Shown here piece after piece: positions 1 to 64,000 of a DNA stretch of 64,000 bases. The notes beneath the pieces were generated by a model that was not told the origin of the DNA, did not search any database, and saw only the letters and a program-made list of their open reading frames with translations. The DNA comes from Salinisphaera orenii subsp. orenii MK-B5 (GTDB lineage Bacteria > Pseudomonadota > Gammaproteobacteria > Nevskiales > Salinisphaeraceae): the NCBI RefSeq assembly GCF_003788635.1, contig NZ_AYKH01000043.1, forward strand, positions 1 through 64,000, given 5' to 3'. Position numbers and translations under genes: made by a program. The first letter of the stretch is position 1. Every line of letters starts with the position of its first letter.

Positions 1-218
1 CGCGTCTGGATCCGGAACGCGGCGGCCGCCGCCTGGCGAACTACCTGCGGGTCATGACCACCGAAGCCCAGACCATCGCCCGCGCCTGCGGCAAGTCGCA
101 TATCCAGAATCTCGAGCCGGAGGACCTGGTCGCGCTCGATATCGAATCCGCGGCCATGGCCCGGGTGCCGCTGGCAGGCACGGACTGGATCCCGGGGCGC
201 GCCAAGAGTGAAATATAG
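1..218 (+). CDS. FMN-binding glutamate synthase-family protein, C-terminus (5' part outside window)
   Basis: Codons from position 3 to the TAG at 216-218 read a C-terminal segment with RRLANYLRVMT, ARACGKSHIQNLEPEDL and PLAGTDWIPG, which I recognise from the end of FMN-binding glutamate synthase-type proteins. That family includes the FMN subunit of N-methylglutamate synthase (MgsC), which would suit the methylamine genes in this window; the assignment to MgsC is inference. The last residues are RAKSEI. Positions 1-200 are about 97.5% identical (5 mismatches) to 23,486-23,685, where a second truncated copy lies. Identity stops abruptly at 200, and AT-rich DNA follows. Confidence 0.6.
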   Translation, partial: RLDPERGGRRLANYLRVMTTEAQTIARACGKSHIQNLEPEDLVALDIESAAMARVPLAGTDWIPGRAKSEI

Positions 219-337
219 ATATTCAAGCAACATAAGAATTTTATACCAAAATTCGCCTTTATTCAATATTTTTTAAAAATTCACAACCTAATAATAATTG
301 TGACGAAAATTACTTTTCTTCATTCAAGGAGAGCCCA
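219..337 (+). promoter_or_regulatory. AT-rich leader/promoter region of amiE
   Basis: Strikingly AT-rich stretch between GC-rich genes, ending in a good ribosome binding site (AAGGAG at about 326-331) before the amiE ATG. I see no clear -24/-12 sigma-54 element and no obvious antiterminator hairpin of the kind used by AmiR in Pseudomonas. The sharp drop in GC starts exactly where identity to the second glutamate synthase copy ends, so this may be the left edge of inserted DNA. Confidence 0.4.
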
Positions 338-1384
338 ATGCGACACGGAGACATTTCCAGCAGTGCCGATACCGTCGGCGTCGCGGTCGTCAACTACAAG
401 ATGCCGCGCCTGCACACCCGCGCCGAGGTGCTCGACAACGCCAACAAGATCGCGGACATGATCCAAGGCATGAAAGTCGGTCTGCCCGGCATGGATCTCG
501 TCATCTTCCCTGAATACAGCACGATGGGGATCATGTACGACAACGACGAGATGATGGAAACCGCCGCCACTATCCCCGGCGACGAGACCGCGATCTTTTC
601 AGAGGCCTGCCGTCAGGCCGATACCTGGGGCGTGTTCTCGATTACCGGCGAACGCCACGAAGACCACCCCAACAAGGCGCCCTACAACACGCTGATCCTG
701 ATCGACAACAAGGGCGAGGTCGTACAGAAGTACCGCAAGTGCATCCCCTGGTGTCCGATCGAAGGCTGGTATCCGGGCGACAAGACCTACGTGGTCGACG
801 GCCCCAAGGGGCTCAAGGTCAGCCTGATCATCTGCGACGACGGCAACTACCCCGAAATCTGGCGCGACTGTGCCATGAAGGGCGCCGAGTTGATCGTGCG
901 CTGCCAGGGCTATATGTACCCGGCCAAGGAACAGCAGGTGATGATGTCCAAGTGCATGGCCTGGGCCAACAACTGCTATGTGGCGGTGGCCAACGCCTCG
1001 GGCTTCGACGGCGTCTACAGCTACTTCGGTCACTCGTCGGTGATCGGCTTCGACGGCCGCACGCTCGGCGAATGCGGCACCGAGGAGAACGGCATCCAGT
1101 ACGCCCAGCTGTCGGTGCCGGAAATCCGCGACGCCCGCGCCAACGACCAGTCGCAGAATCATCTGTTCAAGCTGTTGCACCGCGGCTACAGCGGCACCAA
1201 CGACTCCGGCGAAGGCGACAAGGGCATCGCCGACTGCCCGTTCGAGTTCTACCGCACCTGGGTCATGGACGCGAAGAAAGCCCAGGAGGACGTCGAGGCG
1301 ATGACCCGCAGTACCGCTACCACGGCGGACTGCCCGGTGGGCACGCTCTCGCACCCGGGCAAGGAAAAGACCGCCGGCGGCTGA
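338..1384 (+). CDS. amiE: Aliphatic amidase AmiE
   Basis: Hydrolyses short aliphatic amides (acetamide, propionamide, more slowly formamide) to the acid plus ammonia (EC 3.5.1.4), in the cytoplasm. The 348-residue product aligns from memory without gaps to Pseudomonas aeruginosa AmiE over most of its length, starting MRHGDISSS. The nitrilase-fold catalytic residues are present: Glu59 (FPEYS), Lys134 (KYRK), Glu142 (CPIEGWYPG) and Cys166 ([12 protein letters not shown]). AmiE proteins form hexamers. The gene is followed 70 bp downstream by amiB, as in Pseudomonas, but amiC, amiR and amiS are not in the window, so the classical AmiC/AmiR antitermination control is not visible here. Confidence 0.96.
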
Positions 1385-1454
1385 TCGACGCCCTCTCGCG
1401 GCGGCGCCGTGATCGGCGCCGCCGCACCTTCGACCGCTGGAGCCGATCAGGCAC

Positions 1455-2546
1455 ATGCCCTTCATCAACGACATGCTGGCCGAGAACGCGCAGCACGCGA
1501 CGGCGACGGCACACACGACCGGCGCCGAGAGCCGGCAGACGCTAGCCAACCGCACCTCCCGTTTTCATTTCGAACCGGCCGACGTCATGCATGCGCTGCA
1601 TGCGCGCATCGTTGGTCAGGATCAGGCGCTGGCAACGGTCGAATCGGCCCTGAAGATCGTCAAGGCCGATATCGGCGATCCCCGCCGCCCGCTCCATATC
1701 GCCCTGCTCCTCGGGCCGACCGGCGTCGGCAAGACCGAACTCGTGCGCGTGCTGGCCGAGGCCATCCACGGCCAGGCGGATGCCTTCTGCCGTATCGACA
1801 TGAACACGCTTGCCCAGGAGCACTACGCGGCCGCACTCACCGGCGCGCCGCCCGGCTATGTCGGCAGCAAGGAAGGCACCACGCTCCTCGACCCCGACCG
1901 TATCGCCGGCAGCTTCGGCGCGCCCGGCCTGGTCCTGTTCGACGAAATCGAGAAAGCCAGCCGGGAAGTCTCGCGCTCGCTGCTCAACGTCTTCGACAAC
2001 GGCCAACTCACGCTGACCTCGGGCGCAAAGACGATCGACTTTCGCAATACGCTGATCTTCATGACCAGCAATCTCGGCGCGCGCGAACTGCAGCGCTACG
2101 AGACCAGCCTGAGACGCGGCTGGCGACGCCTGCTGCCGATCTCGACCGCACGCCGACGCCGCAACATGCGCCGTCTGGTCGATACGGCACTGCACGACAC
2201 GTTCGATCCCGAGTTCATCAACCGTATCGACGCCATCACCCGCTTCAATTGGATCGAGCACGACATGCTCGATGCGCTCATCGACATCGAGCTGGCCAAG
2301 CTCAACACCCGCCTGGCACGTATCGGCCGGCGCGCCGAACTCGACGACAGCGCCCGCGCGCTGCTGCGCGATGCCGGCTTCGACCGTCGCTACGGCGCCC
2401 GGGCCATGGGGCGCGCTTTTCGGCAACACGTCGAGCTGGCCGTGGCCGAGGCGTTGGTCGATGCCGATCTACGCAAACGCGACCCCGCCGAAATCGAGCC
2501 AATGCAAGGCCGCGTTGGCCCGGATGCCGCAATACGTTTCAGTTAG
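1455..2546 (+). CDS. amiB: AmiB-type AAA+ ATPase linked to amidase
   Basis: AAA+ ATPase of the ClpB/ClpX-like group that follows amiE in Pseudomonas amidase operons; its exact role is unsettled (a chaperone or assembly function for the amidase is usually assumed). Seen: Walker A GPTGVGKT at residues 87-94, Walker B LVLFDEIEK with Asp163-Glu164, sensor region FMTSNLGA, and a C-terminal small domain with FDRRYGARAMGRAF (sensor 2 GAR). At 363 residues it has no substrate-recognition N-domain of ClpB. Start chosen at MPFINDMLAENAQ because the spacing to amiE is short; its only partner in sight is amiE. Confidence 0.85.
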   Translation: MPFINDMLAENAQHATATAHTTGAESRQTLANRTSRFHFEPADVMHALHARIVGQDQALATVESALKIVKADIGDPRRPLHIALLLGPTGVGKTELVRVLAEAIHGQADAFCRIDMNTLAQEHYAAALTGAPPGYVGSKEGTTLLDPDRIAGSFGAPGLVLFDEIEKASREVSRSLLNVFDNGQLTLTSGAKTIDFRNTLIFMTSNLGARELQRYETSLRRGWRRLLPISTARRRRNMRRLVDTALHDTFDPEFINRIDAITRFNWIEHDMLDALIDIELAKLNTRLARIGRRAELDDSARALLRDAGFDRRYGARAMGRAFRQHVELAVAEALVDADLRKRDPAEIEPMQGRVGPDAAIRFS

Positions 2547-2835
2547 ACAAATTCCTTCCACAAAATCGCGCGGCGGAGTTCTGACGAAACCATGACGTTA
2601 ACGCAGCGAAACCGCCATTCGAATTGCCAAAAAAGATCAATTTTTCGCAGCGGCAAAGAAAATTAATATATATATAAATTTAACCCCAAATATCTCCGTT
2701 TCAATTTTTACGTCATTAATCCATTCGACGAACCGAAAAACCTATTTCTATTTTTGGCTTATTTTTTGCCTTGCTATTTTATAGAGATTCTAATTTCAGA
2801 ATCCTCTGCCTCAATTTAGTTCACAGGGAGACAAC
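2547..2835. other. AT-rich intergenic region
   Basis: 289 bp of AT-rich DNA between amiB and the outer-membrane protein gene, including an AT-dinucleotide tract near 2664-2680. It ends with a ribosome binding site (AGGGAGA) before position 2836. It probably holds the promoter of the downstream gene. I see no ORF or strong hairpin. Confidence 0.4.
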
Positions 2836-3732
2836 ATGAGCAAGAAACGCACTTCGGCGACACCATGGCTGACGGCGCTGCTTCTATGCGGTGCGTGCGG
2901 CACACTCCAGGCCCAGACCGCCGACAGCGCGCCCAACAGCGACGCGCCCCCGGAAGACACGACGATGGCGGAGACCCCGCCCAGCCCGGGCGAACATATC
3001 TCGGGCACCGTCGGCTTCGACTACGCCTCCCACTTCATTTCCTACGGCGGGGATGTCTGGGGCGCCGGCGACGAGTTCTACGGCACGCAGTCCACGACCT
3101 TTGGCTATGTCGACCTGGGCGTCGACCTGCCGAACGGCTTCGCGCTGACACTCGGGGCATGGAGTGATATCAACAACAACGCCGAGAACAGCATTGGCGG
3201 CAACATCCAGGAAATCGACGTCTACGGCGGCCTGACCTATACCACCGGCGCCGTGACCCTCGGCGCGGTCTATCAACAGTGGTATTACGGCGGCGATACC
3301 GAGCGCGTGCTCGATCTCAGTGTCGGCCTGGACGACTCAGGCTTCTGGGGCGACAGCGGCTTCGCCCTCAATCCGAGCTTCGTGAGCCATATTCGCGTCA
3401 ACGGCCAGGAGAGTCAGGATGACGGCGCCGCCTTCGTCGGTTCGGTCGAGCCCGGCGTGACGCTCTCGGACGACGAGACCCTGCCCTTGTCGCTCGCCTT
3501 CCCCGCAAGCATCGGCTTCATGACCGACGACTTCCAAGGCGGCGACGGCGGCTTCGGCTACGCCTCGATCGGCGCGACGCTGGGGATCGGGCTCGATTTC
3601 ATCCCCGTCGGCTATGGCGACTGGAGCGTCGCTGTCAACACGACCTACTATCACACCGAAGAGGACGTCATTCCCGGCAACCCCGAAGAGGACTTCGTCA
3701 CCGGGACTGTCGGCATCGCGATGGCATTCTGA
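2836..3732 (+). CDS. Beta-barrel outer-membrane protein (porin-like, TorF/gcw_chp type)
   Basis: 298 residues with an N-terminal signal peptide (basic MSKKR, then a hydrophobic stretch ending near GTLQAQ), a short Pro/Asp-rich linker, and a body of alternating amphipathic strands (GTVGFDYASHFISYGG, DLGVDLPNGFALTLGAW, and so on) ending in phenylalanine (GIAMAF), the usual beta-barrel end. It resembles the TIGR02001/TorF family and the second such protein at 37,262-37,999. Its place after amiE-amiB suggests a channel for amides or amines, by analogy with the amide-induced porin FmdC of Methylophilus, but this is inference; the substrate cannot be read from the sequence. Confidence 0.65.
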   Translation: MSKKRTSATPWLTALLLCGACGTLQAQTADSAPNSDAPPEDTTMAETPPSPGEHISGTVGFDYASHFISYGGDVWGAGDEFYGTQSTTFGYVDLGVDLPNGFALTLGAWSDINNNAENSIGGNIQEIDVYGGLTYTTGAVTLGAVYQQWYYGGDTERVLDLSVGLDDSGFWGDSGFALNPSFVSHIRVNGQESQDDGAAFVGSVEPGVTLSDDETLPLSLAFPASIGFMTDDFQGGDGGFGYASIGATLGIGLDFIPVGYGDWSVAVNTTYYHTEEDVIPGNPEEDFVTGTVGIAMAF

Positions 3733-3753
3733 AACACACACTGCGAACTTGCG

Positions 3754-3854
3754 CCAAACGCTGTTTTGCGATAACAATATTTTTGATAACACGCTAGCGT
3801 GAAGTTACTGCATAGCGCGCACTGCGCCTCATTTTGCCGCGAAACAGCGTTTGG
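3754..3854. repeat. 101-bp inverted-repeat-bounded element
   Basis: A 17-bp arm at 3754-3770 (CCAAACGCTGTTTTGCG) is matched by its inverted copy at 3838-3854 with one mismatch. Near the middle is a perfect 12-bp palindrome, CACGCTAGCGTG, at 3790-3801. No ORF lies inside. The layout looks like a miniature inverted-repeat element or a decayed insertion sequence end, next to the nested insertion sequences that follow; it is too widely spaced for an ordinary terminator. Confidence 0.5.
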
Positions 3855-4055
3855 CTCAACGAGCTGGGCTGCACAGAGAATTTAACCATAGGTCCCCTGA
3901 AATGTTGCAAAGGTAATCCCAGGCAAATAGCACGCATCAGCGGTGGAATTTTCTCGTACTCTGAACCGACGAGGGTAAGTCCCCCATCGACCATACCCCG
4001 CTATTGAGTAGCACGCCGATCTGGAGTCCAATCACCCGAAGTCTGGAGATTGGAC

Positions 4056-4331
4056 ATGAAGAAGCTCTACACCGAAGAGCAGATCATTGGCTTTCTGAAG
4101 GAAGCGGTAGCCGGCACGCCGGTTGAGGAGTTGTGCCGCCGGCACGGCTTTTCCGAGGCCAGCTATTACACGAGGCGAAACAAGTTCGGCGGCATGGACG
4201 TCTCGGACGCCAAGCGTCTGAAGGCGCTCGAGACGGAGAACAGCCGCTTGAAGCGCCTGTTGGCCGAGTCGATGCTCGAAAACGAGGTCACCCGCGAGGC
4301 CTTACGAAAAAATGGTGACCGCAACAGCTAG
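4056..4331 (+). pseudogene. IS3-family OrfA transposase remnant, cut by an IS630-type element
   Basis: The product starts MKKLYTEEQIIGFLKEA and has the helix-turn-helix (ELCRRHGFSEASYYTRRNKFGG) and leucine-zipper segment (LKALETENSRLKRLLAESML) typical of IS3-family OrfA, about 90 residues. A short inverted repeat (GTCCAATC at 4026-4033 and GATTGGAC at 4048-4055) sits directly before the ATG. The frame runs into the IS630 insertion at 4329, which supplies the stop codon. No orfB catalytic gene remains; the sequence that would follow resumes at about 6547 and continues only a few dozen bases. This is therefore a dead remnant, older than the elements inserted in it. Confidence 0.8.
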
Positions 4332-5416
4332 TGTCCTGTTTCGTTAATCCGTTCACAGTATCGTTTGACAGAATTTAGGATCTGATCGGCGGTTTTGGTC
4401 CAGACAAAAGGTTTTGGGTCGGCGTTATATATCTTCAGATAATTCCGGATAGCGCCTTCCAGTTCGGCCGTGCTGCGATGCGTACCGCGACGAATCTGCT
4501 TGTCGGTGAGCTGCGCGAACCAGCGTTCCACGAGGTTGAGCCATGAAGCGCTGGTCGGCGTGAAGTGGAGCTGGAAGCGGGGATGTTTCACCAGCCAATT
4601 GTGAATCATCGCGGTCTTATGCGTGCCGTAGTTATCGAGCACGAGGTGGACTGCCAGATCGGCCGGTACTTGGCGTTCGATCGCTTGAAGAAACTGCTTG
4701 AATTCACACGCGCGGTGGCGTCGATGGCATTGACCCAATACCTCGCCTGTCGCCGTGTTCAACGCGGCAAAAAGGGACGTGGTGCCATGCCGAACATAGT
4801 CGTGGGTCCGGCGCTCAGGGAGCCCGGGACGCAGCGGCAATCCGGGCTGGGTTCGATCCAATGCCTGAATTTGTGATTTCTCGTCGACGCAGAGCACCAC
4901 TGCTCGCTCCGGCGGATTGAGATACAACCCGACCACATCCCGTACCTTTTCGATGAACAGTGGATCCCGGGACAGCTTGAAGGTTTCGACGCGATGGGGC
5001 TGCAACGCGAACGCGCGCCAGATGCGGTGCACAGCCGTGGCGCTGAGGCCCGTCGCGTTCGCCATCGAGCGTGTGCTCCAGTGGGTGGCATCCGAAGGTA
5101 TGGATTCGAGGGTTTTGGCGATCACACGCTCTACATCCGCATCACTGATGCGTCGAGGTGCGCCCGGCCGCGGTTCGTCTAGCAGGCCGTCACACCCGCT
5201 CTGGATAAAACGTCGACGCCATTTGCCGACGCTCTCGCGAGTGGTCTTGAGCTGCTCAGCCACCGCCATATCACTGCAGCCTTCAGCACACAGCAAGATG
5301 ATTCGCGCGCGTTGTGCCAGGGCCTGAGCCGTTTTGGGTCGCCGCTTCCAGCGCTCAAGCTCAGACCGTTGATCCGCCGAAAGCGTCGGCGTGACCCGAG
5401 TATGATGGTTCGCCAT
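4328..5416 (-). CDS. IS630-family transposase
   Basis: About 362 residues from [16 protein letters not shown]. Seen: an N-terminal helix-turn-helix region ([34 protein letters not shown]) and the DDE catalytic domain with [28 protein letters not shown] and [10 protein letters not shown]. It looks full length and uninterrupted. The stop codon uses one base of flanking DNA at 4328, so the reading frame depends on the insertion site. An upstream extension of the frame to 5467 exists, but the MANHH start fits the family better. Confidence 0.9.
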
Positions 5417-5505
5417 GATCTGCGCTCCGAACGCGCTGTATGCGCGATCAGCGCAGTATAGCCGCAATTCTTACGCTGATAACGAATTAAGGAAACAGGA
5501 CACTA
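4329..5505 (-). mobile_element. IS630-type insertion sequence, intact
   Basis: Terminal inverted repeats TAGTGTCCTGTTTC at 4329-4342 and its inverted copy GAAACAGGACACTA at 5492-5505, with the TA dinucleotide at both outer edges that IS630/mariner elements duplicate. It encloses a single full-length transposase gene read leftwards. It is inserted in the IS3-type orfA remnant. Its right edge was later used as target by the IS481-type element. Confidence 0.9.
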
Positions 5506-5507
5506 GG

Positions 5508-6540
5508 TGTGACCTCTCAGTAGATTGTTCATCCGAGCCGCATTCCCTGAAGCTGATGGGTGCTGAAATCCGTCAGACGTAAGGAGCGACCCGGATGAAC
5601 ACGCACAAGAATGCGCGACTCACCGTTCACAGTCGACAGGTGCTTGTCCGTCGCGTGATCGAGCACGGGCTGCGGCCCATCGACGTGGCCCAGGCCATGG
5701 CCGTGAGTCCGCGTACTGTGTACAAGTGGCTGGATCGCTATCGACGCGAAGGCGGGGCCGGATTGTCGGATCGTACCTGCCGGCCCCATCGATGCCCGCA
5801 TCGGCTTTCCGAAGCGCAGCGAGCCCGCGTGATCCGTTTGCGCCGACAACGGCTGATTTATCGCGCGATCGTGCGCCAGACCGGCGTGCCCCGCGCGACG
5901 GTTGCCCGCGTGCTTCAACGCGCCGGCCTGAATCGCCTGGCGGCGCTTGAGCCGTCACGGCCGGTACGACGATATGAGCACGCGGCCCCGGGCGATCTGC
6001 TGCACCTGGACATCAAGAAAGTGAACCGTTTCACGCGCCCGGGCCACCGTGTGACGGGCGACCGGCGGCACAAGTCACGCGGTGCCGGCTGGGACTATGT
6101 GCATATGGCCATCGATGACCACAGCCGAGTGGCCCATGCCACGATCTGGCCGGACGAAACCGGCGCCAGCGCCGTTCGGGCGTTGATCGCCGCGCTACGT
6201 TACTACCGGCGTCTGGGCGTGCGGTTCAAAGCGGTGCTGACCGACAACGGGGCCTGTTATCGATCCCGCCGCTTTGCCAGGGCCTGTCGCCGACTCGGGC
6301 TCAAACACAAGCGCACGTGGCCATACCGGCCACGCACCAACGGCAAAGCTGAGCGGTGGATCCAGACGGCACTACACGAATGGGCGTATGCGCATGTCTA
6401 TCAGAACGCCGACGAGCGCGCGGCCTATCTGCCGTACTGGCTCCACGACTACAACTGGCATCGACCGCATGCCAGCCTGCAGCACAAACCACCGATCAGC
6501 CGATTGCAGCTATCCGTGAACAGTGTGGTGGGTTTACACA
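5508..6540 (+). mobile_element. IS481-type insertion sequence with 6-bp target duplication
   Basis: The left end reads TGTG, 14 other bases, then TGTTCAT; the inverted right end reads TGTG, 14 other bases, then TGTTCAC. The hexamer ACTAGG flanks both sides (5502-5507 and 6541-6546), a clean target-site duplication. The left copy overlaps the right end of the IS630-type element, which gives the order of events: IS630 first, IS481 later. The element carries one transposase gene. Confidence 0.85.
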
Positions 6541-6545
6541 ACTAG
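5595..6545 (+). CDS. IS481-family transposase
   Basis: 316 residues starting MNTHKNARLTVHSRQVLV. Seen: an N-terminal helix-turn-helix (AMAVSPRTVYKWLDRYR, GLSDRTCRPHRCPH), a second DNA-binding segment (ARVIRLRRQRLIYRAIVR), and an integrase-type catalytic core with LLHLDIKKV, VLTDNGACYRS and TNGKAERWIQTALHEWAY. Full length, with a ribosome binding site (AAGGAG) upstream. The final codons cross the element's right end into the ACTAGG target duplication. Confidence 0.92.
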   Translation: MNTHKNARLTVHSRQVLVRRVIEHGLRPIDVAQAMAVSPRTVYKWLDRYRREGGAGLSDRTCRPHRCPHRLSEAQRARVIRLRRQRLIYRAIVRQTGVPRATVARVLQRAGLNRLAALEPSRPVRRYEHAAPGDLLHLDIKKVNRFTRPGHRVTGDRRHKSRGAGWDYVHMAIDDHSRVAHATIWPDETGASAVRALIAALRYYRRLGVRFKAVLTDNGACYRSRRFARACRRLGLKHKRTWPYRPRTNGKAERWIQTALHEWAYAHVYQNADERAAYLPYWLHDYNWHRPHASLQHKPPISRLQLSVNSVVGLHN

Positions 6546-6593
6546 GTCACGAGAAAATTCGCTTTTGACCTGCGTTTTTTAGGAACATTATCG

Positions 6594-7205
6594 TCATACG
6601 CTTAGTATCAATCCAGCGCCGCAGGCGACAACGGCAGCACCGGCGATCCGAAGCAGTCGCGGCCTAGCGGTCAACCCTCGGCCACCTAGAATGCAACCAA
6701 CTCCAGTGATGAGTGCACTCGAAACCATAAAACCGACCATGCACTGCAGCGCTTCGGCGCCATAAGCCAACTCTGTGCCGTGCGCATTACCATGCAATAG
6801 AAGAAGCGCAAATATACTTGCCGCTCCCACTGCCGCAGGCAACCTAATAAGAGTGCACAGGCATACGCCCGCCAGAAGAACGCTGAACGCGATGCCGAAC
6901 TCGACGCCAAACAACGATAAGCCCATCCACGCCAAAGTCGCGCCGCCGGCCATCGCCACTGCGACGATCAATGGGGTCAGCCAACGCAAAGCGAGCGTTT
7001 GCCGACTACTCCACAGGCCGATCGCAAACATTGCCAACAGGTGATCGATCCCGGTCAGCGGGTGGACGAACCCCGCACCGAACCCAGCAACAGGCGCATG
7101 AGTGAATCCCCCCGGATGCGCGAATGCTGGCATCCAACACGCGATCAGAGCCAATAGAGCAACTCTTGCCGCACATAGAATGTGGTTGTATCGGAGTGGT
7201 TTCAT
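6594..7205 (-). CDS. ureJ: HupE/UreJ family membrane protein
   Basis: 203 residues with a signal-like N-terminus followed by several membrane segments and histidine motifs FAHPGGFTH and GFVHPLTGIDHLLAM, which are hallmarks of HupE/UreJ nickel-uptake proteins; a second motif is LHGNAHGTELAYG. It is thought to supply nickel to urease. It is the last gene of the long leftward operon, 49 bp after ureD. The start at 7205 is preceded by GAGG on the coding strand. The gene is followed by the IS3 remnant and the nested insertion sequences. Confidence 0.87.
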   Translation of the reverse strand: MKPLRYNHILCAARVALLALIACWMPAFAHPGGFTHAPVAGFGAGFVHPLTGIDHLLAMFAIGLWSSRQTLALRWLTPLIVAVAMAGGATLAWMGLSLFGVEFGIAFSVLLAGVCLCTLIRLPAAVGAASIFALLLLHGNAHGTELAYGAEALQCMVGFMVSSALITGVGCILGGRGLTARPRLLRIAGAAVVACGAGLILSV

Positions 7206-7254
7206 GAAAGAACCTCGATCAGAGTAAAGAGAAAACATCGATTCGCCTGCGCGG

Positions 7255-8115
7255 TTAATGTCGTCTCGCCGCAGGCTCCACGCCAAACCGCAAGCGTCGA
7301 ACGGTGGCCCACACTCGGTGCGTCAGCCGACTGAGGATCGTAGCGTCACGCGCAGCGAGGCGTACCACCAGTCCGCAGGCATTGGGTAGCCGACTGACGC
7401 CCCAGCTGCCCTCGGGCTCGATCGGCAGGGCCCCACGCAGGGCCTCACTCAGCGAGTCGATTATTGGGCCATCAGTCACGATCATCAGCGTGGACAGTAC
7501 GGTTCGGTCGCGCATCACGCCGATCACGTCAGACTCGAAATCATCGCCCTCGACGAACATACGATCGCTGACCAGAAGTCGTCCTGCGGGTGTTCGCACG
7601 TCGATACTCGCGCGGTACCAATCGAACGATCCGTTCATGCCGTCGGGCACATGAACGCCGAAGCTGTCGGACACCACGACGCAGGCGCCCGGCCGGTGTG
7701 TAACCTCGATAAGACTCGTCAAGCGCGCACGAGGAAACATAAGCGTCGGTTTGGGAAGGTATTCGAGATAGGCGCTGTCGTGAGCGTCTAGTCGAACCGT
7801 CTGAAGCGCATCCGCCTCCAGCATACTGTGGGCAACTGTCGCCGCGCCGGTACTGACGTGCGCGTGAGAGCCCGCTGCCGCCGTGAGACACAGCCCGAGG
7901 GCCTCGCCGGCGAAGATGCCACCAGAACAAGACTGCAGGTAGACCGCTGCCATGCCAGGCGGGTCGCCGGACAATTGCAACTGCCGCCCCAGATGGAATG
8001 GATAGGCGACATTCTGGCGACCGACGTAAGTGGTGCCACGACGACGGGCTGAAAAACCGATATCGCATTGCAGCGGTCGTACCGCCGACGATGCATTAAG
8101 CACTGCAGCATTCAC
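7255..8115 (-). CDS. ureD: Urease accessory protein UreD
   Basis: Scaffold of the UreDFG complex that carries nickel to apo-urease. Recognisable UreD features are [21 protein letters not shown], the [10 protein letters not shown] segment, [16 protein letters not shown] (normally PxPxIxFxxA) and SLIEV. About 286 residues. A GTG start at 8115 is chosen because it overlaps the ureG stop in a GTGA arrangement, indicating translational coupling; an upstream extension of the frame has no support. Confidence 0.88.
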
Positions 8116-8768
8116 GACTGATCGAAGAGCACAGCCTGGCCGATCGCCTCTACGACGTCGTCCACGCCCTGGCCGGTGGCACAATTGGTAAACAGGACCG
8201 GCCGATCCCCGCGCGCTTGAAGAGATTCACGGCGCATGCGTTCCAAGTCCACGCCGACGTAGGGCGCAAGATCAAACTTGTTCACAACGAGTAGATCGCA
8301 ATGCAGTACGCCGGGGCCCTGCTTGCGCGGTATGTCGTCGCCACCGGCCACATCGATCACGAACAACCAATAGTCGACCAGGTCGAGCGAGAACGTCGAG
8401 GCGAGGTTGTCACCGCCGGATTCGATAAGCACGAGATCTAGGCCGGGATAGAGACTCTCGAGTTCGTCAGCGGTTTGGATATTAAGCGTCGGATCCTCGC
8501 GAATGGCTGTGTGCGGGCACGCGCCGGTTTCCACCGCCCGAACCTGTTCGGGATCGATCAGACCGCTTTGTTGCAAGCGCTCGGCATCCTCGTGCGTCGT
8601 CAGATCGTTGGTGATCACGGCAAGTTTCGTTCCCCGTTCGATGAAACGTGGAATCAACTGTTCCAGCAGTCGCGTCTTCCCTGACCCGACCGGCCCTCCG
8701 ATACCAACGCGCGCCGCACCGACCTTTGAAGCCGGCCTGGATTCGACACTCAGGGTTTCTACACTCAT
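8112..8768 (-). CDS. ureG: Urease accessory GTPase UreG
   Basis: SIMIBI-class GTPase that powers nickel insertion into urease. 218 residues with P-loop [11 protein letters not shown], nickel-binding motif [11 protein letters not shown] (Cys-Pro-His), IESGGDNLA and the [10 protein letters not shown] base-recognition segment. It lies 18 bp after ureC and overlaps ureD. No His-rich N-terminal extension is seen, as is usual for bacterial UreG outside the His-tailed versions. Confidence 0.95.
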
Positions 8769-8786
8769 GACAATTGTCCGATTGAA

Positions 8787-10499
8787 CTAGCGCAGCATGT
8801 ATCGCTGCGTGAGCGGCAACGTGCTCGCAGGTTCGCAGGTCAGCTTCTGATCGTCGGCGAACACATCGAAAGTCTGTGGATCGACGCGGATCGTGGGGCA
8901 GTAGGTGTTATGGAGCATGTCGGCTTTGCTCAACCGACGTGTGCCGGCGCAAGGCAGCAGCGGTTTCTGCAGTCCAAGTTTGCGCCCAGCGTCAGCGTCG
9001 ATCGCGGGCTGACTGACGAAATTGAACGACAGCGCCTGCTTAGCGTTACCGAATGCGCCCCACTGTGGCCGCATGATCAGCGGTTCGCAGGTATACAGCG
9101 ACGCGGCCGAGTCACCCATTACGCTGTGAACGATGAACCCACCCTTGACGACCAACTCCGGCTTGATACCGAAGAATCCCGACCGCCAGAGTACGAGATC
9201 AGCGATCTTGCCATCCTCGAGCGAGCCGACGTGCTGGTCGATACCGAAGACCTTCGCGGCATTGATCGTGTACTTGGCGATATAGCGCTTGATGCGTTCG
9301 TTGTCGCCGATGGCCGTCTTTTCCTCGTCGAGCCGACCGCGCTGACCTTTCATCTTCGACGCAAGCTGCCAGGTCCGGCAGATCACTTCATTGATCCGCC
9401 CCATCCCCTGGCTGTCGGAGCCCAGCATGGAGATGCCGCCGAGATCATGCAGAACATCCTCGGCAGCGATTGTCTGCGGCCGGACCCGCGATTCGGCAAA
9501 GGCCACATCCTCCGGCACGTTGGGGTTGAGGTGATGGCAGACCATGATCATGTCGAGATGCTCGTCGAACGTGTTCACGGTGTATGGGTTTGTCGGATTG
9601 GTCGACGACGGCAGACAGTTGGGTTTGCCAGCTACCGAGATGATATCCGGCGCATGACCGCCACCGGCGCCTTCGGTGTGATACATGTGAATAGTGCGAT
9701 CGCCGATCGCTTCGAGCGTATCTTCCAGAAATCCCGATTCGTTGAGCGTATCGGTGTGTATCTGGACCTGGAAATCGTATTCATCCGCCACCTTCAAACA
9801 CGTATCCACCACCGCCGGCATCGCGCCCCAGTCCTCGTGAATTTTGAGACCGAGGCAGCCACCTCTTAGCTGCCCGAGCAGCGACTCAGGTTTACTCGAA
9901 TTGCCACGGCCCAGAAATCCGAAGTTGATCGGCCACTGCTCCGACGCCTGGAGCATTTTGCCGACGTTCCATTCACCGCCGCAGTCGATGCCAACGGTGA
10001 TCGGGCCGAGCGAGCCACCGATGAGCGTTGTGAGCCCGGAAGACAATGCATGTTCACAAAGCTGGGCCGAGTCGAAATGCACGTGGACATCGATGCCGCC
10101 TGGCGTCACGATCATGCCCTCGGCATCGCGCACGGTCGTCGACACCCCGCAGATCAGGCGCGGATCTACACCCTCCATGAGCTTGGGGTTACCGGCCTTG
10201 CCGATGCCTACGATCCGGCCCTCCTTAATGCCGATATCGCCCTTGACGATGCCAACCACCGGATCGATCACTAGGGCGTTGCACAACAACATATCGAGCG
10301 CGCCGTCGGCGCTGTCGTGGCCTGGCATCAGGCCCATGCCGTCGCGAAGCGTCTTGCCGCCACCGTGCAGACATTCATCGCCGTAGGCCGCGTAGTCGAA
10401 CTCGACTTCCGCCACCAGCGATGTATCGCCCAGACGCACCGCATCGCCCGTAGTAGGACCGTACATCGCCGCATAGTCCGCGCGCGTCATCGTTGCCAT
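8787..10499 (-). CDS. ureC: Urease alpha subunit UreC
   Basis: Catalytic subunit of nickel urease (urea to ammonia and carbamate, EC 3.5.1.5). 570 residues. All metal and catalytic positions are visible: His139 and His141 (GIDVHVHF), carbamylated Lys219 (GLKIHEDWG), His248 ([12 protein letters not shown]), His274 ([13 protein letters not shown]), Cys321-His322 of the mobile flap (MVCHHLNPN) and Asp362 (GSDSQGMGR). Variant wording around the first metal loop ([22 protein letters not shown] rather than the common HFICPQ form) suggests the divergent urease type often found with a fused UreAB. It follows ureAB by 1 bp. Confidence 0.96.
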
Positions 10500-10500
10500 A

Positions 10501-11196
10501 TCACGCTCCTTTGAATCCTTTGGCGCGCGCGTTCTCTAGCGCACGCTCGCGGCAGGCGGGATCGTTGAGATCGCCGTTCGTAAGACCGCTGAAACCATGA
10601 ATCTCGCCGCTGCCGCCGTAGCGCACCAACGCGACTTCTCGCACTTCGCCCGGCTCGAAACGCACCGCCGTCCCGGCCGGAATGTCGAGATGCATACCAA
10701 AGGCGGCTGCGCGCTCGAAATCCAGCGCCTTGTTCACTTCGAAGAAATGGTAATGGCTGCCGATCTGTACGGGTCGATCGCCTTTGTTGACGACCTTGAG
10801 CGCGCGTTTCTCGCGACCGGCGTTGATTTCAATTTCCCCCTCGGCGGGCAGAATCTCGCCAGGGCGCACGCTGTCGTCGTGGTCGTTATCGCCCGGCCGG
10901 ATGGGCTGGTGCACTGTCACCAGCTTCGTGCCATCGACAAACGTGGCCTCTACCTGCAACACAGGCATAAGGTCTGCGACGCCGGGCATGACATCGTCTG
11001 TGTTCAGAATCGTCGAACCACGGCCAATGAGCTCGGCGACGCTGTCGCCTTGTCGCGCCCCCTCCAATATTTCATCCGCGATCAGCGCGGTGGCCTCCGA
11101 GACACTCAGCGCAAGCCCCTTGGCGCGATGCTTGCGCGCAATCTCGGCGGCGGTAAAGAGCGTCAGTCGCTCCAGTTCGGTCGGCGTCAGCAGCAT
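10501..11196 (-). CDS. ureAB: Urease gamma/beta fusion subunit (UreAB)
   Basis: 231 residues. Residues 1 to about 100 are the gamma subunit ([52 protein letters not shown]), and from about 120 the beta subunit follows ([55 protein letters not shown]). Fused UreAB occurs in Helicobacter and in a second urease type scattered in proteobacteria. It precedes ureC directly. Fusion is seen; membership of the divergent urease clade is inference. Confidence 0.93.
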
Positions 11197-11216
11197 TGTC
11201 TAGTGCTCCATCGGAA

Positions 11217-11954
11217 TCAGTTGGCGAACAGACGTGGGCTGAGCGTCTCGTGGCGCATCACCGCCATTTCGGCCAGCGGAGTGAATGCACTGGCCCGAGA
11301 CACATCCGGCACTGGCGTCACCAATAACGCCCGAATAACGGGCTGAAGCTCGGCGAGGATCAGCTGGCCAGCCAAGTGACCGACGACACCCAGACGTAGC
11401 GCCGCACTCACCAGCCCCGTGCTCAGCATGTGCGCCGAGGCAAGCAGGGCATCCTCGTGATCGATCCCGAGGGCCCGCCACAACATGCCCTGGAGTACGG
11501 CGACGTGTCCGGGTGCCTCTTCGGTATCCACCCGACGCTGATAGTCGGCCGCGTGGGCGGTGCCAAGCTCAGCGTGAACTCCCAGCAGGGAGGCACCCAG
11601 GCGACGCGATCCCTGGCGCAACTCGGCGGCGAGCGTGATCGCCTCAAGCTCAAAGTCCAGCGAGATCCAGTCGTCTAAGACACCGTCGACGTGCCACGCA
11701 GCGGCGAGAAACGCACGGTCACAGCAGGCCCATCGGTGGGTAAGCTGACCCACAATGAACTGTCTTAACGCATCGGACGCGTCATCACCCGCGCCGACGG
11801 CTCCCCGCGCGCGCTGTCGTGAACGACGGCTCGCCGTCGGGATCACCGCCTCCGCCACTAGAGTTTCCAGTCCCCAGGACCAAGCCACCGCACCGCCGGG
11901 GAAGAAGCTGTCGGCCTGCTGCAACATCAGCAAGCGGCTGGCTACGGCACGCAT
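11217..11954 (-). CDS. ureF: Urease accessory protein UreF
   Basis: Helical partner of UreD and UreG in nickel delivery, 245 residues. Recognised by LLMLQQADSFFPGGAVAWSWGLETLV near the N-terminus (UreF normally has QLxDsxxPxGxxxxSxGLE), the conserved centre LDFELEAITLAAELRQGSRRLG, and the C-terminal RLGVVGHLAGQLILAEL. A stretch of about 20 residues rich in Arg and Ala (residues 41-57) is an unusual insert. It overlaps the end of ureE by 13 bp. Confidence 0.88.
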   Translation of the reverse strand: MRAVASRLLMLQQADSFFPGGAVAWSWGLETLVAEAVIPTASRRSRQRARGAVGAGDDASDALRQFIVGQLTHRWACCDRAFLAAAWHVDGVLDDWISLDFELEAITLAAELRQGSRRLGASLLGVHAELGTAHAADYQRRVDTEEAPGHVAVLQGMLWRALGIDHEDALLASAHMLSTGLVSAALRLGVVGHLAGQLILAELQPVIRALLVTPVPDVSRASAFTPLAEMAVMRHETLSPRLFAN

Positions 11955-12397
11955 GGCGACTCCACTTGTACTTTGCCGCTTTCGATCATCGGTGTCAGCC
12001 GGTCGAGGTAGTCCTGCACCTCACCCTTGATCTGTATGGCGAGCACATCGGTATCGAAACGCACGCTCCAATGCATGTTGCCCGCGAAGTACCCGAGCTC
12101 GAGCGCCCCGGCTGCATCCACTGCCCGAACCATCAGATACTGTGGCTGGTCGGTGCGCACCATGATCGCGCGCTCGGTATCCAACAGGAGTATCGCACCG
12201 TCGCTTAGGCGCTGTGTGCGAGCTAGCCTGATCGCGCAGTCGGTCCCGGCATCGCTGGTCAGGCGCAGTCGTCGGCGTTGCACGTCATCGCCCGAAACCT
12301 GAAGCAGTTCAAGCCCGCCAACGTGCCCGATCTGATGCAGCCGTTCTGCCAACTCCGGCTCACTGGCTTGGCCCAAGATTCGATCTAGAATCAACAT
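11942..12397 (-). CDS. ureE: Urease accessory protein UreE
   Basis: Nickel metallochaperone of urease maturation, about 151 residues from MLILDRILGQASEPEL. The N-terminal peptide-binding half (RRRLRLTSDAGTD) and C-terminal metal-binding half with ELGYFAGNMHWSVRF are visible; the His in GNxHW is the conserved nickel-binding residue. There is no His-rich tail, so nickel storage capacity is probably low. The start at 12397 is preceded by GGAGC on the coding strand; an upstream extension to 12454 is less likely. Confidence 0.85.
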   Translation of the reverse strand: MLILDRILGQASEPELAERLHQIGHVGGLELLQVSGDDVQRRRLRLTSDAGTDCAIRLARTQRLSDGAILLLDTERAIMVRTDQPQYLMVRAVDAAGALELGYFAGNMHWSVRFDTDVLAIQIKGEVQDYLDRLTPMIESGKVQVESPCVP

Positions 12398-12493
12398 AAG
12401 ATGACGCTGCTCCTTCCAGGCCGACCTGCATGCCACACATCGGCGATATCCCAAGAATAATCAGGATCTTCAATTAGCAATAATTGCACCATC

Positions 12494-12802
12494 TCAACGG
12501 TATTCACGTTCGTTACCCGCGCGGTAAAGAAAGACGCAGCACGCCGCTGCCGACGGCGCGCTGCATCGCGCGTCCGGGATCTCGAACTTCTGCTGGAAAT
12601 AATCCCGTACCGCTAGCGCAGCACGTGGTGTCAACGCTGGTTTCCATAGCCAGATATCCCGCTGTCGATCGACCATCTGGCTGGCAAAGAGAGCGGCCTC
12701 GGGATCCGCACAGACGCCGACGAACCAGGCCCCGTCATTACCTTCGAATTCCTTCATGTAGCTCAGGAATTCGAACTTGATCTGCTGAACGCTGAAAGCC
12801 AC
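12494..12802 (-). CDS. Small conserved-looking protein of unknown function
   Basis: About 102 residues if translation starts at the GTG at 12802, 6 bp after the stop of the Sel1-repeat gene; an ATG at 12757 is the alternative. The product carries YMKEFEGNDGAWFVGVCADP, FASQMVDRQRDIWLWKPAL and a predicted helical ALAVRDYFQQKFEIP. I do not recognise the family. It has no signal peptide or membrane segment. The tight packing between the Sel1 and ureE genes in one operon argues that it is a real gene tied to amide or urea use. Function unknown. Confidence 0.5.
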   Translation of the reverse strand: MAFSVQQIKFEFLSYMKEFEGNDGAWFVGVCADPEAALFASQMVDRQRDIWLWKPALTPRAALAVRDYFQQKFEIPDARCSAPSAAACCVFLYRAGNEREYR

Positions 12803-12807
12803 GGCGA

Positions 12808-13506
12808 TTACGCCGGCACCGGCTGCAGGGAAACGGCCGCCGCGTTCAGACCGGTTTTTTCCCGCCATCCCTGCAACTGCGTCAGACCATCGTTCTTTTC
12901 GTTAGCCGACATCTGCCCGGCGACGCGCTCGAGCTGCGTCAAAGCAGTGCCGATTCCGTGCTGGGCAGCCATCGAGAGCCAGACGAACGCCTGGACACGA
13001 TCCTTTTCTACGCCGAGACCACACTGATAGCAGTACCCCAGCCGGGCCTGCGATGGATAATGCCCCTGCTCTGCGGCCGCTCGATACCAGCGCGCCGCCT
13101 GAGGCGGGTCTTCGGGCACATGATCGCCGCTGGAATAGAGCGTCGCCAGATTGAATTGGGCACCGCTATCGCCACCTCGGGCCGCGCGCTCGAGCCAGCT
13201 CAAACCGTCGGGCACATTCGGTTCGCAGCCCTGGCCCATAATCAACATGGCCCCGACATTGGTCTGCGCCTGAATGTTGCCGTTCTCAGCGGCCCGGCGG
13301 TACCAGACCAACGCCTGATCGACCGATGCTGGAAGACCGTGCCCTTGGGCATAACAAGCACCGACCCACATCTGGGCCATTGCATCGCCTTCTTCGGCTA
13401 GCGCCTGGAAGCCAGCTACAGCGGCGGCGTGTTCGCCCCGCTCATAGTGGGCCACGGCGGCGCTCAGCGGAGAATCCGCGGCACTTTCGTCGACTGCGGT
13501 GTTCAT
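12808..13506 (-). CDS. Sel1-like repeat protein
   Basis: 232 residues from MNTAVDESAADSPLSAA. At least five Sel1/TPR-type repeats are visible, for example AQMWVGACYAQGHGLPASVDQALVWYR, AQTNVGAMLIMGQG, AQFNLATLYSSGDHVPEDPPQAARWY and SQARLGYCYQCGLGVEKD. These form alpha-alpha superhelices for protein contacts. No signal peptide is seen, so it is probably cytoplasmic. Its start overlaps the stop of the Rieske-like gene by ATGA (13,503-13,506), so the two are translationally coupled and may act together. Its specific role is unknown. Confidence 0.8.
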   Translation of the reverse strand: MNTAVDESAADSPLSAAVAHYERGEHAAAVAGFQALAEEGDAMAQMWVGACYAQGHGLPASVDQALVWYRRAAENGNIQAQTNVGAMLIMGQGCEPNVPDGLSWLERAARGGDSGAQFNLATLYSSGDHVPEDPPQAARWYRAAAEQGHYPSQARLGYCYQCGLGVEKDRVQAFVWLSMAAQHGIGTALTQLERVAGQMSANEKNDGLTQLQGWREKTGLNAAAVSLQPVPA

Positions 13507-14591
13507 ATCATGTACTCCTTGGCGCGTCCGAACAGCTGAAGTTCGTCGCGGCTCGAAATGGTTTTCGTAATACGCTCCACGAGACGCCGCTGGCCCCATA
13601 TGCCGGCCGGATCGCGTTGTAACGGCTGTGTGGCACTTGAACCCGAACCATCATCCTCGTTACGCCATGAGCGTGAGAGCGCCGCCATGGACCACACGCC
13701 GGACTGGCCGCGGGCTTCGACCCGGTCAAACCAGTCGCTGCCATCATCGGGCGCACTGAACACCTGGACACGACACAGTGTCCGTCCGATGGCGGTGGGT
13801 TGCAGCACGATGACGCAACGACTGGACCCGTTGCTCAGCACCAGAAGATTGGGAAAACACCACGCCACGTTCAGCTCGCCGGATACTCCGTGTAGCCAGG
13901 CGTAATCGCCTATGGCCGGCGCCCGAGCTTCGTCCATCGCCAGCAGGTGCTGTGCAAGCAGCTTCCAGTTGCAGTCGAACTCGAACCAGCGCTCAGCGGT
14001 GCGCGTGTCGTCGATGGCGGGAACCAGATTATGCGCCTTGCGACCCTTTGCCATGGGTGACGCATCAAGATCGAGATTGACGAAGATGAGCGCGCTCTGT
14101 GTATCGACCTGCACCGGCAGCAGTCGCTCGGGGCGCAGACCGAGATACTGGTGTGACGCCCCCGACCCCTGTTCCAGCTCCGCACTCGTAATCGGGCCAC
14201 GGTCACGACTATAACCGCAGGAGGTGAACGAACAGCCCGTTTTGGTACCGTTTTGACATTGCAGCGGCACCATGCGACACCCGCCATGTTGAGCCATGTT
14301 GAACGCACCGACGAGTGCCCCATCGGGGTCGCGCCGGACATGAATACCGTGATAGCCGACGGTATAGGGCAGCATATCGCCGTCGGCGACGACATCGTGC
14401 TCTGTGCCGATGCATACCCAGTCGCGCGTCCAAACACGCTCGTCTTCAAGATGCGTGAACACGAGCGATCGATACGCGGCGGGCGGGAGCAGCGTACAGT
14501 TGCTCGCCTCCTCTATCGCACGCCTGTATAGATCGGCGTCGTCCAGGTTGACGCCCTCATCGAGGTAACCCAGTTCGGGGCGACGGGACAT
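13503..14591 (-). CDS. Degenerate Rieske-oxygenase-like protein (pseudo-enzyme)
   Basis: 362 residues with the overall plan of Rieske oxygenase alpha subunits: N-terminal ERVWTRDWVCIGTEHDV, a Rieske-like domain at about 50-170 and a SRPBCC-like half starting at FDCNWKLL (about 205). The cluster ligands are broken: where CxH is expected the sequence has Ala100 and His102 (NMAQHGG), and where CxxH is expected it has Cys120 and Thr123 (GCSFTSC). The mononuclear iron His motif after NWKLL is also absent (AQHLLAMDEARAP). It is therefore unlikely to be a working oxygenase; a structural or binding role is possible. It is preceded by a good AAGGAG site and overlaps the Sel1 gene. Confidence 0.7.
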   Translation of the reverse strand: MSRRPELGYLDEGVNLDDADLYRRAIEEASNCTLLPPAAYRSLVFTHLEDERVWTRDWVCIGTEHDVVADGDMLPYTVGYHGIHVRRDPDGALVGAFNMAQHGGCRMVPLQCQNGTKTGCSFTSCGYSRDRGPITSAELEQGSGASHQYLGLRPERLLPVQVDTQSALIFVNLDLDASPMAKGRKAHNLVPAIDDTRTAERWFEFDCNWKLLAQHLLAMDEARAPAIGDYAWLHGVSGELNVAWCFPNLLVLSNGSSRCVIVLQPTAIGRTLCRVQVFSAPDDGSDWFDRVEARGQSGVWSMAALSRSWRNEDDGSGSSATQPLQRDPAGIWGQRRLVERITKTISSRDELQLFGRAKEYMI

Positions 14592-14617
14592 TAACGTTCT
14601 CCTTCAAAGCAAACCTG

Positions 14618-14645
14618 CAGGGTGGCCCCGGGAGGGGCCACCCTG
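14618..14645. other. Perfect 12-bp intercistronic hairpin
   Basis: CAGGGTGGCCCC (14,618-14,629), a 4-base loop GGGA, and the exact inverted copy GGGGCCACCCTG (14,634-14,645). It lies between the DMFase large-subunit gene and the Rieske-like gene on the transcribed strand. There is no T-run after it in the leftward direction, so it looks more like an mRNA-stabilising or processing element that would set the ratio of DMFase to downstream proteins than a strong intrinsic terminator. Confidence 0.75.
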
Positions 14646-14655
14646 TCGTCCGGTT

Positions 14656-17064
14656 TTACACGCCGCCGCTGCTGTGTCGCTCTTCTGCCGGCGCTTCATA
14701 ATCCGCCCGCCCACGGTAGTGAATCGCATCTTCAGGCGGCGCCGGCAGCGGCCCGTCCATGGAGAAGCGATCCAATACGTTCTTCGTCAGCCGCGATATG
14801 TTGTTGTCGCAGTTGTTCCAAGGTAGCGAGCCGCAGTAAGCGATCGAACTGAAAGCGAAGCAAGCTCCACCATTGGGCGTTTCGTGGAACGCGATGTCGG
14901 AGCGCACTCGGGGATGGGTCGTACCGTCCAAACCCTGCTGGTTAAACCCGAAGTCCTCCATGACCAGCAGATAGGCCTCGGTATGCCTGCCCGCAGAGGT
15001 TGCCACCACGAGCGTGTGTGGAGGCGTGCCTAGCATGGTGTCGGCTATGTCTAGCTCGAGACCGGCAGCGCCGCCGCCCACGAGCCCGAAGTTGCCGATG
15101 TCTTCGTCGTAGTCGATGCCCTCGAAAGCCCAGCTCACACGCGGGTTGTTGCTGTCCGGCGTACGCGAGTAATACGAAGAGATGTCAAAGCCCTCGGATG
15201 ACATGCCCGTGCCAGCGACAGAATGCAGATAACGGCCTCTGAACCGCCACATTCCGCCAAGTTCTCCCGTGCCTTGGTGGTAATACTCGCCCGGATCGGC
15301 GCGCCAGGTACGGATGCCCGATTCGCAACGCCGCATCTCGGTAATCACGCCGCGCCCTTTGTCTTCGTAGCCGGGGTGGAACGAGTGCACCCAGTACCAC
15401 GCGTCGGCGCCCATGTACATGAGGCGACCCCCGCGCTGGGTATAGTTGTGCAGCGCATCGAGCTGCGTGCCGGTATTGTGCTCCGGATGGGATCCCGTGA
15501 TTATCACGTTGTAAGGTTCGAGCCGGGCGAGCCCTTCGTAGGTGACATCCTCGTCAGTAAAGACGTCGTAATCGTAGCCCATGGTCTCTAGCCAGTAGAT
15601 CAAATGAAGATCCGCTGGATACTGCCAGGGCGCCTGGGCAAGAAAGTGATCGTACTTCGGTCGAATGCTGAGTATCGGACGCAGTCGCGACGACATGCAG
15701 ATACCGCTGCCGTCAGTGTGCGTGTCGTAGATTGAACCGCCATACTCGCGATGCTCGGCCAAGAACATATTCTGTTGCTGCATGATCGGCACGCGGTAAA
15801 CGAACAACTCTGCACCGCCGGCATTGCAGGCGACATGCTCGTTGGCATAAGCCATGTAACTTATGGTCGGCACCATGACGGCAATTTTGGACTGCGCCTT
15901 ACCGATTTCGGGTACGACCCAGAATGGAATATAGTCTTCGTCGCCATCGGCAGTGGTCAGCTTGGCCGCATAGAACCGGCTTTTAGCGTCGGCCGGAACC
16001 TCCCATTCGAAGTCGACCTCCCACCGTGCGTCGTCGACGTCGTCGTCGTGGAAATGAATCGCACTGTACTGCTCGGGCGCCTGCTTCCAGTCAAATACGG
16101 TGCCCGACCAGTTGTAGCCTGTCATTGCACGTGTCGGACAGTTCACCAAGCGGCCATCGAGCTGATACGGGCCGCAATCCGCAACCTTTATCGTGTCGAT
16201 ACCGATAGAGAAGTCCCAGGCCGCCACGAGGCATTTCGCCAGATCTCCTGTCGGGCCGCTGTTGCGTCGTTCCGTCAGTCCAGGCTGGGCGCCCTGCTTC
16301 ATGCTTTCGATCTCGAAACGACTCAGCGCGCGATTACATAGCCGAGGCGAATCGATCTTGCCGTTGTACTTTCCAGCAAAGCTCACACCCGCGGGCAACG
16401 ACGAGCGCGCCAACGGCCCCTCATCGAGCGCGTCCACGTGGGCGGCGATTGCCAGCGGTACCGGCACATTATGGACCGGCTCCGAAAGCATGCGCTGCAC
16501 CGGCTCGATGGCTGGGTCAAGCGCGTAAACCACCTGCGGCTCGTGATAGAGAACTGCCTCCCCGGTCTTCGCGTCAAACGTCGCGGCGAGGAAGTGCCAT
16601 GCGTGATCGCGTAACGGTTGTGCCGTTGTGATTGATTCGCCATTAATGCGCAGTTCAGCACAGCCCTTTTCGTTGAGGAACAAGCCGTAGCCCTTATCGC
16701 CCATCCACTTGGTGACCAGCCCCTGCGGGCCATGCTTCCAATATTTCGGATGTGTCTTGGGCGCAGTTGGCCAGACCCAGCACTGCAGGGTGAAGCTATC
16801 CACGTTCAGCGGCGCCGAATCAGGCACGAACGCATACGAACCGCTGTGGATCACCTGCTTACGGCCCGGTACAGTGTCCCGAAAGCCCCCCGGCACTGCT
16901 CTTTCGATAAAGCCTGGGCCACGCGGGTTCGTGTCGCCGTGGATCATCTGCACGATCTCGGCGTCGAAAGACGCCGGACCGTCGCAGTTGACGTAAAACT
17001 TGATCTTGTCGCCGGGATGAACGCTGAACTTGTCGGCGTAGCCCGTCAGACGCATTGAGGTCAT
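14656..17064 (-). CDS. N,N-dimethylformamidase large (beta) subunit
   Basis: Hydrolyses N,N-dimethylformamide to dimethylamine and formate (EC 3.5.1.56). 802 residues, close to the roughly 760 of the known Paracoccus/Alcaligenes large subunits. From memory of the DMFase structure, iron is held by two tyrosines and one glutamate; matching residues are Tyr406 (SYMAYAN), Tyr446 (GGSIYDTHTDGSG) and Glu528 (SHPEHN). The N-terminal half contains a concanavalin/LamG-like region (LQCWVWP, HAWHFLAATFD) and the C-terminal half a Rossmann-like domain (NVIITGSHPEHNTGTQLDAL, GGRLMYMGADAWYW). It lies 141 bp after the small-subunit gene in the operon between urt and ure genes. Confidence 0.88.
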   Translation of the reverse strand: MTSMRLTGYADKFSVHPGDKIKFYVNCDGPASFDAEIVQMIHGDTNPRGPGFIERAVPGGFRDTVPGRKQVIHSGSYAFVPDSAPLNVDSFTLQCWVWPTAPKTHPKYWKHGPQGLVTKWMGDKGYGLFLNEKGCAELRINGESITTAQPLRDHAWHFLAATFDAKTGEAVLYHEPQVVYALDPAIEPVQRMLSEPVHNVPVPLAIAAHVDALDEGPLARSSLPAGVSFAGKYNGKIDSPRLCNRALSRFEIESMKQGAQPGLTERRNSGPTGDLAKCLVAAWDFSIGIDTIKVADCGPYQLDGRLVNCPTRAMTGYNWSGTVFDWKQAPEQYSAIHFHDDDVDDARWEVDFEWEVPADAKSRFYAAKLTTADGDEDYIPFWVVPEIGKAQSKIAVMVPTISYMAYANEHVACNAGGAELFVYRVPIMQQQNMFLAEHREYGGSIYDTHTDGSGICMSSRLRPILSIRPKYDHFLAQAPWQYPADLHLIYWLETMGYDYDVFTDEDVTYEGLARLEPYNVIITGSHPEHNTGTQLDALHNYTQRGGRLMYMGADAWYWVHSFHPGYEDKGRGVITEMRRCESGIRTWRADPGEYYHQGTGELGGMWRFRGRYLHSVAGTGMSSEGFDISSYYSRTPDSNNPRVSWAFEGIDYDEDIGNFGLVGGGAAGLELDIADTMLGTPPHTLVVATSAGRHTEAYLLVMEDFGFNQQGLDGTTHPRVRSDIAFHETPNGGACFAFSSIAYCGSLPWNNCDNNISRLTKNVLDRFSMDGPLPAPPEDAIHYRGRADYEAPAEERHSSGGV

Positions 17065-17205
17065 AGCGTATTACCTTATTTCGGTCGAAAAAGCCCCGGG
17101 GACAGGTCTGCAAGGACGAATCCGGGAAGCTCTCGTTAATTGAACTAGGGTTGTTTATGACGACCGGCCGCCTTTGAGTGACGACCGGTAGCGGGTCGAT
17201 CTGCG

Positions 17206-17646
17206 TCAGGTCACCGGCCAGTTATCGTCCCGGCGCTTCCAGCCTTCGTGGAAATGCTCCGGCATTCCGGCTTCCGCCGGGAGTTCATCCAAACGCATCA
17301 GAAAGATGTCGTGCTGGATCTCCTGCTCATCGTCATAGACCTTATCGGTGACGAAAGCTGGCGGTACACCACGAACGCCCGAGAGTCGCCCGATACGCCA
17401 TTCTTTTTCGATTTTCGTGCAGATAACGATCAGCTTGCCCCCCGGGCTCTCGCCGCGCATGCGCATCAACACACGGCGCAGCAAAGGAAACTCATGAACG
17501 CCACCGTCGATATCGGTCGTGTCACCGGGTTCACCACAATGCAGGACCGAAAAGCCCGCCACGCCCTTCATCGAGTCCACGCAACGCCGGTGCTCGTCTA
17601 TCAGCGCCTCACGTTCAGGGGTGCCTTTTGCAGGAATCGTTATCAT
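17206..17646 (-). CDS. Probable N,N-dimethylformamidase small (alpha) subunit
   Basis: 146 residues, similar in size to the known 132-residue small subunit. The pattern PLLRRVLMRMR, GKLIVICTKIEKEWRIGRL and, near the end, DDEQEIQHDIFLMRLDEL resembles the order in the known small subunit (a short basic helix, a strand ending in EWDAYRI, then an acidic helix with HAVFLRRI). Sequence similarity is weak and recalled from memory. Position directly upstream of the large-subunit gene supports the call. The alternative is an unrelated small protein of the amide operon. Confidence 0.65.
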   Translation of the reverse strand: MITIPAKGTPEREALIDEHRRCVDSMKGVAGFSVLHCGEPGDTTDIDGGVHEFPLLRRVLMRMRGESPGGKLIVICTKIEKEWRIGRLSGVRGVPPAFVTDKVYDDEQEIQHDIFLMRLDELPAEAGMPEHFHEGWKRRDDNWPVT

Positions 17647-17705
17647 CGCTTTACTCCACTCTATTCTTGATCAGAAAACGCGTGAAAATGAGGCCGGCTG
17701 ATCGC

Positions 17706-18404
17706 TCAGACCGTCATGTGCTCGTCCACTAGCTCATCGGTGAGTTCATCGATATCGCCTTCGGCCACGACACGGCCGTTATCGATCATCAGAAACCGGT
17801 CACTTAACTTCCGTGCGACCTTGATGTGCTGCTCCGCAAGTATCAGCGTCATGCCGAGTTCCTTATTCAGCATGCGCAGCGTTTCGCCAATCTCGGCGAC
17901 GATATTCGGCTGGATTCCATCGGTCGGCTCGTCAAGCAGCAGCACCTTTGGCTTCACCGCCAGCGCTCGCGCAATGGCCAGCTGCTGTTGCTGGCCGCCG
18001 GACAACAATCCGGCACGGCGTTCCAGGTTTTCGGCCAGATAGGGGAACAGCGAGGTACACATCTCGGGTACCTCGACCTGACCGTCGGCTCTCGCAAACG
18101 ATCCGAGAAGAATATTTTCCCTAACGGAGAGCTTCCCAAATATCTGGCGACCCTGAGGGATATATCCGATCCCGCACCGGCTGCGCTCGTGCGTCGGAAG
18201 CTCGCCGATCTGTCGGCCTGCGAATTCGATCTGCCCCGTTGTGCGATCGGTAAGGCCCATGATGCTTCGCATGAGCGTGGTCTTGCCGACGCCGTTTCTT
18301 CCGAGTACGCAGACGCACTGCCCCTCATCGAGAGCAAACGAAAAATCGCGGAGTATTTGCGTTTTCCCGTAGAAGGCCGACATACTCGACATTTGCATAA
18401 GCAT
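17706..18404 (-). CDS. urtE: Urea/amide ABC transporter ATP-binding protein UrtE
   Basis: LivF-type ATPase, 232 residues: Walker A LGRNGVGKTTLMRSIMG, Q-loop IPQGRQIF, signature LLSGGQQQQLAIARAL, Walker B VLLLDEPTDGIQPN and switch His in AEQHIKV. The combination GIQPNIVAEI is typical of UrtE. Its start codon shares a base with the urtD stop (18,404). It powers uptake together with UrtD. Confidence 0.92.
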   Translation of the reverse strand: MLMQMSSMSAFYGKTQILRDFSFALDEGQCVCVLGRNGVGKTTLMRSIMGLTDRTTGQIEFAGRQIGELPTHERSRCGIGYIPQGRQIFGKLSVRENILLGSFARADGQVEVPEMCTSLFPYLAENLERRAGLLSGGQQQQLAIARALAVKPKVLLLDEPTDGIQPNIVAEIGETLRMLNKELGMTLILAEQHIKVARKLSDRFLMIDNGRVVAEGDIDELTDELVDEHMTV

Positions 18405-19153
18405 CAGGCGGCATCCTCTTCGGTCCCGAGGTATATCTCTCGAACATTCTGATTGGCCTCTATTTCGTCGATCTTGCCCTCGGCGAAGTGAGTACCCATG
18501 TGCATGACCGTCACCATATCTGCGACCCGACGCACGAATCCCATGTCGTGCTCAACCACGATCAATGTGCTGTGCTGGCGGACTTCGCGAAGCAATTTCG
18601 CTGTCTGGTCGACTTCCGCCTCCGTCATCCCGGCAATGGGTTCGTCGAGCAGCAACAGCTGCGGCTCCTGCATCAGCGTCATGCCGATCTCAAGCCACTG
18701 GGTCTCTCCGTGCGAAAGCAGGCCAGCCACAATGCTGAGTCGATTTTCCAGGTTGACTAAAACACTGACTTCCTCAAGCTTCGCGAGCATAGCTTTGTCG
18801 CGAAACTTCAGCATATTTCGAAACGGGTTCACCTCACGGCTAAATGCAATCTCCAAATTCTCGCGTACCGTCAGCTCCTTGAATACAGCCGGCACCTGAA
18901 ATTTGCGACCGACACCGCGTCGTGCGATATCGCTTTCGCTCAACCCGGACAACTCATCACCACGAAAACGGACGCTGCCGCTACTGGGCTTGAGCCTGCC
19001 ACTGATCAGATCCATAAGTGTCGTCTTGCCCGCACCATTCGGTCCGATGAGGCAGGACAACGTCTGCTCAACGACGTCCATGCTGAAGCCTTGGATGACA
19101 TGGTGGCTATCAAAGCTCTTGTGTAGATCGCGTATCTCAAGAACACCCCCCAT
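18404..19153 (-). CDS. urtD: Urea/amide ABC transporter ATP-binding protein UrtD
   Basis: LivG-type ATPase, about 249 residues from MGGVLEIRDLHKSFDSHHV. Walker A IGPNGAGKTTLMDLISG, Q-loop RKFQVPAVF, signature LSHGETQWLEIGMTL (LSHGExQWLEI is typical of UrtD) and Walker B LLLLDEPIAGM are visible. The start at 19,153 is chosen because AGGAG lies 9 bases before it and it begins just after the urtC stop; longer frames upstream overlap urtC. Confidence 0.92.
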   Translation of the reverse strand: MGGVLEIRDLHKSFDSHHVIQGFSMDVVEQTLSCLIGPNGAGKTTLMDLISGRLKPSSGSVRFRGDELSGLSESDIARRGVGRKFQVPAVFKELTVRENLEIAFSREVNPFRNMLKFRDKAMLAKLEEVSVLVNLENRLSIVAGLLSHGETQWLEIGMTLMQEPQLLLLDEPIAGMTEAEVDQTAKLLREVRQHSTLIVVEHDMGFVRRVADMVTVMHMGTHFAEGKIDEIEANQNVREIYLGTEEDAA

Positions 19154-19157
19154 AAAT

Positions 19158-20285
19158 CTATACTCCTGCCTTTTCGGCATTTGCAGCAGCCGGGCTTTTC
19201 GCGCGACCGTGTGGCGGACTCTCTTCCGTACTCGAGCGGGAACGCTTGGCAAGCAGCATTTCCAGCAGCCCCGCCAGTCCGTTGGGCAGGAATCGCACAA
19301 TGATCACGAAGAAAAAACCGAGAATAAGGTGCCAGCTATTGAGAAACTGGTCGCCTAGATAGCTTTCACTACCCTGAATTAAAAATGCACCGATGATCGC
19401 GCCAATCAGCGAAAGACGGCCGCCAACTGCAGCCCAAATCACCATCGTGATGCTAAAAACCACGTCGAACTGGTCGGGTGAAACGTATTGAATGAGAATG
19501 GTGAAACAACACCCCGCGACAGCTGCAATAAAGGCAGAAATCGCGTAGATAAGCGTTTCATACAGAGCGACGTTATAGCCGAGAAACCGGACACGCTCGG
19601 GATCCTCGCGTAATGCACGGACGATCTGACCGAACTTACTCTGGTTAAGTAGCTTAGCGAGCACGGTCAAACTAAAGAGCAGGCCAAAAATAAGCCAGTA
19701 AGCAGCCGGCGAGTAGGGATCCAAGCTGTAACCTGCGACTTCCAACGGCATCCGCGGGCTTATCCCATTCGCACCGTTGGTATAAGGCTGCATATCCAGC
19801 ACGAGAATGTAGAACGCACTGAGCATTGCAAGCGACATGATCGCGAAAAACGGCCCCGAAACGCGTGCCTGGAACATCAACGCGCCAAATATCAACGAAA
19901 AGATCGTTGGAACGGCCAGCGCGAGGAATATCCCGCCACCAGTACTCCAGAACGGCTCCCAAAACCAGGGCAGTTGTTCGAGACCGTTCGTGGACATGAA
20001 TGATGGTAACGGCGAAAATTCGGGATCTTGGGATTGCATCTGCATGGTCATGGCCATGCCGTATGCGCCCATACCGAAAGCGATACCTTGGCCTAGATTG
20101 AGAATCCCGCCTGTCCCCCAACACAGACTGATCGACATCGCCAAGAGCCCGTAGATGCCGAACACCGCCAGCTGATTTAGCAGGAACGGATCGGCTTGCA
20201 TAACCGGGATGAGTCCTAGCGAAACAAAGAAGACTATGTAGACGACCCACTGTGCACGCTTGTCGTGATAAATATTGCCGTTCAT
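19158..20285 (-). CDS. urtC: Urea/amide ABC transporter permease UrtC
   Basis: LivM-type permease, 375 residues with about ten membrane segments; landmarks are LAMSISLCWGTGGILNLGQGIAFGMGAYGMAM, RALREDPERVRFLGYNV (the coupling EAA-like loop) and GPF-type FFAIMSLAMLSAFY. UrtC proteins carry the LNLGQG motif. The soluble C-terminal tail (after FLPNGL) is Arg/Ser/Ala-rich. It follows urtB by about 50 bp. Confidence 0.92.
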   Translation of the reverse strand: MNGNIYHDKRAQWVVYIVFFVSLGLIPVMQADPFLLNQLAVFGIYGLLAMSISLCWGTGGILNLGQGIAFGMGAYGMAMTMQMQSQDPEFSPLPSFMSTNGLEQLPWFWEPFWSTGGGIFLALAVPTIFSLIFGALMFQARVSGPFFAIMSLAMLSAFYILVLDMQPYTNGANGISPRMPLEVAGYSLDPYSPAAYWLIFGLLFSLTVLAKLLNQSKFGQIVRALREDPERVRFLGYNVALYETLIYAISAFIAAVAGCCFTILIQYVSPDQFDVVFSITMVIWAAVGGRLSLIGAIIGAFLIQGSESYLGDQFLNSWHLILGFFFVIIVRFLPNGLAGLLEMLLAKRSRSSTEESPPHGRAKSPAAANAEKAGV

Positions 20286-20334
20286 TACATTTTCCGCGTT
20301 TGCTTATTGATGCGACTGCTCTGTTCGGAGGCCA

Positions 20335-21216
20335 TTACCGACGAACAGCTGTATTCGCGAAAAGCCCGTTGGGCCGAAAGCGGAGCACGATGACGATCAG
20401 AACGAAAAGCAAGAACTGCGCAAACGTGCTGTTGAAGAAGTATGAAAAAAACGACTTAAACTCTCCCATCATCGCGCTGGCTGCAATACTGCCCACTAGC
20501 GGCCCCCCGCCCGTTACCACAACCAGAAACGACTCAACCACATAGTTAGATCCCATCGTGGGTAGAACGATGGCCAACGCTGAAAACAAGCACCCTGCAA
20601 CACCGGCCAAACCAGCGCCGAGCGCGAAGGTACACATATAAATACGTTCCGAATTGACCCCAAAGGACGCTGCCATCTCACGATTCTGCGTGACGGCGCG
20701 AATCTTGATACCAAAGTAAGTGCGGTAGAACAGATACCAGATCCCTACTATGAGAACGACAGTCATGAGTACGATCAGTATTCGAAGGCTGGACATGTTC
20801 ATGATGCCCAGCGAAACATTGCCGGACAGGAACTCCGGCACCTGAACGTACTTGGGAGAGCTGCCGAAAATCATGCGAACGCCCTGGGTCAGCATCAAGG
20901 AAACGCCCCAGGTCGCCAGAAGCGTATCAAGCGGTCGGTGATATAGGTATCGGATCAAAACGCGCTCAAAAAACAAACCAATGAGCGCCACCACCACGAA
21001 CGAGATCGGCAAGCATAAGAGAAACGGCGTACCGAGATAAGCTTGCGCACAATAGGCTGCATACGCACCAAGCATGATGAACTCGCCGTGCGCCATATTA
21101 ATGACGCCTGCGGTCCCGTAAATAATGGTTAGCCCAAGCGCGGCGACGAGCCAGATACTTGCGATGCTCAGGCCGAGCACCAGCGACCCCATAAGTGGAG
21201 CCCACGAGTAATCCAT
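20335..21216 (-). CDS. urtB: Urea/amide ABC transporter permease UrtB
   Basis: LivH-type permease, 293 residues. Landmarks: ALGLTIIYGTAGVINMAHGEFIMLGAYAAY, RPLDTLLATWGVSLMLTQGVR and the coupling loop IRAVTQNREMAASFGVNSERIY. Many UrtB proteins carry a long N-terminal periplasmic extension of about 200 residues; this one does not, like the shorter amide-type permease FmdE. It lies 89 bp after urtA. Confidence 0.92.
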   Translation of the reverse strand: MDYSWAPLMGSLVLGLSIASIWLVAALGLTIIYGTAGVINMAHGEFIMLGAYAAYCAQAYLGTPFLLCLPISFVVVALIGLFFERVLIRYLYHRPLDTLLATWGVSLMLTQGVRMIFGSSPKYVQVPEFLSGNVSLGIMNMSSLRILIVLMTVVLIVGIWYLFYRTYFGIKIRAVTQNREMAASFGVNSERIYMCTFALGAGLAGVAGCLFSALAIVLPTMGSNYVVESFLVVVTGGGPLVGSIAASAMMGEFKSFFSYFFNSTFAQFLLFVLIVIVLRFRPNGLFANTAVRR

Positions 21217-21304
21217 AACGATCTCCCGCCCTTATGAAACCGCTCACGTTCCGGAGAGCCCAGGGCGTGAGCGGACAGTTGACGACATTTCGCCCTGGCG
21301 CTAT

Positions 21305-22612
21305 CTAAATGACGTCCTTGCGAATACTGCCACTCGGCAATTTCAGGCCCTGCGCCGTGCAGGTCCCGGCGTCTGGATAGATCGAATAAGGAAGAGGCTC
21401 CACGTGAGAATCAGCTGTCTTGACGATCTTGAAGCTTCCATCTTCCTGGCACTGGCCAATCTTGGGCACGAGCCATGTATTGAAGTTGTTTTCGTCAACC
21501 CAGACTTCACCTTCTGGCGATACATCCGCACTCAGCCGCACGCCCGCCGCCGCATCACGAATTAATCTGGGCGTAACATTCTCCATGCCGTTCTCGTCAA
21601 TCGCCTTCTCGATTGCCGCCTTGAACACATACGCCGAGTTATAGGTTTCTTCCATGTTGTAGTGGGTAACACCACTCTTGCCGTACTTGCTCCCTAGAAA
21701 GCCGTCCACGAATTTCTTGTTTGTCGGATTATCCAGCGCTTGGAAATAAGGGGCCGACAAGAAGTGACCAGCCCCATATTCGATACCCATGGCGCGAGTT
21801 TCGATCTCACCGGTTGTCAGCGAGGCGATTGGCATATCTTCGGCGTTGAAACCGGCCTGCTTGAACTGCCGATGGAACGCAATATCCGAAGCGCCCACGA
21901 CAGTCGAGAAGATGAAGTCCGGCTTGGCCCTACGAATCTTGTTCAGAACGGATCCGAACTCCGAGCTGCCTAGCGGAACGTACTCCTCGCCCAGCAACTC
22001 GCCGCCAGCATCATCGAGCCAGATTCTAGCGTTCTTATTCGATTCCTTCGGCCAGACATAGTTGGAACCAACAAAGAAAACGCGTTTGCCGAAGTTCTCT
22101 ACCATGTAGGGAATCAATTCTTGGGAGTGCTGATTCGCCAGCGGCCCTGTACATACGATGTTCTGCGAGCATTCCTTGCCTTCGTAGCAGGTCGGATAGA
22201 ACAGCAGGTTGTCGCGGCTCATAACTGTTGGCATGACCGCTTTTCGGCTAGCCGACGTGTAACAGCCAAAAACCGAGATCACTCGATCCCGCAGTATCAA
22301 CTCGCGCATCTTCTGCGCATAGACATTCATATCCGATTTAGCGTCAACGATGATAGGCTCGATCGGAGATCCGTTGATGCCCCCGGCCTCGTTGATCTCG
22401 TCAATGGCATACTGCATCACCAATGCCGAGTCTTCCTCGGGCACGGCGAGGCCACCCGTTAACGAAAATAGAATACCGACCTTAATTGGCTCCCCCTTTG
22501 CTAATGTAGCGGCGCGAGCGCGTGATGCACTTAAAAGAAGGCCGGGCGCCAAACTCGCAGCCCCAGCAGCCATCGAAAAGTTCTTAACAAAAGACCGTCT
22601 CGTATATTTCAT
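21305..22612 (-). CDS. urtA: Urea/short-chain amide-binding protein, UrtA/FmdD family
   Basis: Periplasmic substrate-binding protein, about 435 residues from MKYTRRSFVKNFSMAAG. The twin-arginine motif (TRRSFVKNF) and hydrophobic stretch ending near ASRARA suggest Tat export. Mature part begins with KVGILFSLTGGLAVPEEDSALVM and contains FGCYTSASRKAVMP and LLFYPTCYEGKECSQN, which are landmarks of the UrtA/AmiC/FmdD group. Because amidase and DMFase genes surround it, the ligand may be a short amide such as formamide or DMF rather than urea; this is inference. Start 22,612 is preferred over 22,615 from RBS spacing (GAGGG). Confidence 0.88.
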   Translation of the reverse strand: MKYTRRSFVKNFSMAAGAASLAPGLLLSASRARAATLAKGEPIKVGILFSLTGGLAVPEEDSALVMQYAIDEINEAGGINGSPIEPIIVDAKSDMNVYAQKMRELILRDRVISVFGCYTSASRKAVMPTVMSRDNLLFYPTCYEGKECSQNIVCTGPLANQHSQELIPYMVENFGKRVFFVGSNYVWPKESNKNARIWLDDAGGELLGEEYVPLGSSEFGSVLNKIRRAKPDFIFSTVVGASDIAFHRQFKQAGFNAEDMPIASLTTGEIETRAMGIEYGAGHFLSAPYFQALDNPTNKKFVDGFLGSKYGKSGVTHYNMEETYNSAYVFKAAIEKAIDENGMENVTPRLIRDAAAGVRLSADVSPEGEVWVDENNFNTWLVPKIGQCQEDGSFKIVKTADSHVEPLPYSIYPDAGTCTAQGLKLPSGSIRKDVI

Positions 22613-22710
22613 CATTCCCTCGATATTTGGAACTATCAAAAGCAGCTGTGCGACGAATTTGCAGCGCCACCGAGTGTTTCGTGCTCGGCAACTTTGTTTC
22701 CTAATGGGAA

Positions 22711-22726
22711 TGCAACTCGCTTGCCA
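22711..22726 (-). promoter_or_regulatory. Sigma-54 promoter of the urt-DMFase-ure operon
   Basis: On the minus strand TGGCAAGCGAGTTGCA matches the -24/-12 consensus (TGGCAY N5 TTGCW) with exactly 10 bases between GG and GC. Transcription would begin near 22,700, about 85-90 bases before urtA. The transcribed leader continues TTCCCATTAGGAAACAAAG, nearly the same as at the methylamine operon promoter (32,635-32,650). A small stem (CCGAG, loop, CTCGG at about 22,669-22,687) follows in the leader. Confidence 0.82.
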
Positions 22727-23208
22727 TTGTTCACCCCAACCCCGCTTCTTATTTTTATTAGTTAGTTATGTCTCGGAAAATGAAGTATTTTTTTTTGATC
22801 GCTCGACGTAGGAGATTAAAAATCGACCACCCCGCGGCAAGGGCAGTAGAAGTGGCGCACCAAGAGGGCGCCCCACTCTTTGCTCGACGCACGCGTATAG
22901 AGCACTACTGATAATTCCGCTCCGCCCGCAAGAGACTGGTGGTTGCAGTCGGAGCTTGAGGCGATACTGATCCGCCGTAGATCTCGGAGAAATAAGGGCC
23001 GTACTGAATGAGTAGGATCAGGACCCGATGCGAAGCCCGAACACCGAAAAACCGTCCTGTTTTCGTATTCGTGATACAACCGATTTCGTACCGCCCTGTC
23101 CTCGGCTTCGCCGAATTCCACCATTGGTTGATGGAATTCAAATCGCGGCAGGCGACACGCTGAAGGTCAGTTAGTCGCACACGTGCCACCGGCATTGCTC
23201 CCGCGCCA
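22727..23208. other. Region upstream of urtA; no supported gene
   Basis: About 480 bp. The part nearest urtA is AT-rich, with a run of nine T near 22,790, and would hold activator sites for the sigma-54 promoter. The remainder, up to 23,208, has open frames on the minus strand that match no family I know; they probably are not genes. The end of this stretch (about 23,190-23,208) already reads VPPALLPR-like residues that fit an insertion-sequence transposase remnant continuing into 23,209. Confidence 0.4.
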
Positions 23209-23700
23209 TTGATCCAGATTGGGCTGCTGCAGGTGCTACATTCGATCCGCTCCGAGCGCCAGCTATCGAACAACTACGCCATGAGCATTCAGTTTCGGTC
23301 GCTCATTGGGTTGTCGCTGAACTACGAGCTATCGATCGGCACCGCGGCGATGATCGCGCTCGGCTGCAACCATCCGCGCTGGGAAAGCCAGTATCACGAG
23401 ATCGGCTCGGCGGCCGGTTTCTACGACGACTACCACGAGGGCCGCGACCCGGCCGGCATCTCCACCCAGGACCCGGAACTGTCGCAGCGCCTGGATCCGG
23501 AACGCGGCGGCCGCCGCCTGGCGAACTACCTGCGGGTCATGACCATCGAAGCCCAGACCATCGCCCGCGCCTGCGGCAAGTCGCATATCCAGAATCTCGA
23601 GCCGGAGGATCTGGTCGCGCTCGATATCGAATCCGCGGCCATGGCCTGGGTGCCGCTGGCAGGCACGGACTGGATCCCGGGGCGCAGCCGGCCGTTGTGA
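23209..23700 (+). pseudogene. Chimeric remnant: IS5-type transposase fragment joined to truncated glutamate synthase-like gene
   Basis: The 163-codon frame has two unrelated parts. The first (about 23,215-23,332) reads LLQVLHSIRSERQL and FRSLIGLSLNYELS, matching the start of IS5-family transposases (typically LLQVLYSIRSERxL ... RWFVGL). The second, from IGTAAMIALGCN (about 23,332) to the stop, is the C-terminal third of an FMN-binding glutamate synthase-type protein whose last 200 bp match 1-200. About 300 N-terminal residues of the synthase are missing, so it cannot be active. Where archetypal family members have the cysteine-rich 3Fe-4S segment, this copy has GFYDDYHEGRDPAGI with no cysteines. 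Confidence 0.75.
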
Positions 23701-23740
23701 GCGACCGCGCCCGGCGGCCGCGACCGCCGGGCGACGCCGA

Positions 23741-24658
23741 TCACGAGCGCGGCCGCAGGCGCGGCGCCCTTTGGCCCGTGTTCCCGCGCATCGCGGTGAC
23801 ACAGGCCAGGGCGACCACGCCGCAGCCCAGCGCCAGCCGCAGGGTGGGCTCGACGTGGTCGGTCAGCACCAGGATCGCGGCGGCCACGCCGGGCACGGCA
23901 TACGGCAACACCGGCACCACCCGCGGGTTGCCGTGCTGGAGCACGTGCGCCCACGCCATGAACGCCAGACCGTAGGGCCCGACACCGAGCGCCGCGGCCG
24001 CGGCCAGCGCGGCGGGCGACAGGGGCCAGACGAGCCCCTGCGTCGCCGCCTGCAGCAACAGCGCGACGACCGCGGCCAAGGCGAAGAAGGCCGGATAGGC
24101 TGACCCGACCGGCCGCGCATAGACCTGGACGAACAGCGAGTAGCCCGCCCAGCACAGACCGGCCCCCAGGGCAGCGACACAGCCGAGCCCGACCCGGCCG
24201 GCCAGCGACGCGCCCCCACCCTGCAGAATCGCCACGCCGGCCAGGCCCAGCAGCAGCGCCAGGATCGAGACGAACGACGGCGGCCGACGCCGATAGAGAT
24301 CGCCGGCCAGCGCCAGCAGCAGCGGCCAGGTATAGGCGATCACCACAACCTGCGGCGCGGGCGCCAGGCTGAGCGCAGCGAAATACAGCGTCAGCGCCCC
24401 CAGCATGCCGCCGACGATCACCAGCCACGCCTGCGGCGGATGCGCTCGCAGGGCGCTGCGGAGCGAATCCGAGCCGGGCAGCAGCCGACTGCTCACCGCG
24501 GCGCAGCCCATGGCCATGGCCGTGAGCTGCAGCGCCGGCACCTCGCCGGCCAGCGCGCGCAGCCAAGGCAGCATGCCCCAGAGCACGACGACGAAGATCG
24601 CCAGTGCCGTCACGCGTAATTCCGGACGCCGCAGGGCGGCAGTGTATCGATCCATCAT
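23741..24658 (-). CDS. EamA/DMT-family membrane transporter
   Basis: 305 residues with about ten membrane segments in two EamA repeats (ALAIFVVVLWGMLPWLRALAG ... and CVAALGAGLCWAGYSLFVQVYA ...). Members export amino acids or other small metabolites; substrate is unknown here. GC-rich codon use returns to the chromosome norm, unlike the urt genes to the left. Transcribed away from the LysR gene, 110 bp apart, so the LysR protein may control it. Confidence 0.82.
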   Translation of the reverse strand: MMDRYTAALRRPELRVTALAIFVVVLWGMLPWLRALAGEVPALQLTAMAMGCAAVSSRLLPGSDSLRSALRAHPPQAWLVIVGGMLGALTLYFAALSLAPAPQVVVIAYTWPLLLALAGDLYRRRPPSFVSILALLLGLAGVAILQGGGASLAGRVGLGCVAALGAGLCWAGYSLFVQVYARPVGSAYPAFFALAAVVALLLQAATQGLVWPLSPAALAAAAALGVGPYGLAFMAWAHVLQHGNPRVVPVLPYAVPGVAAAILVLTDHVEPTLRLALGCGVVALACVTAMRGNTGQRAPRLRPRS

Positions 24659-24768
24659 CGGCGGCCTCGCTCGGGCTTCGGTGTGTCGTTTCGCCGCTAA
24701 TGTGAACCGCCGCTTCGCATGTTTAAAATGAATCCTGTTGAGATATGCATCAATTCTGGTGATAATCC

Positions 24769-25656
24769 ATGAGACCCCCGGTACTCGACCTGCGCGCCCT
24801 GCAGAGCCTCGTCGCCATCCTCGACACCGCCAGCTTCACCCGCGCCGCGGAGCAGCTGAACTACAGCCAGTCGGCGATCAGCATGCAGATCAAGCGGTTG
24901 GAGGCGGAGCTAGGCACGCGGCTGATCGAGCGGGGCTCGGTGTTGCGACCGACCCGCCAGGGCCGTCAGGCGCTCGGTCATGCCAGGGAAATGCTGCGCC
25001 TGAACAGCGAACTGCGGCAGCGCGTGGCCGAAAGCGAGGTCGCCGGCCGCGTGCGTCTGGGCATGCCGGCCGACTTTGCGTTCTACCTGCCCGACACGCT
25101 TACCGTGTTCGCCGAACGCTATCCGCAGGTGGAGACCGAGGTCCGCACGGAGCTCAGCGACGCCCTCGTGCGTTCGGTCGCCGCGGGCGAGATCGATCTG
25201 GCGATCGTGACCCGCCAGGCGCATTCGCCCGGCGGCACGCGTCTGCGCCGCGAACCGCTCAAATGGGTCGGCGCCCCCGGCTCGGCGGCGCATCGACAGG
25301 AGCCGCTGCCGCTGGCGCTCTATCCGGAGAACACCTGCGAATTCCGCCAGGCCGCGACGCGGCGCCTGGACGCCATCGGCCGTGCCTGGCGGCCGGCCTA
25401 TGTCAGTCAGGCGTTCGCCGCCCTGCACTCACCGGTGAGCGCCGGGCTGGCGGTCACCGTGGCCACGCCGAGCATGCTCGGCGCCCACCTGGAGATACTC
25501 GACGAGGACGCGACCGGCCTGCCGCCCCTGCCGGAGGTCGACATCGCCATGCACCGGCGACCCGGGCGGCTGGGCTACGCCGCGCGCCAGCTCGCCGATC
25601 TGCTCGTCGAACGGCTGCGGACCACCGGCGAGCCCGGCGCGAGCGTCACGCCTTGA
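24769..25656 (+). CDS. LysR-family transcriptional regulator
   Basis: 295 residues. Winged helix-turn-helix at residues about 5-65 (LDLRALQSLVAILDTASFTRAAEQLNYSQSAISMQIKRLEAELGT), then the periplasmic-binding-like effector domain. Divergent from the EamA exporter gene, the classic LysR arrangement, so that gene is its most likely target. Its 3' end overlaps the 3' end of tdm by 11 bp on the opposite strand. Confidence 0.9.
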   Translation: MRPPVLDLRALQSLVAILDTASFTRAAEQLNYSQSAISMQIKRLEAELGTRLIERGSVLRPTRQGRQALGHAREMLRLNSELRQRVAESEVAGRVRLGMPADFAFYLPDTLTVFAERYPQVETEVRTELSDALVRSVAAGEIDLAIVTRQAHSPGGTRLRREPLKWVGAPGSAAHRQEPLPLALYPENTCEFRQAATRRLDAIGRAWRPAYVSQAFAALHSPVSAGLAVTVATPSMLGAHLEILDEDATGLPPLPEVDIAMHRRPGRLGYAARQLADLLVERLRTTGEPGASVTP

Positions 25657-28000
25657 GCCGCCTGCGCTCCGGGTCGTAGTGCGGCATCGCCACCACGGTG
25701 GCGGTCAACCGTTTCTGCTGGCCGTCGAGCTTGCCCACTTCCACGCGGGTGTCGGGCCCGGCGTGCTCGGCGGCGACCCGGGCCAGGGCGATGCTGCGGG
25801 CGAGCGTCGGCGAGCGCGTGCCGCTGGTGACGACGCCGATCTGCTGGCGGCCGATGTAGACGCCGTCGCCGTGGGCGGCGGCCTCCTCGCCGTCCAGCGT
25901 GAGGCCGACCAGCCGCTGCCGCGGTCGATCGCGACGCGCCTCCAGCGCGGCCCGGCCGATGAAGTCCTCGGCGTTCTTCTTCAGCGCCACGGCGAAGCCG
26001 ATGCCGGCCTCGTAGGGATCGGTCCGGTCGCAGAATTCGTGGCCCGCGGCGATCAGTCCGGCCTCGATACGCAGCATGTCGAGTGCTTCCATGCCCATGG
26101 GTCTCAGCCCGTGCGGCGCGCCGGCGGCCCGGATGGCCTGCCAGATCTCGTCGGCGTCGTCGGGATGACAGAACACCTCGTAGCCGAGCTCGCCGGTATA
26201 ACCGGTGCGGGAGACGATCATCGGCCGGCCGCGTTCGTGGCCGAGCCGGGCGATGGCAAACCGGAACAGGCCGAGCTCGTCCATGTCGGCCTGATCGGGG
26301 CGCGTCCAGACGATCTCGCGCAGGATGTCGCGCGCGGCCGGCCCCTGCACCGAGACGTTGTGCAGCTGCGCGCGCGAGCTCTTGATGCGCACCTCGAAGC
26401 CGCCGACCTCGGCCTGTTCGCGCAGCCACTCGCCGCAGTATTCGATCCCGCAGATCCAGCGGAAGTTGTTGTCGGCCAACCGGAAGAGCGTGCCGTCGTC
26501 GATCATGCCGCCGTCGGGCCAGCACATCGCCGAATAGGCGACCTGGCGGACGCCCACGCGCCGCACGTTGCGGGTGAGCGTGTGCTGCAGCAGCGCTTCG
26601 GCGTCCGGGCCCATGACCTCGAACTTGCACAGCGCGGACAGGTCGATGATCGCCGCTTTCTCGCGACAGGCCCAGTATTCGGCGATCGCGCCGTGCTGCG
26701 GGTAGCTGTTCGGCAGCCAGTAGCCCTCGTGCTCGACGTAGTCGCGGGTGAGCTGCGAGGTCTGGCCGTGAAAACCGGTCTGTTTCGTCATCCGGGCCTC
26801 CGCGTCGGGCCGTGGCCGGTAGGCGATGGAACGCCGCGCCTCGAGGTCGGCGTCGTAGACGCGCACGTGGATATCGGTCGGGTTCCAGCCGTTGGCCGGG
26901 TCGATGTCGTCCGGACAGGCCGAGGAGACACACACCAGATCGGTGAGCGCGCGCAGCAGCACGTAGTCGCCGGGCCGGGACCAGGGCTCGTCGAGCATGA
27001 GCTGATGCGCATCGTCGAACTCGGTGTTGTAGAAGAAGTTCATCGACATCCAGCCGCGGCGGGCGGTGACGCCGTAGGCGTCGAGCTGGCCGTTGAAGTT
27101 GTCGGAGCAGTTGGCGTGACCGAAGTAGCCGGCTTCCTCGTAGTAGGCCGGGTTGCAGGCCAGCGCGAAGGCGTCGTGGCGCGCGCAGGTGTCCTGCACG
27201 ATCTCGACCAGCGGCTGGAAGTCGACGTCGTAGTATTTCGCCGCCAGCCCCGGCTGCGGCGAGCTGCGCGCCATGAGCGACCGCGTGGTGGTCACATCCA
27301 GACAGCGCTCGATGCCGCGATCCAGATGCGCGGTGGAAAACGCCTGGAAGTCGGTGCACTGGCGCCCGGCCACGTCGATGATCTGGATCCACTGCCCCGC
27401 GCGCACCGGATAGGCCTGCGCGGTCGCGCGCGCCACCCGGAAATCCTGATCCGGATCGGCCAGCGGCGCGGGCAGTTCCGGCGTCTCGCGCTCGGCGCGG
27501 GCGGGGTCGGCGCGCTCGACGTAGACGACGAGATCCGTCGGCGGCATGCCGCCGGCGACCGGCATGGGCTCGCCGGCGGCGGCGACCACGCAGAGCCCGT
27601 CGCCGCTGGCGGTCAGTTCGGCGACGCTGCCGGCACGGCTGCCCTCGGCGAACAGCGGGATCGCGCGCGCGCCTTCGACGGCCAGTTCGTAGGGCGCGAG
27701 CCGCTCGCGCAGGCGCGAACCGCGCCGGGGTTCGGCCAGCATCGTCTGCAGACCGTGGGCGGGCTGTCCGGCGCGCGCGCCGAACAGGCCCGGGTCGCCG
27801 CGACCGTCGACGAAGCCCACCACCTCCGCGACCTGGCCACCCTCGACGTCGACCACACGCAGGGTGTCGCCGCCGCGAATCCGAAACACGGCCAGGCTGC
27901 CGCCATCGACCGGGTAACGCTCGCTGCCGCGCGCCAGCGCGGGCTCGCCCGGGCGGCGGACGCCGCGTGACGCCGGCGCGGTGTTCGGTACGACGATCAT
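25646..28000 (-). CDS. tdm: Trimethylamine N-oxide demethylase Tdm (DUF1989 plus GcvT domains)
   Basis: Converts TMAO to dimethylamine and formaldehyde; the formaldehyde is captured on tetrahydrofolate. 784 residues: DUF1989-type N-terminal half (about 30-400) and GcvT-like tetrahydrofolate-binding half (about 405-784; QHGAIAEYWACREKAAIIDLS, SRTGYTGELGYEVF, GLRPMGMEALDMLRIEAGL). Cys282, Cys298 and Cys362 are spaced 16 and 64 residues apart, the same spacing I recall for the three-cysteine zinc site of Methylocella Tdm. Last gene of the methylamine operon, 51 bp after tmm. DUF1989-GcvT fusions with other roles exist, but the tmm and dimethylamine monooxygenase neighbours favour Tdm. Confidence 0.85.
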   Translation of the reverse strand: MIVVPNTAPASRGVRRPGEPALARGSERYPVDGGSLAVFRIRGGDTLRVVDVEGGQVAEVVGFVDGRGDPGLFGARAGQPAHGLQTMLAEPRRGSRLRERLAPYELAVEGARAIPLFAEGSRAGSVAELTASGDGLCVVAAAGEPMPVAGGMPPTDLVVYVERADPARAERETPELPAPLADPDQDFRVARATAQAYPVRAGQWIQIIDVAGRQCTDFQAFSTAHLDRGIERCLDVTTTRSLMARSSPQPGLAAKYYDVDFQPLVEIVQDTCARHDAFALACNPAYYEEAGYFGHANCSDNFNGQLDAYGVTARRGWMSMNFFYNTEFDDAHQLMLDEPWSRPGDYVLLRALTDLVCVSSACPDDIDPANGWNPTDIHVRVYDADLEARRSIAYRPRPDAEARMTKQTGFHGQTSQLTRDYVEHEGYWLPNSYPQHGAIAEYWACREKAAIIDLSALCKFEVMGPDAEALLQHTLTRNVRRVGVRQVAYSAMCWPDGGMIDDGTLFRLADNNFRWICGIEYCGEWLREQAEVGGFEVRIKSSRAQLHNVSVQGPAARDILREIVWTRPDQADMDELGLFRFAIARLGHERGRPMIVSRTGYTGELGYEVFCHPDDADEIWQAIRAAGAPHGLRPMGMEALDMLRIEAGLIAAGHEFCDRTDPYEAGIGFAVALKKNAEDFIGRAALEARRDRPRQRLVGLTLDGEEAAAHGDGVYIGRQQIGVVTSGTRSPTLARSIALARVAAEHAGPDTRVEVGKLDGQQKRLTATVVAMPHYDPERRRLKA

Positions 28001-28051
28001 GCCGCTCCCCTGCCCGCAATCCGCCTGGTGGCGCGCTCGAGCGGCATCACG

Positions 28052-29419
28052 TCAGCCCGTGCGGCTGGCCGGCGCGCGTTCGCCGACATAGGTGGCCATG
28101 GAGTCGTCGAGCGCGACCCACCAGTCGGTGTGATGCGCGGGCGAGGCCGTGCCGGTGCACGGCGAGGTGAAGCCGGCGCGGTCGCGGTAGGTGAGGATGT
28201 TCGCGTCCTTGTGGTGCTCCCACGCCTTGAAGATATCGCGGGTGAGATCGATATCAAACGCCGGGTAATCGGTCATCGACGCCAGATCCGCGATGTGGTC
28301 GGCCTGGAAATCGATGTCGTCGAAGGCGCCGTCGAGGCGTTCCTCGCGCTGCTGCCAGAGCGCGATGTCGGTCGCGCGTTCGCTGCGATCCGGCAGGGCG
28401 AGACGGCCGAGCACGTAGTCGCGGGCGACCCAGGCCTCGGTGTCGAACATGGTGAAGGTGTAGTACTGGTCCTGCATGCCCAGATACATGAGGTCCGGGT
28501 CCTCCAGCCAGAACACGCCCTTGTAGAGATCGGCCGGGTAGAGCCGGTTGGCGGTGCGCAGCTTCAGCGTATCCGCCATGAAGGGGAACTGGTGCTGATA
28601 GCCGGTGCAGAGCACGATGGCGTCGATCTCGCGCGTGCTGCCGTCGACGAAGTGCGCGGTCTTGCCGTCCATGCCTTTCAGCAGCGGCACCTCTTCCATG
28701 CCCTCGGGCCAGTCGAAGCCCATCGCCGCGGTCCGATAGCTGATCGTGACCGGGCCGGAGCCGTACTTGCGACACTGCAGGGCGATGTCCTCGGCGGAAT
28801 AGCTGCTGCCCACCACGAGCAGGCGCTGGTTCTCGAACTCGACCGCGTCGCGGAAATCGTGCGAGTGCAGAATACGGCCCGGAAACCGGTCGAAGCCCGG
28901 AAATTCCGGCACGTTGGGCACCGAGAAATGACCGATGGCGACGATGACGTGGTCGAACGTCTCGGTCGTCTTCTCGCGCGTGGTCAGGTCCTCGACCGTA
29001 ATCGAGAAACCCTTGCCGTCGGCGCTACGTTCGACCCAGCGCACGGCAGTCGAAAAACGGATGTGGCGACGCACATCGCGCTTTTCCGCACGGCCGAAGA
29101 TGTAGTCCGCCAGCACCTCGCGCGGCGGGAACGACGGGATCGGCCCGCCGAAATGTTCCTCGAAGGGATAGTCGGCGAACTCCAGCGCCTCCTTCGGCCC
29201 GTTCGACCAGAGATAGCGGTACATGCTGCCGTGCACCGGCTCGCCGTGCTCGTCGAGGCCGGTCCGCCAGCTGTAGTTCCAAAGCCCACCCCAGTCGTCC
29301 TGCTTCTCGAAACAGACGAGCTCCGGGACGTCGGCGCCCGCTTCCCGGGCCTGTTCGAAGGCGTTGAGCTGCGCCAGGCCGCAGGGGCCGGCGCCGATGA
29401 TGGCGACACGTTGGGTCAT
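28052..29419 (-). CDS. tmm: Trimethylamine monooxygenase Tmm
   Basis: Flavin monooxygenase that oxidises trimethylamine to TMAO with NADPH and O2. 455 residues. FAD motif IIGAGPCGLAQ (8-18), FMO signature FPGRILHSHDF, NADPH motif VVGSSYSAED, and Tmm-specific stretches SMYRYLWSNGPKE, DVRRHIRFSTAVRWV and LYLGMQDQYYTF-like (YLGMQDQYYTFTMFD). It matches marine Roseobacter Tmm over its length from memory. Such enzymes may also act on dimethyl sulfide. Sits between the heme subunit gene and tdm. Confidence 0.93.
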   Translation of the reverse strand: MTQRVAIIGAGPCGLAQLNAFEQAREAGADVPELVCFEKQDDWGGLWNYSWRTGLDEHGEPVHGSMYRYLWSNGPKEALEFADYPFEEHFGGPIPSFPPREVLADYIFGRAEKRDVRRHIRFSTAVRWVERSADGKGFSITVEDLTTREKTTETFDHVIVAIGHFSVPNVPEFPGFDRFPGRILHSHDFRDAVEFENQRLLVVGSSYSAEDIALQCRKYGSGPVTISYRTAAMGFDWPEGMEEVPLLKGMDGKTAHFVDGSTREIDAIVLCTGYQHQFPFMADTLKLRTANRLYPADLYKGVFWLEDPDLMYLGMQDQYYTFTMFDTEAWVARDYVLGRLALPDRSERATDIALWQQREERLDGAFDDIDFQADHIADLASMTDYPAFDIDLTRDIFKAWEHHKDANILTYRDRAGFTSPCTGTASPAHHTDWWVALDDSMATYVGERAPASRTG

Positions 29420-29464
29420 GGTCTTTCCTCGGATCGGTCGAAGACGAAATTCAGGGGCGAGACG

Positions 29465-30535
29465 CTAGTCGGGTGCGCCGCCGGGCGAGGTCGCGGCGCC
29501 GTCGTCGTACCGGGCGAGATAGTCGAGCACCGTCGGTCGAAAACCGATAAAGCCCTTGTAGTCGGCCAGGTCCTCGGGCAGATCGCGCAGCACGCGGTGA
29601 AGGCGCCGCGCCCATTTGGGGACGGTCGCCAACTCTTCCATGCTGATCAGATAACAGCGGATCGAGAACAGGATCGCGTTGCTGCGCGGCAGCCGCCAGA
29701 GCGACTGCAGCTCGACGCGCAGATGCGCGAGTTCGCCGACGTTGTCGGGCGTGATCGTGGCCCGATCGATGCCCCACTTGTCGTAGTTCTCCGGCGAGGT
29801 GTCCATGCGTGGATTGACCGTCATGGTCCAGTTCAGCCGCCGCACGGGACTGCCCACCTTGAGCGTGAGCAGATACTTCAGCGCGCGCTCGAACACGCCC
29901 ATCTCGTGGGCGCGCGGCACCGGGCCGTGCCATTCGTAGAAGTTCATGCCCAGATCGAAGTCCAGCGACCAGTCGGCCTGGCAAGTGACCATGCCGCCGT
30001 CCATGTAGAGCATGTCGTTACGCTGGCCGTGCAGGGTGAAGTCCCCCTGCACCTGGCGGGTGATGTACTCGAAGGGTTCCAGCGGCAGCGTGTCCGCGTC
30101 CTTGAAGGTGAAGGTGTCGCGGATGTCCAGCAGGCGGTTCTCCCAGGTCCAGGTATCACCGTCGCAGGTCAGGCTGAAGTGCTCGGGATAGTCCGCGGCC
30201 AGCGAGGTCATCATCAGCTCGAGCGTGTCCCACTGCGCTTCCATCATGTAGGGCAGCACCTGGCAGCGCTTCGGATCCTCTTCGAGCACGGTGCGCCGCT
30301 CGGCCATCTCCGATAGATAGTGCTCGTCGATATCGAAGGCCGGCGCGTAGGCACTGCCGGGCGGCGTGCCGTCATGCGGCTCGATATTGACCGAGTACAT
30401 GTAGTCGTCGCGGTGGAACGGAAACGGAAAGCGCCGGATCGCCTCGGGGCTGTTGCTGTAGGTGAAGTCGCCCCGGAAGGTCTCGACCGGTTTGACTCTC
30501 GGCGCTGCAACGGTGGCTTGTTCGCTCATGTTCAT
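29465..30535 (-). CDS. Dimethylamine monooxygenase, heme-PAS (DUF3445) subunit
   Basis: Heme-dependent oxidative N-demethylase catalytic subunit, 356 residues, DUF3445 fold (a PAS domain turned heme enzyme). Removes one methyl group of dimethylamine as formaldehyde to give monomethylamine. Landmarks: FPFPFHRDDYMYSVNIEP, EAQWDTLELMMTSLAADYP, FKDADTLPLEPFEYITRQVQGDF, NWTMTVNPRMDTSPENYDKWG and SLWRLPRSNAILFSIRCYL. Its partners are the reductase (53 bp upstream) and the small subunit before it. Letter names differ between publications (DmmA/B/C versus HODM alpha-delta), so no symbol is given. Confidence 0.88.
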   Translation of the reverse strand: MNMSEQATVAAPRVKPVETFRGDFTYSNSPEAIRRFPFPFHRDDYMYSVNIEPHDGTPPGSAYAPAFDIDEHYLSEMAERRTVLEEDPKRCQVLPYMMEAQWDTLELMMTSLAADYPEHFSLTCDGDTWTWENRLLDIRDTFTFKDADTLPLEPFEYITRQVQGDFTLHGQRNDMLYMDGGMVTCQADWSLDFDLGMNFYEWHGPVPRAHEMGVFERALKYLLTLKVGSPVRRLNWTMTVNPRMDTSPENYDKWGIDRATITPDNVGELAHLRVELQSLWRLPRSNAILFSIRCYLISMEELATVPKWARRLHRVLRDLPEDLADYKGFIGFRPTVLDYLARYDDGAATSPGGAPD

Positions 30536-30587
30536 GACTCCCGCAAGTCGGCTCGCGTTGGATGGAAAGGCGTGGACGCGAATCGCG

Positions 30588-31544
30588 CTAGAGATCGAGC
30601 ACCACGCGCTCGGAGGCCGCCCGCGAGACGCAGATCATCATCCGCGAGTGCTCGCGCTTGACCTCCTCGGAGAGATAGTCGTCGTGGTGCTCGATCTCGC
30701 CGGCGATCACGGCGGTCTCGCATTCGCCGCAGACGCCGCCACGACACGAACAGTCCGGCGCGTAGCCGTTGTCCTCGAGCACGTCGAGCACGGTGTCGTC
30801 GGGCCCGATCTCGAGCTCGTCGCCGCTCTTGTCGAGCACGACCGTGAACGGCTTGCCCGAGGGCGGCGCGGCGAACTCCTCCGCGTGGATATGGCTTTCC
30901 GGCCAGCCGAGACGCCGCGCCCGGGTCACGACGGTGTCGATCAGGCCCTCCGGGCCGCAGACATAGACGTGGGTGCCCAGCGGCTGATCGGCGAGGATGC
31001 GTCCCGGTTCGACGTAGTGGCCCTGCGAGCTTTCGTAGAAATGCGCGCGCTCACCGTGTTCCGCGGTCAGCCGATCCAGAAACGCGGTGTCGTCGGCACG
31101 CCGGTAAGCGTAGTGCAGCGCGTAGTCCGAGCCCTGTGCGCGCAGCTCGTAGAGCTGGGAGAGAAACGGCGTGATGCCGATGCCGCCGGCGATCAGGATA
31201 TGCCGGCGCCCGAGCTCGTTCACCGCGAACAGGTTCGCCGGCGGCGAGACGGCCAGCTCATCGCCCACGCGCACGTTGCCGTGCAGAAACTTCGAACCGC
31301 CGCGGCCGTCGTCCTCCCGGCGCACCGAGATTTGGTAGAAGCGCCGCTCGTAGGGCGAACTCATCAACGAGTACGGGTTGCGATGGTTCTTGTCGCGCCC
31401 CTGCATCGTCACAACCACGTGGCTGCCACCCGAGAACGCCGGTAGCAGGCCACCGTCCAGCGGCTCGAGCGTGAACGTCTTGATGAAGGGCGAGACCGTC
31501 TCGATGGCCGCCACCCGCACCGGAATAGGCCCGGCTGCACTCAT
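30588..31544 (-). CDS. Dimethylamine monooxygenase reductase subunit (PDR/VanB type)
   Basis: Electron-transfer subunit, 318 residues from MSAAGPIPVRVAAIE: flavin domain (NPYSLMSSPYERRFYQISVRRE, with R-x-Y-S), NAD domain (HILIAGGIGITPFLSQLYEL, YVCGPEGLIDTV) and a C-terminal plant-type 2Fe-2S ferredoxin domain with CSCRGGVCGECETAV and a fourth Cys in MMICVSRA. Passes electrons from NAD(P)H to the heme subunit. The start overlaps the stop of the preceding small-subunit gene by ATGA, so expression is coupled. Confidence 0.9.
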   Translation of the reverse strand: MSAAGPIPVRVAAIETVSPFIKTFTLEPLDGGLLPAFSGGSHVVVTMQGRDKNHRNPYSLMSSPYERRFYQISVRREDDGRGGSKFLHGNVRVGDELAVSPPANLFAVNELGRRHILIAGGIGITPFLSQLYELRAQGSDYALHYAYRRADDTAFLDRLTAEHGERAHFYESSQGHYVEPGRILADQPLGTHVYVCGPEGLIDTVVTRARRLGWPESHIHAEEFAAPPSGKPFTVVLDKSGDELEIGPDDTVLDVLEDNGYAPDCSCRGGVCGECETAVIAGEIEHHDDYLSEEVKREHSRMMICVSRAASERVVLDL

Positions 31545-32152
31545 GGATAGACCTCCTCGATCGCCGGCACCTCGCCCGGCGCCTCGGCGTCGACGCAGAC
31601 CGACTGGTAGACGCCCAGCCGGCGCGAGAAGTGGTCGCGCACGAACACGTGCAGGCCGCAACCCGGGCAGACGTAGACGTTCGTGGTCACGGCGGGATCG
31701 ACGGCCTTGCAGTGCACACACTGCACCGGGCGCGCCAGCGTGCCGCAGCGCTCGCGCTGGACCTCGTCGTCGTCGACGCCGGTCTCGCGTGCCACGTTGA
31801 CGCAGGCCCAGACGAAGGCCTCGCTGCCGGCGACATAGAGGCGCGTGCCCATCACGGCCTGAGTCAGCACCCGGCGCAACGCGGACTCCAGCCCGCGCCG
31901 GTCCGGGGCGACGACCGTATCGACGCCGGATGCATGCGACCGGAGCCGCGCGGACAGATCGGCCTCCGCGCTCGGCAGATACAGCACGTCCAACGGGCCA
32001 CAGGCCGCATCGGCGTCACGACCGTGTCGCGCGGCCTGATCGAGCACGCGGAGCAGCGCGTCGCCGCCCGGGCCCTCGGCCAGCAGCACGTGCCGCGTGG
32101 CGTTGCCGTCGAATTCGAGCTCGCGATATTCCGGTTTGCTCTTGATGCCCAT
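31541..32152 (-). CDS. Dimethylamine monooxygenase small subunit (zinc-ribbon/rubredoxin-like C-terminus)
   Basis: About 203 residues from MGIKSKPEYRELEFDGNATRH. The N-terminal two-thirds resembles a nucleotide- or flavin-fold without cofactor motifs that I can name; the C-terminus has two CxxC knuckles (QCVHC and VCPGC) followed by GLHVFVRDHFSRRLGVYQSVCVDAE, a stretch I associate with the DmmA-family subunit of dimethylamine monooxygenase. It may carry a metal or assist assembly of the complex. First of the three subunit genes. Confidence 0.8.
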   Translation of the reverse strand: MGIKSKPEYRELEFDGNATRHVLLAEGPGGDALLRVLDQAARHGRDADAACGPLDVLYLPSAEADLSARLRSHASGVDTVVAPDRRGLESALRRVLTQAVMGTRLYVAGSEAFVWACVNVARETGVDDDEVQRERCGTLARPVQCVHCKAVDPAVTTNVYVCPGCGLHVFVRDHFSRRLGVYQSVCVDAEAPGEVPAIEEVYP

Positions 32153-32227
32153 GCCGGCGATCCTCCTTACGCAAACAGCCAAACGTCGCCGGCCGAACCG
32201 TCACGCAGACGGCTCGGCGCGGCCGCC

Positions 32228-32581
32228 TCAGCCCTCGCCTTCCCGGCGCTGGCCGCAGAAGAAACCGATGCCGTAGCTCTCGGTCTCGAAGGTGATCTGG
32301 CTGCCCTTGGGGAAATAGAAGACGTCGCCGGGGCTGGCGGCCGCGGTATTGCCCTCGCCGTCGGTGATCTTGAATTCGCCGGCGAAGATGCATTTCATCT
32401 CGTCGTAGGTGTAGTCGTAGACCAGCGGCTTGTCCGACTTCTCGAGCTTGAAGAAGCCGCTGACGATGGTCTTGTCGGGATCGTTCGACACCGCCACGTC
32501 GTCGAGCCAGGCATTGCAGCCTTCGACCCCCATGCTCGGGAAATCGCCTTCGACGGCTTTCGGGTAGTGCTTCATCGCCAT
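32228..32581 (-). CDS. Small cupin-domain protein
   Basis: 117 residues from MAMKHYPKAVEGDFPSMGVE; one beta-barrel cupin of the EutQ/DUF861 type (SGFFKLEKSDKPLVYDYTYDEMKCIFAGEFKI, SPGDVFYFPKGSQITFETES, GIGFFCGQRR). The first cupin motif lacks the usual pair of His residues, so metal binding is doubtful. First gene of the methylamine operon, behind the sigma-54 promoter, with AGGAGCG before the start. Possible ligand or formaldehyde/amine handling role is inference. Confidence 0.75.
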   Translation of the reverse strand: MAMKHYPKAVEGDFPSMGVEGCNAWLDDVAVSNDPDKTIVSGFFKLEKSDKPLVYDYTYDEMKCIFAGEFKITDGEGNTAAASPGDVFYFPKGSQITFETESYGIGFFCGQRREGEG

Positions 32582-32634
32582 GGATACGCTCCTGCCTTTG
32601 TTTCCTTGAATGAATCTTTGTTTCTCATTGGGAA

Positions 32635-32650
32635 TGCAAGAGCCTTGCCA
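32635..32650 (-). promoter_or_regulatory. Sigma-54 promoter of the methylamine operon
   Basis: Minus strand TGGCAAGGCTCTTGCA, with the invariant GG and GC 10 bases apart. The leader reads on TTCCCAATGAGAAACAAAG; 28 of 35 positions agree with the urtA promoter and leader (22,692-22,726). GAAACAAAG occurs twice in this leader (about 32,616-32,624 and again near 32,596-32,604). The start of the cupin gene is about 45 bases past the likely initiation site. Confidence 0.82.
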
Positions 32651-33048
32651 AACGATCCCAGCCCAGCGACATCGATCACCGCTCGGCTGAAAAACGCGCC
32701 ATACGACTGTCTTCACGACGATTTTCGGCCGGCTGCCGCGGTCGTCAGCGCCCATCCGGACGACCGCCTGGCCCCACGGCGCCGTGTCCTGGTGTGAGCG
32801 GTTTGCCCGCTGCACGAAAACAATGCCCCGCCGATGCACAGCCGCCGGGCAGCGCGGTCGATCGCATGGCGCGCAGGCGCGATACGCAGCAGACCGAGCG
32901 CGACGAGGGCCGTGCACCGGAACGCAACCACCGATGGCCGCGGCGTCGTTGACGCCTTATGCTGGTCGCAGCGCGCACAGCAATCGACGCTTACCCGTCG
33001 CACTGGCCGTGACGCAGCGGGCCCACCCCACACAGGATTGTCTGACCG
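32651..33048. other. Divergent intergenic region between methylamine operon and XRE-cupin regulator
   Basis: About 400 bp, GC-rich. It should contain the enhancer site for the sigma-54 activator and the promoter of the regulator gene. I could not pick out a convincing palindromic activator site or an NtrC box. Open frames on the minus strand through here extend the cupin frame and are rejected as coding. Confidence 0.4.
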
Positions 33049-33702
33049 GTGACAGAACAAGACCCGAGCGCCGACAGCGACTACGTGCCGCGCACACTGG
33101 CCACCCGCTTCACCGACAGCGATCGCGACCGGGCACTGGAGCGCTACATCGGCACCGTCCTGCGTCAGCAGCGCGTGGAGCGCGACCTGACCATCGCCGA
33201 CGTGGCCGGACTCGCCGGGCTGAGCCGCGGCATGGTCAGCAAGATCGAGAACGGCCAGGTCGCCACCAGTCTCGACTCGCTCGCCCGCCTGACCGAAGCG
33301 CTCGGCATCACCTTCTCGCAGCTGTTCCGCGACTACGACTCCCCCGAAGGCGGCGCGCAGCTGGTCAAGGCGGGAGACGGGCTGGAGGTCGTGCGTCGCG
33401 GCACCCGCAAGGGCCACACCTACCACCTGCTCGCCTACAACCGCGGCCACCAGCGCAACTTCGAACCGTTTCTCATCTCCATGGATGACGAGAGCGAGGC
33501 CTTTCCGACCTTCCAGCACGAGGGCATGCAGTTCATCCACATGCTCACCGGCGAGATCGAATACCGCCACGGCAAGCACGTCTACACGCTGGAAGCCGGC
33601 GACTCGTTCACCTTCGACGCCCGCGTCCCGCACGGCCCGGAACGCCTCGTGACCGTGCCGCTGCGTTTTCTGGCCATCACCGTGTTCGACGACGGCGATT
33701 GA
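33049..33702 (+). CDS. XRE-family regulator with C-terminal cupin domain
   Basis: 217 residues, GTG start. Helix-turn-helix at about 33-90 (LRQQRVERDLTIADVAGLAGLSRGMVSKIENGQ, SLDSLARLTEALGITFSQLF) and a cupin sensor domain at about 130-217 (QHEGMQFIHMLTGEIEYRHGKHVYTLEAGDSFTFDARVPHGPERL). Same architecture as PuuR-type repressors. It is divergent from the methylamine operon and likely controls it or itself. Because the operon has a sigma-54 promoter, it may act as a modulator on top of an unseen sigma-54 activator. Confidence 0.85.
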   Translation: MTEQDPSADSDYVPRTLATRFTDSDRDRALERYIGTVLRQQRVERDLTIADVAGLAGLSRGMVSKIENGQVATSLDSLARLTEALGITFSQLFRDYDSPEGGAQLVKAGDGLEVVRRGTRKGHTYHLLAYNRGHQRNFEPFLISMDDESEAFPTFQHEGMQFIHMLTGEIEYRHGKHVYTLEAGDSFTFDARVPHGPERLVTVPLRFLAITVFDDGD

Positions 33703-34035
33703 CCGCGAAGGCGCGTGACGGCTGTCCCGAGACAGCCCGACGAACGGCACGCAGGACGCCGGCTGAGGTAATCCAGAGACCCGACATTCGATATCGGGGC
33801 ATCGATGGCGCCCTGCGAGGTATCGGCTCAAGGCCGCTGTGGGGATGACACGAGCGCGATCCGTTCGGCACACGGCCGCTGAGCACGTGTCGTGCGTTCA
33901 GCGTCGCCACCAGGACCGAGGCTTGAATACGGGCTGGCCGACGCTGCCGAGACGCCTCGCACGGCAGCGACACGCTCCGGGCGCGGCGACGGTTCGGCTT
34001 CGCTGAACGAAGCCATCGAACCGAACTCAGGGCTC
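33703..34035. other. Non-coding stretch before tRNA region
   Basis: GC-rich, no supported ORF. It opens with a 7-bp hairpin just after the regulator gene (GGCTGTC at 33,720-33,726 and GACAGCC at 33,731-33,737, loop CCGA) with no T-run. The last part (from about 33,944) is loosely similar to 34,122-34,212, so it belongs to the same tandem unit as the repeats that follow. Confidence 0.4.
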
Positions 34036-34121
34036 TGTCGCAGGTTCGAAACGTATCGATGAACCACACAAAAAAAACCAGCTCGCGGCCGGTGTTTTTG
34101 TGTGGTGCGCCCGGCAGGATT
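34036..34121. repeat. Direct repeat copy 1: tRNA-Arg 3' end plus terminator
   Basis: 86 bp nearly identical to 34,213-34,297 (few mismatches and one extra A in the A-run). It contains the hairpin ACCAGCTCGCGGCCGGT flanked by A- and T-runs and the last 19 bases of tRNA-Arg (TGGTGCGCCCGGCAGGATT on the plus strand), then diverges at 34,122. There is no tRNA body behind this copy, so it is a displaced tRNA 3' end. Confidence 0.8.
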
Positions 34122-34212
34122 ACTCGGCGCTGTCGCGCCTCGCCCTTCGGGCCCGTCGCTACCGCGACGGTTCGGACTCGCTGCGCGAGCCCGTCGAACC
34201 CGCTTGTTTGTT

Positions 34213-34297
34213 TGTCGCAGGTTCGAAACTCATCGATGAACCACACAAAAAAACCGGCTCGCGGCCGGTGTTTTTGTGTGGTGCGCCCGGCAGGATT
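34213..34297. repeat. Direct repeat copy 2, overlapping the real tRNA-Arg 3' end
   Basis: Matches 34,036-34,121 with an offset of 176-177 bases. Includes the terminator hairpin and the first 19 plus-strand bases of the genuine tRNA-Arg. Together with the weaker similarity of the preceding DNA, this forms a two-copy tandem repeat of about 177 bp. Confidence 0.8.
34244..34275 (-). terminator. Rho-independent terminator of tRNA-Arg
   Basis: On the minus strand CACCGG CCGCGAG CCGGT followed by seven T. It lies a few bases after the CCA end of the tRNA. Plus-strand symmetry (A-run before, T-run after) would allow it to act in both directions. Confidence 0.75.
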
Positions 34298-34355
34298 CGA
34301 ACCTGCGACCTTCGGCTTCGGAGGCCGACACTCTATCCAGCTGAGCTACGGGCGC
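34279..34355 (-). tRNA. tRNA-Arg (anticodon CCG)
   Basis: 77 nt. Acceptor stem GCGCCCG pairs with CGGGCGC; D-arm GCTCAGCTGGATAGAG; anticodon stem TCGGC/GCCGA around loop CTCCGAA giving anticodon CCG; T-arm GCAGG TTCGAAT CCTGC; discriminator A and encoded CCA. All parts fold without mismatch. Confidence 0.96.
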
Positions 34356-34497
34356 CGCTTTGGCGCGACCAAGGATACGCCCACCGGCGGACGACGTCCA
34401 TCGCAGCCGACGTTCGGCGCGCGGCGACAGGCTGGAATCCGGTATACTCGCGGCTGCTTACGAATCCCGATCCGACCACGCCGACACTAGCCTTCCT

Positions 34498-34986
34498 ATG
34501 ACTGCCGATCACGACAAGACTTTCTTTCGCACCTTCATGATCGTCCTTGGCCTGTTGGTTGCCATAACCGTGCTGGCGATCATCGGCGCCAACATCATCA
34601 CCGGCATGACCGCGAACGACGAGATGCGCCCCGAGCAGATCTCGCGCGTGAAAGAGCGCACGCAGCCGGTTTATGCCGTCAATACCGATCCGAACGCGAC
34701 CCAGGTGGCGGCCTCCGGCGACGAGGGCGGCGAACCGATGTCGGGCGAGGAAGTCTTCAATAACGTATGCACGGCGTGTCATACCTCCGGCGTGGCCGGC
34801 GCGCCCGAGGTCAGCGACACCGGCGCCTGGGAGAAGCGCCTGTCGGAACAGGGCAAGGACACGCTCTACACGCGCGCCATCGAGGGCTACAAGAGTATGC
34901 CGGCCAAGGGCGGCGATCCCAGCCTGAGCGAGGAGGAGATGCACAAGGCCGTGGACTATATCCTCAGCGAGGCCGGCGCCTCCTAG
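34498..34986 (+). CDS. Membrane-anchored c-type cytochrome (cytochrome c5 type)
   Basis: 162 residues: N-terminal cytoplasmic start, one membrane segment (FMIVLGLLVAITVLAIIGANII) and a periplasmic cytochrome domain with the heme motif VCTACHTSG and a distal Met ligand in YKSMPAKGG. Ending DYILSEAG fits small cytochrome c5-like proteins, which shuttle electrons to terminal oxidases. The start at 34,498 is chosen because residues upstream lack sense. A strong terminator follows. Confidence 0.88.
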   Translation: MTADHDKTFFRTFMIVLGLLVAITVLAIIGANIITGMTANDEMRPEQISRVKERTQPVYAVNTDPNATQVAASGDEGGEPMSGEEVFNNVCTACHTSGVAGAPEVSDTGAWEKRLSEQGKDTLYTRAIEGYKSMPAKGGDPSLSEEEMHKAVDYILSEAGAS

Positions 34987-35016
34987 GCGGTCGACACCAC
35001 GTTCGTACACCGCTTT

Positions 35017-35043
35017 AAAAGCCGCCCGCCGGGCGGCTTTTTA
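35017..35043 (+). terminator. Bidirectional Rho-independent terminator
   Basis: AAAAGCCGCCCG pairs with CGGGCGGCTTTT, followed by further T. Lies between the convergent cytochrome and rep genes and can serve both. Confidence 0.88.
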
Positions 35044-35114
35044 GTGGGCGCTTCCGATATGGCTGAGCTGTTGGCGCCGCGACCCGTGGCGTGAACCGCC
35101 GCGTACGGCGTCGT

Positions 35115-37160
35115 TCACTCTGCGGTGCGATCCGTGTCCGGTCCGTCCGATGCTGCGTCGGCGGTGGCCTGGTCGCCGAGCATGGCACGCAGGGCCGCCA
35201 CCTGGCTGCGACCCTGCGCCGGATCCGTCCGGCCGCGGCGGCCTTCGGTCGGCCATTCGATCTCGTCGCGCGGCAACTCCTCCAGGAAGCGGCTCGGCGT
35301 GGTGTCGGTCTGCTCGCCGCCGCGCTGGCGCCGGCGCGCGTAGCTCAACGACAGCGTCCGGCGTGCGCGGGTGATGCCGACGTAGAGCAGGCGCCGCTCC
35401 TCTTCGATACGCTCGTCGTCCATGCAGGCATGATGCGGCAGCAGGCCCTCCTCGAGGCCGGCGAGAAAGACGTGGTCGAACTCGAGGCCCTTGGCGGCGT
35501 GCAGGGTGAGCAGATGCACCTGGTTCTCGCTGTCCTTTTCCGACTGGGCGGCAAAGTCCATGAGGCTCAGCCGCCGGACGACCTCGTCCAGTCCGCGCGC
35601 CTCACCGTCGGCGGTGGCGTCGAGATGGCCGAGCCAGCCGAGGAACTCGTCGACGTTCTCCAGCCGCTTGCGGGCCGCGCGGGTGTTAGCGGCGGTATCG
35701 CGCAGCCAGTCGCGATAGCCGATATCGGCGATCAGCGTCGTCACCAGCGTCTTCGCTGGGGTGGATTCGCCGGCAATGGCCAGATCCCGCGCCCAGTCCA
35801 CGAATTCGGCCAGCCGCCGACCGGAGCGCTCGCCGACCCCGCCGGCCAGACCGATGCCCCGGGCGGCATCGAACAGGCCCAGGTGGCGGCCGCCGGCGTA
35901 GCGGCCGAGCGCTTCCAGCGTCGACGGGCCGATCTCGCGCCGCGGCAGATTGATCACCCGAAGGAAGGCGGCGTCGTCATCGGGATTGACCAGCAGCTTC
36001 AGGTAGGCGGCGAGGTCGCGGATCTCGCTGCGCTCGAAGAACGAACGCCCGCCCGACACGCGATACGGCACGCCGCGCTCGCGCAGCGCTTTCTCGAAGG
36101 CGCGCGACTGGAAGTTGCCGCGATAGAGCACGGCGTAGTCGCCGTAGCGGTTGCCGGTGCGCAGCCGGTGCGACGAAATCTCGCTGACCACGCGCTCGGC
36201 CTCCCCGGCCTCGTCCGCGCAGGCCAGCACGCGCACGCGATCACCCGGCCCCATAGCGCTCCAGAGCGTCTTCTCGTAGGCGCGCTGGTTGGATTCGATC
36301 AACCGGTTGGCCGCGGACAGCACGTGCCCGACCGAGCGGTAGTTCTGTTCCAGCTTGATGACCTTCAGATGCGGGAAGTCACGCGACAGGTCGGCGATGT
36401 TGCCGGGGCGCGCACCACGCCAGGCGTAGATCGACTGATCGTCGTCGCCGACGACCGTGAACGCCGCGCGCACGCCGGTGAGCAGACGCAGCAGCTCGTA
36501 CTGCGCGGCGTTGGTGTCCTGATATTCGTCGACCAGCAGGTAGCGGAACCGGTTCTGCCAGCGTTCCCGGGCGGCGTCGTCCGTGCGCAGCAGCTGGACC
36601 GGCAACGCCAGCAGATCGTCGAAATCGACGGCGTTGTAGGCCTTGAGCCGGCGCTGGTATTCGCCGTAGGCCCGGGCGATCGCCTGTTCCGGTCCGCTCG
36701 CCTGCGCGGCGGCGGTCTCCGGGTCCACGAGGGCGGACTTCCAGCCGCTGATGGTGAAGCGCGCCAGCTTGCGCTGCTCGACGTCGCGTCCGACCAGATC
36801 GGCCAGCAGCTTGTCGGCATCCTCGGCATCGAAGATGGAAAAACGCGGCTTGAAGCCGAGCGCCACGTGCTCGACGCGGATCATCTGCAGGCCCAGGCTG
36901 TGAAAGGTGCTCACCGTCAGGCCCCGGGCGGCCTCGGCATCGATGAGCCGGCTCGCACGCTGCTTCATCTCGCGCGCGGCCTTGTTGGTGAAGGTCACCG
37001 CCGCGATCCGGTCGCCGGCGTAGCCGCGCTCGATCAGATGCGCGATCTTGCGCGTGATCACACCCGTCTTGCCCGAGCCGGCGCCGGCGAGGACCAGCAA
37101 CGGCCCGTCGAGATAGCGCACGGCGGCGTCCTGACGGGAATTGAGCTTGGGCTGGGCCAT
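35115..37160 (-). CDS. rep: ATP-dependent DNA helicase Rep
   Basis: UvrD/Rep-family 3'-5' helicase acting at stalled replication forks. 681 residues, the usual Rep length. Motifs: NSRQDAAVRYLDGPLLVLAGAGSGKT (Walker A), AVTFTNKAAREMKQR (Ia), LLVDEYQDTN (II), VVGDDDQSIYAWRGA (III), LEQNYRS (IV), LLTLHAAKGLEFDHVFLAGLEEGLLPH (V) and RRLLYVGITRARRTL (VI). Single gene. Confidence 0.93.
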   Translation of the reverse strand: MAQPKLNSRQDAAVRYLDGPLLVLAGAGSGKTGVITRKIAHLIERGYAGDRIAAVTFTNKAAREMKQRASRLIDAEAARGLTVSTFHSLGLQMIRVEHVALGFKPRFSIFDAEDADKLLADLVGRDVEQRKLARFTISGWKSALVDPETAAAQASGPEQAIARAYGEYQRRLKAYNAVDFDDLLALPVQLLRTDDAARERWQNRFRYLLVDEYQDTNAAQYELLRLLTGVRAAFTVVGDDDQSIYAWRGARPGNIADLSRDFPHLKVIKLEQNYRSVGHVLSAANRLIESNQRAYEKTLWSAMGPGDRVRVLACADEAGEAERVVSEISSHRLRTGNRYGDYAVLYRGNFQSRAFEKALRERGVPYRVSGGRSFFERSEIRDLAAYLKLLVNPDDDAAFLRVINLPRREIGPSTLEALGRYAGGRHLGLFDAARGIGLAGGVGERSGRRLAEFVDWARDLAIAGESTPAKTLVTTLIADIGYRDWLRDTAANTRAARKRLENVDEFLGWLGHLDATADGEARGLDEVVRRLSLMDFAAQSEKDSENQVHLLTLHAAKGLEFDHVFLAGLEEGLLPHHACMDDERIEEERRLLYVGITRARRTLSLSYARRRQRGGEQTDTTPSRFLEELPRDEIEWPTEGRRGRTDPAQGRSQVAALRAMLGDQATADAASDGPDTDRTAE

Positions 37161-37210
37161 GGGCGACGGAGTCTAGCAGGTCGGGCAAGCGCCGCCGTGA
37201 CCGCCGGACA

Positions 37211-37239
37211 CGAAAAGGCCGGCCCCGAAGAGCCGGCCT
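37211..37239 (-). terminator. Rho-independent terminator of the TorF-type porin gene
   Basis: Minus strand AGGCCGGC, 8-base loop, GCCGGCCT followed by TTTT; lies just after the stop at 37,262. Confidence 0.8.
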
Positions 37240-37261
37240 GACGCGATCCCGGCGATCGGGT

Positions 37262-37999
37262 CTAGAACGACTTGCTGACGGTACCCACCGCGGTCGCATC
37301 GCAGAGATCGGAGCCGCCGAAGCACTCGCTCTCGTTCAGATCGGTATCGATGTAGGCCACCGACCAGTCGAGTCCGAACATGGAGGTGCCCAGCGAGATC
37401 GACCAGTCGGCGTAGTCGGGCGTGCCCCACTGTTCGTTGTCGTCGATCGTCTGATAGCCCGCGTGCGCGCCGAGCGTCAGATACTCCGCCAGCGGGAACT
37501 CGAAGTCCGCGCCGTAGTAGAGCGCATCGCCGCTCTCGGCGTAGAAATCGTCGCTGTACGCGAGGCTCAGCGTGGCGCTGAGATTGTCATCGCTGTAGGT
37601 GATGCTCGGCACGTATTCGACATAGTCGATGTCCGCGGCACCGTTCTGCGTGCTCGCACCCGGGTAGTAGTAGTACAGCGCGCTGATGTCGAACGACAGC
37701 GTGTCGGTCAGCTCGGCGGCATAGCCGCCGTAGAAGTCGAGCTCGGCCTGCGCGCCGCCGGTCCCGTCGGGCGCCGGCGAGAAATTGTCCACGTTCGAGG
37801 CCCAGGTGCCGATGTAGAACCCCGAATCCCAGGCGTAGTCGAAGCCGCCCTGGATGGCGAAGTCCTTGTCGGTCTGGGAAATGCCGCGGAACCGGTAGTC
37901 GGTGGCGAAGGCGATGTTGGCACTCGCCTCGGCAAGCGCGCTGGCACTGGTCATGGCCATCAGTGCGGCGGCCGTGCCGATCATAAATTTTTGTTTCAT
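37262..37999 (-). CDS. TorF-family putative porin (TIGR02001)
   Basis: 245 residues from MKQKFMIGTAAALMAM with a signal peptide cut near ASALAEA, then SANIAFATDYRFRGISQTDKDFAIQGGFDYAWDSGFYIGTWASNVDN, the signature opening of TIGR02001 proteins. It ends VGTVSKSF, with the aromatic last residue of a beta-barrel. Near the C-terminus are two cysteines (SECFGGSDLCDA) that may form a disulfide. Substrate is not known. A relative of the protein at 2,836-3,732. Confidence 0.85.
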   Translation of the reverse strand: MKQKFMIGTAAALMAMTSASALAEASANIAFATDYRFRGISQTDKDFAIQGGFDYAWDSGFYIGTWASNVDNFSPAPDGTGGAQAELDFYGGYAAELTDTLSFDISALYYYYPGASTQNGAADIDYVEYVPSITYSDDNLSATLSLAYSDDFYAESGDALYYGADFEFPLAEYLTLGAHAGYQTIDDNEQWGTPDYADWSISLGTSMFGLDWSVAYIDTDLNESECFGGSDLCDATAVGTVSKSF

Positions 38000-38175
38000 C
38001 GAAATTTTGCTCCCATGCAAATTAATCCCGTGGTCCACGAGAAACCCGAATCCGAAGCGTCCGATTCCGGGGCGGAGCTTTCAATGCAGGAGGCGTGCCA
38101 ACGTCATGCGCGGCCGTGGCGCAAACGACGGCCGACGGCGACGCGGCCACTCAACGGGCGTCTCGCCGGTGCGCG

Positions 38176-39687
<1,512 letters not shown>

Positions 39688-39692
39688 GCCGG

Positions 39693-39938
39693 CTAGCCGC
39701 GACCGCGTTCGGCTTCGAGTGCTTCGACCTCGCGCTCCAGCGCGTCCAGCTTGCGCCGGGTATGCGCCAGCATCTCGCGCGTGGCCTCGAACTCCTCCCG
39801 GGGCACGAGGTCGAGGCGCGACAGCTGGCTCTGCAGCACGGCACGGAAGTTGGCGCGCACCTCGTCGCGCACGGGGCCGAACTGGGGCGGGAGCGCCTGG
39901 GCCAGACGCTGGGCGATGTCTTCGATCGAGCGGACCAT
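39693..39938 (-). CDS. ubiK: UbiK-family accessory factor (YqiC, BMFP)
   Basis: 81 residues, mostly helical with a C-terminal coiled coil (LAHTRRKLDALEREVEALEAE). The pattern MVRSIEDIAQRLAQALP and DEVRANFRAVLQSQLSRLDLVPREEFE is typical of UbiK, which binds UbiJ and assists aerobic ubiquinone synthesis. Upstream of comM in one likely transcript. Confidence 0.87.
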   Translation of the reverse strand: MVRSIEDIAQRLAQALPPQFGPVRDEVRANFRAVLQSQLSRLDLVPREEFEATREMLAHTRRKLDALEREVEALEAERGRG

Positions 39939-40006
39939 GTGCTGCGGGATGTCGCGGGTTCAGGCACCCAATATGCCCACCCCGGGCCGATCACGCAAAA
40001 GTCATT

Positions 40007-40023
40007 TGCACCGTCCTGGTGCA
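40007..40023 (+). promoter_or_regulatory. NtrC binding site upstream of glnK-amtB
   Basis: TGCACCGTCCTGGTGCA: an almost ideal palindromic NtrC box (TGCACC N5 GGTGCA). It lies 74 bases before the -24 element, a usual enhancer distance. A second, weaker half-palindrome (GCGCTTCACGAGCGC) follows at about 40,036-40,050. Confidence 0.85.
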
Positions 40024-40096
40024 GCACCATGAACGCGCTTCACGAGCGCTGCATGCTACGCGCCGCCGAAACGCTAAGTTTCTGTTTTATATGCCT

Positions 40097-40113
40097 TGGC
40101 ACGGTGAGTGCTT
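40097..40113 (+). promoter_or_regulatory. Sigma-54 promoter of glnK-amtB
   Basis: TGGCACGGTGAGTGCTT, with GG and GC separated by 10 bases. Start of transcription would be near 40,123, about 80 bases before glnK. With the NtrC box this is textbook nitrogen-starvation control. Confidence 0.85.
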
Positions 40114-40198
40114 AAGGACCGGCGCAATCTCTCGCTTGCACGTCCCGAATGCTTGAATGCGAGGCACCGGGGTGCTGATCACGCATGACAGGAGCTAG

Positions 40199-40540
<342 letters not shown>

Positions 40541-40588
40541 GCGCATCGCCCGCTTCCGGTCGACACTTTTCGAGGGATAACCAAAGCT

Positions 40589-41875
40589 ATGGAAAACAAC
40601 ATCTTCGAATTGCAGTACGCAATCGATACCTTCTACTTTCTGATCTGCGGGGCACTGGTCATGTGGATGGCCGCCGGCTTCTCCATGCTGGAGGGCGGCC
40701 TGGTGCGTGCCAAGAACACCACCGAGATCCTGACCAAGAACATCGCGCTCTATTCGATCTCCTGCATCATGTACATGATCTGCGGCTACATGATCATGTA
40801 TGACGGCGGTCTGTTCCTGAACGGCATCGCCGGCGGCGAGACGCTGGTCGAGGACGCGCTCGCCGCCTCCGCGGAAGCCGGCTTCGACGGCGGCTCGGTC
40901 TATGCCGGCGCGTCGGACTTCTTCTTCCAGGTCGTGTTCGTGGCCACCGCCATGTCGGTCGTCTCCGGTGCCGTGGCCGAACGCATGAAGCTGTGGGCGT
41001 TCCTCGGCTTTGCCGTGGTCATGACCGGCTTCATCTATCCGATGGAAGGCTCCTGGACCTGGAACGGCGATTCCGTGTTCGGCCTCTACACCCTGGGCGA
41101 TCTCGGCTTCTCCGACTTCGCCGGTTCCGGCATCGTGCATATGGCCGGCGCCTCGGCGGCCCTGGCCGGCGTCCTGCTGCTCGGCCCGCGTAAGGGCAAG
41201 TTCCGCCCGGATGGCAGCATCGGCGCCATCCCCGGCGCCAATCTGCCGCTCGCCGCGCTCGGCACGCTGATCCTCTGGATGGGCTGGTTCGGCTTCAACG
41301 GCGGCTCGGTGCTCAAGCTGGGCGACATCGCCAGTGCCAACTCGGTCGCGATGGTGTTTCTCAATACCAACACCGCGGCCGCGGGCGGCCTCGTCTCCGC
41401 CCTGCTGCTGGCCCGCGTCATGTTCGGCAAGGGCGACCTGACCATGGCGCTCAACGGCGCGCTGGCCGGCCTGGTGGTGATCACCGCCGAGCCCTCCACG
41501 CCGACGCCGCTCATCGCCACGCTGTTCGGTGCCGCGGGCGGCATTCTGGTGGTCTTCTCGATCGTGTTCTTCGACAAGATCAAGATCGACGATCCGGTGG
41601 GCGCGATCTCGGTTCACGGCGTCTGCGGCCTGCTCGGCCTGCTGGTAGTGCCGCTGACCAATTCCGGTGCCACGTTCACCGGCCAGATCGTCGGCGCGCT
41701 GACCATCTTCGTCTGGGTGTTCGTGACCAGCCTCATCGTCTGGGGCATCCTCGAGGCCGTGTTCGGTATCCGCGTCTCGGAAGAAGAGGAAGTCGAGGGC
41801 GTGGACTTCGGCGAGTGCGGCATGGAAGCCTATCCGGAGTTCACCTCCGGCGGCAGCCGCCGCTCCGGCGCCTGA
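40589..41875 (+). CDS. amtB: Ammonium transporter AmtB
   Basis: 428 residues, about eleven membrane segments: ALVMWMAAGFSMLEGGLVRAKNTTEI, FIYPMEGSWTWNG, GSGIVHMAGASAALAGVLLLGPRKGKF (with the pore His in VHMAG), LILWMGWFGFNGGSVL, ISVHGVCGLLGLL (second pore His). Imports ammonium/ammonia. There is no obvious cleaved signal peptide. Ends in a strong terminator. Confidence 0.95.
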   Translation: MENNIFELQYAIDTFYFLICGALVMWMAAGFSMLEGGLVRAKNTTEILTKNIALYSISCIMYMICGYMIMYDGGLFLNGIAGGETLVEDALAASAEAGFDGGSVYAGASDFFFQVVFVATAMSVVSGAVAERMKLWAFLGFAVVMTGFIYPMEGSWTWNGDSVFGLYTLGDLGFSDFAGSGIVHMAGASAALAGVLLLGPRKGKFRPDGSIGAIPGANLPLAALGTLILWMGWFGFNGGSVLKLGDIASANSVAMVFLNTNTAAAGGLVSALLLARVMFGKGDLTMALNGALAGLVVITAEPSTPTPLIATLFGAAGGILVVFSIVFFDKIKIDDPVGAISVHGVCGLLGLLVVPLTNSGATFTGQIVGALTIFVWVFVTSLIVWGILEAVFGIRVSEEEEVEGVDFGECGMEAYPEFTSGGSRRSGA

Positions 41876-41899
41876 TCGTCGAGCCATCGGCGTGACTCG

Positions 41900-41928
41900 G
41901 AGGCCCCGGCAACGGGGCCTCTTTTTTT
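41900..41928 (+). terminator. Rho-independent terminator after amtB
   Basis: AGGCCCC, loop GGCAAC, GGGGCCT, then CTTTTTTT. Strong, ends the glnK-amtB unit. Confidence 0.9.
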
Positions 41929-42765
<837 letters not shown>

Positions 42766-42781
42766 CCGCCCCCGCCCGGCG

Positions 42782-43405
42782 GTGGCCTCGACCCGACCGC
42801 GGCTGCTCCTCCGCGGCCTGAGCATCGGCGGCATCGGCCCGCTCGACGCCGCGATCGCGCCCGGCGAATGCCTGGCCCTTTCGGGGCCCTCCGGGGCCGG
42901 CAAGACCCGGCTGTTGCGGGCCATCGCCGATCTCGACCCGCACGGCGGCGAATGCCGTCTCGACGACCGGCCCGCAGGGGTTTTCGCCGCGCCCGCGTGG
43001 CGGCGCGCCGTCGCCTATCTGCCCGCCGAGCCCGCCTGGTGGGCGGACACCCCGCGCGATCATCTGCGTACGGCCGATGCGCCGGCCGGCCACGACCGCC
43101 TGGCGGCGTTGGATCTCGAGACCACGATGCTCGACCGTCCGTTGACACAGCTGTCCTCCGGCCAGCGACAGCGTCTGGCCCTGCTGCGGCTGCTCGACGG
43201 CCAGCCGCAGGTGCTGCTGCTTGACGAGCCGACGGCCAATCTCGATGCCGACAACATTGCCCGAGTCGAGGCGCTGGTCGCCGACTACTGCGCCGAGCGT
43301 GACGCCGCCTGTGTCTGGGTCAGCCACGATCCCGGCCAGCGCCGACGCGTGGCGCATCGCCAGCTCGCGCTGGATGGCCGCGGCCGGGTCACGGCATGCA
43401 GCTGA
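42782..43405 (+). CDS. fetA: ABC transporter ATPase FetA (YbbL)
   Basis: 207 residues, GTG start. Walker A LSGPSGAGKTRLLRAIADLD, signature LTQLSSGQRQRLALLRLL and Walker B VLLLDEPTANLDADN. Small single-domain ATPase paired with the overlapping permease gene fetB; the pair is reported to export iron in E. coli. It follows a P-II gene by 16 bp, an unusual partnership. Confidence 0.85.
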   Translation: MASTRPRLLLRGLSIGGIGPLDAAIAPGECLALSGPSGAGKTRLLRAIADLDPHGGECRLDDRPAGVFAAPAWRRAVAYLPAEPAWWADTPRDHLRTADAPAGHDRLAALDLETTMLDRPLTQLSSGQRQRLALLRLLDGQPQVLLLDEPTANLDADNIARVEALVADYCAERDAACVWVSHDPGQRRRVAHRQLALDGRGRVTACS

Positions 43406-44199
43406 TCTCGCTGTCGTTCGCGGATCTGGCGCTGGCCGCCATCGGTGTGATCGCGCTCGCCGTCACCACCGCGATGCTCCGCCTGGGCGTGGCCCGAACG
43501 CTGGTCGTCGCGGCGATCCGCACCGCGGCACAGCTGTGCCTGGTGGGCCTGATTCTCGAGGCCGTGTTCGCCGAGCGTGCGTTCGTCTGGATCGCGCTGA
43601 TCGCGCTGACGATGCTGCTGCTCGCCGGCCGCGAGGCCGCCGCGCGCCAGACACGGCGCTTCACCGGCGGTTACGGCTTCGCCGCGGGCACGATCTCGAT
43701 GTTCTTGTCGGCCTTCGTGACCACCGTGCTGACGCTGGTCGTGGTGATCCGCGTCGAGCCCTGGTACACGCCGCAGTACGCGATCCCGCTGCTGGGCATG
43801 CTGCTCGGTAACACCATGACCGGCATCGCGCTGGCCCTGGACCGGCTGACCCAGAACGCCTGGCGCGAGGCCGCGGTGATCGAGGCGCGCTTGGCGCTCG
43901 GCGCGACCGCCGGCCAGGCCGTCGCCGATATCCGGCGCGAGGCGATGCGCGCCGGCATGATCCCCATGATCAACGCCATGGCGGCGGCCGGCATCATCAG
44001 TCTGCCGGGCATGATGACCGGCCAGATACTGGCCGGCAGCCCGCCGTGGGAGGCGGTGAAGTATCAGATCCTGATCATGTTCCTGATCGCGGCCGGCACC
44101 GGCTTCGGCACCCTGTCGGCGGTCACCCTCGGCGCCCGGCGGCTGTTCGATGACCGTCACCGCCTGCGCCTGGAACGGCTGCGACGGGCCAGGCCTTGA
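43396..44199 (+). CDS. fetB: ABC transporter permease FetB (YbbM)
   Basis: 267 residues with about seven membrane segments; landmarks ISMFLSAFVTTVLTLVVVIRVEPWYTPQYAIPLLGMLLGNTMTGIALALDRL and GMIPMINAMAAAGIISLPGMMTGQILAGSPPWEAVKYQILIMFLIAAGTG, as in YbbM/FetB. Overlaps fetA by 10 bp. Confidence 0.88.
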   Translation: MQLISLSFADLALAAIGVIALAVTTAMLRLGVARTLVVAAIRTAAQLCLVGLILEAVFAERAFVWIALIALTMLLLAGREAAARQTRRFTGGYGFAAGTISMFLSAFVTTVLTLVVVIRVEPWYTPQYAIPLLGMLLGNTMTGIALALDRLTQNAWREAAVIEARLALGATAGQAVADIRREAMRAGMIPMINAMAAAGIISLPGMMTGQILAGSPPWEAVKYQILIMFLIAAGTGFGTLSAVTLGARRLFDDRHRLRLERLRRARP

Positions 44200-44307
44200 C
44201 CACGTCGGAAAGCAGCCGATACGAGCCCGGCTTGGATGCGACCTCGGCGGCGCAGCGTGAACGAAGCCCCCTCGCGCATGCCTCTGCGCGAGCCGTAAGT
44301 CGTCGAT

Positions 44308-45498
44308 TCAGGCCTGAGGGCGCAGCAGCCGGCTGAGGTACTCGAGCAGCCGCTGCCAGACGCCGCGCTTTTTCCACTGGCCCTCGCGCACGAGCTCGCA
44401 GCGCTCGCGATCCTGCTCGAAATCCGCGGACAGTTTGTCGACCGTCGGCTGGTGGACGAGCGTCACCGCGATCTCGTCGTCCTTGCCCATAGAACGGTGG
44501 TTGAAGTTGGCCGAGCCGATCACGGCGAGCACGTCGTCGAGCAGCGTGACCTTGGCGTGCAACATGGTCGGCTGATAGCGGTGGAGCCGGACGCCGGCCT
44601 CCAGCAGGGGCCGGAAGGCATCCTCGCCGGCGATCTTGGCGACACGCGAGTCGGTGTGCGGCCCGGGCATGAGGATATCGATCTCGACACCGCGACCGGC
44701 CGCCTCGCGGAGCATGTCCACAGTGATCGGGTCGGGCACGAAATAGCCCGTGGTCACGCGCAGGCGATACTGCGCCATGCGGATCAGCAGCCGGAACAGC
44801 GTGGCGATATCGCTGTAGTTGACCGCCGCCGAGGTCCGCAGCACCTGCATGCGGGCGTCACCGTCGGCGCTCGGCGTCGGGATCCGCCAGCGCTCCTCGA
44901 AGTCCGGACGCCGCGTTTCCACCCAGTTGGAGACGAAGGCGCCGCGCAAACCGTCGAGCACCGGCCCGGTCAGGCGGAAATGCGTCTCCCGCCATTCGTC
45001 CGGCTTGCGCGCGTCGCCATCCCATTCCGCGGCGATACCCACGCCCCCGGTGAAGCCCACCACGCCGTCGATCAGCAGAATCTTGCGATGGGTGCGGTTG
45101 TCGGCCTGCCAGAAGCGCCAGCGCATGGGCTGGCGAAACCAGGCGATCTCGGCACCGGCGTTCTGCATGCGCTCGAGTACGTCGCCGGGCATGCTGTTCG
45201 CGCCGAAGGCGTCCAGGAGCACGCGCACGCGCACGCCCGCCGCGGCGCGCTCGGCCAGGGCATGACCGAAGCGCTCGGCGACGTCGCCCTGCCAGTAGAT
45301 GAAGGTGAGGAAGTCGATCGACTCGCGGGCGCCCTCGATCGCTTCGATCATCGCCGGGAAGATGCGAACGCCGTTGATCAGCGGCTCGATCGTGTTGCCG
45401 GTGGTGAACGGTATCCCCAGCGTTGCCTCGAAAGCGCGCTGATAGGCCTCGACCGGCGGTCGCGCGGCGGCCGCGCCCGTATTCGCATCATCTTTCAT
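44308..45498 (-). CDS. Cardiolipin synthase-like phospholipase D family protein (ClsB type)
   Basis: 396 residues from MKDDANTGAAAARPP. Two HKD motifs: NRTHRKILLIDGVVGFTGG and MLHAKVTLLDDVLAVIGSANFNHRSMGKDDE. No N-terminal membrane segments, as in ClsB, and FLTFIYWQGDVAERF near the start. Likely makes cardiolipin from phosphatidyl lipids at the membrane. The start at 45,498 fits the family better than the longer frame. Confidence 0.85.
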   Translation of the reverse strand: MKDDANTGAAAARPPVEAYQRAFEATLGIPFTTGNTIEPLINGVRIFPAMIEAIEGARESIDFLTFIYWQGDVAERFGHALAERAAAGVRVRVLLDAFGANSMPGDVLERMQNAGAEIAWFRQPMRWRFWQADNRTHRKILLIDGVVGFTGGVGIAAEWDGDARKPDEWRETHFRLTGPVLDGLRGAFVSNWVETRRPDFEERWRIPTPSADGDARMQVLRTSAAVNYSDIATLFRLLIRMAQYRLRVTTGYFVPDPITVDMLREAAGRGVEIDILMPGPHTDSRVAKIAGEDAFRPLLEAGVRLHRYQPTMLHAKVTLLDDVLAVIGSANFNHRSMGKDDEIAVTLVHQPTVDKLSADFEQDRERCELVREGQWKKRGVWQRLLEYLSRLLRPQA

Positions 45499-45552
45499 CA
45501 CGCGGAGTCTAAGCGGCTCGTCCCGTCGGTGCCAATCCGTGATAATCACCGG

Positions 45553-46599
45553 CTACTCGGGCCGAGCCTCGTTTCGTCTCGCGCGTTCGGCGAGCGCACA
45601 CCCGAGTTGCAGCGGCCCGAACACGAGGCCGGCGCCCAGCACCAGCACAAGGCCGCGGGCGACGCGGTTTTGGAACACCGGCCGCAGCAGGCGATCGTGC
45701 AGCCGGGTGGCCGGCCGCCCCGACACCCCCAGGCCCTGTTCGAGGCCGACATCGAGCGCGAAAAACAGTTGCCACGACTGCGATACCGCCACTCCGGCCA
45801 CCCGCCAGGCGACGCGCCCGGTCGCGCGCGGACCGCAGTCCCGGGCCAGCGTACGCAGCAGCCGGAAGTAAGGCATGAGCCGCAGCCGGCCCGTCTCCGG
45901 CTGACGGGCGTAGACCCGCGGCGCGCGTGCGAAAAAGAGCGACACATCGGCGAGGTGCATGGACATGATCAACGCCATGAGCAGATAGCGCGCGAACGCG
46001 CCCTCGACCTCGAAACGACGCGCGGAGGTCGCCAGGGGGTGTTCGAGCAGACACCAGCGTCCCCGCGCCCGGATCGCGGCGGCCATGCGCTGATCCTCGA
46101 GAAACGGCAGGCGCGTGTCGAAGCCGCCGAGCGCGTCGAAGAACGCCCGCCGCAGCATCAGCCCCTGATCGCCGTTGATGGTGTAGCGCCGCCCGGTTGC
46201 CGTCTTGGCCTCGAGATAGCCATAGAACAGGCGGCGACCGGCCCGCGCGCGCACGAATCGCAGCCGGAAGTGCCCGGCCACGCGCTGGTCGTCGCAGGCC
46301 TCGAGTCGTGCGAGGGCGGCCGCCAGCTGGGCCGGATGGGTCAGGCGACTGTCGGCGTGCAGGAAGCACAGCCAGTCGCCGAGCGCGGCCGCGGCGCCGG
46401 CGTTCATCTGCGCGCCGCGGCCCGGGCGCGATTCGATCACCCGGGCGCCGGCCGCGCGGGCGATATCCGGACTCGCGTCCCGCGAGCCGCCGTCGACCAG
46501 CACGACCTCGAGCGCGACCCCGCGCTGTGCGGCGATATCGGCGAGCAGGCCCGGCAGCGCGCCGGCCTCATCGATGACCGGCACGATGACCGACAGCAC
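45553..46599 (-). CDS. Glycosyltransferase family 2 protein (TIGR04283-like)
   Basis: About 348 residues from the GTG at 46,599 (VLSVIVPVIDEAGALPGLL). GT-A features: VVLVDGGSRDASPDIARAAGARVIESRPGRGAQMNAGAAAALGDWLCFLHADSRL, with the DxD-like HADS. Two or three hydrophobic segments follow, as in membrane-linked members. Substrate unknown. The frame upstream of 46,599 runs antisense through the yheT gene and is not credible. Confidence 0.78.
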   Translation of the reverse strand: MLSVIVPVIDEAGALPGLLADIAAQRGVALEVVLVDGGSRDASPDIARAAGARVIESRPGRGAQMNAGAAAALGDWLCFLHADSRLTHPAQLAAALARLEACDDQRVAGHFRLRFVRARAGRRLFYGYLEAKTATGRRYTINGDQGLMLRRAFFDALGGFDTRLPFLEDQRMAAAIRARGRWCLLEHPLATSARRFEVEGAFARYLLMALIMSMHLADVSLFFARAPRVYARQPETGRLRLMPYFRLLRTLARDCGPRATGRVAWRVAGVAVSQSWQLFFALDVGLEQGLGVSGRPATRLHDRLLRPVFQNRVARGLVLVLGAGLVFGPLQLGCALAERARRNEARPE

Positions 46600-46613
46600 G
46601 GGCGGATGCGGCC

Positions 46614-47630
46614 TCAGCCGGCCTGGCGCGCCGCGTCCGGCGAGTCGGCCCGCTCGAAACCGGGCAACGCCTCGCGCAGAAACGCGGGAATGCGTGTCTC
46701 CAACCAGTAGACGGGCTCGCCGTAGCGCCCGCCGGCGACGAAGCCGACGTGTCCGCCGTGACGCGACAACTCGAAGCGGGTCGAAGACGACAGGTCGCGC
46801 TCGGCCGGGATGATGTCCGGGGCCATGAAGGGATCGTCCTCGGCGTGCAGGATCAGAGTCGGCACACGGATATCGGCCAAAAACGGCCCGCTGCTGGCCC
46901 GCGCGTAGTAGTCCTCGGCGTCGGCGAAGCCGTTCAGCGGCGCGGTCACGACGTTGTCGAACGACGGAAAGTCGCGCACGCGGGACAGATCCGGCCACGG
47001 CTCCGGCGGGTCGATGAGGCTGAACTTGGCCTCGAACGAGGCCTTGAGCCCGTTGATGAGATGGGCCTGATAGATGCGTGCGAGCCCCTGCTGGATCGCC
47101 TCGGCGCAGCGCTTGAGATCATAGGGCACCGACACCGCGGTCGCGCAGGTCAGCGGCGCGTCACCGCCCCGCTCGCCCAGATACTTGAGCAGCACGTTGC
47201 CGCCGAGCGAATAGCCTGCGCCCGCCAGCGGCGCCCGCGGATAGCGGCGCCGGATGTGATCGACCACCGTGCCGAAATCGCCCGTCTCACCGGAGTGATA
47301 GCTGCGCGGCAGGCGGTTGGGCTCGGCCGCGCCGCGAAAATGCATCAGTACGCCCCGCGCGCCGTGGGCGTAGACCTCGCGCAGCAGGCCGCGCGCGTAT
47401 TTGGATTCCAGCGAGCCGTTCAGGCCGTGCAGAACGATCACGATCGGCGCGTCGTCGTCGAGCCCGCGCTCCGGCAGCCAGGACAGATCAAGGAAGTCGC
47501 CGTCATCGAGCTCGATGCGTTCGCGCTCGACCGCAAGCGGCGGCTGAGGCCGCAGCTTGGAGGCGAACACGGTCTGGGCGTGGGGGTTGCGCAACCAGAA
47601 CGCCGGCTCGAACTCACTCCGCTTCAGCAT
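46614..47630 (-). CDS. yheT: Alpha/beta hydrolase, YheT family
   Basis: 338 residues. NPHAQTVFASKLRP at the start, oxyanion region VIVLHGLNGSLESKYARGL, HFRGAAEPNRLPRSYHSGETGDF, nucleophile elbow GAGYSLGGNVLLKYLGE (Ser), and catalytic Asp/His in LILHAEDDPFMAP and SRHGGHVGFV. YheT-family members are cytoplasmic hydrolases or esterases with no firm physiological substrate. Ends 15 bp before the glycosyltransferase start. Confidence 0.88.
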   Translation of the reverse strand: MLKRSEFEPAFWLRNPHAQTVFASKLRPQPPLAVERERIELDDGDFLDLSWLPERGLDDDAPIVIVLHGLNGSLESKYARGLLREVYAHGARGVLMHFRGAAEPNRLPRSYHSGETGDFGTVVDHIRRRYPRAPLAGAGYSLGGNVLLKYLGERGGDAPLTCATAVSVPYDLKRCAEAIQQGLARIYQAHLINGLKASFEAKFSLIDPPEPWPDLSRVRDFPSFDNVVTAPLNGFADAEDYYARASSGPFLADIRVPTLILHAEDDPFMAPDIIPAERDLSSSTRFELSRHGGHVGFVAGGRYGEPVYWLETRIPAFLREALPGFERADSPDAARQAG

Positions 47631-47722
47631 GACTCCAGACTAGCGCAGATTCGTTGAAATCCGATGACGAGGCGCGTGCATTATACACAGGTCGCGGTGC
47701 ACGACCGACGACCGACACGGGT

Positions 47723-48424
47723 TCAGCGCGTGAACACGTCGTCGAGATAGTCGCGGCCCAGCTGGCGCATCTGGCCGGCGATCCAGGTCTTGCGGCCCCG
47801 CACGTGCGGCCCGGGTGCGGTGGCGCTGTAGCGGGTCGGCGCGGGCAGAACCGCGGCCAGCGCCGCGCACTGGTCCGGCGACAGGCCCGCTGCGGTGGTG
47901 CCGAACAGCCGCTGGGCCGCCGAGCCGACGCCGAAGACATGATCGTCGAACTGGGCGATGTTGAGATACACCTCGAGGATGCGACGCTTGGGCCAGAGCA
48001 CTTCGAGCCAGCCGGTCAGGTACGCCTCGATGGCCTTGCGGACATAGCTCTTGGCCGGCCACAGAAACAGGTTCTTGGCCGTCTGCTGACTGATGGTGCT
48101 CGCGCCGCGCACGCTGCCACCGCGGGCGTTATCGGCGATGGCATCCGTGATCGCCGACCAGACGAAACCGTGGTGATCGGGAAAGGTCTGATCCTCGGAT
48201 GCCACCGCAGCCAGCGGCATGCAGGGCGCGATATCGTCCAGCGGTGTCCAGCGGTGATGAATCGCCGGACCGTCAGCTCCGGTCTGCCAGTGGGTGCGCA
48301 GCATGTACGCGCTGATCGGCGGATTGACCCAGCGCATGAGCAGTATGAGGACCGCCGGCGCGAGGAGTATCGCGCCGGCGATGATCAGGACATAGCGTCC
48401 CGGACGACTGAGCAGAAGCCTCAA
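47723..48424 (-). CDS. mtgA: Monofunctional biosynthetic peptidoglycan transglycosylase MtgA
   Basis: 233 residues: one N-terminal membrane anchor (RYVLIIAGAILLAPAVLILLM) and a GT51 domain with catalytic-Glu motif AVASEDQTFPDHHGFVWSAI, GASTISQQTAKNLFLWPAKSYVRKAIEAYLTGWLE and ILEVYLNIAQFDDHVFGVGSAAQRLFG. Polymerises lipid II. It overlaps the end of the Ysc84-type gene by 4 bp. Confidence 0.92.
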   Translation of the reverse strand: MRLLLSRPGRYVLIIAGAILLAPAVLILLMRWVNPPISAYMLRTHWQTGADGPAIHHRWTPLDDIAPCMPLAAVASEDQTFPDHHGFVWSAITDAIADNARGGSVRGASTISQQTAKNLFLWPAKSYVRKAIEAYLTGWLEVLWPKRRILEVYLNIAQFDDHVFGVGSAAQRLFGTTAAGLSPDQCAALAAVLPAPTRYSATAPGPHVRGRKTWIAGQMRQLGRDYLDDVFTR

Positions 48425-49386
48425 TAGTCTCCGTCGCCGCTGCTGCCATAGCCGCTGCCGCCGTCGGCACCGTCGCTGCTGCGCTGCCGCGCACCACCGT
48501 TGCCGTCGTTGTCGGCGGCGTCGTAGTTGCCCTGCTGGACGGTCACGCCGTCGCCGCCGTCCTCGTACGGCGTGGCCTGACCGCGGCCGCCATACTCGTC
48601 GCTCTCACGATTGGACGCGCTCGCATCGCCACTGCGGTTGCGGCTACCGACATCACCGCCGGGATTGCCCGCGGGGGCGTTGTCGCGATAGTTCTCGGCG
48701 GCCGGCATGTAACGATCCAGCGTATAGACGAAGCGCTCGCCCGCCTCGGGCAAACCGGCCTCGTCGGAACTGCGCAGAATGTTGTAGGCGTCGATGCCCG
48801 CTTCATCGTAGAACAGCCAATTGGCGTCCTGATCGATGCCCAGCCGGGCGCCTTCGATCGACACCCCGGCGAACAGACCCCGCGAACGGGAGTAGGAATA
48901 GACTTCGGCGTCAAAGCCCAGATCGGTGGATGCGCCAACGCTGCGCCCGACCGGGCCCGCGGCCACGGTGGCGTCCGCGCCCAGGTTGAACTGGCCGTTG
49001 GCGATCTTGTCGACGCTGCGCTGGGTCTTGAACACCAGGATGATGTCCGAGGAGGAGGCACCCGCCTGCCAGCCCAGCGAACCGCCTGTGAGCGTGATGA
49101 AGCTCGGGTTCGACCACGAGCCGTCCTGCGTTCGCACCGAGAGCACGCCCTTGCCGCGGCGGCCGCCGACCACGAAGCCGACCTTCAGCACGCTCGGTAT
49201 CACGGCGATGCCGTAGGCCTCACGCAGCAGCGCCGGCGGAATGGCGTTCTCCGGTATGTCGACGAACTGACGGATCACCGTGGTGGCATCGTCGAGCTTG
49301 TTTTCCTGAGCGGTGGCAGCGAACGCGGCCTGCGTGGTGCCGAGCAGCATCGCGCTCGCGAGCAGCGCCATCATCCATCGTTTCAT
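48421..49386 (-). CDS. Ysc84/SYLF-domain lipid-binding protein, exported
   Basis: 321 residues. Signal peptide (MKRWMMALLASAMLLGTTQAAFA), then a Ysc84 domain (REAYGIAVIPSVLKVGFVVGGRRGKGVLSVRT, SNPSFITLTGGSLGWQAGASSSDIILVFKTQ, ADATVAAGPVGRSVGA, YSRSRGLFAGVSIEGARLG). The last 90 residues are a low-complexity acidic Gly/Asp/Ser tail (GGSGYGSSGDGDY). Family members bind lipids; the bacterial role is not known. Confidence 0.85.
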   Translation of the reverse strand: MKRWMMALLASAMLLGTTQAAFAATAQENKLDDATTVIRQFVDIPENAIPPALLREAYGIAVIPSVLKVGFVVGGRRGKGVLSVRTQDGSWSNPSFITLTGGSLGWQAGASSSDIILVFKTQRSVDKIANGQFNLGADATVAAGPVGRSVGASTDLGFDAEVYSYSRSRGLFAGVSIEGARLGIDQDANWLFYDEAGIDAYNILRSSDEAGLPEAGERFVYTLDRYMPAAENYRDNAPAGNPGGDVGSRNRSGDASASNRESDEYGGRGQATPYEDGGDGVTVQQGNYDAADNDGNGGARQRSSDGADGGSGYGSSGDGDY

Positions 49387-49497
49387 GTGTGCTTTCCCTG
49401 GTTGGAGAGAATGAGCCGGCAGCCCGGCGAAAACCCGTCAATGTGCGCTTCAGACCGCAACGACGGCGGCGGGTTCACGCCCGTGCCGGCACTTGGC

Positions 49498-51600
49498 CTA
49501 GCCCGGCCCCTCCATCAAGCGCTTCTGCACCGACAGACCCGGCGCATCGCCCGCCGGTTCGACCGCGTGATAGCGGCCGTCGCTGGCCAGCATCCAGGCC
49601 TGGCTATCGTCGGCGAGATAAAGCGCCAGCTCGCGCATCACCCGATCATATAATGGCGCCGCGGTCACGGGAAAGCAGGTTTCGACCCGGCGGAAGAAGT
49701 TGCGGTCCATCCAGTCCGCGCTCGCCAGATACACCTCGGGCGCGTCGTCGTTGCCGAAATGGAACACGCGGGTGTGCTCGAGAAAGCGACCGACAATCGA
49801 ACGCACGCGGATGTTGTCCGACACCCCCGCCACCCCCGGACGCAGGCAGCAGATGCCGCGCACGATCAGATCGATCTCCACCCCCGCCTGCGAGGCCGCG
49901 TACAGCGCGCGGATGACCCGCGTCTCCACCAGCGAATTCATCTTGGCGATGATGCGCGCGCCACGCCCCGCCCGGGCATGCGCGGCCTCGCCCTCGATCT
50001 TCTCGAGGATGGCCGAGTGCAGCCGGAACGGCGCGTCGATGATGCGCTCCAGGCCGGAGACCTTGCCCAGACTGGTCAGCTGCAGAAACATCTCGTGGAC
50101 GTCGTTGGCCAGCGTCTGGTCGCAGGAGAACAGGCCGTAGTCGGTGTACAGTCGCGCGGTCTTCGGGTGGTAGTTGCCGGTGCCCAGATGAATGTAGTTG
50201 TGCAGACCGTCGGCCTCGCGGCGCACGATCAACGTCATCTTGGCGTGGGTCTTGTAGCCGACCACACCGTAGACCACGTGCGCGCCGGCGGCCTGCAGCC
50301 GGTTGGCGAGTTCGATGTTGTCGGCCTCGTCAAAGCGCGCGCGCAGCTCGACCACGACGGTGACCTCCTTGCCGGCCTTGGCGGCCTCCACCAGGGCATC
50401 CACCACCGCGGAATCGGGCCCGGTGCGATAGAGCGTCTGCTTGATCGCCAGCACCCGGGAATCGGCCGCGGCCCGGCGCACGAAGTCGATCACCGGCAGG
50501 AACGAATCGAAGGGATGATGCAGCAGCACGTCGCCGGCCCGGATCTCGGCGAACAGGTCGCCGCTGGGGCCGAGTTCGCTGGGCAGGCGCGGCGAGAACG
50601 CCGGGTACTTGAGATCCGGACGGTCGATCGTCTCCAGCAGCGCCATCAGGCGATTGACGTTGACCGGCCCGTCGACCTGGTAGAGATCCTCGTGCGTGAG
50701 CAGGAACCGGTCCATCAGATAGTCGCACAGCGACTGCGGGCAGTTGTGGGCCACCTCGAGGCGCACGCAGTCGCCGTAGCGGCGCGAGGGCAGCTCGCCC
50801 TCGACGGCGCGCAGCAGATCGTCGACCTCCTCCTCGTCCACGAACAGGTCGGAATTGCGCGTGACCCGGAACTGAAAACAGCCCTTCGTGCCCATGCTCG
50901 GAAACAGGTCGACGACGTGTTCGTGGATGATCGACGACAGGAACACGAAATCGTGCGGGCCGCTGCCCGTGGCCTCGGCCGGGAGCTGGATCACGCGCGG
51001 CAGCGCCCGGGGCGCCTGCACCACCGCATAATCGATCTTGCGGCCGAAGGCGTCGGTGCCGTCCAGCGCGACGATGAAGTTCAGCGACTTGTTGAGGATG
51101 CGCGGAAACGGATGCGCGGGGTCCAGCCCCAGCGGGCTGATCACCGGCAGCAGCTCCTCCTCGAAGTATTCCGCGAGCCATTGGCGCTGGCGCGGATTCC
51201 ACTCCGAACGCCGCAGGAAACGGATGCCCTCGGCCTCCAGCGCCGGGATCAGCTCATCATTGAGGGTGGCGTACTGCTTGTCGACCAGTTCGTGCGCGCG
51301 CACGCCGATCTCGCGCAGCACCTCGCGCGGGGCGCGGTTGTCGGCCTCGGTCGGGGTGTTGACGAGCTCGGCCTTCTGCTTGAGGCCCGCCACCCGCACC
51401 TCGAAGAATTCATCGAGGTTGGTCGAGGAGATGCACAGGAATTTCAGCCGCTCGAGCAGCGGCACGCGCGTGTCGCGGGCCTGCGCCAGCACCCGCTCAT
51501 TGAACTCCAGCAGCGACAGCTCTCGGTTGATGAACAGTTCGGGCGCATCGAGGCTCGGCGTGCCGCCCGCGTCGGGCTCGGATTTTCGGGTCGCGGTCAT
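49498..51600 (-). CDS. ppk1: Polyphosphate kinase Ppk1
   Basis: 700 residues from MTATRKSEPDAGG, normal for Ppk1. N-terminal ELFINRELSLLEFNERVLAQA, FLCISSTNLDEFFEVRVAGL, catalytic histidine in NYIHLGTGNYHPKTARLYTDYG, RIIAKMNSLVE and CLRPGVAGVSDNIRVRSIVGRFLEHTR. Synthesises polyphosphate from ATP. The start at 51,600 fits conserved N-terminus; divergent from phzF. Confidence 0.95.
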   Translation of the reverse strand: MTATRKSEPDAGGTPSLDAPELFINRELSLLEFNERVLAQARDTRVPLLERLKFLCISSTNLDEFFEVRVAGLKQKAELVNTPTEADNRAPREVLREIGVRAHELVDKQYATLNDELIPALEAEGIRFLRRSEWNPRQRQWLAEYFEEELLPVISPLGLDPAHPFPRILNKSLNFIVALDGTDAFGRKIDYAVVQAPRALPRVIQLPAEATGSGPHDFVFLSSIIHEHVVDLFPSMGTKGCFQFRVTRNSDLFVDEEEVDDLLRAVEGELPSRRYGDCVRLEVAHNCPQSLCDYLMDRFLLTHEDLYQVDGPVNVNRLMALLETIDRPDLKYPAFSPRLPSELGPSGDLFAEIRAGDVLLHHPFDSFLPVIDFVRRAAADSRVLAIKQTLYRTGPDSAVVDALVEAAKAGKEVTVVVELRARFDEADNIELANRLQAAGAHVVYGVVGYKTHAKMTLIVRREADGLHNYIHLGTGNYHPKTARLYTDYGLFSCDQTLANDVHEMFLQLTSLGKVSGLERIIDAPFRLHSAILEKIEGEAAHARAGRGARIIAKMNSLVETRVIRALYAASQAGVEIDLIVRGICCLRPGVAGVSDNIRVRSIVGRFLEHTRVFHFGNDDAPEVYLASADWMDRNFFRRVETCFPVTAAPLYDRVMRELALYLADDSQAWMLASDGRYHAVEPAGDAPGLSVQKRLMEGPG

Positions 51601-51685
51601 AGGGGTATTCTGGCGCCTTGTCGTCAGGGTCGCGAACTCGGCCCTCGTGGATAGCAACAGGACATGACAGCACCATGACAGTTTT

Positions 51686-52534
51686 ATGATGGCCGATTCG
51701 CTGCGCGCCCTCGATTTCTATCAGATCGACGCCTTCGCGACACGGGTGTTCGAAGGCAACCCGGCGGCCGTCGTGCTGCTCGACGCCTGGCCGGACGACG
51801 CCACGCTGGCGGCGATCGCCGCTGAGCACAATCTGGCCGAGACCGCCTTCGTGCGCCCGGCGTACGGGCAGGATGCCGCCGTCCACGAGCTGCGCTGGTT
51901 CACGCCCACCTGCGAGGTCGAGCTCTGCGGCCACGCCACACTGGCCAGCGCCCATGTTCTGCTTCGCTGCCGCGACGGCTTCACGCCGCCGCTGACCTTC
52001 TCGACGCGCCGGGCGGGCAGGCTCGGCGTCGATATGGCCGACGGCATGCTCTGGCTGGATTTCCCGGCGCAGCTCGTCGAGGCCGCGGCGCCGCCGGCCG
52101 CGCTGACCGCGGCCCTGGGGGCCACGCCCTCGGCCTGGCGCGTCGGCCCCAACCACATGGCCGTGTTCGACGACCCCGCCACCGTGGACGCCCTCCGGCC
52201 CGATCTGGACGCCCTGGCGCGCCATGCCGCCGGCGACAACCGCGGCCTGATCGTGACCGCGCCCGCCCACGACGCCGATCACGATTTCGTCTCGCGCTAC
52301 TTCGCCCCGCACCACGGCGTCGACGAAGACGCGGTCACCGGCTCGGCGCACTGCATGCTCGCGCCCTACTGGGCGCAGGTGCTGGGTCGCGATACGCTGG
52401 CCGGCCGCCAGCGCTCGCGCCGCGGCGGCACCGTGGCCTGTCGCCTGGCCGGCGCCCGCGTGCATCTGGGCGGGCACGCCGTGTGCTATGCCCACGGCCG
52501 CATCCATATCCCCGACGACCGGTTTCCCGCATGA
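51686..52534 (+). CDS. PhzF-family isomerase/epimerase-like protein
   Basis: 282 residues with FYQIDAFATRVFEGNPAAVVLLD at the start, catalytic Glu in NLAETAFVRP, RWFTPTCEVELCGHATLASAHVLL and the C-terminal DEDAVTGSAHCMLAPYWAQVLG. Two-domain diaminopimelate epimerase-like fold. Substrate is unknown for most members. The next gene starts inside its last codons (ATGA). Confidence 0.9.
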   Translation: MMADSLRALDFYQIDAFATRVFEGNPAAVVLLDAWPDDATLAAIAAEHNLAETAFVRPAYGQDAAVHELRWFTPTCEVELCGHATLASAHVLLRCRDGFTPPLTFSTRRAGRLGVDMADGMLWLDFPAQLVEAAAPPAALTAALGATPSAWRVGPNHMAVFDDPATVDALRPDLDALARHAAGDNRGLIVTAPAHDADHDFVSRYFAPHHGVDEDAVTGSAHCMLAPYWAQVLGRDTLAGRQRSRRGGTVACRLAGARVHLGGHAVCYAHGRIHIPDDRFPA

Positions 52535-52902
52535 GCCAGTTCGCCCTCGCCGCCGGCAGTCTCTATGGCCTGATCGGCGTACTGTTCGGTGCCTTCGGTG
52601 CCCACGCCCTGGCCTCTCGGCTGCCCGCCGATCTCCAGGCGATCTGGCATACGGCGGTGCAGTATCAGTTCTATCACGCGCTGGCACTGCTCGGCGCCGG
52701 CATCCTGGCGCGTCAGGGCCTGGCCGGCACCGCGCTGACGACCGCGATCGGCGGCTTCACGCTCGGCACGCTGGTCTTCTCCGGGAGTCTCTACGTACTC
52801 GCACTGAGCGGCGTGCGCTGGCTGGGGGCGATCACGCCGATCGGCGGCGCGCTGCTGATCGGCGGCTGGATCGCACTGCTGCTGGCCGTGGTCCGGCGAT
52901 AG
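52531..52902 (+). CDS. DUF423 small membrane protein
   Basis: 123 residues with four membrane segments; GSLYGLIGVLFGAFGAHALAS, TAVQYQFYHALALLGAG and GTLVFSGSLYVLALSGVRWLGAITPIGGALLIGGWIAL are typical of DUF423 (YgdD). Function unknown. Starts at 52,531, overlapping the phzF-like gene by 4 bp. Confidence 0.88.
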   Translation: MSQFALAAGSLYGLIGVLFGAFGAHALASRLPADLQAIWHTAVQYQFYHALALLGAGILARQGLAGTALTTAIGGFTLGTLVFSGSLYVLALSGVRWLGAITPIGGALLIGGWIALLLAVVRR

Positions 52903-53059
52903 AATCCCACACGAATCCGCGCCGGCGGAAGCGGTCGGACGCGGCGTCGCCGCCTCGAGCGCCCGGGCATTCGAGCTGCCTGCCGGCGACGCTGTGACGG
53001 AATGGCGCGCATGCTGCGGCGGAAGCGGCGCGCCGCAGCGCGCCTGGCCGCAACGCCGA

Positions 53060-53527
53060 CTAAGCCCGGCCGGACAGCGACTGCAGCGTAGCCATGGCGC
53101 GGTCGACGTGGCGCGCGGCCGCCAGCTGGGCCTGATAGCGCAGCCGGACGATGCCGTCGCGGTCGATGACGAAGGTCACACGGTTGGCCAGCACGCCCAG
53201 CGCACGGCCGACGTCGAAGGTCCGCGACAGCGCGCCGTCGGTATCGGCCACGAGCGCGAAGTCGAGTCCGTGACGGGCCGCGAACGCCCGGTGGCTGGCG
53301 TCGTCGTCGGCGCTGACACCGATGACTTCGGCATCCAGCGCGGCAAAGGCGTCCAGGCGATCACGGAATCCGCAGGCCTGACGAGTGCACACCGGCGTGG
53401 CGTCGCGCGGATAGAAATACACCACGACCGGATGGGCGCCGATCGCCGCCCGCGTGTCCACGCTGCGACCGTCATGAGCCCGGCGCCGGATCGGCGGCGC
53501 GGTGTCGCCGACGTCGACCCCGCTCAT
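53060..53527 (-). CDS. bcp: Peroxiredoxin of the BCP/PrxQ group
   Basis: 155 residues from MSGVDVGDTAPPIRRRAHDGR. Thioredoxin-fold peroxidase with VVVYFYPRDATPVCTRQACGFRD, giving peroxidatic Cys and a second Cys five residues on, as in atypical 2-Cys PrxQ. Later GVSADDDASHRAFAARHGLDFALVADTDG. Start overlaps the DUF4112 stop by ATGA. Confidence 0.87.
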   Translation of the reverse strand: MSGVDVGDTAPPIRRRAHDGRSVDTRAAIGAHPVVVYFYPRDATPVCTRQACGFRDRLDAFAALDAEVIGVSADDDASHRAFAARHGLDFALVADTDGALSRTFDVGRALGVLANRVTFVIDRDGIVRLRYQAQLAAARHVDRAMATLQSLSGRA

Positions 53528-54003
53528 ACGAACACGGCGCGCCAGAGCACCGTGGTCACGGTCAGCGCGCAGGCCAGGCCGAGGGTGAGGCCGAGCGCAC
53601 CCGGCCAGCGCGAGCGGGGCTCGGTCTCGGTGGTCGTCGCGGACTCCAGCCAGCGCCGCATCAGACGCTCGTTGCGGCGGTTCGATTTCCAGTAGAGGTC
53701 GAACAGATCCCCGAACACGGGCACCAGACCGATGACGAAATCCAGCCCCATGTTGAGCCCCATGCGCGCCCACACGCGCTTGGGCGCGCCCAGCCGGACC
53801 GCCTCGATCACGAGTAGACTGGACAGCCCGGCGCCCACCAGGTCTCCGGCGAAAGGCACCAGACCAATGATGCCGTCGACACCGACCCGCCGGTCGATGC
53901 CCGGAATCCGCACCACGTCGTCGAGCCACCAGGCCAGACGTTCGATGCGGGCCAGCCCGGCGCGCCGCTTGGCGTGTAGTTCGGGCGAGACCTCAGCGCT
54001 CAT
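53524..54003 (-). CDS. DUF4112 membrane protein
   Basis: 159 residues. The core LAWWLDDVVRIPGIDRRVGVDGIIGLVPFAGDLVGAGLSSLLVIEAVRLGAPKRV and MGLNMGLDFVIGLVPVFGDLFDLYWKSNRRN is the DUF4112 signature, with a C-terminal membrane segment. Function unknown. Coupled to bcp by a 4-bp overlap. Confidence 0.87.
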   Translation of the reverse strand: MSAEVSPELHAKRRAGLARIERLAWWLDDVVRIPGIDRRVGVDGIIGLVPFAGDLVGAGLSSLLVIEAVRLGAPKRVWARMGLNMGLDFVIGLVPVFGDLFDLYWKSNRRNERLMRRWLESATTTETEPRSRWPGALGLTLGLACALTVTTVLWRAVFV

Positions 54004-54090
54004 ATATGGATAATGCGTGGTTTTGGTGTGGGGGCCGAGTATACGGAATCACGGGGCGCCGCCGCGGCACGATCGTTCATCGAGGACCGC

Positions 54091-55239
54091 ATGAAGAAAC
54101 TGTTGACACTCGCCGTACTCGCGGTGGCCGGCTGGGCCGCCTATGCGGTGTTCTGGCCGTCGTCCTTCGAGCCGCAGGCCTGGAACCCACCGCCGCTGGC
54201 CGACGCCGAGGCAGCTTTCGCCGACAGCGGTGATCTGTCCGGCGAGACCCGCATGGCACACGGCGTGGCCGAAGGCCCGGAGGATGTGGCGAGCGACGCC
54301 CAGGGGCGCCTGTACGCCGGTTACGCCGACGGCACCATCCGCCGCTTCGACGCCGACGGCGGCGACAGCGAGGTCTTCGCCACGACCAACGGCCGCCCCC
54401 TCGGGCTGGCGTTCGCCGAGGGGCCGGTGCCGCGCAGCGAGGAGGCCGACTCCGGCGATGGCGAGAACAGTGAAGACGGCGGCGACCGCGCTGATCAGAC
54501 CCTGATCGTGGCGGATGCGGACAAGGGCCTGCTCGCGATCGACGCCGAGGGCGACATCACGGTGCTGGCCAGCGGGGCCGACGGCACCCCGTTCGCCTTC
54601 ACCAACGACGTCGACGTCGCCGAAAACGGTCAGATCTATTTCTCGGATGCCTCCAGCCGTTACGGCCAGACGGATTACCGCACCGATCTGCTCGAGCACG
54701 GCGGCCACGGCCGACTGCTGAAATACGATCCGGCCAGCGGCCGCACGACCGTCCTGCTCGGCGGCCTGCAGTTCGCCAACGGGGTCGCCGTGGGCCCCGA
54801 CGACGCCTATGTGCTCGTGGTCGAGACCGGCAGCTACCGGATCTGTCGCTACTGGCTCACCGGCGACCGGGCCGGCCAGAGCGACATCTTCATCAACAAC
54901 CTGCCCGGCTTCCCGGACGGTCTGTCCTTCGACGGCGAGGGCACGTTCTGGCTGGCATTGTTCGCCCCGCGCGATCCACTATTGGATTTCGCCGCCGACA
55001 AGCCCTGGCTGCGGGCGATCGTCCACGACCTGCCGCGGGAACTCCAGCCGCAGCCGGCCCATGTCGGCCACGTGATCGGGCTGGACACCGACGCCCGCGT
55101 GATCGCCAATCTCCGCGACGCCGGCGACCGCGCCTTCGCACCCATCACCAGCGTCGAGCGTGTCGGCGACAGCCTGTACCTGGGCAGCCTCACCGCGCCG
55201 GCCTTCGCGCGCATCCGGGTACCGGACGCGGGCCGGTGA
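54091..55239 (+). CDS. SMP-30/strictosidine synthase-like beta-propeller protein
   Basis: 382 residues from MKKLLTLAVLAVAGWAAYAVFW, an N-terminal anchor or signal. Six-bladed propeller features: GPEDVASDAQGRLYAGYADGTIRRF, FTNDVDVAENGQIYFSDASSRYGQTDYRTDLLEHGGHGRLLKYDP, FANGVAVGPDDAYVLVVETGSYRI, NLPGFPDGLSFDGEGTFWLAL. An acidic low-complexity insert lies at about residues 115-138 (SEEADSGDGENSEDGGD). Likely periplasmic. Substrate unknown. Confidence 0.85.
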   Translation: MKKLLTLAVLAVAGWAAYAVFWPSSFEPQAWNPPPLADAEAAFADSGDLSGETRMAHGVAEGPEDVASDAQGRLYAGYADGTIRRFDADGGDSEVFATTNGRPLGLAFAEGPVPRSEEADSGDGENSEDGGDRADQTLIVADADKGLLAIDAEGDITVLASGADGTPFAFTNDVDVAENGQIYFSDASSRYGQTDYRTDLLEHGGHGRLLKYDPASGRTTVLLGGLQFANGVAVGPDDAYVLVVETGSYRICRYWLTGDRAGQSDIFINNLPGFPDGLSFDGEGTFWLALFAPRDPLLDFAADKPWLRAIVHDLPRELQPQPAHVGHVIGLDTDARVIANLRDAGDRAFAPITSVERVGDSLYLGSLTAPAFARIRVPDAGR

Positions 55240-55946
55240 ACGACGCCGACACCCTGCGCGGGGCGCTGACCGAGCTGCGCACCGAACGGGCGCAGTGCGA
55301 AACGCCCGAGCGGCCAGGCCTGGCCGAACAGATCGAGCGGGTGCGCCGCTGGCAGGCCGACCACGTCGCGGCCCGCCACCGCGACCACGCCGCGCGTCAC
55401 GACGGCGCGGCGCTGCTGCGATTCCTCAGCCGCAGTTTCTATCTCGAGGCCGACTGGTCGGAGCTCACCGACGATCCCGACCGGACCGTCGCCCGCGTCG
55501 GCCGCATCATGAGCGATCTGCGGCCGCTGATCGTGGCCGCACGGCTGCAGGCCAGCGCCGATCGGCTGGACCGGGCGCTGGCCGCCGCCCTGCTCGACGG
55601 CCGATACCCGGTGACGATCACGCCCATCGGCTATGTCCGCGCCTTCCGGCGGGTCGGCGAGGCCGCCGAACGCGAGCGCCAGCTGGCCTGGGTGGGCGAG
55701 CTCATCGAGCGCTTGGCCGGTTTCGCCGACAATCGCGCCGCCTGGTGGGCCTTCAAGGCCGCCCGCGCGCCGGCGCGCGGCTTCGGCATGGGCCAAACCC
55801 ATGTCCTGCTGGCCGAGGGCTTCGCCGCACTGCGTGCCACCCGTGATCCGGCCGAAGCGACCCGCGAGGCCCTGGACGCCCAGCGCGTCCTGGTCCGACG
55901 TCTGTTCGGTGCCGCCACCGCGGGGGCCGCGCCGCCGTCGTACTGA
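55236..55946 (+). CDS. FFLEELY-motif protein
   Basis: 236 residues, GTG start overlapping the propeller gene by 4 bp. Helical, with LLRFLSRSFYLEADWSEL close to the FFLxELY motif after which this gammaproteobacterial family is named, and FRRVGEAAERERQLAWVGELIERLAGF. Function unknown. Confidence 0.72.
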   Translation: MNDADTLRGALTELRTERAQCETPERPGLAEQIERVRRWQADHVAARHRDHAARHDGAALLRFLSRSFYLEADWSELTDDPDRTVARVGRIMSDLRPLIVAARLQASADRLDRALAAALLDGRYPVTITPIGYVRAFRRVGEAAERERQLAWVGELIERLAGFADNRAAWWAFKAARAPARGFGMGQTHVLLAEGFAALRATRDPAEATREALDAQRVLVRRLFGAATAGAAPPSY

Positions 55947-56116
55947 CGCCGACCGGGCCGCGGTCGGCACGGCCGGGCGCACCTTCCGACACGCGGGCGG
56001 CCCGCGCCGTTCTGTCGGGAAGTTTTCCCATGGTGGCGCACCCGCGGCCACGCTAGATTCGTCCCGGTGCCGCCGTCCGGCGGGCCGATAACTATAAGCG
56101 ACAGAAGGACGAGGGT

Positions 56117-58399
56117 ATGCAACGCACGACAACCGTGCGCTCCAGGAATTGGGGCGCGGTCTCCGTCATGGCCTGCTCGGGGCTGATGTTCGAAGCGGTG
56201 CCGGTATTCGCCGAGGAGCGCAAGCGCGGCATGCTGGCACCGATCAACGTCGAGGAGACGGTGCCGACCGACATCACCGAAACCCCCGGGGCGGCGGCCA
56301 CGCTCTACGACGACGAGCTCGAGGAAAAGCAGCCGTACACGCTAATGGACGGGCTCGACTACGCCGCCGGCGTGCGCACCGTGTATGACGACGTGCTCGG
56401 GCGCCGCTCGGGCATTGCGGTGCGCGGTGCGCCGACCCGGCGATCGCGCAAGACCCTGTTGCTGGAGGACGGCGTACCGATCAACGGCTCGACCTACATC
56501 GATCCGAGCGCGCACTACACGCCGCCGGTCGAACGCCTCGAGCGGGTGGACGTGCTCAAGGGCGCGGGGCACGTGCTGCACGGCCCGCTCAACAACCACG
56601 GCATCGTCAACTTCCGCAACAAGCAGCCCACCGAAACGCCGGAGACCACCATCAAGCTCGGCGCCGGCGGTCAGGGCACGTTCAAGCGTCACATCATGCA
56701 CACGCGCACGGACGGGCCCGTGGGCACGGTGTTCGCCTATACCGGCATGAACGCCGACGGCAGCTTCGACGTCGAGGACTTCCAGTACGACGACTTCTTC
56801 GCCAGCGCCGACTGGGCGATCAACGATCGTCACGATCTCGGCTTTTCCTTCGTCTACTTCCGCGAACGCTCGCACTACGACGAGAGCAATCTGCTACCCG
56901 CCGAGTACGACCGCAGCCCGCGCAGCAAGCGCGGCCGGTTCGCGCAGCGCTACAACAACATCTCGGTCAACTACTTCAAGTACGACCTCACCCACGACTG
57001 GCGGCCGACCGACCGGCTGTCGATCTCGACCCGACTGTTCCACACCGACCTCGAGCGGCCGCGCTTCACCGTCGAGCCGGACGAGGTCGACGTGGTCGAC
57101 GGCTCGCCGGATTTCAGCCGCGACGGCTACGAGGATCCGGCCTTCTTCTTCGAACGCGGTGCCAGCGGCGTCATGATCGGCCGCGACCGCACCTACAAGA
57201 CCCACGGCGCCGAGTCGCGCTTCCAGCTGGCCGACCTCGAGGCGCTGGGCGCCGAGCACACGCTGCAATGGGGCGTGCGCTACGAGTGGCACGAGTTCAG
57301 CGATCGCGAACCGGTGGGCGGCACCGGCGAGCTGCTGGACGAGAGCAACCGCGGCCGCGCCGGCATCGGCGTGTTCGAGCCGACCACCGGCGAAGGCAGC
57401 TCGCTGACCGAGTACGACGCCGATGCGATCTCCGGCTTCGTCCAGAACGCGATCCGGATCGGCGACGTCACCCTCACGCCGGGGGTGCGGGTGGAACGCT
57501 ACACCCAGGAACGGGAGGTGATCTTCGAGGATTCCGAACCCGGCTCACCGCGGGAGAAGGACGACAACACCCTCGTGCTGCCCAGCATCAGCCTGCTTTA
57601 CGAGGGCTTCGAGGAAACACAGCTGTTCGCCAACGTCGGACGGGGCTACACGCCGGCGTTCGCACGCACGGCCGAGGACTTCCCGCTCGAGCCCGAAACC
57701 GGCGTCAACAGCCAGTTCGGCTTTCGCACCACGGCGATCCGCGGCACGCGCCTCGAGGGCGCGGTGTTCTACAACCGCATCCAGGACACGGTGGTGCAGG
57801 AGCCGATCACCATCGACGGCGACAATCTCGTGGTCAACGCGGCCGACTCCTATTCATACGGCCTGGATCTGAGCGCCCGCATCGACAGCCGCGCCTTCCA
57901 CCTCGACTCCGACTACAACGTCTTCGGGGAACTGGCCTACAACTACACCAGGGCCGAATTCACCAGCGGTGATCTCGACGGCAACGACGTGCCCCAGGTG
58001 CCCAATCACGTGGGCACGTTCACCCTTGGCCTGGAGCACCGGGCCGGGTGGCGGGTGAGCGCGAGCCTGCACTATCTCGACAGCTTCTTCGCGGGCAGCG
58101 GCAACGCACTGACACTGACCGTGGCCGACGAGGACGGCAATCCGATCGATCCGGACAATCTGGCGCGGCCGACCGGCTCGGTGGAGATCCGCGAACCGGC
58201 GGTGCTCGGCGAGATTCCGGATCACACCCTGCTGTCAGCGCGTGCGAGCTATGACCTGCCGGACACGGGCTTCGCCGACACCACCGTCTGGATCCAGGGC
58301 CGCAACCTGACCGACAAGCAGTTCATCACCGACTACGTGAACGGGATCCGGCCGGGGCCCGAGCGCACGGTCGTGGTGGGCTTCACGTCCCGCTTCTAG
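56117..58399 (+). CDS. TonB-dependent outer-membrane receptor (siderophore/ferric citrate type)
   Basis: 760 residues with a signal peptide ending near VPVFAEE, a plug domain (TLMDGLDYAAGVRTVYDDVLGRRSGIAVRGAPTRRSRKTLLLEDGVPINGSTYIDPSAHYTPPVERLERVDVLKGAGHVLHGPLNNHGIVNFRNK) and a 22-strand barrel ending VVVGFTSRF. Layout resembles FecA. The ligand is not evident; no fecIR or siderophore genes flank it. Confidence 0.9.
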   Translation: MQRTTTVRSRNWGAVSVMACSGLMFEAVPVFAEERKRGMLAPINVEETVPTDITETPGAAATLYDDELEEKQPYTLMDGLDYAAGVRTVYDDVLGRRSGIAVRGAPTRRSRKTLLLEDGVPINGSTYIDPSAHYTPPVERLERVDVLKGAGHVLHGPLNNHGIVNFRNKQPTETPETTIKLGAGGQGTFKRHIMHTRTDGPVGTVFAYTGMNADGSFDVEDFQYDDFFASADWAINDRHDLGFSFVYFRERSHYDESNLLPAEYDRSPRSKRGRFAQRYNNISVNYFKYDLTHDWRPTDRLSISTRLFHTDLERPRFTVEPDEVDVVDGSPDFSRDGYEDPAFFFERGASGVMIGRDRTYKTHGAESRFQLADLEALGAEHTLQWGVRYEWHEFSDREPVGGTGELLDESNRGRAGIGVFEPTTGEGSSLTEYDADAISGFVQNAIRIGDVTLTPGVRVERYTQEREVIFEDSEPGSPREKDDNTLVLPSISLLYEGFEETQLFANVGRGYTPAFARTAEDFPLEPETGVNSQFGFRTTAIRGTRLEGAVFYNRIQDTVVQEPITIDGDNLVVNAADSYSYGLDLSARIDSRAFHLDSDYNVFGELAYNYTRAEFTSGDLDGNDVPQVPNHVGTFTLGLEHRAGWRVSASLHYLDSFFAGSGNALTLTVADEDGNPIDPDNLARPTGSVEIREPAVLGEIPDHTLLSARASYDLPDTGFADTTVWIQGRNLTDKQFITDYVNGIRPGPERTVVVGFTSRF

Positions 58400-58407
58400 C
58401 CTTGCGC

Positions 58408-58438
58408 GGCGGTCGCCGGATCCGGGTCGGCGACCGCC
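58408..58438. terminator. Hairpin after the TonB receptor gene
   Basis: GGCGGTCGCCG (58,408-58,418) with perfect inverted copy CGGCGACCGCC (58,428-58,438), 9-base loop, 6 bp after the stop. No T-run, so termination strength is uncertain; between convergent genes. Confidence 0.55.
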
Positions 58439-58579
58439 CGGTACCGTTCACCGTCGCCGGTTCCGGGCGCGCGACCTCGCCGCGCTCGGGAACGGAAATA
58501 GGCCGGTTGCGTCCCGCGCCCGCGTCTAGCACGCAAACAAGCCCACGGGATCGTCGCTGCCCGGCCGGCAGCGGCGGCT

Positions 58580-59131
58580 TCAGAGCATGCCGACCTGCAG
58601 TTTGGCCGCGTCGCTCATCATCTCCATCGTCCACGGCGGCTCGAAGACCAGTTCGACGTTGACCTGGCCGATCGTCGGCACCATCCGCACCTTGCTGCGC
58701 ACGTCGTCGACGAGGATGTCGCCCATGCCGCAGCCCGGCGCCGTCAGCGTCATGTCGATGTGGACCACCCGGGCCTCCGGATCGCTGTGATCGAAGTCGC
58801 AGCGATAGATCAGGCCGAGATCGACGAGGTTGATCGGAATCTCCGGGTCGAACACGGTCCGCATCTGCTCCCAGACGATCCGTTCGACGTCGTCGTCCCC
58901 GGCGCCGTCCGGCAGCGTCAGCGGTTCGGGGACCTCCTGGCCGATAGCGTCGGCGTTCTCGCCGGCGATCCGGATCAGATTGCCGGCGATATAGACGGTG
59001 AACGAGCCGCCCAGCGCCTGGGTGATGTTGCCGTGCGTGCCCACCGGGATCTCGACCGTGTCGCCGGCGGGGATCAGCACGGCCTCGCAGTCGCGCTGGA
59101 AGGTAACGGGTTCATTGGAGGGCATCTGCAT
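58580..59131 (-). CDS. sufT: Fe-S assembly protein SufT
   Basis: About 183 residues. C-terminal MIP18/DUF59 domain with VFDPEIPINLVDLGLIY, MTLTAPGCGMGDILVDDVRSKV (conserved Cys) and VELVFEPPWTMEMMSDAAKLQ; N-terminal extension VTFQRDCEAVLIPAGDTVEIPVGTHGNITQALGGSFTV as in SufT. Helps mature Fe-S proteins. Starts near MQMPSNEP; a TTG start further upstream is less likely. Confidence 0.88.
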   Translation of the reverse strand: MQMPSNEPVTFQRDCEAVLIPAGDTVEIPVGTHGNITQALGGSFTVYIAGNLIRIAGENADAIGQEVPEPLTLPDGAGDDDVERIVWEQMRTVFDPEIPINLVDLGLIYRCDFDHSDPEARVVHIDMTLTAPGCGMGDILVDDVRSKVRMVPTIGQVNVELVFEPPWTMEMMSDAAKLQVGML

Positions 59132-59205
59132 GATGGACCACCGGCATTGCGATGAGGGCGGATAGTCTAACAAGCACCCGCGCCGCTGTCTGATACCATT
59201 CAGGC

Positions 59206-59589
59206 ATGAAAAAGTCTCTCCTGCTGGTGGCCCACGGCAGCCGCCGTGAGGCCTCCAACGACGAAGTCCGAGCGCTGACGGCGCGCGTGCGCGAAGCTGA
59301 TGACGCGCGGTTCGCGCTCATCGATTGCGCGTTCCTCGAGCTCGCCGAGCCCGACATCCCGGGCGGCATACAGCGCCTGATCGACGCCGGCGCGACCCAT
59401 GTGACGGTACTGCCGTATTTTCTGGCGGCCGGGCGCCACGTGAGCGAGGACATTCCGGAAGCGGTTGCCGGCAAGCAGGCGGAGCATCCGGACGTGCAGA
59501 TCGAGATCGCGCCGTATCTGGGCACCTCGGATGCCATTCCGGGGCTGCTGCTGACCATGCTCGCGGACAGTACCGCCGCGGCCAGCTGA
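59206..59589 (+). CDS. cbiX: CbiX/SirB-type small chelatase
   Basis: 127 residues, MKKSLLLVAHGSRREASNDEV (the HGS catalytic His), FLELAEPDIPGGIQRLIDAG and VLPYFLAAGRHVSEDIPEAV (second His). The short CbiX form of class II chelatases, which puts cobalt or iron into sirohydrochlorin. Divergent from sufT. It starts a likely operon with the next genes. Confidence 0.88.
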   Translation: MKKSLLLVAHGSRREASNDEVRALTARVREADDARFALIDCAFLELAEPDIPGGIQRLIDAGATHVTVLPYFLAAGRHVSEDIPEAVAGKQAEHPDVQIEIAPYLGTSDAIPGLLLTMLADSTAAAS

Positions 59590-59593
59590 GCGG

Positions 59594-59872
59594 ATGGGCG
59601 CACTCGCCGACAACCGCCGTTTCTGGCTGGCCTGCAATCTGGTCACGCTGGTACTGCACGCCTTCGGCGTGTATCTCTATGCGAGCGAAGGTTTCGCCCA
59701 TCCGGTCGCACAGCTGTGGGCGATCGTGCTCATGCTGCACATGCTCGAGTTTCCGCTGGCCTTTATCGCCGTGCGCGAACGTCGCATCGGCTGGGGCGTG
59801 ACCATCATGGCCACGCTGATCTTCGGCTTCACATGGTGGGTCCCCACCCGGCGGGGCGTCTTCCATGCCTGA
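59594..59872 (+). CDS. Small membrane protein, unknown
   Basis: 92 residues with about three membrane segments (FWLACNLVTLVLHAFGVYLYA, LWAIVLMLHMLEFPLAFIAV, WGVTIMATLIFGFTWWVP). It overlaps the tspO start by 8 bp and follows cbiX by 4 bp, so it is probably real. I do not recognise a family. Confidence 0.65.
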   Translation: MGALADNRRFWLACNLVTLVLHAFGVYLYASEGFAHPVAQLWAIVLMLHMLEFPLAFIAVRERRIGWGVTIMATLIFGFTWWVPTRRGVFHA

Positions 59873-60338
59873 ACGATTCCACGGCGTGCGCGCCGCGCTG
59901 ATCTGCGGCATCGCGGTCGCGCTGACGTCGTTGACCGGGGCGGTGTTCCCACCCGGCGCCTGGTACGAGAGCCTGAACCAGCCGGCGGGCACGCCGCCGG
60001 ACGTGGCCTTTCCGATCGCCTGGACGCTGCTCTACATCGCCATGGCCGTCGCCGCCTGGCGGGTCTGGCGCGCGGCCGGCGTAGGCACCGCGCTCGGCCT
60101 GTTCGCACTCCAGATGGTGCTCAACGCCCTGTGGATGCCGGTCGCCTTCGGCGCCCAGGCGCTGGGCTGGGCGCTGCTGATCATCGTCGCGCTGTGGATC
60201 GCACTGGCTGCGACCCTGGCCGCGTTCTGGCGCGCGGACCGACTCGCCGGCCTGCTGCTCGCCCCCTATCTGGTCTGGGTGAGTTACGCCGTCTATCTCA
60301 ACGCCGGCCTGCTCTGGCTGAACTGGGCAGGCGCCTGA
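59865..60338 (+). CDS. tspO: TspO/MBR family tryptophan-rich sensory protein
   Basis: 157 residues, five membrane helices. Family motifs: FPPGAWYESLNQPAGTPPDVAFPIAWTLLYIAMAVAAWRVW and LQMVLNALWMPVAFGAQALGWALL, AAFWRADRLAGLLLAPYLVWVSYAVYLNAGLLWLN. Binds porphyrins and may act in tetrapyrrole or stress handling, consistent with the adjacent chelatase. Confidence 0.92.
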   Translation: MPERFHGVRAALICGIAVALTSLTGAVFPPGAWYESLNQPAGTPPDVAFPIAWTLLYIAMAVAAWRVWRAAGVGTALGLFALQMVLNALWMPVAFGAQALGWALLIIVALWIALAATLAAFWRADRLAGLLLAPYLVWVSYAVYLNAGLLWLNWAGA

Positions 60339-60360
60339 CCGGCAACGGAGGACTCGACGC

Positions 60361-61179
60361 ATGGCGTTCGCGGATCAATACGGCCCTTGGGCTCTTGTCA
60401 CCGGCGCGTCCGCCGGCATCGGCGCCGAGTTCGCGCGCCAGATCGCGGCCCGCGGCGTCAACGTCGCCCTCGTGGCCCGCCGGCGCGAACGACTGGCGGC
60501 CCTCGGCGAGGAGATCGAGGCCCGGCACGGCGTTCGCACGCTGGCGATCGCGGCCGACCTCAGCGAGCCGGACTTCCTGGCCCCGCTGACCGAGGCGCTC
60601 GGCGCGCGCCATGTCGGCCTGCTGGTCAACAACGCCGGTTCCGGCGTCACCGGGGAATTCCTCGATCATGACCTGGACGATGAGCTGCGGATGCTCGCAC
60701 TCAACTGCCGGGCGCCGCTGATCCTGGCGCATCACTTCGGTGCGCGCATGCGCGACGACCGCCGCGGCGGCATCATCATGCTGGCCTCCATCGCCGGCAT
60801 CGTGCCCACGCCCCAGTTCGCCCACTACAGCGCGACCAAGGCCTGGAACCGCTATCTCGGCGAAGGCCTGCACGAGGAGCTCGCCCGCGACGGCGTGGAC
60901 GTGGTCTCGCTGTGCCCGGGCCTGACCGAGAGCGAGTTCTTCGAGCACGCGAACGTCGATCCCAGCGGCTGGCCGTCGCCCCTGCGGGCCTCGATCATGA
61001 ACGCCGAAGACGTCGCCGCCGCCGGCCTGAAGGGTCTGGGCGGCAAGTCGCAGGTCGTGCCCGGGCTGTCGTATCGCATGCTCATGCGCGCCAGCCGGCT
61101 GGCTCCCGGCGGCCTGTCGCCGTGGCTGGTCGATCGCGTCATGCGTTTCGCGCTGCCCTCCCACAGCGATCGCGGCTGA
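60361..61179 (+). CDS. Short-chain dehydrogenase/reductase
   Basis: 272 residues. NAD(P)-binding TGASAGIGAEFARQ, DLS after the second Rossmann strand, NNAGSGVTGEF, catalytic Ser/Tyr/Lys in IMLASIAGI and HYSATKAWNRYL. Resembles DltE-type short-chain dehydrogenases. Substrate unknown. Starts 22 bp after tspO. Confidence 0.88.
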   Translation: MAFADQYGPWALVTGASAGIGAEFARQIAARGVNVALVARRRERLAALGEEIEARHGVRTLAIAADLSEPDFLAPLTEALGARHVGLLVNNAGSGVTGEFLDHDLDDELRMLALNCRAPLILAHHFGARMRDDRRGGIIMLASIAGIVPTPQFAHYSATKAWNRYLGEGLHEELARDGVDVVSLCPGLTESEFFEHANVDPSGWPSPLRASIMNAEDVAAAGLKGLGGKSQVVPGLSYRMLMRASRLAPGGLSPWLVDRVMRFALPSHSDRG

Positions 61180-61204
61180 ACCCGCGCCCACCGAAGAGCA
61201 AGGC

Positions 61205-62077
61205 ATGTCCATGACCGGATTGAGCGACAAGACCCTTTTCATCTCCGGCGCCTCGCGCGGCATCGGCCTGGCGATCGCGCTGCGCGCCGCGGCCGACGGC
61301 GCCAACGTGGCGATCGCGGCCAAGACCGATACGCCGCACCCCAAGCTGCCCGGCACGATTTATACGGCGGCCGAACAGATCGAGGCCGCCGGCGGCAAGG
61401 CACTGCCGATCGTCTGCGATATCCGCGAAGAGGATCAGGTCGAAGCGGCGGTCAAACAGACCGCCGAACACTTCGGCGGCATCGATATCTGCGTGAACAA
61501 CGCCAGCGCCATCTCGTTGACCGGCACGCTGGACACGCCGATGAAGCGCTACGATCTGATGAACGAGATCAACGCGCGCGGCACGTATCTGGTCAGCCAG
61601 AAATGCATTCCCTACCTTAAGAAAGCCGAGAATCCGCACGTGCTCATGCTCTCGCCGCCGCTGGACATGAAGCCGAAATGGTTCGGCCCGCACGTGGCCT
61701 ACTCGATCGCCAAGTACGGCATGAGCCTCTGCGTGCTCGGCATGGCCGAGGAATTCGCCGAGGACGGCATCGCCTTCAACGCGCTCTGGCCGCGGACCGG
61801 CATCGCCACGGCGGCGATCAATCTGATCGGCGGCGAGGAAATGATGGCGCACTGTCGCAAGCCCGAGATCGTGGCCGACGCCGCGCATCTCGTGCTCACG
61901 CGCGACAGCCGCACGTTCACCGGGCGGTTCTGCATCGACGACGTACTGCTCCACGAGCACGGCGTCACCGATTTCGATCAGTACGCCGTGGACGCCAGCC
62001 AAGACCTCTGGCCCGACTTCTTCGTGCCCGACGATGTCCCGCCACCGCCCGGATCGATGAACAACCGGCTGGATTAG
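61205..62077 (+). CDS. Short-chain dehydrogenase (HSDL2-like)
   Basis: 290 residues. ISGASRGIGLAIALRAAADGANVAIAAKTDTPHPKLPGTIYTAAEQIEAAGG is characteristic of HSDL2-like proteins; NNASAISLTGT, MLSPPLDM, and the YSIAKYGMSL active-site Tyr/Lys follow. The Ser of the catalytic triad lies in LSPP. Forms a pair with the preceding dehydrogenase. Substrate unknown, perhaps fatty acyl. Confidence 0.87.
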   Translation: MSMTGLSDKTLFISGASRGIGLAIALRAAADGANVAIAAKTDTPHPKLPGTIYTAAEQIEAAGGKALPIVCDIREEDQVEAAVKQTAEHFGGIDICVNNASAISLTGTLDTPMKRYDLMNEINARGTYLVSQKCIPYLKKAENPHVLMLSPPLDMKPKWFGPHVAYSIAKYGMSLCVLGMAEEFAEDGIAFNALWPRTGIATAAINLIGGEEMMAHCRKPEIVADAAHLVLTRDSRTFTGRFCIDDVLLHEHGVTDFDQYAVDASQDLWPDFFVPDDVPPPPGSMNNRLD

Positions 62078-62262
62078 GGCCTGCTAACACGTCATGCGCA
62101 CGCCGCGCTGGAGACCACACATCCTGTGCGGCAAGGCTCGAGGCGCCGATCGTGGCGAGTCAGATCCAGACTGGCAACGCCGCAGCGCGCGATCTGAGTC
62201 CCGATCCGGAAGGCACGCGTGCTCGATGAAAGGTTACGGACTCTGGCGAACGATCGTCGCGC

Positions 62263-63732
62263 TCAGCGCCAGACCGGCGTATGGCTGAGCACGTCCGCGG
62301 CGACCCGCTCATAGGCCGCCGCCAGACGCAGAACGTCTAGATCGGCGCGATGCGGGCCGATCAGCTGTAGGCCCATGGCGCGGCCGCGCTCATCGAAACC
62401 CGCAGGCACGTTCATCGCCGGCACACCGGCCAGCGAGGCGCCGATGACGACCTCCATCCAGCGGTGATAGGTGTCCATGGCGTGTCCGGCGATCGCGGCG
62501 GGCCAGTGGGTGTCGGCGTCGAACGCGAACACCTGGGCACTGGGCATCGCAAGCACATCGAAACGCTCGAACGCACCGCGCAGGGTCTGATACCAGGCGC
62601 TGCGCTCGACGTTGGCCCGGTGGATGTCCAGGGCGCTGAGCGCAAGGCCGTGCTCGACCTCCCAGCAGGCCTCCGGCTTGAGGCGATCACGCGTGTGCGG
62701 ATCGTCATGGAGCGGTGCCAGTTTGCCGGCTACCGCCCACTGCCGCAGCGTGTTCCAGCAGCGCCAAAGTCGGGCCGGATCAAAGGCCGGCACGGTGGGT
62801 TCGACGATACAGCCGATCGTCTCCAGCCGGCCGAGCGCCTGCTCGCAGACGTCCAGAATTCCCGCCTCCATGGGCAGATAGCCGCCCCAGTCACCGATCC
62901 AGCCGATACGCAGGCCCGCGACCTCGGTATAAGGCTCGTCCGCGAACGGCGCCGCAGCCTCCGCGATCGACAGTGGTACCCGCGGATCCGGGCCGGCCTG
63001 GATGGCCAGCAGACGAGCCACGTCGGCGACGCTGCGGCCCATCGGGCCCTCGGTGCCCAGCTGCTGGCCGAACACGTCCGGCGCCGGCACCTGCGGCACT
63101 CGGCCGAAGCTGGGCCGGAAACCGAAGACATTGTTGAACGCCGCGGGATTGCGCAGGGAGCCCATCATGTCGCTGCCGTCCGCGACCGGCAGCATGCGCA
63201 TGGCCAGCGCGGCCGCCGCGCCGCCGCTGGAGCCGCCGGCGGTCAGGTCGTGATCGTAGGCGTTGCGAGTGGTGCCGAAAACCGGGTTGTAGGTCTGCGA
63301 CCCCAGCCCGAATTCGGGCGTGTTGGTCTTGCCGATGATGATCGCGCCGGCCGCCTTCATGCGCTCGACCATCAGTCCGTCCTGCGTCGGCTTCGCGTCG
63401 GCGAACAGCGGCGAGCCCAGGGTCGTGACGACGTCCGCGGTCGGGGTGAGATCCTTGACCGCCTGGGGGATGCCGTGCAGCCAGCCGCGATGGATGCCAT
63501 CAGCCAGCTCCCGGTCGCGGGCATCGGCCTCGGCGAGCAGCACATCGGCGCGCCGGCGCGAGACGATGGCATTGACGCGCGGGTTCACCGCATCGATGTG
63601 CGTGAGGTAGGCGCTCATCACCTCGCGACACGAAACGGCGCCGGCGGCTATCCGGTTCGACAGCGCCGTGGCGCCGAGGCCGACGATCTCCTCGACGGCC
63701 GAAAGCGACTGTGTTTCCTGTTTTGTTTCCAC
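62263..63732 (-). CDS. Amidase-signature family enzyme
   Basis: 489 residues, GTG start at 63,732 (VETKQETQSLSAVEEIVGL). Catalytic triad Lys93 (IPQAVKDL), Ser168 (TAGGSSGGAAAALA) and nucleophile Ser192 (GSDMMGSLRNPAAFN). The usual G-G-S is M-G-S here. Hydrolyses an unidentified amide, possibly an aryl or acyl amide. Not related to AmiE and too far from the amide block to be linked with confidence. Confidence 0.87.
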   Translation of the reverse strand: METKQETQSLSAVEEIVGLGATALSNRIAAGAVSCREVMSAYLTHIDAVNPRVNAIVSRRRADVLLAEADARDRELADGIHRGWLHGIPQAVKDLTPTADVVTTLGSPLFADAKPTQDGLMVERMKAAGAIIIGKTNTPEFGLGSQTYNPVFGTTRNAYDHDLTAGGSSGGAAAALAMRMLPVADGSDMMGSLRNPAAFNNVFGFRPSFGRVPQVPAPDVFGQQLGTEGPMGRSVADVARLLAIQAGPDPRVPLSIAEAAAPFADEPYTEVAGLRIGWIGDWGGYLPMEAGILDVCEQALGRLETIGCIVEPTVPAFDPARLWRCWNTLRQWAVAGKLAPLHDDPHTRDRLKPEACWEVEHGLALSALDIHRANVERSAWYQTLRGAFERFDVLAMPSAQVFAFDADTHWPAAIAGHAMDTYHRWMEVVIGASLAGVPAMNVPAGFDERGRAMGLQLIGPHRADLDVLRLAAAYERVAADVLSHTPVWR

Positions 63733-63845
63733 TCCACTGACCTGTCGCGCGAATCCAAAACGATTATCGCCCGTGCGAGCGCCGCAGCCCAACCCGTATC
63801 GAAGCGCCCGACGGTCCACATCGCCGGGGCCCCGCCGGAACCGCT

Positions 63846-64000
63846 CTAGAAGTTCACGATCGCAATGACCTGCGAATAGATGTTGGTGTCGTCGTCGCCG
63901 ATCTGGGTGCCGCCCTGAGCCGCGGACTTGTCGGGCGTATAGAAGCCGACGAGCGGACTCAGCACGAGATGATCGTTGACCACCCACTGGGCATAGAGAT
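63846..64000 (-). CDS. Beta-barrel outer-membrane protein, C-terminal fragment
   Basis: Partial, running off the right edge. The visible end reads LYAQWVVNDHLVLSPLVGFYTPDKSAAQ and ends VIAIVNF, with an aromatic last residue like outer-membrane barrels. Too short for a family call. Confidence 0.55.
   Translation of the reverse strand, partial: LYAQWVVNDHLVLSPLVGFYTPDKSAAQGGTQIGDDDTNIYSQVIAIVNF

Follow-up and report, generated by a model that had tools for sequence, protein, structure and literature searches.

In the stretch of DNA analysed here (the window: 64,000 nucleotides of Salinisphaera orenii subsp. orenii MK-B5, contig NZ_AYKH01000043.1), an operon joining a Urt-type ABC importer, a two-subunit relative of N,N-dimethylformamidase (DMFase) and a variant urease would, at a probability of roughly one half, import and hydrolyse small N-methylated amides or ureas and release methylamine. 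N-methylformamide, N-methylurea and methylguanidine are the candidate substrates. Specifically, the compound would be taken up by the importer with its binding protein of the amide/urea family, and its N-methyl C-N bond would be hydrolysed by DmfS-DmfL, a predicted amidohydrolase with the DMFase fold, an Fe(III)-tyrosinate centre and an active site remodelled by the replacement of Asn547 with Asp. The methylamine would presumably flow into the N-methylglutamate pathway (gmaS, mgsABC), with ammonia as the other yield. Where it is present, the urease with its putatively widened pocket may hydrolyse an (N-methyl)urea substrate or product, while primary amides would be handled by the aliphatic amidase AmiE.

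The genes of the operon lie on the minus strand in the order urtABCDE, dmfS, dmfL, Rieske-like, Sel1, small ORF (orfX) and ureE-F-AB-C-G-D, and each gap from urtA through ureE is at most 141 nt. The importer consists of a urtA-like gene for a substrate-binding protein of the urea/amide family (21305..22612; PF13433, 398 bits), the permeases urtB (20335..21216; TIGR03409, 325.3 against a cut-off of 250.3) and urtC (19158..20285; TIGR03408, 310.9 against 296.2), and the ATPases urtD (18404..19150; TIGR03411, 311.5 against 304.1) and urtE (17706..18404; TIGR03410, 296.4 against 285.8). These are followed by dmfS (17206..17646) and dmfL (14656..17064; PF20254, 306 bits), homologues of the small and large DMFase subunits, by genes for a Rieske-oxygenase-like protein (13503..14591) and a Sel1-repeat protein (about 12808..13506; PF08238, 127.9 bits), and by orfX (about 12494..12802, probably with a GTG start), which was recognised by cluster conservation and alignment. 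The urease part comprises ureE (11942..12454, start probably about 12397; NF009752, 177.7 against 162), ureF (11217..11954; PF01730, 111 bits), the fused gamma/beta subunit gene ureAB (10501..11196; NF009671, 352.6 against 243), ureC (8787..10499), ureG (8112..8768; TIGR00101, 239 against 204) and ureD (7255..8106, start approximate in a frame open from 8184; PF01774, 121 bits), with a HupE/UreJ membrane protein gene beyond it (6594..7205, minus strand; PF04955, 142.7 bits). An earlier, sequence-only reading had placed both DMFase-like subunit genes between urtE and the urease genes, on one strand with short gaps, and that is where they are found; the genes it named are all present, but it overlooked the three that separate the large subunit from ureE. 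A search for terminator-like sites on the minus strand from urtE to the Rieske-like gene found none, and one whose stem has 15 pairs falls within orfX (12567-12533), upstream of ureE, although such sites show no excess overall (14 found against a mean of 14.6 in shuffled sequence). The operon is probably read as one transcript.

The dmfL clade comprises 57 loci, the window included, from Alpha-, Beta- and Gammaproteobacteria and Actinomycetota, with the core order mostly kept. A genome of another family in the same class (G103) carries the genes from urtABCDE to ureD in identical order, plus one additional ORF, and a chance arrangement is therefore excluded. Neighbours were counted in the 48 clade loci with at least 6 kb upstream and at least 3.5 kb downstream: dmfS is present in 46, orfX in 45, sel1 in 43, urtA-type genes in 40 (a few of them sensor-type, without other urt genes) and urtB-E in 36-37. 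Sequence clusters across all the loci give similar pictures for dmfS (56/57), orfX (53/57) and sel1 (50/57), and the Rieske-like ORF is detected in 54 of the 57. The urease is less constant: over a distance of some 10 kb, the importer genes are found with the DMFase-like pair in 36-37/48 loci and ureC in 19/50 (counted where 8.5 kb or more is available downstream), and amiE falls within the stretch at 7/57 loci, including the window. Nor are relatives rare: in one order, matches at E <= 1e-150 occur in 34 of the 297 genomes.

Among proteins of known structure, DmfL matches the Paracoccus DMFase (6lvb) with 534.6 bits and N-acetyl-(R)-beta-phenylalanine acylase (8huy) with 402.8 bits. DmfS is weakly matched as a single sequence (phmmer to 6lvb_B, E 0.053) and clearly by profile to DmfA1 of plasmid pAMI2 (hhalign probability 95.3, E 2.3e-8). 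In a tree built by a quick method, with SH-aLRT support only and some long branches elsewhere, the dmfL clade is monophyletic (support 100, stem 0.83) and stands apart from the DMFases of pAMI2 and Methylobacterium DM1. The Fe(III) ligands Y399, Y440 and E521, together with H519 and E657, are retained in all 55 aligned clade rows, and at position 547 Asp stands in 55/55 clade rows and Asn in 28/28 non-clade rows of the family. The N547A and E657A variants of DMFase are reported to be without activity on DMF (PMC7686228). Furthermore, the available text of PMC4543880 describes dmf genes on pAMI5 of Paracoccus aminophilus with no link to DMF utilization. The name DMFase, which the sequence-only reading had given the pair, is therefore doubtful for an enzyme with the clade-wide Asp and such a relative, and the same two observations favour its other suggestion, namely a natural substrate other than DMF. 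With the active site of a DMFase relative changed in this way, natural N-methylated amides or ureas would be likelier food than DMF.

It is unlikely, though a serious alternative, that the pair is a true DMF/N-methylformamide hydrolase in an amide-scavenging operon, yielding dimethylamine or methylamine plus formate, with an importer for formamides and a urease that is merely co-regulated. The intact iron centre, His519 and Glu657 would suit such an enzyme, its products match the genes for dimethylamine and methylamine that surround the window, and parDMFase has its highest catalytic efficiency on N-methylformamide (PMC7686228). Moreover, growth on DMF and chromosomal dmfA1/dmfA2 are reported for a P. 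sulfuroxidans strain (PMC11381386); the P. sulfuroxidans genome in our set (L069) has a clade member and lacks a canonical DmfA2 match at E <= 1e-165. Should the enzyme of the DMF-growing strain belong to the dmfL clade, DMF could be among the substrates. Against this stand the loss throughout the clade of the Asn needed on DMF, the membership of the pAMI2 and DM1 enzymes in another clade, and the contrast between the pAMI5 genes and pAMI2, whose loss abolished DMF use according to the portion of PMC4543880 available.

Distinctly unlikely is plain scavenging of urea and primary amides, with an importer for urea as well as short amides, hydrolysis by urease and AmiE, and a DmfSL that acts on a different simple amide and is unconnected to methylamine. 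Indeed, amiE (338..1384, plus strand; NF009802, 701 against 427) adjoins the operon, and 6/8 stretches with a variant urease outside the clade have urt and either amiE or an AmiR-like gene next to that urease, with no match to dmfSL. However, the same genome has a separate urt set beside urea carboxylase and allophanate hydrolase, the association with mgsC (detailed below) would be left aside, and the canonical urease motif occurs in 35/48 clade genomes, where a second plain urease would be redundant.

The operon UrtA scores 342.6 against the urea-specific cut-off of 492.75 (TIGR03407), whereas the second UrtA of the genome, from the separate urt set, reaches 555.3; in the PDB the operon protein matches 8tg1 (282 bits), UrtA 7s6e (234 bits) and AmiC 1pea (187 bits). 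A sub-threshold UrtA, a separate one that passes and the frequent pairing with dmfSL thus suggest that the importer may well carry amides, as the sequence-only reading had proposed.

The urease is of a variant subfamily. UreC exceeds the TIGR01792 cut-off (812 against 680), falls in a separate clade on a long branch of the UreC tree and carries the motif GSDSQGMGR; its Ni-site motifs align to 1ejw. Ala167 and Ala363 of the Klebsiella aerogenes urease (KAU) both align with Gly, the loop after residue 161 is shorter, and both Gly motifs recur in 18 of 19 UreC rows linked to dmf. The carbonyls of Ala167 and Ala363 are reported to bind the urea amide (PMC7433671), and since these contacts are made by the backbone, urea could still be bound. 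The variant motif is found in 45/48 clade genomes, and 35 of these carry the canonical motif as well. The DSQGMG search was negative in three of the 48 (P. sulfuroxidans, Hyphomicrobium D-2 and Mycobacterium AZCC_0083) and a search for MgsC at E <= 1e-100 in two, again including P. sulfuroxidans, so the urease is not obligatory.

The link to methylamine comes mainly from co-occurrence. The names gmaS and mgsABC, including mgsC for methylamine assimilation, are putative, and no curated model bears them; the gmaS-like gene passes the model for type III glutamate--ammonia ligase. MgsC at E <= 1e-100 is present in 46/48 clade genomes. In one order, and with kinship ignored in all of the following p values, mgsC occurs in 16/16 clade genomes against 82/281 others (p 8e-9) and the variant urease motif in 14/16 against 8/281 (p 1e-16); with clade genomes removed, motif and mgsC still go together (7/8 against 75/273, p 9e-4). 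The mgsC link extends beyond the clade: the 18 genomes whose only relatives are non-clade ones show enrichment too, both in mgsC (11/18 against 71/263, p 0.004) and in the motif (3/18 against 5/263, p 0.01). Genes of the gmaS-mgsABC type lie within the flanks of 9/57 clade loci, and mgsABC-type genes in 1/26 non-clade loci (L101, mgsC at 52%); another non-clade locus, L106, has only gmaS-like matches at 26-30%. In the Salinisphaera genome mgsC is divided between contig ends: what is taken for its 3' end (3..209, plus strand; 77-78% identical to the gene of L049) is cut by the contig end, and a second contig, C2, ends within a gmaS-mgsABC run, its last 55 bases recurring in the window. On the other side, genes for TMAO demethylase, TMA monooxygenase and dimethylamine monooxygenase (25646..32182, minus strand; NF053776, 1142 against 1100; NF058570, 777 against 675; NF041259, 114 against 60; PF11927, 243 bits) flank the operon. 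The earlier description as general nitrogen scavenging was thus too vague, given a co-occurrence pattern that indicates N-methyl compounds and methylamine.

Methylguanidine or another alkylguanidine would, as one substrate, account for the link to urease as well as that to methylamine; DmfSL might convert it to urea and methylamine, or to N-methylurea and ammonia, for the urease to finish. A carboxylate at the oxyanion position may suit a cationic C=NH2+ centre, and methylguanidinase (EC 3.5.3.16) is an enzyme for which no gene is known. This route is nevertheless very improbable: the importer belongs to a family for urea and amides, no urease lies in the stretch of the pAMI5 locus, and Rfam at gathering score returned only tRNA, and no guanidine riboswitch, in the window and nine clade loci. 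It is also conceivable, though less likely than not, that N-methylated substrates are handled by two enzymes dedicated to N-methylurea or methylguanidine: an iron hydrolase of the DMFase fold in which Asp replaced the oxyanion Asn, so as to accept a substrate resembling urea or guanidine, and a urease whose pocket changed twice from Ala to Gly to admit the N-methyl group, with their own importer, a path into the N-methylglutamate pathway and a four-Cys iron handler for the hydrolase.

The last of these would be the Rieske-like protein, which, with the Sel1 and small proteins, is probably accessory. It matches biphenyl dioxygenase (1uli) weakly in sequence (E 9.1e-10), and its AF2 model (pLDDT 85.7, from 36 sequences) matches CntA in Foldseek (E 1.5e-15, TM 0.55-0.58, rmsd 10.3). 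The Rieske motif CxH...CxxH is not intact, the first Cys and second His positions being lost, and no His column for a 2-His-1-carboxylate iron site reaches 60% after residue 130. Four Cys (105, 112, 120 and 125) are invariant in 54/54, and a role in iron handling or delivery may be proposed. The small ORF has no Pfam match over cut-off and no PDB fold match at E <= 0.001.

If the preferred reading of N-methylamide or N-methylurea use holds, (i) the 'DMFase' family, so far a puzzle of solvent pollution, would become part of a widespread metabolic operon that acts on natural substrates, (ii) the Asn547/Asp position may be a single residue that marks substrate class, (iii) a urease subfamily that standard models simply call urease, and that accompanies the canonical motif in most clade genomes, may not be urea-only, and (iv) many bacteria would likely have an additional methylamine source for the N-methylglutamate pathway.

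Compared with known systems, the pair resembles DmfA1A2 of Paracoccus (6lvb; pAMI2) in its two subunits, PF20254 fold, iron ligands, His519 and Glu657, and differs in its large subunit (about 39% identical to DmfA2, of a separate clade and with Asp for Asn547) and in its surroundings, which in pAMI2 are a LuxR-type regulator and IS elements. Closer is the dmf locus on pAMI5 (P. aminophilus JCM 7686), of the same clade, with a 69% identical large subunit and the shared order dmfS-dmfL-Rieske-orfX; there an AmiS/UreI channel replaces Urt, Sel1 is absent from the stretch like the urease, and a binding protein, histidine kinase and response regulator lie alongside. The importer is like the urea transporter UrtABCDE in its five genes, their order and its UrtB-E, and unlike it, and unlike the genome's second UrtA, in a UrtA under the urea cut-off. 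UreC is that of a Ni urease such as Klebsiella aerogenes UreABC by model and metal site, and departs from it in clade, the two Gly and the shortened loop. The Rieske-like protein shares a predicted fold and a weak sequence match with Rieske non-haem iron oxygenases (CntA, biphenyl dioxygenase), with four Cys instead of their cluster motif and conserved catalytic His. Finally, amiC-amiR-amiE with an ABC transporter and amiE-fmdAB-urtABCDE clusters have been described, the Urt being suggested to carry formamide (PMC13209695); the window likewise sets an amide hydrolase beside a Urt-type transporter, and adds a DMFase-like pair and a Rieske-like protein that the available text of that source does not mention.

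The genes of interest form a single run on the minus strand of the window, in the order urtABCDE, dmfS, dmfL, a gene for a Rieske-oxygenase-like protein, a Sel1 gene, a small ORF (orfX), ureE, ureF, a fused ureAB, ureC, ureG, ureD and a HupE/UreJ gene. The sequence-only reading, which placed the dimethylformamidase (DMFase) genes between urtE and the urease genes on one strand, thus holds for the gene run, but had overlooked three members of it, namely the Rieske-like gene, the Sel1 gene and the small ORF. Scans for promoters and terminators revealed no excess over shuffled sequences; a terminator-like hairpin lies within the small ORF, and such sites are no commoner than in shuffled sequence. 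Two transposase genes (of the DDE_3 and IS481 types) are found at 4328-6545, where they separate amiE from the urease genes. On the likeliest reading, held at roughly even odds (about 0.5), the operon serves the uptake and hydrolysis of small N-methylated amides or ureas, yielding methylamine and ammonia, a choice of substrate that we infer.

The operon is a conserved system. The 13 congeneric genomes searched gave no match, and the genes were therefore probably acquired. In a class-wide draw, any match was seen in 12 of 369 genomes, and the sole close relative (76% identity) came from G103, a genome of another family, whose operon has the same gene order. The G103 operon also has an additional 455-aa ORF between the small ORF and ureE (stretch L023, 7275-8642), which is absent from the window and has no NCBIfam match. 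A plasmid search led to pAMI5 of Paracoccus aminophilus (69% identity). On a second plasmid of that species, pAMI2, a predicted 'AAK-1 beta-lactamase' (stretch L029, 6096-6359) lies entirely within an IS3 transposase annotation and has probably been miscalled by the plasmid database.

Species genomes were then scanned, and the best 80 of 524 confirmed stretches were kept; the genomes compared are species representatives or MAGs and do not count as independent events. With the clade drawn at 58% identity or more to DmfL of the window, 54 of these 80, together with the window, G103 and pAMI5, make up a clade of 57 loci, the remaining 26 being non-clade (identity 60-86% in the clade and at most 49% in the other 26); further members may exist beyond the best 80. 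Hosts include Pseudomonas, Methylopila, Methylobacterium, Hyphomicrobium, Xanthobacter, Bradyrhizobium, Paraburkholderia, Mycobacterium and various MAGs. Flanks are long enough in 48 of the clade loci; of these, 36-37 have urtB-E upstream and 40 have urtA-type genes there (a flag that includes some sensor-type proteins), and dmfS is present in 46, sel1 in 43 and orfX in 45. The presence flags under-count the Rieske-like gene, as some ORFs overlap upstream, and a separate count places it in 54 of the 57 loci.

For the large subunit, the match to the Paracoccus DMFase reaches 534.6 bits and that to N-acetyl-(R)-beta-phenylalanine acylase a lower 402.8 bits, and the homology of the small subunit is weak as a single-sequence match and clear as a profile match. 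The Fe ligands Tyr399, Tyr440 and Glu521, plus His519 and Glu657, are all retained in 55/55 full-length clade rows. The clade stands apart in other respects. More specifically, in a tree of 92 sequences, built with a quick method, it is monophyletic (support 100, stem 0.83), with the canonical DmfA2 of pAMI2 and the Methylobacterium DM1 enzyme outside it, and position 547 is Asp in 55/55 clade rows, whereas Asn stands there in the non-clade rows (28/28) and in the plasmid enzymes used for comparison. In the Paracoccus enzyme (PDB 6lvb), N547A has no DMF activity, and a role in stabilising the oxyanion has been proposed for Asn547 (PMC7686228). The dmf genes on pAMI5 of P. aminophilus were reportedly not linked to DMF utilization (PMC4543880). 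On its residues and its place in the tree, the clade enzyme would not simply be a DMFase. Counted against this are a DMF-using P. sulfuroxidans strain with chromosomal dmfA1/dmfA2 (PMC11381386), which would make DMF a possible substrate if its enzyme is of this clade, and the P. sulfuroxidans genome examined, in which no canonical DmfA2 was found at E <= 1e-165.

The urease also departs from the canonical form. The window UreC is the sole one over the model cut-off in its genome, and in an alignment it has Gly at Ala167 and Ala363 of 1ejw, the residues whose carbonyls hold the urea amide (PMC7433671). The dmf-linked proteobacterial UreC rows (n=18, window included) carry a 12-residue motif and GSDSQGMGR, and eight canonical ureases from clade genomes carry GGG(T/S)GP... 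and SDSQAMGR; a urease tree, which carries a long-branch warning, splits the two sets on a long branch, and an actinobacterial row (L085) differs again from both. Counted by DNA motif among 297 genomes of one order, and with kinship ignored, GSDSQGMGR occurs in 14/16 dmf-clade genomes vs 8/281 others; all 20 loci returned by this search were UreC-like ORFs, two of which belong to a different type with GTDTQG. By the same kind of motif count, with matches read as genes only inside the stretches compared, 45 of 48 clade genomes have the variant motif, 35 the canonical one and 35 both.

L149 and L150 (genomes G570 and G745) hold another sort of divergent UreC-like protein, with motifs GTDTQGMGR and ESHAHI, and the GSDSQGMGR subfamily occurs also where the DMFase-like pair is absent, frequently next to urt and amiE genes (L139-L148, L151-L158, L167-L174). 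A view that puts the urease operon first was set aside: ureC lies within the stretch in 19/50 loci, despite the variant motif being on the same contig as the clade dmfL, within ~25 kb, in 12/16 clade genomes of the order. In 6/8 stretches checked, variant ureases without dmfSL adjoin urt genes together with either amiE or an AmiR-like gene (the latter called with a query itself identified as AmiR-type). The dmf module therefore has the look of an insertion into an operon of this kind, placed after urtE and ahead of the amiE/urease portion.

Regarding the importer, UrtB-E and UreC of the window score over the cut-offs of curated models, and UrtA falls below the urea cut-off (342.6 vs 492.75). 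All four transporter-type binding proteins of the clade that were scored (window, L032, L044, L055) and all three of sensor type (L022, L032, L047) are under that cut-off; the L049 UrtA, upstream of urease genes, passes at 531.1. Elsewhere in the window's genome a second urtABCDE, with a UrtA above the urea cut-off (555.3), adjoins urea carboxylase (TIGR02712, 1925 bits against a cut-off of 1304) and allophanate hydrolase (TIGR02713, 825 bits against 511), and a third Urt-like set (L124, contig C41) adjoins a nitrilase-superfamily carbon-nitrogen hydrolase. Formamide has already been published as possible cargo of a Urt-type transporter beside formamidase (PMC13209695).

The N-methylglutamate (NMG) pathway is a route of methylamine use. 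The genes that we take for its gmaS and mgsABC bear the model names type III glutamate--ammonia ligase, amidotransferase-like, formylmethanofuran-dehydrogenase-C-like and glutamate-synthase-like. NMG-type genes lie inside the flanks of 9/57 clade loci; among the 26 non-clade loci from the best 80 of 524, mgs-type genes were seen in one and weak gmaS-like matches only in one more. In the one order, with kinship ignored throughout, MgsC (E <= 1e-170) is present in 16/16 clade genomes vs 82/281 others (p 8e-9), in 7/8 variant-urease genomes without clade dmfL vs 75/273 (p 9e-4) and, as a weaker enrichment, in 11/18 genomes with only non-clade relatives vs 71/263 (p 0.004). Given this last enrichment, the link is in part common to the wider family or to a methylotrophic way of life. 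At E <= 1e-100, MgsC is found in 46/48 clade genomes. The right flank of the window's operon is a methylated-amine island (25646-32182, minus strand) with genes for TMAO demethylase, trimethylamine monooxygenase and dimethylamine monooxygenase. Two 3'-end fragments of an mgsC-type gene lie on the plus strand, at 3-209 (the start of the window) and 23326-23688. Contig C2 of the same genome breaks off inside the mgsC-type gene of a gmaS-mgsABC run, and since its last 55 bases recur at window 23350, a repeat of the gene end probably broke the assembly.

An Rfam scan of the window and 9/57 clade loci returned only a tRNA, with no guanidine or other riboswitch. Methylguanidinase is a known enzyme. 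In a limited literature collection, nothing was found on dimethylformamidase together with urease, on methylurea with methylotrophs and methylamine, or on methylguanidine with methylamine, urease and hydrolase.

As for the accessory proteins, the small ORF has a confident predicted model (87.6), with no PDB fold match at E <= 0.001 and no Pfam family over cut-off, and the window protein has no PHROG match. For the Rieske-like protein, too, structure prediction is confident (pLDDT 85.7); the Rieske motif is short of a Cys and a His, no conserved His was found in the catalytic part of these proteins, and Cys105, 112, 120 and 125 are invariant (54/54). It is presumably a non-oxygenase metal protein serving DmfSL. 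Compared with the known oxygenases, it lacks the full Rieske motif and the conserved catalytic-part His, but its predicted fold is alike and matches both CntA and biphenyl dioxygenase.
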